Shown here: positions 1 through 64,000 of the stretch, piece after piece
Layout of the letters: every line of letters begins with the position of its first letter
Position numbering within the stretch: the stretch's first letter is position 1
Source: Dromaius novaehollandiae
Taxonomy: Eukaryota; Chordata; Aves; Casuariiformes; Dromaiidae
NCBI RefSeq assembly: GCF_036370855.1
Contig: NC_088112.1
Location: 18,282,469-18,346,468 of the forward strand
Length of the DNA stretch: 64,000 nucleotides
Direction: 5' to 3'
Made by a program: the position numbers and the translations under genes
The notes under the pieces: generated by a model
Databases searched by the model: none
The model's input: only the letters and a program-made list of their open reading frames with translations
What the model was told of the DNA's origin: nothing

Positions 1-320
1 GAGGGTAATAGAGCACTTTCAAACACTTAAAATGTTGTTTTATCAATAAAATGATGTCTCTGTCTAGTAACCCTTTCCCAAGCCCCCATATTTCAGACTC
101 TGTGGAGAAATGACCAAGTTGAACCACATTTCTCTTGCTCAGTATTGATTAAAATATTTACAAGTATCTGCTGACAATATTGGGCAGCTTTAAATGGATG
201 AAGGTGGGATATGTGTTACTAACTAAGCTAAGTTTGGCTAAGGCATCTGTATAGCTGTTAATGTAGAAAAGCTGTTCAAGTGACTCGTGTTTGATGAGAT
301 GTGAATTGTTCTTCTGACAG

Positions 321-5374
<5,054 letters not shown>

Positions 5375-7585
5375 ATTATGTTCCTCCAAAACATTGAATA
5401 ACATAATATTTCCTTATGCTACCATTGTACTTATTGGGTGCTTGTGTTCATTTGTCATGCACTGTTGAAAGAATCCAGTTTGTGCACTTTATTGTGGTGC
5501 CACTATAACATGTTTGAAGGGTAAGTGGGTCCTGTCTAGAGAGCAAATAAGATTTCTAAGTTCGAGACTGCTCTATCCAACTTTAGCAAACACAGTTTCC
5601 ATCAAAATTTTGTATTACATATGCATCTTGTTCCAAAAAGACTATAGCATTTTGTTCTTTAGCATTCAAGAGCTTTGAGACTTTCGGTATTACCAACCTT
5701 TTGCATTATTGAAGAAATTATGTATATCATAATGCTACACTGAACTACTCCTGTTGTCTATTTTTTATTATGGGGAAAAAAGTCAGCAAATTAAACACAC
5801 AGCTCTTTTTCTTGGGACATTTAAAAACTGGACTGAAATTCCTTTCAAAGAACCGCTGTGGAACAACTTTAATTTTTGGTATTCTAAATTGCATCTATCA
5901 CACAGTAATAATTAACATCTATGGATTTTGCTACTTAGTGGTCACATATCCTCCTTGATAAAGATGACAGTGGACAAACCAGAAAGTGACCTTGCTTAGT
6001 GTCTTTTAAAACCTGGAAAACTGAAAAGTTATATCACATGCTGCCTACAGGACTTACGTTACTGTTGTTCATTTTATCATTTTACCAGTTACTGTTTATC
6101 AGCTAGTGGTGACATAGTGTTTTGTCTGAATTGGATACTGCATCTCCACTTTCAGAAGATTTGAGGAACATAATGAACATTTCAGTGTATGGGAAATCTG
6201 ATGGTGCTCAGACTTGCACAGCTCCAGCAGAAAAGACCTGGCTTAGGTCAGTTAAAATTCCACTGTACGTGAAACGAGTATGGTATCAAGGGCTAAAATC
6301 AGTGTAGCTAATGTGCACCATAAGGTGAACTGTGTCAGTTTTGAGTGAGGAAATTACTGCTGTTTATCATGATTTTGTTATACGGTTGGAGAATAAAACT
6401 AAGTGATCTAACCTTTATGATGTAAGCAAAACAGTTTATGGGCCTTGCATGATTTAGCTTCAGAGCTGAAACTAAATAATGTTTTGATGATCACATCTGC
6501 TGTGCTGAATGATGATTTCGCTAGCTTTACGCTCTGCAACAGCCATCAGCAGCTGTTTTTGATCTGGCAAAATCTAAGTGTTAATTTTAACTGGTGCTTT
6601 CTCAAATTTTTTTCTTCAATATATCAGTTTGATTGTGGCCATGTTTTGCATGCACCTACTCTCACTGCATGTTTTTATGACTGGCTAATGTCAACACAGC
6701 TATTGTTCACACTGCTTTATGAAAGACCAAAAATGAACTTTCTCACAAAGTAAGACGTGGCTAGCATGTAACCTCATAGGCTTGCTGTTCTGTCATGAAG
6801 CATATGAAATAGGTTGAAAGTAGGATTTCTAGTGCTCAGATTTCATCTGTGTACTATAGAATACTTCTTGTTTTGTTTTACTCTGCTTGTAGGCATGTAT
6901 TTTTGGAATTCAGAAAAAAAGCACTAAAACTATTGAGCACTGGTGGTATGCCTTTTTTTTTAAACAGCGAAATGATTTGGGACCTTAAAGAATTATGAGA
7001 TTAAACTAGTCTTGAGACCATTTATCAATTTTATTCAGTTCCATTGTGCAATGTACACTTCAGTTAACTTTTCTATCAGTCTGCAGACACGGGTGTATCC
7101 AAACATTGAAACTAATGTGTACTGTATAGTGTTGTACATGAATGTTTGTGTTTTATATACCACATGCAAAATGTCAATATGCACTATTTAAATGTTTTAA
7201 ATAATATATTCCTCCTTTATAATGCTTAAATCTATATGATTCCAATATTTTTATAAGTGAGTGAGTGATCAGACTGGTTCCAATTCAGAATTAACAGCTG
7301 CTTTGTGTTTGTTATGCAGTGTTTGGCTGTTTATTCAGTATCGTAGATAAGCATGGCAAAGTTATGCTATGAGTGTGTTTTGTGCCATCCTTGTTGAGCA
7401 ATAAATAAATGGTAGAACTAGGCATTTTGTGATATAACAGTTTTACTTTGGTAAAAGCAAAACCTATATATCTATATGGATATATAGATATGGAATATAT
7501 ATAACTAAACCAGATATAATTGCATTGCTATGTCTGGTGCTCATTGTATAGACTTTTATAATAAAAGTACCTTAACCTTTATTGT
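5375..7585 (+). other. FAM13B: FAM13B 3' UTR with several poly(A) signals
   Basis: AT-rich sequence after the stop without further conserved coding frames. Canonical AATAAA hexamers occur at 6392-6397, 7400-7405, 7404-7409 and 7560-7565. The last is followed by a T/GT-rich stretch, so the distal end is placed near 7585; use of nearer sites is possible. A palindromic AT run at about 7467-7502 can fold into a hairpin. Confidence 0.6.
7560..7565 (+). promoter_or_regulatory. FAM13B: Poly(A) signal AATAAA, distal, FAM13B
   Basis: AATAAA followed within 40 bases by a T/GT-rich downstream element (tttttgtttctcattgtg). Best candidate for the end of the long FAM13B transcript; proximal alternatives lie at 6392 and 7400. 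Confidence 0.5.
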
Positions 7586-10500
7586 CATATTTTTGTTTCT
7601 CATTGTGATTTTTCCTCCAGTACCATCTCCTAAAGACAAATGCTGCGTCCTTCGCTATTCCTGTATGTACGCGTAGCTTCGGGGTGTTTGTTGTTCAGGC
7701 GGGTCTGAGTTCACAGCCTGCCCGCTGAGCCACCAGAACCGGTGGGGCCCAGGTGCTGAGGAGCCCTAGGCGAAGTTACAGCAGTTTAAGCACTTACTTC
7801 ACCTGTTTAGCCTGTGCCTCTCTGTGCCTCTGCCTCAGCAGAGACAGCAGGGAAGTCACACATCCGCTCCTGACCTGGCAGCTTGGCATGTTGTGTGATA
7901 CGGGCTTCAGTTCCTGCTCGGGTGCCAGCCTGCTGTGTGGCGATACAGGAGCTGGCTGAGTCACGCTCAGTCCTGCTCTAGCAGTAGCAACCTTTGGAGG
8001 AGACGGGGCAGGGAGCTGATTCAGCCACTGCAGTTCTAATTCACTGCCCATGGGGTGTGACACCTTCCGCTGCTGAGCAGTGTTTTATTGTGCCTCTATA
8101 TTCATAACGATCTCTTAGCCTTAAAATCAATGTCACTTACAGCAGTAACTTCTGTATTCATGGCCAATAAACACTGCCACTGCACACAATCTTGGAAACA
8201 CAGGAGGATGCTTTTTGTCTGCACCAAATTGATTTTTTCGTAGTACGTTGGTATAAGAGCATATGAAAAGTGATTATGTAGTCCTTCAAACCAGCTACTC
8301 TGTATTTTGTGTGACCGCTTCTTTCTTCAGTGTGAGGCCTGGCAGAGGACAGAAAAATTCCTGAAGGTGGAGAGTCTGCTTGTGAACGTGTGACGGTATT
8401 CAGGTAAATGAGAAGAGATGGAATAAAAATTAGGAAGTGGAGGAACAACTGAGTGAGAGGAGAGTGAGAAGGCAGTCTTCAGTATGTTCTTTAGGGTGGG
8501 ACAGAATAACCTTCCCTCTGATAAGTGAAACAGTAGCTTGGGTACATGGTAAGACTGAACGTTGATCCCAAGATGCCTGCATGTGCAAGCTCAGATATGT
8601 GGCTTTCCTCTAAAGATGAGGAAAGAAATAAACATGTTGTTAGGAGACTTAAAAGAATGACCAAGACCTTGCTACAGATCTGTTCTCCAATCCTCTTTCC
8701 TTATGGTTATGTACTCAGTGAAGCTTGCTGTGGTCAGGATGTTAATGAGAAGACAAAAATCTTTCAAACAGTGGGTTGGTGGGAGCTGCTTAAAATCTAT
8801 GTGTTCTTAAACAGCGAAGAAAGACTTTAATGAAGGAAAACTACCCAGTGCTGAAGATGATTAACCGAAATGGATGAGAAACAGCTGGAGGGAGGGGACA
8901 AAAATTCAAGAATGTTTCTTGCCTAAGAACCTGAGACAGCGCAAACCTATGGTATTCCAAGTTCTACCTCTTTAAAGAGGTTTTCTTGGGCTGCTATTTG
9001 AGTGCAGGGCTAGGGTCTTGCCAGGAAAAGTGAGGCAGACTATTGAGAGGGTCTCCTGTGGTCTGGAAGAATGGAGCAAGGATGAAAAGTGCTTGGAAGC
9101 TCTTCCACAAAGTACCGGGTAAGTAGCTGCGGCTAAAAGTTTCAAGACATCTTTGTATCAGAAGGGTTGTTTGGGGAAAAAAATTAGAGATGTTGTAGAC
9201 AAGAAGTCTGCTTTCCTGCATGTCAGGCTATTTAGGAATTAAGATAAAGAGATAATCTGTGAGCTAGGTTTTCTGGACTAAGTGTCCTGGCATACTGCAT
9301 AGCAATGAGAACCCTTTGAAACAGAAGGCAAGAGATGGCTTTATTTTAACCTAGTCCTCAGAAGTGAGAGGATGTCTGCTTGGCCAGGAGGCCGAAGCAC
9401 CAAATCACTGAACACAGGTAACGTGTTCTCCCTGTGGGTCTCCTCAAATGCCTGCCTACTCCCTTCTCCTTGATACAGCTCCTGCACACTGTGATTAGAC
9501 TGAGAGAGACTGGAGCTCGTGTAGTACCTTGACAGTACTCTGCAGGACATAAATAAGGCTTTGTAATATTACAAATCCCTCTAGGGTTTATACCTGCTTC
9601 TGAATACTTTGGAGGCTGGGGATTGTGTCATGCACTGCAATGTACAGCCACAGAACTTCCCTGGGGCAGAGACTGCGGGGTGCAGGCTGGGTGTTGCAGC
9701 TGGTGATGGCCCTGTGGTTTCTCATGCAGCGCTCAGACAGCATTTGGACACGTGTTTTATTTCTTCCTGTATCTCAGCTGCAGCAAAGAACAAGTATTAA
9801 TGACTACATATGAGCAGGTTGTTTCTGGCCTGGACGTAACACCTAGTTTATCTTCTGTTGTTTCCAGGAATAAATGTGGCAGTGAGGGAAACCCATGTGC
9901 TCTGTGAGGGTCTTTGTTCTAGCAAAATAGCTGGCCTACGAAGTAAAGATCATCCTTATTGTCAATCCTTACATGTTCTGAAAGGGTGTTTATTCTTTAA
10001 AACCATACAGTCCAATGCCTTGTGGCTAAGCAGCCCACATATGACTGGTACTGCTTTGGCTGAGATGAAAACTTAGGCGTGGGGAGTGGCAGAGCAAAGA
10101 AGCGTGTGCTGCTCTGCCCCAATTGCGTACCTGACAAACAAAACCCTCCTGACCCTAGGAATTACTAGTATCTCTAGGGAAATGGGTACAAATGGACTTG
10201 GGAATAAAAAGGGCATGTTCTCAGAATTCATGTTGGAGCAGAGGTGAAGCAAACTGCCCTCTAGTGGTTCCAGTTATTAAGGCCTGGATGAAAAAAAAAA
10301 AAAAATCCTGGAAGAGCACCCCCCAAAGGTATAAGTAACCTATTTTGCAAAGAACGGAACAAGAATTGTTGAAAAATAACCATTCGCATTGTCAGTAGAT
10401 GCACTAGCAAAATGCTCCGTCCGGAGAAGTCAGGGCTAATGAACCATGCCCTGGACTCTAGTTAGCAATTGAGGGTTTCGTTGTGCCAGACTGGGCCAGA

Positions 10501-10714
10501 AATCAAGAGAAGGGAACAGAGCAGGCCTGGGAAGCTGCCATTGCTCGTGACCTGCTCTCTTGGCTCCGAGAGCAGCTGTATCAGTGCTCCCAAAACGAGG
10601 CCACACAGTAAATGTCATTCGGGCGTTTGCAGAGATTTGTACCCAGAACTTTGGCTAAGGCAGTGAGTTTTTGTCAGAGTTGAAAAACCACCTGAAACTC
10701 GCACGGAAAAGATT
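7586..10714. other. Intergenic gap between convergent FAM13B and PKD2L2
   Basis: About 3.1 kb between the two 3' ends. Short open frames exist on both strands (longest about 95 codons) but none has recognisable similarity or splice context. A 14-base A run lies near 10291. I see no RNA gene or clear transposon. Confidence 0.6.
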
Positions 10715-10735
10715 GTGAAGCAACAATGGTATGCT

Positions 10736-10741
10736 TTTATT
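10736..10741 (-). promoter_or_regulatory. PKD2L2: Poly(A) signal AATAAA, PKD2L2
   Basis: AATAAA on the minus strand 158 bases beyond the PKD2L2 stop codon, giving a short 3' UTR ending near 10715. Confidence 0.55.
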
Positions 10742-10898
10742 GTGGTTCCCGCTTCTCTTATCCAGAAATAGAAAAGATTAGGGGAGGAGAATTGCTTTTT
10801 ACTTTGAATTTCAATTGCATGAAGAGTAAGGCCACCTCTGTCGCCAGATGAGCTCATCCATTTTACCTCATGACCTTGTCTGAAGTGACCTTCAACTG

Positions 10899-10971
10899 TT
10901 ACTTTTTTTTCATAAATTTACTGAGTTTTCTGTTAACATCCTCTAATTCCTTTTCCAACTCAGCTGTATAC
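10899..10971 (-). CDS. PKD2L2: PKD2L2 terminal coding exon
   Basis: 73 nt, acceptor cttttcag. Encodes [20 protein letters not shown], then KKK and TAA; it aligns with the human end YAVELEKELHYINLKLNQ. A short coiled-coil-like helix ends the protein. Confidence 0.85.
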
Positions 10972-13900
10972 CTGAAAAGCCTAGGACACAAAAATACAGC
11001 AACAAATCCTTGAGCTAGGGCTCCCCTTAAACTTCTCTTGTAAACCTTCCTGTCTGCTTGTTTGAACTGTGACAGCTCCCAAGGGTCTAGTCCTGAAATA
11101 CCCCTTCACAAACATAAAGGTTTTACAGTCTATCTGCCTCTGCAGGCAGGCACAAGGGGATGTTCTGGAAGAGTGAAAATATTTTCAGATTCCAGTCCCA
11201 CCTCATTTTTTGATTAATGTCCTTGCAAGCTGCTCTACTAAACATCTTTTCTGCTTCCACCATCTCTCTTTCAGGGCAGTCACTATCAGACAGTATAAAA
11301 GCACTTAAAATTATAAAAGCACTTAAAATCATCTCTTAAAATTACTGACTTTGTAATTCCTGACTTTTCATCTCCTGCATCTCAAGCTGTCTCTCTGTAC
11401 TGCTTTGGGTAATCCAAGTCAGGGCTGGGTTGGGGAGAGGAGTGCAAGAATGACCTCCCGCACTTACTGCTGAAATTCCTCAGGGGAGATGGAGCTCTGA
11501 GAAGTGACAGAACCAAAGTCCTCCGCAGACGGATGCTTCTGACGAAAATTCTCTTTCCGTTTCTGTGGCTGTGATGACTTTGGGTAGCTCTACTCAACAC
11601 CAGAGGGATTAGGGGAAAAAAAAACAGAAACAAAAACACAACAGCACAGAAAAAGCTAGTATGGCTTGCTTGGACACCTGCTACACTCTCATGCAGAAGG
11701 ACATGGGGAAAACCATGCTCTCTTCGCCACCTGAAAGTACATTTTACTTCTGGTCCTTCCAAAAAGAAAGGATGCAAGAATAAATGTTTCTCTTCAGAGT
11801 TGAGAGAGACTGCAAATGTTCTGCGTGGAGTAGTGCTTATGGCTACCCATGAGACTTTTTCCTCCCTCATTGTAGAAGCACTTTTTTTTAATAGCTGTTT
11901 CAGAAGTATTTGCACTGGGTTAGCTCAGGTTATGGGGTTACCAAGGTCTGCTAGAAACTTTACTTTTGTTTTTTTAAAAAAAATTCACAGTAACTTTTCT
12001 CCCTGCTGCAAGTGGTTCTTATGACCCAAAAGGCTGCTTTAAAACACTTTTTGTTTTCCCAACATCTATTTTAATTTAGTGTTTGGGCAAATGTCCAGCT
12101 CACAACTTTATATCACTGCTAAGACACATTCACCTCAACCTGCTGCCAGCTCTGCTCTCATAGTGTGTGACCTTGTCTGAACAGAGCCTGGACAACCTTT
12201 CATTTGAACTTTGGGGTATAATTAGTGATTATTTATTTTTAGGTCTAGCTTGAATGCTATTCCTGTGATGTTAAAAATAGTATTCTGTGGAGGAATAGTT
12301 TTTGTAAGTAAGGGTAGGTACAACTGTGACTCCTTTTGTATTACTCAACTTTTAAAATATAATCAGCAGTTTCTAAGAAAAGGAAAGAATAAAGCCTACC
12401 TTTGCATCAGCAGTGCTCTCCTTGGAAAGCCTAGGAATATCCTTTCTTGTAGTGGCTGAAGATTCAGTGCTTGTCATTCACACAAACAGAAATCCTGTGA
12501 GAATAGGTGTGTGCCCAGTGCAGGGAGTAATAGCAAACTCTGAAGCCTGGGCTGAGATCCTACCTTTTCACAATCCCCAGGCTCTTTTCTTCTGGAATTT
12601 TATCTATCTCTGATTTCTTCAACTTGAGCTTGACAAGGGCCTTATTGAACACAGACAAGGAAAGCAGAGCGTGTTAAGCGAGTTGTGTGTTTAACCAAAG
12701 ATGCTTCTGCACAAACAGTGACTTGAAGGCGAGGAGCAGACTGTCAGCACGATGCCTTGGCAATCGAGCACACTTCCCACCAGTCCTACCACCTTCTTGG
12801 CTCCCATTTGTTCAGCTCAGCGAAGTTACTCTGCTCTATTTCAAATTTGTCATGAAATCCTTGAAGGTAATATCTGAGCAAATCTAGCAAGGATTTTGAT
12901 TTTTCTGGCATTTAGTCTTGCAGTAGTTCAGGATTAGTAAGGGGCTGAGCTTGGGTAGGGGAACCTAGCTGTACTGTTGCTGGCCAGCGACTCCCATCCC
13001 CCTTCCCTCGTGAAAGCTGTGCTGTGCAGAAGCAGCGTAACTTGTGTCCGTGTAATGCATATAAACCTACAGAAAAATTTCAAGCAGCTAAGGCTGCCAG
13101 CCCTCCTCTACAGAGTCGTCAGTGTAGGCAGACCTGCACAAACACAGTCTGAACATACAGGTGTCTCAAGTCCCATCTTTATCTCACTGGTGATGCTGTA
13201 TTCCCCAGTGAAAGTCTGATCTCTAGGTGGAGGTGCTGGCTTGTCCCAGCAACAGAGCTACATGCAGTCTCTTTGGCGTGAACATTTGGCAGGAAAGGGG
13301 GAGGCTGTAATTTCAAGCAGAACTGAAAAGTTAGGGAAAGGTTTGTTCCCCCATTGTGTTCCTTTGTGGCACATAAAAATGGCCTGGACTTGGTGGGATT
13401 TTAAGCATAGACAGTTCTACTTGTTTAGTCTTCCCAGATTTTCTTAGAGGCCTATTTTGGAATTTTCCAAGCCTTTAACCTGAGAGGCAAGACTGAAAAA
13501 TCTGGACTAAAGGCAGAGTAACAATTAAGCTATATTGGTAATAAAATTCTAAAAGCTGTATAACTACTGGCTGCCTCTGTCATCCTCTTATTTCCTTTCC
13601 AGCTGCACTTCGCCCTTGGTCTGTCTTTAAAAACCTGTATGAGCTGCCCTGACTCAAGCAGTATGGTGATCCCCTTTCCCTGCCCTTCTTCTCTCATAGC
13701 TACACCAGTGCAAGCAGACTGTTACCCTTTCCATAGAAGTACGTGTAACCGTGGATTATATCCCTAAAATGGAGCCAAAGGTACCCTTTTGGTGCGGGAC
13801 CCCTTTGTTTCAATTACACTGGCAATATCCCTACACTTGTGTGCCGTGATCTTTACTGTCTTGGTTTGGAAGGACAGCACTGGTAAACTCAAAAGAAAAG

Positions 13901-16900
13901 TTGATGAGAGGATATATGACAAACCAGGCTGGGCTTACAGACTACTTTTAAAAGGGTGAGATAAAGGTAGGTCCTTGCATCCTGAATTCCTATGCTACTT
14001 AAACCATGAATACACATTATGAGTTCCTACGGGCTTGATAGAAGGATGTCTCTACATTTGTCATAGGTTTATTTAAAAGAAAAACTCAAACATTGGGTGT
14101 TCTTAAGCAGTTATGGCCTTAGCTAATTTAAGGCTCTTCGCTAGTGATATAGCAATAGAATTCCTCCTATCTTGAATTAAAAGAGGTAGTTACAGAAGCA
14201 GGTACTTACCTGTCTAATGAAGTCACTGACTGCAAATTCTTGACTCGGTATCACTGCGAAATCTGCTTTGACTTCTGAATAGGTGTCATTTATAATAGCC
14301 AAAAACATGTTCTGCACAGGAAGAATGCAGTTAGATGTTTTCTCTGCAAATTGTATTTGTATTACGCCAGATCTATGATTATATTTGGGGCTGTTGTATG
14401 CTAGTTTATGTGACTAATGGAACTGAAGAGCTTTGCTGGGTGCAGATGTTTCCAGACGTGGTTAAATTCTTTGTTAATCTTGGCGTTTTAGGGGATATTT
14501 CTGGAGACAGAGGATATTTCACTTGGTTGTTTCCTGTCTACAGTACCAACCGAAAGGTCCACTTCCTTGGAGGTGACAGCCCTCATGTCATGCATGGGCA
14601 CCTTTTCCAGATGGTGTTTCAATCTGAAGTAACTAATGAAAACACCAATCCAAACAGTCAAGCATACCTGCATCTAGAGTTCCACCCAAGTCTCATTTTA
14701 ACCCCCCTACCTGACAAGGCTGAAATTGTGCAGTTTTAGAGAGCTCCCAGTTAAGATTTTAGAAATGAAAATCTGGAGAAATGGGTGCTGCAGGAGAGTG
14801 CAAGGTGCAGCAAGGTTGTTCCATGGTGCAAGAGCCACCTTTGTGGCTGTTTGGAGGAAGGGAGAGCTGGGAAGCGGATTAACCTGGCGTTGGTACACCG
14901 GTGGGTCAGACTACCTTGGATACGGCACCACTCTAATGCTGCTGTGTAACTTCTGGCCTGGGTCACATCGTGCCGGCTGCAAACTTATCCAAAGTGCTCA
15001 GGCTGTCTCTGTCTGCCCAGGTGTACGGAGGGGCAGCCTGGGCAAGCCAGTGTTACAGGCACAGCTTCCTTCTTAAGGGGGAAATACTGCCTTAGGGCAT
15101 CACACAACAGAACGTAGTAGTACGTCTCTGCTGCTTATGCAAAAGTTAAGACGACACCTACCAGCAGCACGAAGAAAACACAGAACACAAATGTGATGAA
15201 GTAGATAGGCCCGAGGATGCTGTTTGCTTCTTCTATAGGTGCAAAATCAAAATCTCCCAGCACAATGCGAAACTGCGTAAAGCTATGAGTAAAAAGAGGA
15301 GAATGACATGACTGTTTGGCTTCTCTTACAGAGCAGTATTTTAAGCATTATAAAATGAGAAAACAGATTGAATACAATGGAAAGAGACTGATTCACTGTT
15401 ACCTTAGTCACTGAAATCAACAGGTAAGTCAGCATAACATGGGAAACTGGGTGTCCAGGATATATATGAGAATTTCAAAGTGCGAAGGACTTTTTAAATG
15501 TCTTATAGGAGTACAGAAGATACTTTCATTTTGGATAAACCATTTGGTGTTTAATTTTTTAAAATCATTTCCCTTTTGTTCTAGCTCCAGGATCGCACAT
15601 CATCTGTTAGTAGGGAAGGTAATGGCATAGATCCCTATGTTGGGGATTTTATCCCTGGTTGAGACAAATATGCGTTTCTTTATTTCTTTGTATTGCAGCC
15701 TGTTAGAACTAAGTCACATCTAAGTGGATCCAAAATGAGAGATAATTTTATGCTTTAAGCGTGCATTAATTGTACATTAAAAAGCTGCTGTCAACCTGGT
15801 GAGTTAAAAAAATCTCTCTAAATTTTTGACATACTATATGGAGCTCTAGACCTGGAGCTCCAGGTGGAATGGACAGAGCTGCAGTTTGATGAAACAGCTA
15901 AAAACATTGAAAATGGTGTTGGGAAAGCCCAGGACAAATGCTGCCTAACTGCATTCATAGGTTTGCACCTGCCCTACAGAGCATGACCCAGAGAGAAGGT
16001 GCAGGGAGAAAAGCAGTGCCAACATTATGCTAAATGCAGAGTCAAGTCCATTCTTCTAAGTGACTTCTGAGCAGCTTTTCTGTGAAACAGTCGTGGACTA
16101 GAACACAGTGCACACCAAGGGTGATGGCTTAGAGTTGCTACAAGGTGCAGGGATCGTCAAGCCCAATTCCAGGTGCCAGCTGGAACTGATCTGATGCTGT
16201 TGCTACTGTGAGTGGCTGAAAAATTTGAGGGGAAGAAAGCAACATGGCCTGCAAATGGGGTTTGGGGAATCTCAGCTGTGCAGCTGAATGTTTGTTTAAA
16301 AGAACTGTAATTCCTGCATGCAAAGATGGCCAGCCTGTGCTGTGAGCCACTTGGGTCTCTCAAGCAGTTTCCACTGCTGTTTGCATGCTGGGAGCTGTAT
16401 CGCACACCCAGCAGCAGCTCTGCTGGGTAGTTTCAAGCTCCTGCTTTCAAAGAGGCAAAACAGAATTGGCCGCTCCCAGGCCTACCAGATCACCCAGGGG
16501 TCTGATTACACGCTCTGTCCTGCAAAGTTGTGCTGAGAGTCTGGGGGAACGGTGATGTCCCTTGAGTGAACTACTCCTGAGCTTTGCCCCTCTGAGCTGT
16601 TTACTGTATATTTTGTATCTTTTGTGCATATGATGGCTTTGGTAAACAGCTCCTAGGGCCAACAAAGTTGGTTTCATTCTGTAAAATGGCCTTAAGGAGT
16701 TGGAAGCTTGTACTCTTTAAGTTCTGCTTGGGTGAGACTGTTTGGACCTGCAGCAACTGGGGTCTTTGTACCAAAAGGTTTAGAAAGTTGCGCACATGCA
16801 GTTTTGAAACGTGGAAAACTCGTCAACTTGCGACCCGAAGACCAGATAGCCTAACTGTGCGTATGCAAAAAAAATGATAAAGAACATGATGGCAAATCCA

Positions 16901-19900
16901 ATGATATCCTTGGCACAGCGGGATAAAGTGGAGGACAGCTGAGTCATGGTTTTGTTAAAGCTTATGTATTTAAATATCTGTAAGAGAATAGAAAAAAATG
17001 TTACCAGGAGATCAAAATATACTGTATCTTCTTAACAGAATTTCTGGAAGGTCATCTGTAATCATTATTTACAGGTTAAATCTTACCTGGAAATAAGTTG
17101 TGTGCCAGATGTGTTAGTGGTATGGATCTCTAAGGAGCACTAGACCTGGGTGTGTTTCTGGGGAAGAGGAGCGTTCTGCAGGGTGAATATGGTTAATTGC
17201 TGAAGCTAATCGTGTGTGAACAGGTCCTTCCCAGTGCTGGGATGTGTAATCTGCTCTGGCAGATGTGGACCTCCATTCAGGGAGATGTACAAGACATAAC
17301 AGCCTCCTGCATCTGAGGATACCCTGTGGGGCTGAGTTGGTAAGGAGCTGTCTCTCTTAATTTGAATCTAAAACAAGGCCTGAACAAAATCACACTGTCC
17401 TTGTTCAATGACAGTCATTAATTAGGAACGCAGTTGTGCTACTACATTAATAGTAACCAGTTTGCGGGGAAGGGGGGGACATGATGGGGGGCAGTGTGCA
17501 GCTGAGGCAAAGAAGGGATATAACAAGGAAGGCTGTAACAGAACTGGTCAACAGCCATTGCTCCGAAACTGCTTCTTCGTAGAGTCTTGGCTTGGGAGGT
17601 GGAGGAAAGCCAAAAGCCTGTTTATTTTAGAAGGACATGACCCAGAGAGCAGAGATGGAGTACATTTAAGTATGTGGGGTTTGATCTAAAGCATGATCTC
17701 TTCTGGTGGATAGGAACATCTCCCCTTCTGTTTTCCAGCTGCTTTGTGCTGGGTGCTTTACAAATGCCCCAGGAGAGATGGCCCGTAAGCAGCCTGGGAC
17801 TCGGCAGAGAACGCAGTTTCATCCAGTCCCTGGGAGTGCTGAAGCCAAATCGAACTGGAGATGCTGCTTGTATGCTGGGTGCAGGCAAAGGGATGCAGAC
17901 CCCAGTCAGGTCTGCAGGGTTTGGTAGAGTAGAAGTAGTGACATGCAAACATGCAGGACTGGTTTGGCCCCAGAGCAGCCAGTTAGGAATAAAAGTAGCC
18001 TTAGCCATCTTAGAGAAGCTGCTCTGTCCTGAGGCCAGCAAATCCATTTGCAAGTAAGAATGAAATTAAAGGGGTCCTGGCACCATGCCATTTCTGAATC
18101 AAGTCCAGACACATTTTGGCTTCCTCTGCAGTTAAAAACTAGCTAGTGTTTTCATAGCTCTCAGCTATGGGAACTATGAATAGCTTCACCTATTACAGCT
18201 ATGCCCTCTGTATAGGTCAGCCTGTGACTGGGGTAACAGTGGGTCTAGGAAAAGACTGAGCCTGAGGAGGCTGTTTGGGCATGATTATTTCCCAGCTGTT
18301 CCAAAGGAGACAGCTGTCCACATGCAAAATTTTTTTTTAGATAGGCTTGGAATTTGTGACCCATGTTTATGCGAATTCCCTAAACAATGAGATAATTTTA
18401 AACTGTTCTGGAATCTTATAAACAAAATTCCCCCTTTCAGGCCAGCCTTTCCAGTTAACCCATGGAAAGGTAAGAGCAAATATTTATAATATGCTTAAAA
18501 GCACTATGATTCTCAAGTACAATAAAAGGGAGTAAGAGCCTATACCTTTATCCAAGCAAAGAAGACATTGACAGCAATCATGTTGTTGTAATGGACTTGC
18601 CAGGATGCAAGGAAGTAAAAGTCTGGATACACAGATGAATTAGACAGCAGCTCTTCCATTAACAGGGACACTTCTACAGTGCGGTAGATATTGAAAGCAA
18701 TGGCAATGATAGATATCTGAAAGAAAGCAGAAGCCAGTGTAACTAAAGTTTAATTACCTCCCTCTCTTCAGATCTGTCATTTTGCACAGGAAAGACTTTA
18801 TTGTTTTCAATAAGCTGTTGAATAGATTTCAAGAACCTGAGCTTATTATCTGGTCATAAACTTTTTATAGGATACTTTATTGGCCAAATTATTTTTAATT
18901 GTACTATGCTAATGTTGGATTTGCACTATGTAATATACAGCACACATTCTAATTTTACTATGGTAACCCTGTTGTGTGCTCGTGCCTCCCAGCTCTGCAA
19001 AGATTACAGCTAAAACATAAAAGATGGACAAAGGATGGAAAGGACATGGTGCCCCAAAGCAAGCTGACAGCAAGGCAGGAAAAGTGTTCAGGTGTCGTGA
19101 ACCCCAGTGGGCTGTATGGCCTCTTTAGTGTACTACAGTGGGTGACTGACTCTAACAAGAAAAGGATTTGGGCTGTTTTAGCTCGTTGGCTTGCTATCCA
19201 GCACTACCCTAAGCTGGCAAGCACAGAGATAAGAGTTGACAGACAGCTCACCACCACCAGCAGTATATCCAGCCAGTTCCAGACACTTCTGAAATATTCT
19301 GTTTTCAGTTTTGCTATTTTTATAGCTTGCTGGATTATGAATGTGATGACAAAGAGGCAAAAGGTGATTTCGCAAGAGGCCAGGAAGTAATCATAATATG
19401 TGACGTATCTGAGGAGCTTCACAGAGTAGATATATGAGGAGGTGAGAACACCCCCGGTGGCAGGGAACTCTGCCACCAACCTAGAAAAAATTAGGGACTG
19501 GTGTTAGTTACCATTACACTAAATCATCACAGCCCTTAATATTCTAATATGAATTATTACTATGTTAATAATACTTAATTGGGACTCCAGTTAGGCCAAA
19601 CGCTTATGCAAAATGGGCAACTCATTAACTCCTGCACGTCTAAGATCTTCTTGTAAAGGTAAAGTTCAGTCCCTCATGGAGAGAGTACTATGCGGTAGGA
19701 AAAGCTGAGACAAAACCAAGCAGCTCTTGAGACATCCAAGTGATAGTGTTTGGTTAAAAGTCTTTAAAGATATAGTGTTTCAGGAGAGCCAATATTCTCT
19801 GCCATACCCTGAGTTTGAAACTCTGTCTTTTCCCTGCACTAGCTGACAAGAAGACCAATAACCGGATCTTTGACTTTGCAAAAGGCTATGCAATCAGTTC

Positions 19901-22900
19901 CAGCTGCCAGCAGCAACCAGCTGTACAGACCAGAGACCACCTATTTGAAAGACTGGAAATGAAGGATCTTTGTCTGCTCCCTGCACTAGCTGGATTTCTG
20001 TACTTTTTAAAGAATTATTGTCTTGCCAGCTGCTGCCTAACTGTGTATGCCAGAGGTGAACAGCCTTTCCTTGTGTCCTTAAGGAAGCACCATGCCTCAG
20101 TACATTGGATTTCACATGTAATAAAGGTAAGAACTCACCTGATTATACAGAAAAGGTTTATGTTAGCATTATACATAGAGAAGTCAATAAACACAACCCT
20201 GGTTCCTCTAGTGAGCCAGCTGTTCTGCCTGAGAAACACCAGCTTCTCCATGCTCTCCTGCTTTGACTTAGGTAAAGTGAATATAAATCCTCCATTGCTG
20301 TACAAGCCCACGTATCCCCAGTACCAGGGCGATAAAGAGGAGACGGAGACGTAGTTCCATCTATGAGAAATGGGAAACAAAGCCACTCGTCTTAAGGAAA
20401 CTGGACTGAAGTAAGCTTTTATTTCTATTACATAAAATTTCTTGTCAGTTCTTGTGTTCTACTGCATTCAAAACCGACTTTTTAAGACAGACCTTTAAAT
20501 AATTCTTTTCTCTACATCAAGTATGCATGAGACATGGCCTTAAAATATTCCCATTTATTTTACCTAGCTATTCAGTACATTCACAAAACAGCAACTGCTT
20601 ATGAATCTCAGCCTTGCCCAAAGTGGACTAGATGGTTTATTACCTTAAAACCTTTATAGGTAAATGCAACATCTCTGGTTTCCACAGTTCATTGTTAATG
20701 TGGCGTGTTCACATGCTCTTTCACAGGGCTAAATCAATGCTAAATAAAACGTGTGAAGCAGCCCGTTTGGCTCTGTTTCCAGGGCATTTTAGCATGATAC
20801 CAATTTATAAACACGTGATTTAAATTCAGGCCTCGTACAATTGAACATTTCTCCAGAGATGTTAGTGGAGAGAGATCTACTAACATGTGCTTTTGCTGAA
20901 CTGGGCTCACTGTTTCCAGTTCTTCCTGTCCCTCCTCTATAAATTTTCCATGCCAAATTCCTGTCTATAATGTTGGTGCAAACCGAATCCATGGTTTGTC
21001 TCAACATAAACTAGTGACAAGCTCAGCTCATTGCATACACGGTTCTTACTAACTCAAGAATAGTGGCAGTAAGGATTTATTTAGGTTTTATCAGTGGAGT
21101 TTTCAAAAACATTTCCGTGTTTGTTGCCTGGTTCCAATTGAAAGTATTGTGATTTTGAAAATCTCTTATACATATATATCCAGAAGAAGCCGCAAGAAAA
21201 TCTGAAGTAGAATACTTACTCAGACCCGTTCTTTAGACCAAAAGCTGACCTGTCTTCAGCTTGATAGCGGTATTCACAGTAACACTCTTTTAAGAGCGTC
21301 TGGAAATACGGGTAGATGGAACAGGTGCCGTTGCGTACTTTTAGCTGGCGAATCTGGGCTACTCCTAACAGTAAATTCTCGTAGTAAATACGGCTGCTGT
21401 TTTTCTGGATGGTTAATGTCACATTGTTATACCATTTGTCCCAGTAGAGTCCATCCAAGAGGGGTCCTTCTGCAAACTATATATACCAGCGAGGTTAAAG
21501 TCTCAAAAGAAGATGAAAATACCACTATTACCCAGCTCTTTCACATAAAAATCTCTATAGGGTTTTCAGGTTATCTATGGCTAGAGAGTCTTGAGCTAGG
21601 ACACAAGGAATGACCACTGATGCACTGTCTTATTTAAAAGGTATATCTGCATCTTTTTTTCTATGAGTCAATTCTGTTCCCTATGCAATTCTATCAGATA
21701 CTTATAATGGGATTGTTCAGCTTGAGATGATAGCATATATATGGAGTTTCATTGAAAATATTTGTCTCTGTTGAATTTTAAACAAATATGTTTAAACACA
21801 TAATTGTTTGATGTTGTTCTGACACAATCTGTTGTTTATCATACTCTCTGAAGACCTGTTTTGAGATCTATATTTCTGATTGTATTTTTGGTCATCTGAG
21901 TCTAAATGAAGAAATATTTATTTCTGAAGGAAGGGAAAAATTCCCTCCTTCCTGGATGTTCCTTAGGTGCAGATAAAGAGCATTATACTTGGGGATAATA
22001 TTATTTAAAACAATATGCCCCTGTGGTTTGGCACCATCTGATCATGTATTACAACTGCTTCTAGTACATCAGCATCTATATCGTGTAGCAAGGGCTCGCT
22101 ATTTTGTGGACTAGCAATAGTCCACAGAGCAGACATAACGATAAGAGGGAATACGGTTCCTGCGAATGAATTGCTATAACCAGGCATTTCCATTTTTAAG
22201 AAAAGCAGGAGGAGAAACTTTGCTTTCCAACGTCAGCTGGGCAATACCACTAATTCTGGGGAGTCCTTCACCTAACAGTAAAAATAGAGATATATATTTT
22301 GCAACCATCACTGAAATGTGGGTGGAAAGCTAATAGCATACCAGGTGAACCAAGATGGCAGGTTCTCCTAGCTGGCCTAGGGGAAACCGCACCAAACACA
22401 GCTTATAAAAATTGCCTTTTTTTTTTTTTTTTTTTTTTAACAACTGCAAATGAAAAGAACTGTAAGCCCCAAATTTTTCTGTTTTGTTAAAGCCCAATAG
22501 CGAGAATATCATGCAGTAGTTAACTAGCATATAATTTTCCTTGGTTTATTCAGGCTCTCTAACAGAAGTATTAATGTTACTATTTGTCCCCAGAATTTTT
22601 CTTTTTTTAACAAATTTAAGAAGTTATTTAACTTTTCTTTCAGCTGTGAGGTGCAACATTTACCATGCAGATTTTAGGAGAACCAACAGAAAGTGCTGCT
22701 TTGAACCAACACCAGGATCTCGCTCCCCTGCTTGCTCCCTAAGAAAATATCTGCGATTCAAGCCTTACCTTCCAGAAATCAGCTATGCTGCCGATGCTCC
22801 GGAAAGTAACCCCATCTGCCTCAGGGGAAGAGGTGTCCAGGAAGAGATGCGACATAACTTTGTTCAGGTAGTACATGTCCGTGCTCACCATCCCAAACGT

Positions 22901-23694
22901 CACTAGAAAGAAAAAAGGGGGACGTAAGCCAAAATAAGGGGATGACGACAGCTTCTAAACATGTCGTCCCTTCTTCAGTCATCATTAACAGTCATGCTGC
23001 TCGAAAAATGCAGGCAGAGCAATTCCGACTTATAAATGACACTTCTGGCTGGCGCACAGGTGGAGCTAAGGATTAAATAACTCTACACCGCCTTTCCCCC
23101 CCCAGACCCCTGTTATATGCTGCAAGACGTAGAGCTCGTTCCTTGCCAGCCTGCAGATTACTTGTTGTTTGAAGTCCCCTAATTCAGTTTTAGACTTACA
23201 TATACAGAGATCTGTCAGGAAGACGATGTAGATGAGCAGCTCGCGCAGGGTCGTTCTCAGCTCCAGCTCTCTGCTGTAGCTGGGCTGTGGTTTCACGACG
23301 GCTACACCTGGGAAAGGAGGGGAAAGGCGGCGAGGCGGGTGTTAGTCCTTGGAAGCAAGGAAGGCCCCAGGAGACGGCATGCCACCGCCTCCAGATGGCC
23401 AGGACCCTTAGTAAATCGGGGTGGCGCAGGGGTCCCCTGAGGGGTCAGCAGCACCCGAGGTGGCCCTGATTGCTTTTATGGCAGTGGTGGCCCCGTGGTG
23501 CAGGACCGGAAAACAGGTTTGGAAACCCCCAGGGGAACATTCAGGGTCAGGAGCCCTCACACCCATGGGGGCTGCCTGGGGCCGCTTTCCCTTCATGCCA
23601 CCGCAGCCCCCCAGGTCCTGACGTGGCACCACGGGCCGGGGCCGGCGCCCGCACCGGCACCGCTAAGGCGCTGCTCCGGCATGAGCGGCTCCAT
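10899..23694 (-). CDS. PKD2L2: PKD2L2, polycystin-2-like 2 channel (13-14 exons)
   Basis: Complete gene of the polycystin (TRPP) family, six-helix membrane proteins that form tetrameric cation channels. The exons give 1884 nt, 627 residues, if the first exon is right; human PKD2L2 is about 613-624. Order of parts: TM1 in exon 2; the large extracellular polycystin domain in exons 3-6 with N-glycosylation sequons NVT, NSS, NGT and NGS; S2 ([18 protein letters not shown]), S3, S4 ([19 protein letters not shown]) and S5 ([19 protein letters not shown]); pore helix and filter L-G-D (about residues 456-458) in exon 9; S6 with [19 protein letters not shown] across exons 9-10. The cytosolic tail is short and I see no EF-hand. 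Human PKD2L2 is mainly known from testis; its function is poorly defined. The gene lies tail-to-tail with FAM13B and about 1.4 kb downstream of MYOT. Confidence 0.95.
11295..11330. repeat. Short tandem duplication, 18 bp x 2
   Basis: ataaaagcacttaaaatt occurs twice in tandem, the second copy with one change at its end. Lies in the last large PKD2L2 intron. Confidence 0.7.
11468..11589 (-). CDS. PKD2L2: PKD2L2 exon 13 (C-terminal tail)
   Basis: 122 nt, strong polypyrimidine tract and acceptor gagtag, donor gtaagt. Reads [20 protein letters not shown] and ends SISPEEFQ, similar to the human KKWKERLEKKYY and PVTQEEF segments. Confidence 0.7.
12400..12445 (-). CDS. PKD2L2: PKD2L2 tentative small exon 12
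   Basis: 46 nt with acceptor ctacaag (poor polypyrimidine tract) and donor gtaggc. Reads [15 protein letters not shown]. It joins the phase-2 end of exon 11 to the phase-0 start of exon 13, which is the main reason to propose it; similarity to the human tail is weak. Confidence 0.4.
12564..12640 (-). CDS. PKD2L2: PKD2L2 exon 11 (C-terminal tail)
   Basis: 77 nt, acceptor ttcaataag, donor gtagga. Encodes [20 protein letters not shown], similar to the human tail KNVLEKFRLKKAQKDEDKK. The exon is four residues shorter at its start than the human alignment suggests. Confidence 0.7.
12641..14209 (-). other. PKD2L2: PKD2L2 intron 10
   Basis: Intron between the S6 exon and the tail exons. No further exon-like minus-strand block with both splice signals was recognised here, though the human tail has a few residues unaccounted for. 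Confidence 0.5.
14210..14311 (-). CDS. PKD2L2: PKD2L2 exon 10 (S6 end)
   Basis: 34 codons, phase 0 at both ends, acceptor cctgtgcag, donor gtaagt. Encodes [17 protein letters not shown], the invariant polycystin S6 end, then a divergent tail that ends DFIRQ. Confidence 0.95.
15162..15282 (-). CDS. PKD2L2: PKD2L2 exon 9 (pore and S6 start)
   Basis: 121 nt, acceptor actcatag, donor gtaggt. Encodes [20 protein letters not shown], the pore helix with filter L-G-D, then [17 protein letters not shown], the S6 helix. Confidence 0.96.
15283..16795 (-). other. PKD2L2: PKD2L2 intron 8
   Basis: Plain intron sequence. Open frames around 16138-16795 on both strands have no recognisable product. Confidence 0.6.
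16796..16977 (-). CDS. PKD2L2: PKD2L2 exon 8 (S4-S5)
   Basis: 182 nt, acceptor ctcttacag, donor gtgcgc (weak but fits frame). Encodes [20 protein letters not shown], then [20 protein letters not shown] and [16 protein letters not shown], the S5 helix and turret. Confidence 0.94.
16978..18545 (-). other. PKD2L2: PKD2L2 intron 7
   Basis: Plain intron sequence. Overlapping open frames of up to 143 codons at 17622-18057 on both strands show no family resemblance and are treated as chance. Confidence 0.6.
18546..18716 (-). CDS. PKD2L2: PKD2L2 exon 7 (S3-S4)
   Basis: 57 codons, phase 0 at both ends. Acceptor tttctttcag, donor gtatag. Encodes [30 protein letters not shown] and the S4 part [12 protein letters not shown]. 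Confidence 0.95.
19252..19480 (-). CDS. PKD2L2: PKD2L2 exon 6 (end of extracellular domain, S2, start of S3)
   Basis: 229 nt, acceptor ttttctag, donor gtgagc. Encodes [14 protein letters not shown], the S2 helix in [20 protein letters not shown], and the S3 start [10 protein letters not shown]. The donor is placed inside a GTG run because this keeps the human spacing. Confidence 0.95.
19821..19992. repeat. Imperfect 25-bp direct repeat in a PKD2L2 intron
   Basis: ctctgtcttttccctgcact and following agctg (19821-19845) recur at 19968-19992 with three differences, 147 bases apart. The sequence between the copies is not itself duplicated. Confidence 0.6.
20139..20360 (-). CDS. PKD2L2: PKD2L2 exon 5 (extracellular domain)
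   Basis: 222 nt, acceptor ttctcatag, donor gtgagt. Encodes [20 protein letters not shown] and ends [19 protein letters not shown] + CII, the diagnostic polycystin block. Confidence 0.97.
21220..21476 (-). CDS. PKD2L2: PKD2L2 exon 4 (extracellular domain)
   Basis: 257 nt. Acceptor tatatatag, donor gtaagt. Encodes [18 protein letters not shown], then [20 protein letters not shown] and KVRNGTC, near-identical to the human protein. Carries N-glycosylation sequons NVT, NSS and NGT. Confidence 0.96.
21477..22768 (-). other. PKD2L2: PKD2L2 intron 3
   Basis: AT-rich intron with a run of about 20 T at 22418-22438. Nothing else recognised. Confidence 0.6.
22769..22902 (-). CDS. PKD2L2: PKD2L2 exon 3 (start of extracellular domain)
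   Basis: 134 nt, acceptor tttctag, donor gtaag. Encodes [20 protein letters not shown] and ends [11 protein letters not shown], a clear polycystin extracellular-domain start. Confidence 0.95.
23200..23307 (-). CDS. PKD2L2: PKD2L2 exon 2 (TM1)
   Basis: Acceptor ttcccag, donor gtaagt. Encodes [20 protein letters not shown], then [12 protein letters not shown], the first membrane helix. Ends with one base of a Leu codon completed by exon 3 (CI|L|TFGMV, as in human). Confidence 0.9.
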
Positions 23695-23960
23695 GGCGGT
23701 GCCTCCGGCCACGCCCCGCGTTTGAATCCCAACGGTCCTGGAGGCAGCGCCGCGCCCTGGCCCAGGGGGGACGCCGGGGCCCGCTGCCCGCAGGGAGCCA
23801 CCGCTCTTCTGCTGCCCAGTCCCTGTGGGTCTCCTGAGCTTTTGTATTATTATTATTATTTCTCAGGGATTGATATTTAGACTTTTCTGTCATGACTCGG
23901 TGATGTCAGCATGTGACCGGACCCGCGCTTCCCGCCCAGCACTGAGAGCTGCTCCTCTCA
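23440..23960. promoter_or_regulatory. PKD2L2: CpG-rich patch, likely PKD2L2 promoter
   Basis: GC-rich block dense in CpG, strongest at about 23600-23780 and again near 23920, immediately upstream of PKD2L2 exon 2 on the minus strand. It is the clearest CpG island in the window. Long open frames on both strands here are a composition effect. Confidence 0.6.
23655..23694 (-). CDS. PKD2L2: PKD2L2 candidate exon 1 with start codon
   Basis: ATG at 23694 in an excellent Kozak setting (ggcaccgccATGG), inside the CpG-rich patch just upstream of exon 2. Reads [13 protein letters not shown] plus one base, which matches the two bases opening exon 2. The donor (CCG|gtgcgg) is weak, so this start is a proposal; a different first exon is possible. 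Confidence 0.4.
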
Positions 23961-25055
23961 GGGGGTTAAACGGTAAATTACAGTGTCGGATTGGTTCTGG
24001 GCCCAGCGTCGGGCCAGCTCCCTGCTTTAGGAAGTTCCCTTCCCCTTGTGCGAGGCAGCGGGGAAAAGGGAATTTGTTCATTTAAGTGTGTATTTACACA
24101 AGCACCACGGGCCCGTGTGGGTTGTGTGATGCTACCTGAGCTCAGGGCCGTCCTGTGCTAGACCTGCTGCTGTCATGCAGCTTGAATGCTGAGCCCTTTG
24201 CAAGCGTTGCGTTGTCTGGTGTTCGGAAACGGGCTAAGTGGACTTTAGTTTGCTTTAGGTCAGCGCAAACCAGCAAAAAGTGCCGTGGGAAGAGTTAACT
24301 TGGTGTAATTGCCTAATTACTGGGGCAGCCCCGTGGAGAAGCGTGGTGGTAGTGCCGCAGAATCACATCGGAGTTTGTTAGTTGGTGTTTGGGGTTTTGC
24401 TTTAATGATAGAGCAGAGGGGCATGAAGTTCAGACCACATTTCTTTTACAGCAAAAAATAAAGCAATCTTCTAAGGTGCTTTTGAGATCTGGTGACTCGC
24501 GTCCTGTGCATGCTCACAGGAGAGTTCAGGCTCGCTCCAGCTTTGCCAGTTTTCCTTTAGCATCTGCAGCTTAAAACAAGTAATCTGCAAAGAACAGAGG
24601 TTGGGTGGTTGGAGTTTGGCAAAGTCAGGTTTTGGGTTTCTTGAGCAATGTGGTTGCAAATAGCAGCGTGCAAACTACTTGAAGACTTCAGCTCAGCTGC
24701 TTGCTGAGAGCCAACAGTCAGGTCCAAGTCCCAGCCACCCCTTGACTAGAGGAGCAAAGAGGGAGGACCTGGTGGCCCTCACACTTCATATGAAACAGCG
24801 CAGCCTTGGGCCATGTGTGTGCATGTGTGTATATAGAGGAAAAACCACTGATGATGCCTCATTGAAGTATTTTAGTTTGAAGGGAGTATCAGCATCTACT
24901 TTATGCTGCTTTTGCTCTCAGTACACAGAGGACAAGTAACAAGGACAATGGACAAGGGGAGGGGAACAGGGGCAGACTTAGGGGGGGATCCAGCTTTGTC
25001 AGCCCCCAGCAGATGCTGAAAGTAGGAGCTGGTTTTAACAAAATAAGGAGTCACT
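23961..25055. other. Intergenic, between PKD2L2 promoter and MYOT 3' end
   Basis: About 1.1 kb with no convincing gene, RNA or repeat. PKD2L2 starts close behind the MYOT poly(A) site, both on the minus strand. Confidence 0.6.
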
Positions 25056-25059
25056 ACAG

Positions 25060-25494
25060 CCTATATTGGATATTTAAAATTTTATTTGTCAAAGACAAAT
25101 TCTCATAAAAACACTCTAATCTATTTGGTTTTAGTATTCAGGCAGCACAGAGTTCTGATATTATCAAGAGTGATATTAGAGAAGCAGTACAAACCAATCT
25201 ACTTTAGCATGTAACCAAGCACAGGTGTAACTAAAACCACCTACACTTGTAAAAACTAATTGCCCTGCTTTCTTGGGCTGTACGGTTAAAATACAATACT
25301 CAGTAAATGGTTATATTCACCACCCCATATAAATAAAATCTAACATGGTAAAATTGGAACAGCAGAATGTGCAAGAGTCAAAGTAAAAATATATAGATAG
25401 GTTTTTTTGCTAGTTAGAGCAATCACCATTTAACTGCATCTATGTTGTAAGTGTCTCTTATAGGTGCAAGTGAGTTTTCTCTCTTCATTTCCAG
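25060..25494 (-). other. MYOT: MYOT 3' UTR with poly(A) signal
   Basis: AATAAA on the minus strand at 25081-25086, about 410 bases beyond the stop. The UTR is AT-rich, as expected; the exact end is a guess. Confidence 0.6.
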
Positions 25495-25667
25495 TTAAAG
25501 TTCATCACTTTCATACAGTCCAGACTGCTCAGCCAAACGCTGAAACTCTCCTTCTGGTGAGAAAGCTTGTTTCACATCCAGTCCTCTACCATTGAGTGCC
25601 AAATACTTGCTGAAAGTTGGTCGGACCCGTAACAGCTTAGGGGCTGGAACTGGCTTGTTTGCATGTG
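25495..25667 (-). CDS. MYOT: MYOT terminal coding exon
   Basis: Acceptor ctctttcag. Encodes HANKPVPAPKLLRVRPTFSK, YLALNGRGLDVKQAFSPEGE and the end QSGLYESDEL with TAA. The C-terminal five residues fit the PDZ-binding motif described for this family. Confidence 0.97.
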
Positions 25668-28600
25668 CTGAAAGAGAGAGAAAAGCTTCTTTCAGTGTTT
25701 TCCCAGGCACCCGTGATATAGCAACCCAATTGCTTTTTATCTGCAATGTAAAAAGCAAAGTGTTAGGACAAATTTAACAGACAAGCCCATATCCTGGGCA
25801 CTGGAGACTGATGGGAGGACCACATTCATCCTGCTTCTTGGTATCAAGCAAACCAGTCTTTAAATAGCACAGACAGCAGATGCAGACAGTGTACAAAGGA
25901 CACATGACACAGTATCTTGGCACTGAACGAATGCACTGTCTTCCCAGACTAGTTTCTTTTTGTCTACGTCAGTGTCTTGGGAAAGAAATCCACCCAGGAG
26001 TTAGCTTTACGAGGCTAATCTTCAGGGTCTGTTCTGAATACAAAGGCAAGTGACTGCTTAAGTTGTAGTCTGATGGTACTGTGACGTGGTACTTACTTGC
26101 AACCTCCAGTCTGGCATGGCATGTGGCCACACCTGCTCCATTAACAGCAGATACTGTATACCAGCCGGCATCTTTCTTGTTGGCATTATGAATCAGGAGG
26201 CAAATCCTTCCAGTGTTGTCATGCAACAAGCTGCAAAATTAAAGGGTTTATGTGTAAGTGCTTGGAGGGGGAAGGAGAGAAGACAAAGACACTGAAGTTA
26301 GAGAGGCAACCTACATGCCGAGGAGTTGGGAAAGCCCTAGAACAATTTTTGCAGGGCACTGCAAATTGTTTAGGCATCAACACTGCGTTGCTGCGTTGTG
26401 AGAATACCACTCGTTCACATTGTGGTAGCATTCAGGTGGCATCAAGGCCCTCTCGTAGCCCATGCTGCCTCAAAGCATAATGAATACATTGCATGTTTCT
26501 GTCCTACAGCCTTGCTCCCCCATGGGCACTGTGACTGCTGCTAGCCTTCAGAGTGGCATCTGGTCACAGAGTTTTCTTTCTGTGCTCTCAAACGAGACTG
26601 AGCATTGCGTCTGTCCAGCACATGGGCCTGTTTGTCATGTGTAGTAAGTGAGAGGCCTATCTAGCTGGAGGCTGCTGCTTTTAGAAACCAGCTCATTCAA
26701 ATTTGACTTAACAAACACTGGTTATTGTTTTCTAACACACCAATGGCCAACTCATTAGTAGGATACCTTATTCGGTCTGTATTATATTGTACCATTTCAT
26801 TGTTTCTTTTCCAGTAAATCCGGGGTGTTGGGATGGCAGAGATCTGGCATTCGAGTCTGGCTGTATCTCCTTCAAAAACTTTTTTGCTTTGTGGTTTGAA
26901 GATGAATGTTGGAGGAGTATGATGTTCTTTTGCTAAATTAAAGAGGAAAGATGAGGAGGAATTATAATAAGTATTGAATGTCAATAGCAAGCTTTGTTCA
27001 GAAGCTTTTAGAAGGCTAAATTCATGAGGATGCATGTCCCTTAGAGTAACTCCATAGCCTATAGGCAATTCCCGTGAGCACCAGGATATAGGATATAGTA
27101 GGCACAAATTCCACTTTAGGAAAATAGTTGATCAACATATTCCATCAATATTGTGATATTTGAGTGACTCCCTAATTCTGGACAGGATGGCTAGATACCC
27201 CAATACAAGTGCTTTGAAGAAATACCGAGTCCCAAAAGTGTGTATTAGAATAGTCTTGGAAAAGGTAAAGTGTTTGTTAGAATTTGAGCCTGAATATCTT
27301 GAGATCCACCTCTACTTCCCAATTGTTTTAATGTCCCAAACACAGAGAAAGGCATTAGACTACAGACACTTGCCATGGCTTGCCAGGTAATTGTTAGTGC
27401 TCTGCATCTTACCAATTACTTCCACTTTTACTGCGAAAGAAGCTTCCCCTGCACGGTTGACAGCCACGCATTCATATGTCCCTGCATCAGATGATTTGAC
27501 TGCTTCAAAAATAAATGAGTGGAATCCTTTTTCTGACACTATCATTTTATGGAACTGATCTTGATGAACCATCCTTCCATTCAGATACCACATCACATCT
27601 GGAGTTGGCAGCCCACTAACCTGTAAAGGAGAGGAAAGAAGTGAAGGGTTAAAAAGCTTTAACATAACACAAAGCCTTCAGCGCTATAGGGAGTTTAATG
27701 CATTTAGATGCAGAAATTTGCAGTCTTGCCTAGTTTTGAATGTTAATGTGGTGCTGCGCAGAGAGGAAGGCTCATGGATTGCTCCAGACAATCCAGAGAA
27801 AGGAGCTTTAGCTACAAGACAGTGGAGGCTGTTCCTGCAAACCTCTGGTACTCCCATCCCGCTGGTTAGTTTTGATTTAATCTCACAGAACTAACACTGT
27901 CAGCATCCATTTAGCTTTGATAATATGTGCAAATAAACTGTATGCTGTAGATATTTTATATGTAGATATTACAGCCTCAGAGGGCTCCTTAGAGGCAGGC
28001 AGTCCTCAACAGGCCTCGCAGGACATGTGGCTCCATTCCTTCGCAGTCAGCGGGAGCCTCAGTGCAAAGCACAAAGTCACCTGCCTAAATGCTTTGCCGA
28101 AGCAGGGCCTTGATATTCATTCTTCCCAATGAGCTTCAGAGTCTTCTGTGGTGGTACATATTTACCACTACTTAGCTTTAACCATACTCTTATGCATCCA
28201 ACCCCACTTACATTTTCCCTTGGAAAATGTTGAGAAATTAATGCATTTTCTATTGGTTCACATGGCCTAGAGAGACCCTGCACTATCTACTGTTAGGCTG
28301 TTAGTGCTCTGCCTTATTAGAATACATATGCACTGCAGCAGAGACCTGTATGCTGCACACACCACAGAGCTAGGGGACTGAAAGTGAAAGGCTGGCATTA
28401 CTTTAAAGTCGAGCCTGCAGAATCGCCCCTCCTCAATAATGACGTCTTCAGGCACTTGTGTAAAACGTGGCTGAAAAAATTTTTCCTGGATTGAGTCGTG
28501 TCCATGTTCATCTCCTCTTGAGGATGGTCTGCTCCTAAAAAGCACACGGTACCAGCTGCATTAGTTGTGCAAAAGTTGCCATTAGCACAAATCACATTGA

Positions 28601-31600
28601 AACACTGATTGCAGCCAGAATGCCTCAGCAGTCCTAAGCATCCAACAGTACAATTCTGTTTTGTTTTCCAGCCATTAGGTTAAGCATGAGGTTTGATCAA
28701 CCATTTATCTTGCTTAAGTTATTTGATTCAACATAGGAGCATCACATATAAAATCTGATTTTTAGCCTAATATCCCAAAGAATTTGTGAGAATAATGTAA
28801 GCTGTGTTTCATCATGGTCTAAGGTCTGTAGTTACTCGTTACACTGTTGGAACTGGCCTTCAGTGGAGGTACGTTATCTAGAATAGGAAGCATATTTGCC
28901 CTGCGTATATGGAGTCTTTGCAACTTTCACATTATGCTTAGAATTGACTAGATTAAAAATCACAGTCATCATGAACCACACACACGGTAGCATTTTAACT
29001 GAAAAGGAGTTAGTAATTCACTTTAGAAGAATGAATAAAAACCGATATTGTCTATAAACATTTTAAATAAGGTCTTCAAGAATAGCTCAGTGCAAGTTTA
29101 TGCATTACCTTGCATGTGTTGAAGGAACCTGCAACCTGATGTTTTCTGCATTCTGGTGCTTGGAAAGGAAAAGAGGAAAGATGAGTTAACTTACAAAGTT
29201 TAATTATACACTGAACAGAAAGCCATTTTGAGATAGTATACTGACTGCTGTCTAAAACCAAACTGAATGCTTCAGAAGTCACTGGGACAAGATGTAAAGA
29301 CATTTGCATCGGGAGCTAATATGCTTGGTTTTCACCCTAGATTTTTGGCCATGCCAGTAACGAGTACTATTAATAGCATGGGACAACTTCTCATCACTCT
29401 GCGCAGGTGATAGGTGCAGCAGTTGCCTTTGGCACATAAGGCTTTTGGCAAGCCAGTAACCTTTGTTAGAGGGGAATAGTTCTACTGGCAGTATCTAAAA
29501 TGAGAGCTAAGTACAGAGTGTCCTTCCCTACCGCAGGAATAGAAGTGGAATCACTGGCCAGAACGCTGTATTGTGCCCACTTAAATATGGTACTAGGAGC
29601 ACTGAACACATGTTGAGCTGGAAAATATTTTTCTTCCTAGATCACAGCCCCAGCTAAGCTTCCTGACAGCTCCACAATCACATGAGCAGATCTTCTAAAG
29701 TACCCAGGATTGAATCCTGCTAGGAATTTAGATGTTTGCAGAATACAAGTAGAGTTTATTACCAGGGACTCATTTTAGCAATGGAATCAGATAGAGGAAA
29801 TGCTGCATGGAAATTTCTAGGGTATTTGCATTAAGCCATTATGATGCTTGGTTCTGTGCTCTGTAGGCCCATCCTGTGGAACATTTAAGCCTGGGTTTAA
29901 ACTTCAAGCACAGAAGCACTCTTCAGTTCAGCAGAAGTGTCATGTGAATAAAGGTTTTGCTGGACTGAGCTCAAAGCAGAGTTTCAAAGGCAATTGCTGG
30001 TATCTGCTCATTAACACAAGTATTGTGTAATCGCTTCTTTGTCTTGTGAAGTGATGCTGTAGAAATGAAGTTGCTATGATAATTCTAGCTCTGTTATACA
30101 GACTGACTGTACAGTAAGTTACTGAGGAATCAGGAGGCTGAATGAGTCACTGACAGCAATATATAAGACTGAACAAGGCAAACAAGATCTCCCAAACATA
30201 AGCCAGTCCCTCCTTCCACTCTTTATGGAGCATTGCACATCCCTGAAAAGGTCTCACAGTCACCTGTTTTGGCTGAACGTTTCCTTGCTCTCTCTGAAAG
30301 ATGAGGTCTCCCTTGCTCCCTGACATCCATAATGTTCCCTGCTTGCCTGCTATTGCCATCAGGCCACTGGTGGGGAGAAGCAGTTTCGTTACAACCCAGA
30401 CTGTGCGTTCCTCCCTTGCTGTGATCTTAAGTGTCTTGTGCACTAAAGAGAGCTTTGCTAACTGCATTTTGAGAGGTGTGTGACAGCCTGCTGGTTCCCT
30501 CTACATGCATGCAGCAGGAGGGATGCTTTCTTTGGTAACACAGGTATCCAGTGCCACATCACAGGCGTGTTTCCATCAACTTTGATCAAAGAAGTGCCAC
30601 AGCAAGCTTTTAACTGGCCTGTTCTGAATAACCAATGAATGATGCAAGTCTCTAATTAAAATGTTTTTCAACATGCCAGCAGTAATGTATCCTTGGCTCT
30701 CAGCATGTGGGTTGCTAAAATAGCTGCTTTGTCTTCCCTTAATGATTGCAGTCTCCTGGAAAGGATAAAACCCAACTAAAGCCACTCCAAGGTCCTGACC
30801 TCTTAGGTCAGTGAGTTATTCCAAACAGTGACAGGTGGAAGTCCTGCTGTCCTGGCCAAGCGTGAGCTCAGGCTGCCGGGGAGCGGGTACCTGCACCCCT
30901 CGCTGGGCTCCTCCCTGCCTGTCGCGGGCAGGCTGCAATGTGCCGCGTAGCAGCTGTTGTGATTCCTGCCCGGAGAGGTCATTCCTGCAGATTCGGCCCC
31001 GTAAGGGGATGCAAGTACTGTATTACTGAGTGCATAAACTCTCCCCTAGAAACCCCCCCAAATCCAGCTCTATGGAGCTCTGCTAGTGAAAGCCGTCTCT
31101 TTCCCTTTCCCCTTCTGCAACCCCACCTCACTTCCCTGCCGCAGCATCGGCCGCTCGCAGCGCGATGGCCAGGAGGCCGCTGCTCCGGGACAGGCTCCCG
31201 CTTACCTGTGCGTTCTGCGTGCTTTCTTCACCCTGTGCTTCAAGCACGGATGCGGCGTTTTCTGGTCCGAGCAGCCTGCGAGCCATTCTTTCTTCATAAG
31301 TTAATCGCTTAAAGCAGAGTGGAGAGGAAGCCTAGTCAGAAGTCCATTTACTATTTCAGTTCATCTTGTAAGAGCACATTAATATGCCCCAAATTCAGGG
31401 CGTTGTCACTGAAAGCAGCGGCTGAATAGAAACCCCACGTCTGCTCCAGAGGGCTTGCTGTCCGTGATGCCTGCTGGAGTCAGCCTCAATATATACACCA
31501 GTGCAATGCATAAAAGATTAAACTGTCTGTTCATCAAAGCCTTCCTAATGCCATCTGTGGCCTTCCACGCCTCCTCTTTCCGCGCTGGGATTATTTATGG

Positions 31601-34600
31601 ATAACTGATGGCATCATCTCAGAAGCCAGAGTAAGTCCCAGGATACCTCTCTGTTAGTGCTGGGAAAACTTTCCAAGTCATTCAGCTGTGGATTTACTTC
31701 AGGAACTAGAGGCTTGGTGGGTGCTAATGTCCCCTCCTCCCCCCAAAAGGCAAGAGCCACACCAGAGGCAGATGCAGCCAGATGGGAGCACGTGCTGTGC
31801 TGTGGGGGGTAATGGGGAAGGGCAGCCCGTACCCCTGAAAGCACAAGTCAAGCTGATGCCAGCCCTACGGCTGCCGTACTAAATGCTGTGTGCTGCCTTG
31901 AGGCAAGAACGCGTTTCAGGTACGTAACGATCAGGTTCTTACTGTATGGATGCGGCACACAGGGATAAATATGAGGAGAATTAAATTCAAGTTCTTTTAC
32001 TTTAGAAGAGATCGAGCACCTTGGTCCTCTGAGCACCAGGACACCTGAAACTTTGCTTCCTACAAGTTTATCTTGGGTTTGGAATTTGTGAAGCGAGGAC
32101 AAGCTCCAGCTGAATTTCTCCAAGTCTGGAGCATCTATGCAATTGCTCCTTTGTAGGTAAAGGCCTGTGGAGTCTTGTGGGACTTTTCTTTAGAAGAGAG
32201 CAAGAGACTTTTTTGCAAAACCTGTGAGAACTCAATATCCCTGAGATCATTACTGCTGTATTGAGTGTGGCTGAGATTGGCCGGCAGGTTCAGACATTGT
32301 TGGAGGACAGGGGAAGGGGACACAGAATGGCAATTGCATAAGCCTTATTTTTAGCCTGGCTTCCTATGGGAAGAAAAGCTGGCTTGAGGTGGCAAGTGTT
32401 ATTAAAGCAGATAGGACATTCCTGTTAGGGAAACACTAACTCAGATTTGACCTAGTATTTTGTTTTCCTTCAATATGTGAAATTATATACATGACACAAG
32501 CCTGTTTCTACTGAAGGTAACTGCAAAGCTCCTTTCTACTTCAGTGGGAATATGGCCCACCTGTAAACACCAGGCTTTTACCAGTCTGCCTCCATCCCAG
32601 AAGGATGGTTCCTGCATTAGAGACCTGCTTGCTCTAGTGGAGAATAAGAGACCTCTTATAGGAGACAGCCTTTAAGATAAAAGCTCATGTGTTTTCCTTG
32701 ATTTGTTTTTGTTTGTATAAAGAGAAATCAGAGTTTTACCACATGTGGTGATGCTAGAATGGGTTTCCAAATATTGGTGCTTCTCCAAGTTTGTAAATAC
32801 TCGGGTGGTTTATCAACCCTTAGCATTGGAAATCAGAATTAAAGCATATCTGGAAGACCCTGAGGCAGTCTCCTTGGGATTTTAAGTTGTCTGTGGATGT
32901 GATGTTCAGCAGATACCCAGCTGAGAGTTCAAGTTTGAGCCACCTCTCTAAATACTTACTTTTCTCCAGGTATACAGATTCCTTAATCTGCACCCTAGCC
33001 TCATTAATTTGACTGCAGTTTCAAGAACAGCTTGAGCAGTGTGTGCTGGCCAAGAGGGTAGGATAAGAGGGGAAGGTAATAGCAGCTCAGCCATCCTGTT
33101 GCCTCAAATTGCTTTCAGGAGTCAGTGCAGCCCTTACTGAAGTCACAAAAGAGGCAGACATTCAGCTGCCACAGGAGCTGCCTACAGACAGATTTACAGC
33201 TACTGTCTCTCCTGCCGTGCATTCAGGCCAGCTTTCATCATGCCCTAACAATATGCTGCTCCTTTGCTGGGAAGGAGCCTCTCATGGCTGAGCTGGGCCC
33301 AGAACCTGCCCCTGCAGGACAGGCACTTGCGTTCTAATAGCAAAAATAACTATGAACGAGGATGCTGGGAGCTGAAGCAGTTGAATTTAAATCCTTCAGA
33401 AACCACACCTTTTTTGCCAGCCCTGAGCCTAGCTCAAAAATGGAATTGCTGCTGAAGAGGTTTTTCTTTTTTTTTTTTAAACACACTTCTAATGGGAAAC
33501 TTCAGCCACCTCACACCGAAAAAAATAATCTAATCACAAATGGTTCAAAGAACCCTCACTGGGCCCTATCTGGATACTAAGTGTTTGGGCAGTGGTCTGC
33601 CATCCACTTGCTCCTCTACTTTCTTTTGCTTCCTGCTCAGCTGGAAGTCTCTGGGGCACTAGAGCTAGTCTCTGAATCCCTGTGTGCACTAACAAGAGTC
33701 GGAGCAAACCAGTTCTTTAATCAGCAGGTTTTCCTTACCTGGTTGCCATTCTGGAGAAGGTTGTCTTTGCATCGGAGTTTCCTTTCCAAGTCCTGAATGA
33801 GGGCCTCTTTTGTTCCTCGAATCTCGTGGTCTGATGTCTTCTGCATAGACTTGATGCTAGCTTGCTTATACATCGGTGTCGAGTAACTACTCATGCAAGA
33901 AGAGAAAGCAAAGTTATTCTTGTAGCCTCCTTGGCTGTTCACTACAGCTTCATAGAATACACACAAAAGTGTGAACCTGCTACCTAGAGACCATGGCTCA
34001 GATGAACTGTAAAGCATTTTGGAGATGCATAGGTCAGATGTTATAATGAGGGATCAAAAACCTAAGGGGAAGCGTCAAGTTGTTGATTGTCCTCCCACCA
34101 CACTGTCACAGTAGCCTGCTGTGGGCAGCATCCCTAAAGCTTGCTGTGGCCCCTGTTCTGGGTCTGATGTGTGCGGTAAGGCTAGCAGTGTTTTGAGGGA
34201 GCCATTAACTCCACTGAGCCCTTTGAGTTTGTCAGGAGCAAGTTCTCTCTCAAAAACTGCATTTCTCTACAATTTCAATTATTAAAAATGCCTTGGGTGC
34301 TGCAAATCCACAGCAGATTCCCAGATTAGTTGATTAGGTGTGAACAAATAGCTTATAGTTGTTTTCTTCTGGGCACCAGAAAGTTACTTGATACAGCATT
34401 TCTGTTCAAATGTTCAATAGCCAAGCCCACCCAAGCTAGCTGGGGTCTCTAGGAGCCCATGCTGCACACCCCCATATATCTTAATGCTGTAATCTATAAT
34501 CAAGGGACACAATGAAGTCTTGACTGTGGTAATAAGTTAAGTGGTAGACTTGATTCTGAAAGGTTTTAGGGAAAGAGGAGCATCCCTCAAAATGGGTTGG

Positions 34601-36393
34601 TTGTGAAGGTCTACCAGAGGTCACAGCGCTCTGCTGACAATATTTAACCTGATTCTTTAAATGCAGTCAGGCCTTGTATGCTGTGGTTGTATCAAGCAGT
34701 TATTTCTCTTCCAAATCCTCTTCCTTCTGTAGCTTGGGAGTTTGTTCTGCTGATTAGGATAGGGCGGAAGAGCTATAACGCTGGTATGCATCCTCAGCAC
34801 TGGCTGGACTTATAACTTGCTCAAGGCCACCAGGTTAAGTGTCACGTTCCTGTTTGCCCATTTGTAAAATGATTAGGAAAATCCTCGACTCGCAGGATGT
34901 TGCATTTAGTTATTCAGAGAGGCTTATGTGAAAGGCATAGTAAGGCACCAAAGCCCTTTGCCGTGAAAACAAGCAGCCCTACGCTACACACACAAAGCCC
35001 AGGGGTTACTCCAGATGCATACCTAACCCACATACACTGTCCTGCCTTATTAGCAGTACTTTTAAGAAACACTACTCAGTGTCACAGCTAGCCCACTCAG
35101 TATCACCTTTCCATTCCCTGCAGTGCTGTGGTTCAAAAAACAACCAACCCTAGAAATATTCAGATTTCCTGAATACAAACAGACACTTAAACCAAAGTTT
35201 ATATCCAAGTCAGCAGGAACCCCCCCTACCCTTATCACTTTTCTAATATCTGCAGTTGAATGTTTCCTGCACTGACCTTCCCCAGGACCTCCAGCTAACA
35301 TTGGCAGGAGTAGAAGGTGGCAAGGCGGCAAGACCCAGCTCCCTTTGAGATCTCACTGACCTTGAGAGATATTTGGATTGCAGCCCAAACGCAAAATGAT
35401 ATAATACATATCCAGGGAAGAATTTGGTCTGAAGGGGTAAAAAATTTCAAGTGACTGCCTTTTTGTTCATGCCTATGATTAATGAAAACTATATTGTAAA
35501 TAAGTTTAGAGGCCTGTCACGATACAGAGCCTGGAAATACTGCTGAGACTTGCTAGGAATCTTAACAGTGCTTATATCTGGAAAATATTTCTTTCCAATA
35601 TAAGCCATATTTGTTGACAGAAAATCATTTGAGATGGTTGCCCATCTTCTGCTCTGGATACCTTTTACACAAGCAGTTTCCACCAAATCAAGCTAAACCA
35701 TTCAAAGCAACCCAAACAGATGCACAGCAGCCAGTTACAGGGCTGCTGTGTAGTTTAGTTCCCCGTTTATAGCTCTCCATCCCACACAGACACCAGGAGC
35801 AAGCGTTCAGCCTCCTAACCTCATTCACTTTACTCATGCAAAGTCCTGCCTTGGACACCAGAAGTCGAAGGGAGTTGTGCCGTCGGCTTCAGCAAAGCCA
35901 GCGTCCCCCCGACGTTGGGACTGGGTTGGTCAGTGCGCGGGGGAGGCCAGGTCAGCCGAAGCTAGTCCAAAGCAAGGGGAGGTTAGAAGCCTGGAGGTAC
36001 TTACTGAGGATCCATAGGAGAAGGAGCTTGGCTGTTATATTCAGGCTGTGAGGGTAACACTGAGCACAGGAATGCTGCGGGGGGTTGGTTAGGCATGGAT
36101 ATAAGCCGGTGCCCAGACGATGAGCTAGCAGGAGACTGCGCAGATGCAGGTGTGACGGGATATGTGGATTCCTTAGGGGCGCTACAGGAAGGCGAGGAGA
36201 GCGTGATTGAAGAGCTCAGCGATGAAGAGGAGGAAAATTTCTGCCCGCTAGGGTTACGAGGTTGTATTAGGATGGAGGACTGTTTGATTTGTCTGCTTGA
36301 CTCTGTAGAGGCTGCGGGTCCTGGAGGCTGCTGTTGCCCTTGACACACATTCTTAGCCTGGATAAAGTGTTTTGGACGTTCGTAGTTAAACAT
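25495..36393 (-). CDS. MYOT: MYOT canonical short form (500 residues)
   Basis: Same gene read from the ATG at 36393, the exact counterpart of the human start (MFNYERPKHFIQ). 1503 nt, 500 residues plus stop, against 498 in human. The start has A at -3. The Ser-rich stretch after QSSILIQPR corresponds to the human myopathy hot spot (Ser55, Thr57, Ser60); the position of human Thr57 appears to be Ser here. An internal promoter in the intron 36608-43061 would be needed for a transcript with only this form; none is obvious to me. Confidence 0.85.
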
Positions 36394-38436
36394 AGTTGGT
36401 TGGTACATGGAGGAAACGGATGGGAAATTATGGACACTCATAGGAGAGGTTTCACGACTGTCCTGGCTTTTTGTTGGTGACAATTGGCTTTGGATAGGTG
36501 GCTGGTAAAAATTAGATGGCAGGCCACAAAAGCTTTCCTGGCCGGGCTCCTGGATAGAGTGGAACCCTTGCCTTGCAGAATAGAGGCTGTCTTGGTGTGG
36601 ATTTTCCCTTAAGGAAGACAATACAGATAAAATAAATTGTACGACACAACTTGAATTGCAAAAATACTGTTTCGTGAGAAGTCATTAGCAGTCCAAAGAG
36701 CATGAAGTTCAGGCAACTGACAATTAAACCTTAAGCTTAAAATAAAGAGTTTCAGGATTGATTAGACCTATTCCAGAACTATATGAACATTTCTGATTAC
36801 AGTAATAAGTCATACACTCTATCACAGCCAGCTGCAGTGTTCACCACTGCTATCTTATCTGCAAGAGCCCAGTAAATGCTAAAAGAAATAGCAGTTGGTT
36901 TATTGTGACAACCCATCACCTGCCCAAGTCTACACTAGGGAAACATGAAACAGGTTCCACTTTCTTTTAAGCCTCAAACTAAATATTTGAAACCGAGTAT
37001 CCCAATTTCTTCTGTGATAGTTTTTGAATTCAGAGCTTTTATATCCAATTGAGATTAGGAGTTGGAATGCCAAGGACCATGCTTCTCCATGTGAGGTGAT
37101 TTGTGTGATTTGTTATTATGGCTAGTAATAGCTGGAATGATGCAGCCGCGGGATGAAGTAGCACGAGCAGAGCTGCTTGGAGGTACTGCATGGATTTGGC
37201 AGGTCAGTGATATCTAAACTGGGCTTCCCAGCAGTTTACAAAAGAGGAAAAAGTTTGATTAAAGAAATCTGAGTAAGTTTGCTAAAAACTGACAACTTCA
37301 GCTCCGGTATAAATAAATAGCGCCCTGCTAAAATAAGTGAAAAGCTACTAATATAAATGAGCATATAAATCTATACAGTTACATGTGCTGGAAAAAATTG
37401 TAATCTTGTCCCACTGAGATCAGCTGTTTCGCTGCTATATATACCCAGTATATTGTATTCCTCTCATCGGAGAGCCCAAAGGACGGTTCCAGGAGGTCAT
37501 AAATTCCCTTAGGGGATCAGCTGAAGGCATCACTCTTGTCTTAAAGATTCAAAGCTTTCGTTTCCTAACGGTCTTTAACAGTATTAGCTGAAAATTAAAT
37601 GTAAGTAAACACAAGTTTTCTAGTAAACCCCCCCCCCCCCACTTTCTCCTTGTCTTGTGCTGGAATTTGAAGCCAGCTCAAATTTTTGGAGTGTATCCAA
37701 GCTATTTCTCATTCACCGGTGCAGAAAACTGCTTAAATCTTTTTTATGCCTTTTTTATATCCCTGACTATATACAGATTCATTCATTTTATCTGCAGACC
37801 ACATACAAAAGCCATCCTTTACTTTATTTTCTAGGATACTGCAGTTAACCAAGACACCAGATAAACCCACTGCCCCGCATCGCACAGGTTCACTTGTCGC
37901 AGCGAGGGATCGCTTACATTTTCCTCAAATCATCTCATCTTGACTTAGGAAAAAAACCAAAACAAACAAAACAACTCCTAGATTTCTGACTTTATAAGAT
38001 AAAGAGCATATACAATAGTAGAAACACCTCTTTTTTTTAGAAATCACTGATTTCTTTCTTCTTTGCCTCCTATGCTACCCTTGACAGTGCAGTGCCTTAA
38101 AGGTGCATTTCCAGCTCAGCGTTACCCAGTGCATTGCAATGCCAGCTTGCTAATTAGATACAAAGTAAAAAGTAACACAAAAAACCCCCCCAAACACCTT
38201 ACCTACAGCCTAGAAGTTGTCACCTGGGCTTTAACCAGTATTTTGGGAAGGGGCCGTCATTCAGTGACACAGACTGTCATAGTAGCCCTCTGCGTAGCAT
38301 TATAAGACCAGAGGCTTTAATGTGCTGCCAGCTAATGACAGCCACTGGACCTGCCTGTCCTCCTGCCTGCACCAGTGTCAGAATAAGAGTCTCCACACCC
38401 CAACCCTCCTGCTGCCACTTCATTTAAAGGCTGCAG

Positions 38437-38495
<59 letters not shown>

Positions 38496-38601
38496 AGGTG
38501 CCCGTGGTCAGCAGATCATGCAGCACAGGCAGTATAAATCCTGCTCCCCCCATAGGCTCCCAGCTGTGAGGTCTGAGCCCCATCAGGGCACCAGGGGTTT
38601 T

Positions 38602-38643
<42 letters not shown>

Positions 38644-41600
38644 CCCTCCTGGTGAGGAGCAAGGCTGTGCTGGCTGGCAATGGTGACAGGCTGCATCTCA
38701 TCCCAGCTGCAGAAGAGGTGATGGTCTGGTGCCTTTGCAGGTATTTCTAGTGCTCCTGGCCTCAGCACAGGGGTTTATATGTCACCAGTGTGGTTTATTT
38801 GGGCCTGTTCTGTGTGCAGTCTGCAGGTGAGGCTTTGTCTCTGAAATCCTGCAGTTTTGGCTTGTTCCCTTGCCCCAAGCTGGTTTCTCCCCCACTTTGG
38901 GTTTGGGGCCAAAGCTCTTGGAGGACAGGGAAACCTGGCCCATCCTTGCTGGTGGGGTGCTACTGCCTTCCCTGCCAGGCTGAGCTGTGGTTGTGTCCCA
39001 GCATGGTGAGGGCCCAGCACTGCCAAGGTGGGTGGCAATTGCCAGCCCTCTGGGATGGGGCACATGGTGGCCTCTGAGGCCATAGCCCTTGCCCTGGGGT
39101 TAAACCCCTGAGTGCTTGGCATGGTCCTCACCATCCTTGGCCACTTCTCCATTGGGGAATGGCACTGAGGGCCCATTGCATGTGCTGAAATGCCCCCATC
39201 TGGCTAGCTCCTCTGTTAAGCATCTTGGGGAAGTTCCTTCTCTCTTCATTCACCATGGCTGGCTGTAGCTAACTGCATCTGTAGTGAGAAAACTTGGACC
39301 TGCCTTCAAGGCTGTCTGCTTAAAGGCAACAGGCACCTGAAAGTTAGATATAAATCTCATTTAAATAATTAATCCACAGCACACTCAAGCCCTCATCCTG
39401 CAGCGGTCTCTGTCGGTACCTGTGGCTGGTTTGCCCTGCTCCTGTGCTTTCCTGTATTACAGTAATACACACAAAATTGGTGGTGTTACTCATGGTGGCA
39501 AAATTAAACAGGTGTGTAAGTGTTTGAAGAACCAGAGTCCTAAATAGAATAACACATACAGAAGACTATACTTGATAGTAAAATGTTTAGTATTCTATGT
39601 ATGTATGTATTATTATACCTACTTACTTGGATTAAAAGATCCAGCTATGCTGTTTTCACCAGGAGGGGAACAGATAGAGCTGGCAGGTTAAGTGATTCGT
39701 GTCCCTTTTAATAAAGACTTCAGTACTTAACTATGTCTTAATTGAGCATTGTACTGTTTTAAGTGTCTTAATTATACTTTGCAAACTCTTGCATAACATG
39801 CATGCCATTGCTTAAAACCCCCCCAGCCCTGTGAGTACAGCAGCTCTGACGGCGTGGGGCCTTTAGGTTTCTTCTCTCCCTTGACAGTATTGAGTCTGTC
39901 TGCACAGTGATCTTTAATAGTTAGTCCACAGTTAATGCTTGCATTTAAACATCAGCCCACTGTTTGTGAACTAATTTTACATAGTAGGCCTTAATTGAGT
40001 GCTAATTTACGTAAATTCCTTGCAGGGGAAGTGATTAAGGGAGGAAGTGTGACCTTAGCTGTCTGGAGGGGCTGTTTGTTGTCTGTTAAGCAGAAAATGC
40101 TGCAATAATTCACAGGGAGTGTTGCATGCTAAATAAAAAATAAGTGAGGGTAACCGTAGCAGGCTGCTCTGCGCTGTCGGAGGCCGTGAGCACGCTGAGG
40201 GTCAGGTTCTGCGCCCGGGCTCACAGGCTTCCTGGGTCTTCCAGGAGATTGCAGCGGGCTTGCTGCAGACCTGGAGGTGGCTGCGAGCCATCAGTTTAAG
40301 GACAGCTTTGTGTATTTAAAAGGCTGGACACAACTAGGACTATGCGTGTGAAGGCAAGGAACAGGAAAACATGAGGTCCAAAAGGTAGGAAAAAAACTGG
40401 AAGCTCAGCTGATAGAGGTAGAGGACTAAATCTCATAGCTTATGTTAGGGTAACTTAATAGTACTCTGGGCAGCGCTGTTAAGTGTTAGAGCTTAGCTTT
40501 TCTATGCTGCTTCAGTCTCCTTTCTATGAGTGATGACTCATTGCACCTGATCAGGTTCTCCTTTGCTTGAACCATATAGCAACAAATGGCTAGAAAAGGC
40601 TAAAGAATCTTTTATTTACTTGTTAAGTAATCTTAAATCTGCCTAAAAAGACCTGGCAGTAAACTTAGTGCCTGAAGCCCCCCTTTTGCTTGCATTAAGT
40701 TACTTTATTTAAGTTAATAATCAATATAGAGCCTAGCACAGGCTGTGTTTTCTGCCTTTTTTTAAGGTAGCTGGAGAAGGAAACAGTAAGGTGCAGACAT
40801 AATGGGCTCAAAAAGGAATAGCTGGAAGTGGCAGTCTTCTAGAATTGCATTTTGTAGCTTTTGTAGTGACTGTTGCTAAGCAATAATTTGGAGAAGTATG
40901 AGCACAAGGACTTCATTCACTTTATAGCTGTTCCCAGTAATAGCTTTGTTTTAGCATCGTGTTCTTTGCTGGTATTTCTTTTTGTCTCGGTAGTACGGTT
41001 TCAGTCACACAGGCTACATGATAAAGTTATAGGACTAAATCTGCCTAATAAGACAGTTACTGTACAGCTAATCATCCAAGATCTGACCTTGCAAGTACTG
41101 GCATGCCCCTTCCTTAATTTGAATTAACAGCAGCATTTACAGTGTTAAGCCCCACTCATAATGATATTTCAAAGCATGAGAGAACAGGGTTGTGTTTTTA
41201 AAGGATATCTAAATGCTCAGAGGTGGATATTTCTAGAAATATCACTAATGCTACTGCAGTAATAAACCCAGCAGCAAGTATCATCTGCAAGAAAGCCTCC
41301 TCGCACACTGCTTTGTAGAAAGGCCAAAGTACAGGCTTCCTGCGGCCTCTGATAAATCTGGAGAGAGGATGGAAAACCCAGTCCTATTCTACAAATACAG
41401 CTAGAAAACGTGTCCTACTGCCTCCGTTCCTTCCAAGAGGCGATTATGCCAGAGATTGTATGACAAGCTTTCATTTTTGGTTGCCAGATAGTTAAGAGCT
41501 GCCTTGTTTGGAAGAAACCACGTGTAAAGATTACAAGCAACACGATGCTGATCTGAACTAGATACTCGCCAGTAGATTCAGCTGTATCTCTAGGTGCTGG

Positions 41601-44600
41601 GGACTGCAGTAGCTGAGCACAAGTTTACTTGAATACAGCACAGTATTAGCATGCTGGGCTGGTGATATTTGAAGACAATGGCACGTGTGCAGGTTACAAG
41701 CAAGCCCACTGCAGCTTTACGGGACTGTGGTGTCCTCTGGTCCATATGAGTCAGCTCCATGACTAGGAGTCAGCAACCAGCTTCAGCCGGGGCTTGGGCT
41801 CTGCGTGGGTCCCGGCTGCTTGCACTGGCACAAGTCCTCCTGGATTTCATGGAAGGGCCTGGAGCTAAACTGCCTCCTTGGAGAGATCTGCAGCTTATGG
41901 AAGTAAACTCCACTGTTACTCAGCTCTTCAACAAAAATCTCCTGTGCATAGAGGAATCCACGTTGAAATACCTCTTGCGTGCTGAACTTGGAGGAGGGTG
42001 TTCAGAATTGTTAAAATAACTGGTTTAATGAAAGTGGCTGAGTGCATCCAAAAATAATCTATACCACACGGAATGCTTTCTGTCATGGACAACCATTTAC
42101 ACACGGTGTAATAGTATCGCTGTAATGCCCCAGTGGCATCCAGCTGTGTGAGGAGCTGCACGTCTGCCTTACAGCTCTCCCCATCCCAAAAAGTATGAGG
42201 CAGCTATAGTGCCAGGCCTGAATCCCCCAGGACCCCTTAACTGCCACTGTCTCAGATCTTCCTTGTGCCAATAAACTCCTGACAAATACTGCAAAAATCT
42301 GGGGTGGAATTGCTAAGAAAACATGTGAACTCTAACTTACTTTGTTTCTCAGGTATAATTAAACAAGCTAAGTAGCAACGCAGTAAGTAAATAGCTGCTT
42401 AAGAGTTACATTTGGGGCAGAAATGGGAGATTTTTCTTAAGAATACAGTATCACCTCTCATAATAGGACTCAATCCATCTGCTGAACGGGGCCTACCATG
42501 CCAAGGGACACTTCTCGCTGTGTCCGGTGGGATCACCCATTCAGTGCTTTTCCTCCCCAGGGTGCTTTATAGGCGCAATCTAAGCGTGCCACACTTCCAG
42601 GACCCCGACTTTTATTGCTGCTTTACAGAATAGGGAACTGAAACACGAGGCGACGCAACTCAACCAAAGCTATGGAGGAAGTCAGTGGCCACAGAACTGT
42701 GACTTGAAGTTTCCCAGATGTTGTGTTTTTTGTTCACACTCCACTGTGGAGTCGGAGATTTCCTGGGGCCTAACTACTTGTGGCCGCGCTTTTAAACTAC
42801 TTACAGGTAGGCACTTCTGGAAATACCCCTATGCACTTATCTAGACTTTAGATAGTTACATGCTTTGTCCGACTGAGCCTGTGCTGGTGTCACAAGTTCC
42901 TAAGACATCTAGGCAAACAGCTTGGGTTGTTGCACGCACGTGTGTGCCCAGATGGGGTATGGGGCATGGGAACTTTGCTGTTGTGTCGCTGGGGTCACTG
43001 GAAAACTCATCCTCTAGTGTTTAAAACCACCCTCGGGATGTGATTTTCCCCTTTGCCTTACCGCAGAGGTGAAGCCTGAGGCGAATTCTTATAAACGCCG
43101 GGAAAATCTTCGGTTTCGCTCTCGGAGTTCATCCGGCTGAAGTCGGTGGATCCCGCTCGCCGGCCCAGCCCTGGGGTCTCCGGCCGGGTGCCGTAGGGTG
43201 GCTGGCCAGCCGCGTCCCGCTCCGCGGCGGCAGCCTGGCTGCTTCGGGGGAAGGTGGGTTTCCTCGTGGTGGCTGGCCCCGGGGCAGCACCCGCAAAGCT
43301 TTCCAGCTGTTTCGCTCCTGGGAATGGGATTGCACACAAGTCAGTCGTTCCGTTTGCAGCTGCCTTTGGGTGCGAGCTGGGCAAGTTGTGTGTTGTGATG
43401 AACAAGGTGTCGATCCCAACAGCGTGTTGGGCTAAGGTGCGGGGTGGAGGGGGGATGCTCAGGGAGGAGACCCTTTGTGCGAGGGAATGACAGCTCCACC
43501 TTGTCGCCCTTACGCTGATCCAGGTGGAAGCACGGCCAGAAGCAGAAATGCAGAACAACTTGCATTCAACCTTGAGAAATGCCCAGGTGGACTGTGTTTT
43601 GGGGGCGTTTCTCCTTGGCTGAGCCTACGCAAGTGTTGGGGCCTGGTTTCTGTTTGGTGAATACCTGCAACGCTGCTGGATGCTGCGCGGCAGCAGAGGC
43701 TCCTGAGCTTAGTTGTTCAGCTTGAGATCTACGTGCTTACCTGGGGAGACGGAGAGACGTGCGCTAGATGCCACTGAGCCAAATTCATTTTCAGCAACAC
43801 ATTTAAATGTCCCAGAGTCTTCTGGAAAAGCTTCTGTGATAACCAGTGTGCAGACTTCCTCTGAAATGACAAATGGAGGCATGCTGTTGGACCCGGTCCT
43901 TGCAGACACGGCTGTTGGTTAGTGATGGGGCTTGGTGGCAAGAAGGGGTGTAAAGAGCATAGGATTTGGTCAAGGGATTTGGAAGGAGCGAAGATGACAG
44001 AATGATCTTTCTGTGACTTTAAGGAAAAAAGACTGAGAAAAGCCCACAGGTTAGTATGATTGATATGTTCCAGTGTCTCTTAGCACACAGGATATTTTTG
44101 GCTGAATGCAAAAGGGCCAATGCCTTTTTGACTGTGTTGCTGAATAAACCGGGGCCTTTCAGGAGCTTGTGTCAAAACCAAGTACCTGAAAACTGTTAGT
44201 CTGACACTGAACACGGTATCTTTGGCTACCTGCTCAGCATTATTGTTTCCTCTTGGATTAGATGAGGGGAAAAAAAATAAGCTTGGGGTAAACTAACTGA
44301 TGGGATGTCTAACAAAAGGTGTGTGGTGTACTTACCAGGAACTGCTGATGAGCAAGCCTCTGCTCAAAATAAGAGAGAAAACAATTAAATGCTTGTAAAT
44401 GCCAAAATGGAAGAAAGACCCTCAGCCCTCACCTGCTCTCCCACCTCAGCTGGTTACAAAAAGGACCATCTCAGTGTCCATCAAGAGAAATGCCGTCCTG
44501 CTCGGGGAGGTTCAGATTTGCCTGAAACCTGATGGCAGGAGCCCCTCTCCACTGAGGCCATATAGAAGAGGGCTATATTGATCAGTAGCTGCAGTATATT

Positions 44601-46944
44601 GTGACAGTGCTTTCATGGCTCAGTAGTTTCTTCTCCAATAACTAACGCCCTTGCGGTCCCTTCCCATGGTGCCTGCTCTGCTCACACATCCGCAGAGAAG
44701 GAAAGGACAGGCTGTATGCAGCAGGCTGTAACAGCAGATCATTTAATACTTTTAAATCAAATTCTGTCTCTACGATCATATACTGTCCTCTAATTTTTAT
44801 AGTGATTCTTGTTCCTGTCTTATTACTATCCCAATAAAATCAATGTGTGTTAGTGAGGCATAGCAATACCTACTTTTCCGCAGTATTCGGAAATCTGCAG
44901 AATCTATTATTGGGTCATATTCTCTGTACCAGTGAACCTGTAAGGTTGGCGTGGTGCGAATGCGGCATTCAAATACCACTAATTGACCCTTCGTAGCTCT
45001 GATGTTTTGTAGAACCTGGAGGAGGAAAAAATGGTGTAAAATGGCTGACATAGTAATTGCTTAAATGGGCAAACACTTGGGCAATCAAACACCCTTTAGT
45101 GAACAAGGTGATGTCATGACTCTATTTTATTTTACTTAAAACAAATGATTTGATTTTCTAGATATATCTGAAGTGGGTTGAGAGTGGAGGTTTTTCCACC
45201 TGTAGACCAGTGCTCATTTAAAGGCTTTAGCTTGCTCATGCATACAAATCAAAACAAAAATGCAGGAAAAACATCTAATTCTGGTGGATGACATATAATA
45301 AAGCAGGCTACAGTGAGAGATTCCACTTCAGCCTTTTTTGTAGCAAATAAATGAGATGAATTCATGTGAGTGGTTCTGTTTGTTGGGATCATTTACCAAT
45401 TAAGATACTAGTTTGATAGCATTGCTAATGAAGTGTGTTGGTTTTTTGAAATGTAAATGAACCACTCCCATGGGTTTTCTAAGGGAAGAATAAAACTCAA
45501 AGCCTAATGCTAGGGGTTGAAGTCGAAGAAGCAGGGATGTCCTTCAGCCAACCTTTGTTCTTTACCTTCGTAAACACAGGTGTGGTTCCATAAGAAGACC
45601 CTGTCTGGCTCGTAGAGGGACTCTGCATCTATATAGCAAAGAAAAATAATTTTATAGCTTGCATTTCTCATTGCAGAAACCCAGCTGTGTTGCTGGCACT
45701 TTACTTTGAAACAGAGGAAGGTGCCAGAATGTCTTCTGTTGTTTGTGCACCAGCCTATCATATACCCTGGGGAGAGTCTCTACTCAAGTGCTCCCAGAGA
45801 AAATGCCGTACTGGATTGTGAGCAACAAATTAGTGGAAAGAAGAGCTGATAACCTGTAAGCATTGCTGGTCATATAGGGCATAAAAGCCAATTCACTGCC
45901 CACATCTTGTAGTTTCTCTGTACAGCTCAATGTTGCCTTCCAGTAGTTGTCCTGGCTTGTAGTAGTAGTTGTCTGCCTGGCTTAGTTGGTCCCAGGTCTA
46001 GCTCTTCTTGGCTTGTGTGAAGAATGTGTAACTACAGTGAGGCTGAACGTACAGAAATGGGAGGGAACTTTGGTCTGTCCTGACATCCTCCTTAAAGATT
46101 AATTGATGTGGAGATTAGAGTAAGGTCTCTGATTAATTGAGAAAGGCAGTCTTAAGGCTATCAAATCTTTACAGTGCAAGATATGTCCTTGCTCCATGGC
46201 GGAGTGTTGATGCCACTCTCACCCATCTCATCTAGCTTTTGGCCCACCTGTCTTGCATAGAAATGTGCAACTGAAGTGCCCAGGTTTGTTCTGCTGTGGT
46301 CATGGTCTTTTCCATAATCCGTCTCTTCTCCAAAATAACCCAAATTATCAGCTCTTTCCCTCCCAGCCTGAGTTAAGATGGAAGTCTGTTCCTAGATAGT
46401 TTGAGTTCCCCAGCTCTTGACCAAGTAACTGTTTAAAACTGACTATCTGTTGGAAGTGAATCTTTGGAGGAGACTGGCAAAAGGCTGAGCTGTGTGGCAG
46501 CTACTCAGTTATTTCTAGTCTTATCCCCCTGCTCCCTCAATTCTCTTGGCGATTCAGGCTGGACGATGTTCGAAGCCAGGAAGCCTTTTTCCAGGAGGGA
46601 GAGTCCAAATCCTGATATTCATGATGACTCTTGGTGACTTGCTGAAGATGTGCTCGAGCTGATCCTTACAAGATATTTCTAAAATACTGTAAATAATAAT
46701 TTAAAAAATGTGTAACATACTCTTTGAGGGTCAATAGATAACGGCTGAATTAAAGTGGTGTAACTCTGGTGGGCTGAGCAGCTGCTAGGGACTTCATTGG
46801 CTGAGGAACCAATGGTCAGCAAAACACTGGTGGCTTTCCGCTTTCTCCTGGTGTGGGGGGAAAAATAAACATGGCAGGATGGAGACAGAGACTTTAGCAG
46901 GCTGAATGTACTTGACCCAACAGTGTTTGCACTTACTGTGACAT
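25495..46944 (-). CDS. MYOT: MYOT, myotilin, long form with three Ig domains (15 exons)
   Basis: Myotilin is a sarcomeric Z-disc protein of the myotilin/palladin/myopalladin family that binds actin, alpha-actinin and filamin C. The exons listed below join in one frame of exactly 811 codons from ATG 46944. Residues of about 60-150 form an extra N-terminal Ig domain (Cys83, Trp95, Cys134) that resembles Ig2 of myopalladin. Residues 311-810 are the canonical protein: MFNYERPKHF start, Ser-rich region, coiled-coil-like IQDLERKLRCKDNLL, Ig domains at about 562-654 and 660-753, and the C-terminus YESDEL, which fits the PDZ-binding end described for this family. As in human myotilin, the last Ig lacks the second Cys (GWYTVSAVN). 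Human MYOT has 498 residues; the short form here has 500. Identity is certain; use of the long form is inferred. Confidence 0.95.
26097..26230 (-). CDS. MYOT: MYOT exon 14 (canonical Ig2, second half)
   Basis: 134 nt, acceptor attttgcag, donor gtaagt. Encodes LLHDNTGRICLLIHNANKKD, then AGWYTVSAVNGAGVATCHAR. The usual second Ig Cys is Val here, as in human. Confidence 0.96.
26767..26932 (-). CDS. MYOT: MYOT exon 13 (canonical Ig2, first half)
   Basis: 166 nt, acceptor taatttag, donor gtatcc. Encodes FKPQSKKVFEGDTARLECQI and YWKRNNEMVQYNTDRI, near-identical to human. Confidence 0.97.
27413..27620 (-). CDS. MYOT: MYOT exon 12 (canonical Ig1)
   Basis: 208 nt, acceptor cctttacag, donor gtaaga. 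Encodes VSGLPTPDVMWYLNGR, HKMIVSEKGFHSFIFEAV and DAGTYECVAVNRAGEA, with Ig Trp and second Cys. Confidence 0.97.
28402..28534 (-). CDS. MYOT: MYOT exon 11 (start of canonical Ig1)
   Basis: 133 nt, acceptor gctttttag, donor gtaatg. Encodes SRPSSRGDEHGHDSIQEKFF, then QPRFTQVPEDVIIEEGRFCR and LDFK, with the first Ig Cys. Confidence 0.95.
29109..29158 (-). CDS. MYOT: MYOT exon 10 (small)
   Basis: 50 nt, acceptor ctttccaag, donor gtaatg. Encodes HQNAENIRLQVPSTHA, matching the human HNSEHARLQVPTSQV. Confidence 0.88.
29159..31205 (-). other. MYOT: MYOT intron 9
   Basis: Plain intron; a GC-richer patch lies at about 30840-31000 next to exon 9. No further gene or repeat was recognised. Confidence 0.6.
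31206..31307 (-). CDS. MYOT: MYOT exon 9
   Basis: 34 codons, phase 0 at both ends, acceptor tgctttaag, donor gtaagc. Encodes RLTYEERMARRLLGPENAAS, almost identical to the human segment. Confidence 0.93.
31308..33738 (-). other. MYOT: MYOT intron 8
   Basis: Plain intron; short T run at about 33467-33478. No coding or RNA feature recognised. Confidence 0.6.
33739..33886 (-). CDS. MYOT: MYOT exon 8
   Basis: Encodes YSTPMYKQASIKS, then DHEIRGTKEALIQDLERKLR and CKDNLLQNGNQ, as in human myotilin. Donor gtaagg. Two acceptors three bases apart (exon start 33889 or 33886) both keep the frame; the longer adds one Ser. Confidence 0.92.
33890..36004 (-). other. MYOT: MYOT intron 7
   Basis: Plain intron sequence with no recognisable feature. 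Confidence 0.6.
36005..36607 (-). CDS. MYOT: MYOT exon 7 (holds canonical start)
   Basis: 603 nt, acceptor ttccttaag, donor gtaagt. The first 71 codons (ENPHQDSLYSARQGFHSIQE onward, ending SMYQPT) lie in frame before MFNYERPKHF at 36393. The rest is the Ser-rich myotilin N-terminus with QSSILIQPR and FLCSVLPSQPEYNSQ, like human. Confidence 0.95.
38441..38493. repeat. Homopolymer tract, 53 T
   Basis: Uninterrupted T run on the plus strand, equal to poly(A) on the minus strand. By far the longest homopolymer in the window. The true length may differ because of sequencing. Confidence 0.95.
38494..39200. other. GC-rich, CpG-poor block beside the T tract, possible retroposed sequence
   Basis: About 700 bases, GC-rich with very few CpG dinucleotides, unlike the AT-rich intron around it. 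If it is a retroposed copy, its tail would be the poly(A) on the minus strand. I found no recognisable parent and no clear target-site duplication. Confidence 0.3.
38602..38640. repeat. Trinucleotide repeat (GCA)13
   Basis: Thirteen perfect GCA units in a MYOT intron, about 110 bases from the T tract. Not in a supported exon. Confidence 0.95.
43062..43317 (-). CDS. MYOT: MYOT exon 6 of long form (linker)
   Basis: 256 nt, acceptor ccattcccag, donor gtaagg. Reads AKQLESFAGAAPGPATTRKP and ends with NSESETEDFPGVYKNSPQ. Gly/Ala/Pro-rich, CpG-rich disordered linker; phases fit exons 5 and 7 exactly. Confidence 0.75.
43741..43860 (-). CDS. MYOT: MYOT exon 5 of long form (extra Ig, second half)
   Basis: 120 nt, acceptor tgtcatttcag, donor gtaagc. 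Encodes EVCTLVITEAFPEDSGTFKC, then VAENEFGSVASSARLSV; myopalladin has EEICTLVIAEVFAEDSGCFTC. About eight residues present in myopalladin between FRILQKK and EEICTL are missing here. Confidence 0.88.
43861..44873 (-). other. MYOT: MYOT intron 4
   Basis: Intron that splits the extra Ig domain. Nothing else recognised. Confidence 0.6.
44874..45015 (-). CDS. MYOT: MYOT exon 4 of long form (extra Ig, first half)
   Basis: 142 nt, acceptor ttcctcctccag, donor gtaggt. Encodes VLQNIRATKGQLVVFECRIR, then VHWYREYDPIIDSADFRILR. Myopalladin has MLQN...GQLVVFECRVK...WYREG...DSPDFRILQKK, so homology is plain. Carries the Ig Cys and Trp. Confidence 0.88.
45566..45628 (-). CDS. MYOT: MYOT exon 3 of long form
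   Basis: 21 codons, phase 0 at both ends, acceptor ctatatag, donor gtaaag. Reads MQSPSTSQTGSSYGTTPVFT plus K; PVFTK|VLQN is the typical entry of the palladin-family second Ig (APVFTKMLQN in myopalladin). Its own ATG could also serve as a start. Confidence 0.75.
45629..46720 (-). other. MYOT: MYOT intron 2
   Basis: Plain intron between long-form exons 2 and 3. Nothing recognised. Confidence 0.5.
46721..46847 (-). CDS. MYOT: MYOT exon 2 of long form
   Basis: 127 nt, strong acceptor (ttttccccccacaccag), donor gtatgt. Reads RKRKATSVLLTIGSSANEVP, then SYTTLIQPLSIDPQR. The pattern NEV-SS...QP...QSP recalls the myopalladin linker before its second Ig domain. Confidence 0.65.
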
Positions 46945-47010
46945 TCCTCTGGCCCTGCCAGGATGCTGAGACTTGCAGGGAGGCCGAACCTTCAGATTTA
47001 CCCTAGGAAC
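46937..47010 (-). CDS. MYOT: MYOT exon 1 of long form (start codon or still internal)
   Basis: Exon-like block with acceptor gtctctccag and donor gtaagt, open throughout in the joining frame. It contains ATG at 46944 (ggaATGT, purine at -3), giving MSQRKRKA across the splice. The upstream part (VPRVNLKVRPPCKSQHPGRA...) could be 5' UTR or coding if more exons lie upstream. The acceptor shows at least one more upstream exon, which I could not find. Confidence 0.5.
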
Positions 47011-48432
47011 CTGGAGAGACAAACAGAAATCAGTATGTTGAGATCTACCTCCTTTTCCTTACAACACAGCGAAGGCTGTGTTTTGTGAATTGAGCAAATG
47101 CTGACTGGGGAGCAAATGGTACATGCAAAAGAAGATAGTAGCATCCCTAGTAGTTGTGAGTAGGCTCAAGTCATTTCCAGAGCATGGGGACATTTAACCA
47201 AGACTATTGATGTGGGCTTTTGTAAAACACAGAGGTGACCTGTGAAAACTGGCTCCATGGCTGAGTTAAGGTGTTTTGCATTTTAATGGAAGAGTCTAAA
47301 GAAAAATCCTTGCTGCTTTAGCTTAAATGAAAACGGTTCCTCATAAAGCAAATACCAGATCCTTCACATGTAAGGGTTGGAGCATACCAGATTAACGTTA
47401 AAAAGTAGTTATGGGATCTCATTACGTTACGGTGGTAATAAAAGGCTTGTTGGTTTTGTCTGTATTTCCTTCTTGCTATGGCAAGAGGGATCGTTACTGG
47501 CGGAGTACTGCAGGCTGAAGAACCGCAACAGTAGAAGCAGTCATGCAGGTCTTGATAAATATAACTGCCGGCAGCAGCCATGCTGTTGTCATCGGCTCTG
47601 CTTCTGGGGTGAACATCAAAAATGTGGCTCCAGGCTGAGAGAGAGCAGCATGGAGACCATGTTTCTACATCTGGAGAGAAGGAGTTGAGCCTAGCCAGTT
47701 TGCCGGCAAGGAGAAGGCACAGAAATAACTGCACTGACTTTCTGCTTGCTGTAGTGGCAAGACATGTCCCATTGCTGATCTGTCTGGTTTGATGCAATAC
47801 TCAAGTTACTGGCTTGCAAAGGGTGCCCTGGGATTTATTTTCTATACCCCATCAGCCAGCCATTCTCCCTCTCCCACTCTTGGCACCTGTGGGGTGGAAT
47901 TAAGAGCCTTATACTGCATTGCCTGGGAGCTGATGTTGTCACACGCCCCAGTCCTGTGTTTGCGCCTGTATGTGTCTGCGATCATGCAAGCAGTACCTTA
48001 AAGCACCGCTGCCTCTGTGGTGGCTTTGCTTCATGTCTGCAGCCTGCTACAAATCAGAACAAGCTGCGGCTTGGTGGGTGAGCAGCTGCTCCTGAAGGGT
48101 TTAGTTGTTTCTCTGCACCCTGGCAATGTTCAAGGTCAGCCAAATGCATGTGTTTCTTCAGGGTCTGGATCCTATCCTTGGTGCTTCCAGTTCCCTATGG
48201 TACTGCTTGGTATTTCCAAGCTTTGGTACACCCTGTCTTGGGGTCACGTTTGTGGAGATGCAGATACCTTTGTTTTTAAACATGCACCTATCTCAACAGA
48301 CTGGGATTTTGGTACCTCTAATAGGTCAGTAGGCTACAAAAGCACCCAACTCGTCAAGTAAGATCAATATAAGCATCTGAGTTTTTCAGAGGCTTTACAC
48401 AGCCATTTGGTCAAAATAATTTATTTGAGAAC

Positions 48433-48435
<3 letters not shown>

Positions 48436-48487
<52 letters not shown>
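48436..48487. repeat. Dinucleotide repeat (TC)26
   Basis: Perfect TC/GA microsatellite of 52 bases. Confidence 0.97.
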
Positions 48488-48489
<2 letters not shown>

Positions 48490-51400
48490 GCTTTCTGTCA
48501 CTAAGACAGTCATAACTGATTACAGTGAAGGATATTTTGCGTTCTCGTTGGATTTCACTGGTACAGCCCTGTGACAACTGCGGGGAGCCACGTGAGACAA
48601 CGGGCTGCTTTAAGGCTTTCAGACATCTCTGACAAGAGCATGTCACTGTGTCTCGTTCAAACCTGCAATACGCTAACCTTGGCCTTGATCCAGCAAAGCA
48701 ATTAGACGTGTACTTTGACCACCCTGGCCTTCCTATTTCAATCTGTTGCCCTTGAATTATAAGCATCTCTCAAGCAGTTCGAGGATGGCTTCTGGCCAAG
48801 GTTGTATCACATGGCCATCAATAGGGCTGTGCTGTGATGCAAGGACTGCTGGATAATCAAAGTTCTTGGATGTGGGAGGAGGGACCAGGAAGACAATGTT
48901 TTTGAGTTGCCCTGGGCTCCCGCTGCAAACTGATCCTGGCTGGACTCCACCATGGATCCCTGGGAAGCTGTTAGCATTGCCTCCTTGCAGTCTGTCAAGT
49001 AATGGTGAGTACAGTCCTTTTTCAGCAACTATAAGATGTGCTGATTTTTGTGCTTTTTATCTAATGAAAAAAAGTGGCAAAAAATCAGACACATGCAGAT
49101 TGTGAAAGGAATGTCAGGACTGACATATATCCAACTTAAAAAAAGAACTTCCTGAGCACAATTGAAACATCAGCAAAAGTGCATTGTACTGTCTATGCCC
49201 CCTTTTCTCCCATACAGGAAAAGACTTGCTTCTCCTGTGGACATGCAGTCACTGTTGGTTGTTCTACTCTATGTCCAGATTCTTTGATCACTCTTGAATC
49301 TGGGAAGATACGCATAAAAACAGTAGGCACAAAAGTGCACCGTAGCAAGAGTAAGTGAAGTGGTCAGAAGTGGGGCTGTGACAAGCTGTGGTTTGTGACC
49401 AGAGCCCAGTGTGGCACTTCAGGAAGCTTGTTCAGAAGGGTGGTACACATCTTCCCTGAAGCATGAAGCAAGATCTTAAAGAGAGCTTGGTCTACTGAAT
49501 TAGATAAGAACGGCTTCTGACAAGTTTCCAGCCATGATAAAATGAGTGCCAAACCTTAGCTGTAAACAGGAACAGCATAGCTTAAGCATTCGTGCTCAAG
49601 ACAGATTTTCCGATGTGTAGCATTAGTTCCACCGTGCGAAGATTACAGCTAAAGACCTTCTGACATGGCAGAGGCCATGGCCAAAGATGACTGCTGTCAA
49701 AACCTACAAGTGAAACTGGACTGATGCCATGTAACGCACAAAGCAATCAGTGTTCAGGCAGTGAATACAAGAAGCTATGTATGTGACGCTGCAGCTGCCG
49801 GTGCTCTAGGAAGGTTGGGCTAAATCTCTTGCCAAAGTGGGATCCTCCTAGTTGAACTGAGAGGAGACCCCATCACTGGGAAGTCCCTGTGCCTGACTGC
49901 AGTAGGTGTCTGCTCTTTACAGCAAAAGCTGTCCTCTGAATCCACGTTGCTTGCGGCTCCTTGGTTTGTAAACAGACTCATCCTTCATGTGGGTGGTTTA
50001 TGTTGTATGCTGTGCTCTCGTCTCACATTCTGTGGTCCTTCCATTTTGGAGTTTGCTTCTACTGAGTGTGTCTGATGCTTGTTAGACTTGGATAAAGAAG
50101 AGTTCATGGGGATAGATAAAATGCTTACAAGCTTAGTCACCTGAACAGTTGCTATTTTTAGTCTGAAGCTGCACAGTTTTGATTGAGACCTAATGGCCCT
50201 GGTGCTCAGGATATTTGGCTGGTAAGCTGGGAGACTGCAGTGTGCTTGGTGTGCTGGCAGTTGCTGCTTTGGAGGGCAGTGAACGCAGCAGAGCAAATGT
50301 GCTGAGAGTGCTGGGGCTCTGGCCACAAGGCTGACCAGCCCTCTTACTCCTAGCTGGTTTCACGCGCGAGTGCAGAGCTGTCTTGTCTGTGAACCTGTGT
50401 ATGTGATGCTCAGTAACAGGTTGAACCATGGCTGTCCAACTTAGTAAAAACGGGAGGAGCTTCAGCTTCCAAGATAACACTGCAAGGTCACCCAAAGATA
50501 GCTGTTTTCTCTCTGACACCTCTCCTTTTCTTTAAGCTCTGAGTGATTGCTCTCTGCTTTCTCTAACCATCTGTTTTCAAACTCCTGAGATGCTCTTCCC
50601 GAATCCTACGGGCAGCACCGCAGGGGCACAGAGGAGGCTGCTCGGTGTGAGCTGCACGCACAACGTGCCGCTCGGTATGCGTCTGCCTTGCTAGAGCAGG
50701 TTAGCGGAAATGTTGGCAGTGTACGGCTTACGCCCTTGAAAGAATATAGAGCCAAGGTTTTACCTTGGTGAGTCATTTTAGCAGTCTTAGTGTCTCATGT
50801 AAATGTCAACCTTTACTTAGCGTAACTCTAGATCTTTGTGAAGAGGACAGAATTAGACTCGGCCAGATGAAGAGTCTGGGGACCTTTGCAACCCAACACC
50901 AGAATGATTACAAGGTACGTACAGATCATGCTGTTGACACACACCATAATGATGACATTCTAGCATTACCTGAATAGTTGACATGGTTGCAGAATTATGC
51001 TATATGGAACATTAGGACAAATTTAACACAGGGTTAGGAAAATATTAAAGCTGCATGAAACCCCTTGCCAGGTGTTTAGAACATGGAAAACCCATTAAAT
51101 CTGTTTTAGGAACAAAACGAGCATCTGCTGGATCTGAAATAAACTGCATTATAAAAAGTGTGTTTAGGGGGAGAAGTACATCTCTAAATCTACATTTAGA
51201 GGTGAGGCAGGCCTAGGCTGAATGCTCATGTTAATGTACTAGCCTGTCTTTTCTTTACAAAACAGGCTCGAATAGATATACAGAATAACAACCTTCAATT
51301 AATTTGAAAGTGATGTGTTCTGCGAGCCATCTGCATGCGCATAATGGTGTTACTCATTTTTATAGAGGTGTTTCAGGTTTGGAAGTGCACACTAGACACT

Positions 51401-52194
51401 TGGAAATCTTGTGGCACTGCCCTATGCAATTTAGTGCTGACTTGAAGGAAGAACTGCAAAGAATGAGGCTTTCCCAAAGGCGGTGGGATGGAGAGAGCCC
51501 TCTCCGGAGCCCGGTTTCTCTTGTGCCATAAGGCTAGGTGGGGAAATGATCATCACTTCAGCAGTGAACTTTCTAGTTGTAAGTAACTTGGTGAGGTAAA
51601 CTTGTGATTTGAAAGCGGGTCCTCTATTGCTCCTGGAAGGTGATAACCAAGACTTCTGTAGGAAGTGAGAAGATAGTGGTTTTATGTATTTCCCTTCCCA
51701 CCCCTAAGAATCCTGAGGGGACTGGTTAGATTACAGGGAAATGTGTAAGGGTTTCAACTGTGGAAGAGACTTTTAAAATGACTGCTCTTGGGGTGGGGAG
51801 AAGGGTGGGTTTGCATGACCTGAAACCTAAGATATGCTGAAAAGAAACAAATAGCAGAAGAGATTATTGTACTCATTAAGGTATTTACAGAAACTGCAAA
51901 ATCATAATTGGATTTGAGGCTTGTTGAGTCTTTCTAAATTATAGAAATGCAGCTGAACACTGAGTTTCAAAGATGATTTTTTTTTTGTAGTGTATTTTCA
52001 GAACATGCAGCACTTAAGTGCACTCTTTCAAAGGCTCCTTTTCTGTGCATTAGGTTTTTAATGCCTCCCCTTAAGCACATAGGGTATGAGATTTGCATCT
52101 GAAAAACTGTACGTGGGACTCCTGCAGGCATTTCTGTCCATGCGCTCCAGGAAAGACAAAAAGGTGTGCTGTCTTCGAAGGGCAGGCTGGCTTG

Positions 52195-52284
52195 GAGGTG
52201 AGCAAAGACTTTCGAGCATGGAGAATACCACCGCTTCTGAAGTGCATGTGCTCTTCTCCGTGCTCGAAAGTCTTTGCTCATCTC
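52195..52284. repeat. Near-perfect inverted repeat, hairpin of pre-miRNA size
   Basis: Arms 52195-52225 and 52254-52284 pair over 31 positions, with only G:U-type differences, around a 28-base loop. Core arm: agcaaagactttcgagcatg; its partner contains tgctcgaaagtctttgct. Total 90 bases. It could be a miRNA precursor, a foldback element or an inverted-duplication artefact. I recognise no known miRNA seed. Confidence 0.85.
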
Positions 52285-52419
52285 AAGATGAGTTTGTCCA
52301 TTGTGGAGGGCAGAATGCCGCAAGGGAAAGAACGTCAGCAGTCTGGATGCAGTGGTAGCCTTAAAATAGGAGGGGGGAAAAAAATCCTCTCTCCCTCCCA
52401 AATCACCTTTCGATTGCCT

Positions 52420-52560
52420 GAAGTTCCTGCTGCTCCAGGCCTGGCCCGAGAGCAGAGGTCCCTCGCGGCGAGGCTCTGGGGCTGCCTAGCGGGGTGGCCC
52501 CCCCCCCGGCACCGCTGCACGCGGGGAGACTCGGGCCGCTAACGCAGCGGCTGGGACCAG
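52420..52560. promoter_or_regulatory. Small CpG-dense patch
   Basis: About 140 bases with many CpG (ctcgcggcgagg, cacgcggggagactcg, ggccgctaacgcagcgg) in otherwise AT-richer sequence, 140 bases from the hairpin. Could be a promoter or enhancer; no transcript can be shown. Confidence 0.3.
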
Positions 52561-55500
52561 ATCACAGACTCGGGCTGAGAGTGAATTAATTTTATCCCGT
52601 GTTAAATGCCCGCTTCTGAGTACAGCTGTTTCTCAGGGCTGGAAAATCCTGGCTTTTCCCTCGCTGCGTTTGGGTAACAGCTGAACTGCCAACAGATATT
52701 AGACACTTGGGTCAAATTGGGGTTCCTCGAGCCAAGTGACTAAATGCCTTCTTAAGCACCCAAATTAAAAGATGCCTAGAGCTTATTTTAAGAGATGCTA
52801 AGCTTACACTTGAAAACATGAAACTCCATACTTGTTAAAATAAAGCCTGGGAGGCTCTTTAGCAGAGCAGCTTCTTGCCTGTAACCAAGGCCTGTGGCCA
52901 TATTTTCAGCTCTGGTCTCGCCCCAGGCTGCTGTGCTGGGCCCAGCTGCAGCAGCTCCTGTGAGCTAATGCTCTTGTGCAAACACTCGCTGCTGTTGCAG
53001 AAGTGGTTGGGCTCCTTTCAGCTGTGCCCTGTAAGTAGGTACATGTTAAACAGAAATCCCAGTCACTTGCTGCTTTTCTACTCTTGAAAAAAAAAAACTG
53101 TCCCACTTTGCATGCCAGAGAGTTACAGCAGCATGCAAGGATTTGGTGCCTAGACTCTGGGACATGTGAAGGTTGTAGCTCTTGGGGAGCGTGAGTGCAT
53201 GAAGACGCTAGTGCTCACGGCTGTAACTTGCAGGGGACAAAGTAGATGTGAGTGAAGGCATTAATATTTGCTGGAGTCCCTGGGTGTCCTGAAGCACCGG
53301 TGCTGCCAGTCTCTGCTGTCTGTGTTGTGGTGTGACTTTGGCATCCACGTTGCCTGGGTGCATCTCGGTGGCTGGATTTGGAGGAAGCTGGGAGTCCTTT
53401 ATGAGGACCCTAGTGAAAAGTGCTTAGTGCCGTGAAAAGAATGATATTTGTAGAACTTGGATACTGGCATTTTTGCAGTTAGGATGCTATACAGTAATAA
53501 AATTAGACAAAGTTGCTTCCTGAAAGGTAAACTGCTTCCCCTTGGCTTTTGTACTTCTGAGATACCTGCAGAAATTTAACTACCTTTTTTTTTTTTTCTC
53601 TGGGGTTATAAATATGAATGCTCTGTTCCCTAGCCAGGTGTCCCTGTCAGGGCTGAGTTAGTTTAGATATTGCAGAGGGAGAGCTTAGTCTCTACTGTTT
53701 TTCTTGCAGCTTTCCCAGGAGAGAGGGGCGATTCTGGACGCGGGCGGGTGTGCAGGAGGTCTGCAGCGCGCTGCCCGTGACAGCTGTGCGGACACAGCCC
53801 TCCGAGGATGCCGAGGAGCCTCTGCCTACAGGTCAGATGCTCGTAAGAAGCTTTACATGCCGTCACTGCTGTCTGCTATGTTTTCTTCTGAATTCAGAGA
53901 AAAGCTGTGTTAAATGTAATACTTTAAGGGAAAGAGGCTCTTTCAAACCATCTTCAGTTCACCTACTTCTGCATTTTCTGCTAAGAGTGAAACTTTAGAT
54001 CTGGGAACTCTTTCTCTTCTTCCTCTTTGTCCACACTTGATGAGAGATAGCTGTTCTGCCTCTTCTAATATTATTCTTTTCCTTTTTGTGAACGAAGCTC
54101 AGGGGGTTGTCAGGGAGTGGGATGCTCCTCAAGTCGAGGGAGTGAATATCCCACACAGGAGCTGTCACGCGTCCTCCAGGCTGGCTCCTCTGGCCAGTGT
54201 CAGCATTGCATCGACTTCCTTGAGATGACTCTGCCCACGCTGTCCGTAGCTGTAAATGCCAGTGTTCATTAATCTCTGTGCCCAGCTCCTTCAGGCCAGC
54301 CCTGTTTGTCTTGGCTGTGCAGCTGCGAATAGCGTCTCTGGTGCCTCGCGTAGCTGGGGGAAACACCGGCAGGCCCGCTGTCTCCTCTGCTCTTTCTCCC
54401 CGCCGAGAGACCTGTTTTATTTAGAGCTGATGCACGGGGGCAGCACTTAGCTGCACTGGTTTGGTACAAATCTATGGGAAAATTAACTCTTCAGTTGCCC
54501 TCCTGGTAGCTGGGCAGTGTCGAGAGTCAGAGACTCTTCCTGCCTGCGCAAGGCTGGCTGTGCTGCGAGGAGGGATGAATCAGCTTCCATCCACCCCTCT
54601 TGCAGCTGAATCCAAGGGTGCTTCCCCATTTTTCCCCTATGGGCACCTGCTGTGAATGGTGAAGCAGTGCCTTAGCCCTAACACATAGGACAACCCACAG
54701 GCTTTTAGTTTTTAAAGCAGAAAATATCACAGTACACTATTTGGCCACCAGCTAAGTCAACCTCTCCAGCCTGGAGTACGCTGATGACTCTCCTGTGAGT
54801 CATAAGGAGGATTAAGTTAACGGGGCCAAGAAACGGAGAAGTCTTGCCAACTCGATGCTCCGTGGGGCACAGCTTCCAAGGAGCTGGGTCGATCATTCCA
54901 GCAGGCTTAGGAGAAGATCTGAATTGTGTGGTCATTGCATGTAATTGTGCGTGACTCAGGGTTTGGCTATTCAGTGCTCAAATGATGACTTGCTCTTTCG
55001 GCAGTCTGTAGCTATGCTATGTCACATTTGCGTTTTCTGCAGAATACAGCACTTTTTGATCTCCGCTGTCCCCAAACCAGACATGTTACATATGTCCCTT
55101 GGAGCACAGGTAAAGGTCTGAGCTGACGCTGGTGTGCAGGTTGCTGTCTTTAGAGCTTGTGGAGTTGGGGTTGAACCAAGACTCCTTAGTCCTGCCTGCT
55201 CACTTGTGCCACCACACGTGAGGTCCCTGAGCTCTTGCTGGGCAGCGGAGAAGGCTGCAGCAAAAGCAGGGGTGAGCGACTGCGTTTCATACCCTGGCCC
55301 TTGCACCTTGTCCCTAGTAACATGAGAGCAGCTTCTGGCACTGCTCCAGCCTGTGCCCAGGCAGGGGACCCATGGCTCAGCACATGATCCTTCAGGGCTG
55401 TCAGTCACTGCGCTGCAATGCCAGGGTCTGACTTGGTGACCTCCCTTGGTGAATCACCTCACACCTGTGTCCACAGTGAATTCCGGTCCAAAAATCTCAT

Positions 55501-55769
55501 TCCGATTCAGCTACCACCAGTAGTATTCACAAGGGCACACAGTAAGATAGAGGTGTTGCTAGCGGCTTTGCCCCTGCTCCAAGGTGCAGACGCACCGAAG
55601 CCCAGAATGGTCAGCGCCAGCCCTTCCACCAGCAAAGCAAAGTTCCTGGGCAAGGTTTAAACTTGTAAATTAAGCAAGAAACACAGGTTCTCCTCAAGAG
55701 TGTCTGCACTGTGAGGAGGGTGTTATTTAAAGCTCCCATCTCAGGTTTCACTGCCCTGCCTGGAGATCT

Positions 55770-56030
55770 TTTTTTAGCTCGCTTGCGTCCTGGCAGGGAG
55801 CGTCTGTCTGGGCTGCATGGCAGAGCCGTTCCCCACGTCCCGGGCGCTCGCTCTGTCCCGCCGGCACGAGGATCGGAGCGGAGAAACGCTCCCGAAGGCC
55901 GAACGTTGGCACTGAGCGGTTTCCACGGGAGCTGTGGACTTCACTGGGCATCTGAATCGCCCAGCAGGACCTTGCTGGACGTCACAGCTCCCATGAAACC
56001 GTCGCCCTCCACAGCACTGAGCATAATGCC
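55770..56030. promoter_or_regulatory. CpG-dense patch with nested inverted repeat
   Basis: About 250 bases dense in CpG (cgggcgctcgctctgtcccg, gaaggccgaacg). Possible small CpG island upstream of MYOT on the minus strand or of an unknown transcript. Confidence 0.35.
55917..56001. repeat. Nested inverted repeat
   Basis: Outer arms 55917-55939 (cggtttccacgggagctg...) and 55981-56001 pair over about 20 positions with two small gaps or mismatches. The loop holds inner stems (gggc/gccc and ccagca/tgctgg), so a branched fold is possible. Confidence 0.7.
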
Positions 56031-59000
56031 ATGGGGGTGGGCTGGTTCGGGAGCTGGGAGAAGAGCACCTGAAGGAAGGGTCTTCGGCCACCTCCTGCTC
56101 ACGGTGGGGTAGGGCTCTTGCCTCTGCCCAGACCTGAACAGCAGAGTTCGCGAGTGACTCCCTAAAATGATGATAGAGTAGGACGTTGGTGCTGTTTGGT
56201 TTGAGGGGAAGGAAGGGATGCAGCTGATGCTGATGCCAACATGAGGAGGAGGAGATTTTCCATAATTCTGGCCTTGCATGACTCTTGTACAGGCTAGAGA
56301 ATTACTGCACTAGGATCTAATAATACTCTCAGATCTGTCTAGGCCATGCCCTATTTCTGATCCCTTCACCAGAGGAGCTGGGGCAGCTATCGGCAGCTGA
56401 AAAACTCTGCCAGCAGCTCTGGCTCCACCAGCAGAGCTGGTGGTAACTGTCCAAGACTGCAGTGACCCAGCGTGCATCATATAACCAAGTCTGGAAGAGC
56501 TGCAGCAGTCACAGTGCTATCGTCACCGTTATACCCGTACAATATCACCACAAAGCTCAACGTGGGGACCTGCTGAATTGTAAAACATAGCAAAAACCGT
56601 TCCAGCCCTAGAGCTCTTGCAGACAGTGCAAGTCACGTGCAAAGCACAAATAATCAGAATATCGCTGAGCACCGTGTAGTTTCAAGGCATCTTTGTAGAA
56701 TTAAGGTATAGGCTATGCAAATGGTCGTTGTTCAAGTTGCCTAGATTAAGCCATCGTTGTACAGCCAGAAGGGCTTTATAGGGAATTAATTTAACAAAAA
56801 CGAAGCTATTTCATAGAAAACTGAGCTAGCAAAAAATGTCGCATAAAATGAAGCAACTTGCACTGATGTTTCTGGAATGAAAAATAAAGAAACACCTGGT
56901 CTAATAGTTATTTTTTGCTTCTAGGAAGCAGCAAGACCGGACTGTTTAAGCTCTCACAAACAACTCTTATGACAGAGTCATAACCAGGAGCGTCACACCC
57001 TGGGCTCAGACAGGAGAAAAGGTTAGTTTAAATGAATAGTGATGGCATTTGGCTTCTGCAGAACAGTGTGTGCTTGTTTTATGCCAAGAAATAAACTCCT
57101 TATTGCTGGGGAGGCCGTGCGACGGCTGAAAGTGGGATGTACAGCAGAATCCCCTATAGGAAATATGATCAGTCTAATTTTAACTATGTGCACAGTATTT
57201 GATATGGAAGCAGCTGGTGTCATACAAATCTGTTGGCCTGTCAAGCAACCCAAGTGCATTGTTAAAGCAAATATGCCCATTTCTACCCAAAGGCAACTAG
57301 AAAGCCAGGCCTGGTTTTAGCTTGCACCAAATGTAAATCGGAGCAGTAGCTCTGCAGTGATAGATGAAGTGCGTGCACTGACCAGATTATTAGATTTTAA
57401 TGCCATTTCATTAGAAAAGTGAGTCACGATTTCTTGACTGGTGTTGCATTTCATGCTAGTACATACCTGTTTCTGTTTACAACTGGTGAAAAGCTTTTCT
57501 GGCCATACTCTCCCTGTTCCCCTCTTGTGAAAAGATTTTCTACAGTGGAGAAAGAAAATCTGAACCTTGGGTCACTCCGGTTCAGGAAGTTTCACTTCCA
57601 AGTGCTGGATGCAAATCACTCTGTGAAGGTCTGCGTAACGACAGCCACCCATGGTCTGAGCCTAAGCTGCTGGTGGCCTCTTGATCTACTAGATGTCACG
57701 CTGATTGCTTAAGAATATATCTAGGAAGTGATCTCAGTGTGTGCTCAGATTGCCATCTTTTTGGCAGCTGGCACACAAAATTCCTAGGTGGAAAGCCCTA
57801 AAAATACAGCAGGGCTTGAATTTTCTGTCTACTACAGACTGATAGAGATTGTGTGACACTTAAACTCTTGCTTATGCATCCTGTAAGCAAGCCATGATGC
57901 ATAATAACTGGAAAGCCTCAGGAAAACAAAATGACTAATCCAGTGTGTGTGGGGTGGGAGGAGGCCCTCCCCATCTGTGCTGGAAACGCTTCACGTGCCG
58001 CTATTCACAGCGCCGAGCACAGCAGTGTCCGGATAGTTGGGATCTCCAGCTATTGCTGCAACTGGAGCCCGGTGGCAGCCCCTGACAGTCAGTGAGGGGT
58101 TGTCCCTTGACAGCCATCACCTTTGGAAATTAGGAAACGATCCCGTGGAGGAATGTGTGTGGTGCAAGGCATGGGAAAGCCAGGGCTTTGCCTCTGCCTG
58201 CCTCCCCCTGCCAAGTTTGCATCTGGTTTAGAGAGAAGGTCAGTGAATGCATTTAAAAATTTGTAGATTAAATGAGCAACAGGAGTAGAGACTAGTTGCA
58301 GTTCTTGTTAATAGCATTTTTGGTAGATGGACCAGGTTTCTTTCTCTTGCAGCAAAGTTGCACCACTGATTTTTTTTCTGGCTACCTTTTGAAACACAAG
58401 CTAGGAATTAATCTAAAATACAACACAATGTTATGGAAAAAAGCTCTCTGGCCTCCAACACATACTAATTACTACAACTGAACAGCAAGTGACAGAGAGA
58501 ACAAAGTTCCTTTCAAAGTGCAGATCCTGCCCTCTGATGGACATTGCTCCCTGCTTTCCCCAAAAAACATTGAATCCTCAATAGTTCTGTCCCTCGGAGC
58601 TGGGAGGCCCCAGACTCCCCTGCACACGTGTCCGGGTTTTCTGCAGACTCCAGGCTGGGCTGGCAGGTGACGGGCAAGGTGTGCACTGTGCTGCGGAGCC
58701 AGCACGTCCCGGCTGTGACTCGTGTGCCGTGGGAGGTGATGGGGAGGTACTGCACAGGCGAGCCCGCATCCCGGCTGCGTGTAGAGCAGCATCTCAAGAG
58801 GGTGCCTTTTAGACCGTTTGCCTCTCTTCTCAGCTCAAGACACTAAACTAAGTACTGGTGGAGTGGCTGCTTGCAAAGTACCTTGGCAGAGGAGGTGTTC
58901 AGGGTGGGGAGCTCATCATGGCTTCACCCCTTGCATGTGTGCTGTGGAGCTGGGATGCCTCTGCGGTGGCAGTTGTCTGCTCTTGCTGTGGAAATCGCAG

Positions 59001-62000
59001 CATTGCCCGGGGGCTCTGTGGTTCCCCGGGGCGAGGGTAGGAGATGCTCGTGCGGGCAGCAGGACCCAGTCTGGCATGCTGTGGTGCTGGAGGCCCTGGT
59101 TTGCCAGGACCCTCGGATGCCCTCCCGCGATGAGCCTGCAGGTGAGAGCAGAGCTCCGCATGCCAGAATTGAGAGCACTGCCATCTGAAATCGAAAATCA
59201 AATCCCTCCCTCTCCTCCCCACTCCCCAAAAAGCTATCGGGTAACATGAGACCATGACCAGTACACCAGAAATTAAAGTGTTGCTCACCTCTCTGAGCCA
59301 TCAGTTTGATTTTTGGGCTCTTGCTGCCAGCAGCTTGAGTCAGCGCCGAGTCTTGAAGTGGAAAGATTCCTCTAGACACACCAACTCCTTTCTGAGGACT
59401 GAAGGCTGCCTGGGGTGGTGGGTTACATTTCTCATGTGCAGATCCCTGCTTGTGAGTGATGGCATGGCGGGAATGTCAGCTGTATGGGAATAAACTGCAG
59501 CAATTTATTCTCTCCAGGCTGTTTGGAAGTCAACGGAGCAGCACCATTAGCTAGAAGAGAACAGGTCCACTGTTGTGAGATACAGCTGTGGCCAGATCAT
59601 AGTCAATTTATTGTGTTAATGCTTCTGAGTGTTAAAGAGATGCCAGCTCAGGTTAATCATGACTCTCTGCATTGAAAGAGGGCCAAGAAAGAGAAGTGAG
59701 ACAGGACTTCATTAGAACCAGGACTCTCTTATACAAATCTGGAATGTGAAGAATTTCCTATTTAACTGGGATATAAAGAAAATCTGAGCTACTTGCCCTC
59801 CCCAAGTGCTGAGGAATGCAGGGGATGGCTTCGACTTGGTGGAGCCAGCAGTATGTCCTGCTGACTCCAACAGTCTCATACAAGTCTCCCAAGGCTGCTG
59901 CTAGAAGAGATATGTAATGCTCCTGGGACCTGAAGTAACATTCTGATGGCAGAAGCACAATGCCATTATGAGCTTAAATTTTTAAGCAAAGTGCATTATT
60001 CAGTGAAGTACTCTGTAGTGAGGAGCTGGAGCAAGGGCCTTATTGAAGCACAGGATTGCGTGGCTGTGCCCAGCGTTACTGCAGCAAATTCAAGTGGAAG
60101 CTACTGTGCTCCAAAACCCTCGTTAACAGTTTATTTCAGGGAGTGCTTTGTGGACGTGCATAAAAGGTGGGACCAAGATATCCCCATGCAAAGCTGCTGG
60201 GGGAAATCTTTGTCACTCTGAAAATGTCGGTAAATGAGTCTGATCTTGTCTGTTGTTGTGGTGGGAGCACTTCCACAGCTGAAGGCCTTAGGTCATTCAG
60301 TTTGTCACTGTCAACCTGTGCAAGTTTTTGTGACCTTCAGAATCAGCCAGTTGCTTTGCGAAGCCCTGCCTGGCAAGCTGGGGTACACTGACTTAGTTAC
60401 CTTTTGTAGGCTGCTTGAGGTCTTCCCCAGATTCCCCACTGGAAAATTTGACTAGTCAGGTTTCCTGCAAGTGCAAACTCTTAAATTTCTTCTGTTACCT
60501 GCCTCCTTCACTCATGCTGAGTCGCAAAAGCTGTGAAAAAAGACATAAATTACTTCTGATTAAAGCATCTCTCCCAGCATTGTTGTTATAATAGTTATTT
60601 TCTTTTGTGCTGGCACAAATTCTATCAAGGCCAGCTGGCCCTAAGGATGGGCAAACTAGCAACTTTGCTAGTATGGGATTTTGTGCCAGCTGTGTCCTAG
60701 GCAAGGGGTGTATCTGCTTATGCCAGGGTGGAGTTTGGCACTGGCGAGGCTGGGAGTGATGTACCTGTGAACTCCGGCTATCTCAGGTTGCTGCTGGAGT
60801 GACCTTCCTGCTCTGCATTCTTCCCTCCATACTCATCGGCTTTCGAGCAGAAATCATTCTGTGCCTCCTAAATGCCGTGGAAGCAGCACAGCTTTGCTGT
60901 TCTTGGGCTTTATGGCCAATTTGCGCGTTGGGTGCATGCTCACCATCATTTGCCATCACTGATTTGGGCCTAGGGATGATGCTCTGGCAGTGGTGCCTCC
61001 TTCCTTTGGGATGCCTGTGACTGAATCTTGCCTCACTGTTCTCTGTTGGGCTTGAAGACCTCTGAGGAATGTGTCCTGAGCTTGAAGAGTGCTGCTCTAC
61101 CCTGCTGTGGACAAGTAACTGTAACACAAATCAATGGGAGTTGCTTGGGTCCTCTAGCTAGACAATCCAGCCCCAGGAATTTAAACTATTATTCACCCCT
61201 TGATGGCGTAATTGTCAGATGAACTTTTGACACCGGCTTGAATGCAGGGATGGTGAGAAGAGACTGGCTATTCCAGCCATCTTAAACCCTTCTCAAAATG
61301 GAAAAGCAGCTGGCATACAAATGCTGGAGCCCTTCCTCCTGAAGCGCTTTGTCAGGGTCTTTTGAAGTGACATTTCAACTTATAGCAGATCAAACTCTGA
61401 GACAGATGAGTAGTGATTTTTTTTTTTCCCCAAAAGAGATTTCTAAACTGAGAGGAATCTAACTAACAAATGGTCTTGGTGTGAAAATGAGTGGAATCTG
61501 CTCTATGGAGAAACCAGGTATCTTCAGCGGCAAGTTGGTGCCTAGGTTGATTGCGATGATTAAGAGTTGAACTAATGCTTATGGCCAATAGATGGGTTCA
61601 GGATTTAGGCAGAAATTTCCTGCTTCTGCAAGGAAATCCAGGCCTTTGGGAGTCTGATGACCCTGGTGAAACACAGGCCTCAAAGCACTTCTTTGCCCCT
61701 CGCAGTAGCTTAGATCAAGCTGGTGTTCTCATCACTAGGGAATCTGGGATAGGAATGAAGCTTGGCAGGAGTATGAATCCCAGGGGAAAGAGGAGCTCCG
61801 GGCAGCCTGGCAGGCCCCACTGGTCTTTCCCTACGAGTGATTTACTTCTGGTGGGCAGAGGCTGGTTGAGGATAGCTGCTGGAAGAGTGAGGAGGTGACC
61901 TAACAGGCCCGCAAGGGCAGACTTCCCCGTGTTTGGGACGTGTTTAAGGGCAGCCGTACCCACTGCTGAAAACAGTCTGGAGTCCTCACCTGAGAGATGC

Positions 62001-62374
62001 TCCGCTGAGTGTAATTAACACGATTACACGTTAACGTAATCATTTGCAAACAGAGGAGGAGGGACTCGGGGAGGTTTAAGTTGCACAGAGGCGTCGTAAC
62101 CACGAGATGTCCCAGCCTGCCTGCGGCGTGGGGACGACGCAGTGGAGCGGCTGCGACGGTGTGTGGTGGACGGCTCCCTCCATCTCCTTCCTGTCCCTTC
62201 TCCAAGGGTGTCCTGAAGTGGGTGGTAAACACCGGCAGACAGCCAAGTTTGGCTGATTAAACTTAGTCAAACCTGTCTGAAACTGGATTCACCAGCTGAC
62301 TGAGCCAAGTCTGGCTGGTTAAAGAGCGAAACCAGTGTGAAACTGGCAATTGCTAGGCCACCTCCCATCTTTGA

Positions 62375-62600
62375 TAGCACACTGGGCCAAATCCAATTTT
62401 GGATTGAAAGAGCATAGTTCCCCCAACTTCAGTGGAGCGATGCACATCTCCACGAGGGCTGTGTTTGGACAACAGGACACATCTCACCTTTCTCTTGCTG
62501 TTGCTAGTTGTTCCACAGCAGTTCAGTTCTCACTGGGCCAAGCAGGTCAGTAGCTTTAGCCTAGATTCTGATCAGTTGTGCTGGTGTAAATCCAGTTTAT
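62375..62600. repeat. Possible ancient dispersed repeat relic
   Basis: Fragments such as gattctgatcagttgtgctg followed by gtgtaaatccag, and acttcagtggag, resemble from memory an old repeat common in reptile and bird genomes (CR1-like). Too degraded to assign. Confidence 0.25.
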
Positions 62601-64000
62601 CTTTGATGTCACTATTAGGCAAATACTCTTCCAAATTATGCTGGCACATGTTGGTGGACTTCGAGGGGATTGAGCAAGTGTGCTGGAAAAGGATTGCAAA
62701 TGAGCATGAGTAATTTAGAAATGTGCTGTTATGTAACAAACGTGGCATTGCTGGCCGATGTTTTCAGTCATCTTTCAGTATTATCTTCTGAACGTAATTT
62801 AGCAGAGGTGCCTGTGTGCTCTCTGCACGCAGAATCTCAGGAGCAATGTTTTAATGGGGAGCCTGAGGAGCCTCAAATTAAAGTTCATGCATGGTGCTGC
62901 AAGAGAGCCTTTATTACATGATGGCCTGGAGGCATCTGCTGCTTGGATGATCTTACAGCTATGTTTCCTGGCAGCACTCCCTTGGGTTTAAGTTCAGGCA
63001 TTTTGACATATCTGATATATTCTCCAATGTAACTGAAACCTCTGCCAATCTGAGATGTATAGACTGATCTATAGGTAATTTGAGGAGTGGTGAGTATTTG
63101 TTGTATATTTGCCAGTCCTGGGTAGGTCACTTACTCTGATGTCTATGGAGATAGTGTACTGATGTGCCCCCAACTCAGGTCCTAACAAACCTCTGCAGGC
63201 TGCATTGTAAAGCCAGCTCCACAAAATGTGTTAAAATCATCTATGAGTTTCCCCCCTGGATATGGGTCTAGGTTTTATCAAGGTAGAGCAGAAAGATTTC
63301 CAGAGAAGGATGTTTAACCTGACCTTTTCCTAAGCAAGCTACTTGCTAGGGCAGAAAGGACTGAGTTTATCACGAGCTCTTGTTCCATCTCACACTGTGA
63401 CAGTAGTTCTTACGACTGGCTTTTCACTTGGGTGCCTAGGAGAGAGAGTCAGTTTGTTGAAGAAGAGAAAATGGACTAAAAGCTGAGACTTTTTTTTTCA
63501 GTGTGCCTCAGCCAGAGATGGTCAGAATATATGCAGAAGTTGGATTGCATGCACTTTGCCTCGTACCACCCAGGCTTTTTCTGTTTTTAGCTCTCGCAGA
63601 AGCTCCCTCTGAATATTCAGCGTGCCATCCGAACAGCTGCAGCCTGCCCGGATAGCTGTGCAAGCACCTCTGGTTCTCAAGATTGCTGGTTTCAACACCC
63701 AGAAGCAAGGACATTTAAAAACCACGTTGTCTGTGGTCTGCCAAAAATACTCTACCTGTTTTCTCTGTATGGCTTTAAGCAGTTTCTCAGTGTTTAGTGA
63801 CTGGAGGAAGAGGCACTGTATCTGGCGTGAAACCTGTTCTGCTGATGGACAGCAGGCATGCTTAAGGCAAAGCACAATAGTTAATATAAACAGCTCTCCC
63901 GAAAGATGGTGTGAATGATTCTTATATGAAGTATAGCACGGGAAGCAGCTGAACGGGGCTCCAGCAAAATCCTGTCCATATTTGTCAAACCCAAGCCAGT

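Follow-up and report, generated by a model that had tools for sequence, protein, structure and literature searches.

Sequence evidence for a palladin-like upstream unit with an extra Ig domain at a bird myotilin gene

Myotilin (MYOT) is a human muscle-disease gene and is treated as encoding a protein with two Ig domains. Exon 1 of human MYOT is non-coding. At the locus studied here, exons upstream of the textbook gene encode an Ig-like sequence, and the question is whether they belong to myotilin and, if so, where they come from. The human gene is described with 10 exons, 498 residues and two Ig domains in PMC8002584; the two domains, given likewise in PMC5479843, are what the earlier note had assumed. 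MYOT is presented as a single-isoform protein in PMC10069870.

The minus strand of the window, by which we mean the whole 64-kb stretch of Dromaius novaehollandiae DNA analysed, contains a complete myotilin gene of 16 exons, from exon 1 at 46937-47010 to exon 16 at 25495-25667; all exons and introns given below lie on this strand. The gene model was fitted by splice signals and reading frame. It has 15 GT-AG introns, no internal stops and an open frame of 834 residues, in which Pfam finds three I-set Ig stretches. The textbook myotilin protein is encoded by nine exons, 8 to 16. Exon 8 (36005-36607, 603 nt) starts with 71 open codons, followed by the human-type start MFNYERPKHF (ATG at 36391-36393, 318 codons downstream of the exon-1 ATG) and the textbook N-terminus. 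The myotilin body continues in exons 9 (33739-33934), 10 (31206-31307), 11 (29109-29158), 12 (28402-28534), 13 (27413-27620), 14 (26767-26932), 15 (26097-26230) and 16, which together encode the two Ig domains of the textbook protein and its C-terminal ESDEL. By eye, the pyrimidine tract of the exon-9 acceptor (33935-33946, tgtagtgaacag) is poor compared with the other acceptors in the model, and exon 9 may have an alternative start.

The orthology with MYOT is seen from tblastn with a human MYOT query, from the gene model and from Pfam, which together give the textbook body, the two Ig domains and a C-terminus matching ES[DE]EL. The neighbouring gene on the same strand (16783-21476) is a polycystin-family channel with PKD_channel and Polycystin_dom matches; polycystin domains were found at 21219-21476, 19207-19503 and 16783-17031 in the three of ten pieces scanned. 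This gene is PKD2L2-like by position and is assigned at the family level only. In the human gene order PKD2L2 adjoins MYOT, and at the level of the polycystin family the neighbourhood is conserved. Exons 8 to 16 thus share with textbook human MYOT the MFNYERPKHF start, both Ig domains, the C-terminal tail and a PKD2L2-like neighbour. Compared with the human sequence, a single stretch of the window protein is longer by 8 + 3 residues, and elsewhere one residue is extra and one is missing. Among the 85 vertebrate myotilins analysed in PMC5479843, an N-terminal insertion of 11 residues is reported for Aves only.

Unlike textbook human MYOT, the window gene has seven more coding exons upstream of the exon that carries the human-type start, with one extra Ig domain, and its exon-8 frame extends upstream of that start. 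Exon 1 (74 nt) is bounded by AG and GT, has its ATG at 46942-46944 (MSQ...) and ends in phase 2. Its frame is open right to the acceptor, so a translation start further upstream is conceivable. At the predicted N-terminus, MSQRKRK, basic residues cluster in a way that resembles a nuclear-localisation signal. Some 1.4 kb before exon 1 there is a pure TC dinucleotide repeat of 26 copies (48436-48487). Exon 2 (46721-46847, 127 nt) encodes RKRKATSVLLTIGSS...LIQPLSIDPQR. The extra Ig domain begins in exon 3 (45566-45628, 63 nt, phase 0/0, ...TTPVFTK); its first half is encoded by exon 4 (44874-45015, 142 nt), which is followed by a 24-nt micro-exon, exon 5 (44336-44359, KACSSAVP, phase 1/1), and by exon 6 (43741-43860, 120 nt), which encodes the second half (EEVCTLVITEAFPEDSGTFKC...LSVSP). 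Exon 7 (43062-43317, 256 nt), which is entered in phase 1 and left in phase 2, encodes a linker. Intron 7 (36608-43061, 6454 nt), where a short-form promoter may reside, contains a pure GCA trinucleotide repeat of 13.3 copies (38602-38641) and a 53-nt T run (38441-38493).

Exons 1 to 7 join in frame to exon 8, and the frame continues to the myotilin stop, as the earlier note had proposed. The same note had given exons 3, 4 and 6 with exact coordinates, and each of them is bounded by AG and GT. The peptides it had read there are encoded, namely PVFTK and VLQN on either side of a junction, GQLVVFECRIR, SADFRILRK and EEVCTLVITEAFPEDSGTFKC; however, the second K of its RILRKK requires the micro-exon, which it had not listed. 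The extent it had proposed, 43741-46847, ends correctly on exon 2 but has to be widened on both sides, as exon 1 with the ATG and exon 7 also belong to the unit.

Which Ig domain is it? Once joined, the piece scores as an I-set Ig domain (E = 1e-19, 70.8 bits). The exon-4 peptide was searched against the whole genome (1.47 Gb, 271 contigs, 27 of 27 candidates scored) and has three matches at E <= 0.001: itself on C15, one on C6 and one on C4. By tblastn with a palladin query, the latter two are the Ig2 exons of myopalladin (MYPN) and palladin (PALLD), respectively. The identity of the extra domain with Ig2 in the same genome is 57% for PALLD and 61% for MYPN. In a tree of 16 Ig rows, in which PALLD Ig1 is only half a domain and PALLD Ig3 is left out, it clusters with PALLD_Ig2 and MYPN_Ig2 with a support of 83/98, which is below the starred threshold of the tool, and it stands apart from Ig1, Ig3, Ig4, Ig5 and the four titin rows. 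Within the Ig2 group the sister relation to palladin is weak (80/75). Among solved structures there are 132 matching sequences, the best being titin and other I-set proteins, and no chain named palladin or myotilin is found among the best 60 of the 132; the structure search therefore says "I-set" and nothing further. Searches for relatives of the exon-4 region in the viral and prokaryotic collections viral_contigs and genome_contigs gave 5 and 65 pattern matches and zero relatives, as expected for collections without vertebrates.

On its sequence, then, the extra domain corresponds to Ig2 of palladin and myopalladin. The likeness to myopalladin Ig2 on which the earlier note had built is borne out by the comparison within the genome and by the grouping in the palladin-family Ig tree. 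One part of its simplest reading, that an ancestral palladin-family Ig domain was kept here, is also supported: the paralogue identity, the equal intron phases, the common micro-exon and the tree speak for a palladin-family Ig2 in MYOT, inherited from an ancestor shared by all three genes. The other part of that reading would be a loss or lack of translation of the domain in mammals.

The likeness extends beyond a lone Ig domain. The MYOT exons were compared with the PALLD and MYPN loci in three-frame translations by eye and with exons cut by script. In MYOT the phases of the introns between exons 1 and 8 are 2, 0, 0, 1, 1, 1 and 2, and palladin of the same genome agrees, where the last intron is represented by the palladin donor only and the micro-exon search in PALLD and MYPN assumed phase 1. 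In all three genes Ig2 is split by introns of phases 0, 1 and 1 with a 24-nt micro-exon. Exons 4, 5 and 6 measure 142, 24 and 120 nt in both MYOT and palladin and 142, 24 and 117 nt in myopalladin. Exon 3 has phase 0/0 in all three, with lengths of 63 (MYOT), 75 (PALLD) and 72 nt (MYPN). The micro-exon region reads KACSSAVP in MYOT, and KPRSATEP and KPRSMAEP in the two paralogues. Upstream of Ig2, exon 2 of MYOT has its palladin counterpart in QKKTTSVSLTIGSS...VIQPISVPSQQ, the common motif being (K/Q)(R/K)K(A/T)TSV.LTIGSS ... IQP(L/I)S; a motif search for exon 2 at the fetched MYPN locus did not find it. Exon 1 is the counterpart of the palladin exon ending ...GAMPQ, and in both genes this exon ends with ATG-xCA-CA in phase 2 before the donor gtaagt. 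The lengths of exons 1 and 2 are unequal between MYOT and palladin. As far as predicted exons can tell, the seven-exon upstream unit is a match to the palladin unit that follows Ig1.

The palladin ATG at the matching place is, we assume, the start of the 140-kDa isoform. With this isoform the MYOT locus shares exon order, intron phases, the exon-2 motif and Ig2, and the ATG is placed alike relative to the exon-1 donor. Since the exon-1 ATG matches this presumed start, we interpret the locus as a nested gene of the palladin kind. According to PMC2859948 and PMC10069870 (see also PMC7333403), palladin is a nested gene with alternative promoters and its 140-kDa isoform has four Ig domains.

There are also clear differences from the paralogues. 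A palladin Ig1 probe has 11 matches genome-wide at E <= 0.001 and zero on C15 (150 of 188 candidates scored). Like the 140-kDa isoform, the MYOT unit has its ATG in the exon that in palladin comes after Ig1, and these searches show no Ig1 encoded before it. A myopalladin Ig3 probe has 3 matches at the same threshold, on C6, C4 and C7, and again zero on C15 (17 of 17 scored). Within the window, at E < 0.01, the Ig1 and Ig3 probes match only the counterparts of Ig2, Ig4 and Ig5, the Ig3 probe only Ig5, and the matches beneath the true Ig domains have E values of 0.1-1 only. A counterpart of Ig1 or Ig3 in myotilin is therefore rejected, as at these thresholds neither was found in the window or, among the candidates scored, on C15. 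The entry of exon 1 is in phase 0 for the MSQ frame of MYOT and in phase 1, after Ig1, for palladin, so a palladin-type Ig1 exon could not be read in frame at MYOT. Myopalladin, with five Ig domains, shares Ig2, the 24-nt micro-exon and the phases of exons 3-6 with MYOT but also has Ig1 and Ig3, and the searches of the MYOT locus found neither. The five-Ig layout, with Ig3 between the linker and Ig4, is not found at MYOT; the long form would instead consist of Ig2, linker, Ig4 and Ig5 in palladin numbering. The place matched by the Ig3 probe on C7 (C7:27228151-27228384, 48% identity, query residues 2-76) corresponds to the Ig3 region and the preceding linker of myopalladin; judged by the Ig matches around it, it is probably titin-like.

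Is the extra domain under selection? The amino-acid identity of Ig2 in MYOT is 0.57 to PALLD (100 codons) and 0.606 to MYPN (99 codons). The corresponding values are 0.533 and 0.511 for Ig4 (92 codons) and 0.559 and 0.484 for Ig5 (93 codons). In an NG86-type count, Ig2 has pN of 0.275 and 0.261 and pS of 0.737 and 0.780 against PALLD and MYPN. As the synonymous sites are near or at saturation, these counts show long-term selection on the predicted Ig2 at the protein level. The three pairwise dN values give the MYOT branch a length of about 0.22 for Ig2, compared with 0.29-0.30 for the Ig4 and Ig5 domains; by this measure the extra Ig2 is constrained at least as strongly as the two myotilin domains known to be translated.

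These numbers bear on several other explanations of the upstream exons. Open frames that carry Ig-like residues by chance are one of them, and lone short exons are indeed often open: in GC-matched stretches of non-exon sequence the fraction ranges from 0.05 to 0.80 (exon 2, 1968/11827; exon 3, 3984/8957; exon 4, 1300/13834; exon 5, 2840/3573; exon 6, 2088/11299; exon 7, 38/346; the 5' part of exon 8, 589/11634). However, none of 20000 shuffles of the 954 upstream nucleotides is open, and neither the strength of the I-set match nor a micro-exon and intron phases common to the paralogues fits with chance, the probability of which we regard as negligible. It is also very improbable that palladin or myopalladin sequence was misplaced at MYOT by the assembly or by gene conversion. 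We found nothing in favour of it, the three loci carry separate Ig2 copies on different contigs, and 38-39% of the nucleotide positions in the Ig2 exons of MYOT differ from those in palladin and myopalladin. A recently silenced remnant deserves more attention, i.e., exons that were used until lately in the lineage and whose transcription has since ceased. The linker is not recognisably conserved, as such a remnant would allow, and if expression had been lost only a few million years ago, the sequence would look much the same. On the other side, exons and splice signals are intact, and the rate of change in Ig2 does not exceed that in Ig4 and Ig5. If we assume a neutral rate of 1.5-2.5e-9 per site per year, with indels at 5-10%, the half-life of an intact frame and intact splice sites in the 954 nucleotides would be 2.0-4.6 My in the absence of constraint; this speaks against an old pseudogene but not against a loss in the last few million years. 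At 20 My without constraint the probability of an intact unit is 0.001-0.048 under the assumed rates. Altogether we find a remnant unlikely.

The join between the upstream unit and myotilin bears on one further possibility, that transcription ends in intron 7 and gives a separate, 247-residue protein with Ig2 only, unjoined to myotilin. If intron 7 is retained, one further codon follows and then a stop. An AATAAA lies at 42616, 446 nt past the exon-7 donor, and the intron contains 6 AATAAA where roughly 3 are expected from base composition. Early-terminated isoforms of palladin are moreover mentioned in the available part of PMC10069870. Against this, the phase 2 in which exon 7 ends is the phase in which exon 8 begins, 71 open codons precede the human-type start, an opening like that of exon 8 arises by chance in only about one in twenty of the GC-matched stretches counted above, and Ig2 and the C-terminal Ig domains occur within one gene in both palladin and myopalladin. 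A separate product thus seems quite improbable. The linker itself, 157 residues encoded by exon 7 together with the 71 codons that open exon 8, gave no significant match to the fetched palladin and myopalladin stretches (best E 0.43), of which the palladin exon-8 stretch is incomplete, and it is not recognisably similar to that of palladin. Exon 7 is GC-rich (0.67), and its SESETEDF is reminiscent of a palladin N-terminal motif. Because the linker has no paralogue match, and because exon 7 and the exon-8 extension are sometimes open by chance, the join of Ig2 to myotilin rests on frame, phases, splice signals and the architecture of the family.

We consider it probable that the gene is a MYOT orthologue with the nested-gene layout of palladin, in which a distal start gives a three-Ig form and a proximal start the textbook form. 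The basis for this nested layout is the intact splice signals and frame, the identity of Ig2, the exon-by-exon homology with palladin and the long-term constraint on Ig2. From these we infer a long transcript and two promoters. A distal transcript that includes exon 1 would be translated from the exon-1 ATG into an 834-residue myotilin with three Ig domains. From its N-terminus, this protein would consist of a short motif, Ig2, the linker, a Ser-rich region, the two Ig domains of textbook myotilin, which would correspond to Ig4 and Ig5 of palladin, and a C-terminal tail. The textbook two-Ig form would come from a proximal promoter within intron 7 and start at MFNYERPKHF in exon 8. The 1 kb preceding exon 8 contains 4 E-boxes of the form CA[GC][CG]TG, against 0.59 expected, and 2 TATA-like motifs, against 1.08. 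In a control stretch of intron 7 the E-box count is 2, against 0.58 expected, and TATA is absent, while the 1 kb preceding exon 1 holds a single E-box (0.90 expected) and no TATA-like motif. No MEF2 or CArG site was found in these three stretches. The stretches were picked by hand, the expectations come from single-base shuffles and the counts are near chance, so we give the scan little weight: it leaves a promoter before exon 1 unsupported and one before exon 8 little supported.

The extra Ig2 would add a binding surface like that of the N-terminal region of palladin. The two-Ig region at the N-terminus of palladin binds CARP/ANKRD1 and FHOD1, according to the available part of PMC10069870, and by analogy this partner binding might have been carried over to myotilin Ig2. 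It can be speculated further that myotilin is nested by origin, that birds make a restricted long three-Ig form with partners of the palladin/myopalladin type and that mammals kept the short form only. Here we are more tentative and would put the chances slightly below even. The restriction would probably be to a tissue or stage, and the partners would be signalling or actin-assembly proteins.

Judged by titles and the beginnings of abstracts, no report of a long myotilin was found among the literature matches listed. The myotilin sequences in PMC5479843 were hand-filtered, and its available part does not mention a long form. For zebrafish, the available part of PMC1851013 gives a predicted myotilin with the figure 1999, apparently in nucleotides, which would fit a short myotilin in fish. 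Databases may well already contain predicted avian MYOT proteins of such a length.

If the long form is real, it would explain why the exon-8 frame runs upstream of the human-type start. Bird muscle data would then contain a band of roughly 90 kDa (estimated from 834 residues) and splice junctions that standard models may ignore. Among its tryptic peptides would be GQLVVFECR and ACSSAVPEEVCTLVITEAFPEDSGTFK, the latter across a micro-exon junction. If a long form is under selection in another vertebrate class, the textbook form would be a shortened descendant of a palladin-like protein, and, should mammals have kept only this short form, mammalian knock-outs would reveal only part of the ancestral role of myotilin.
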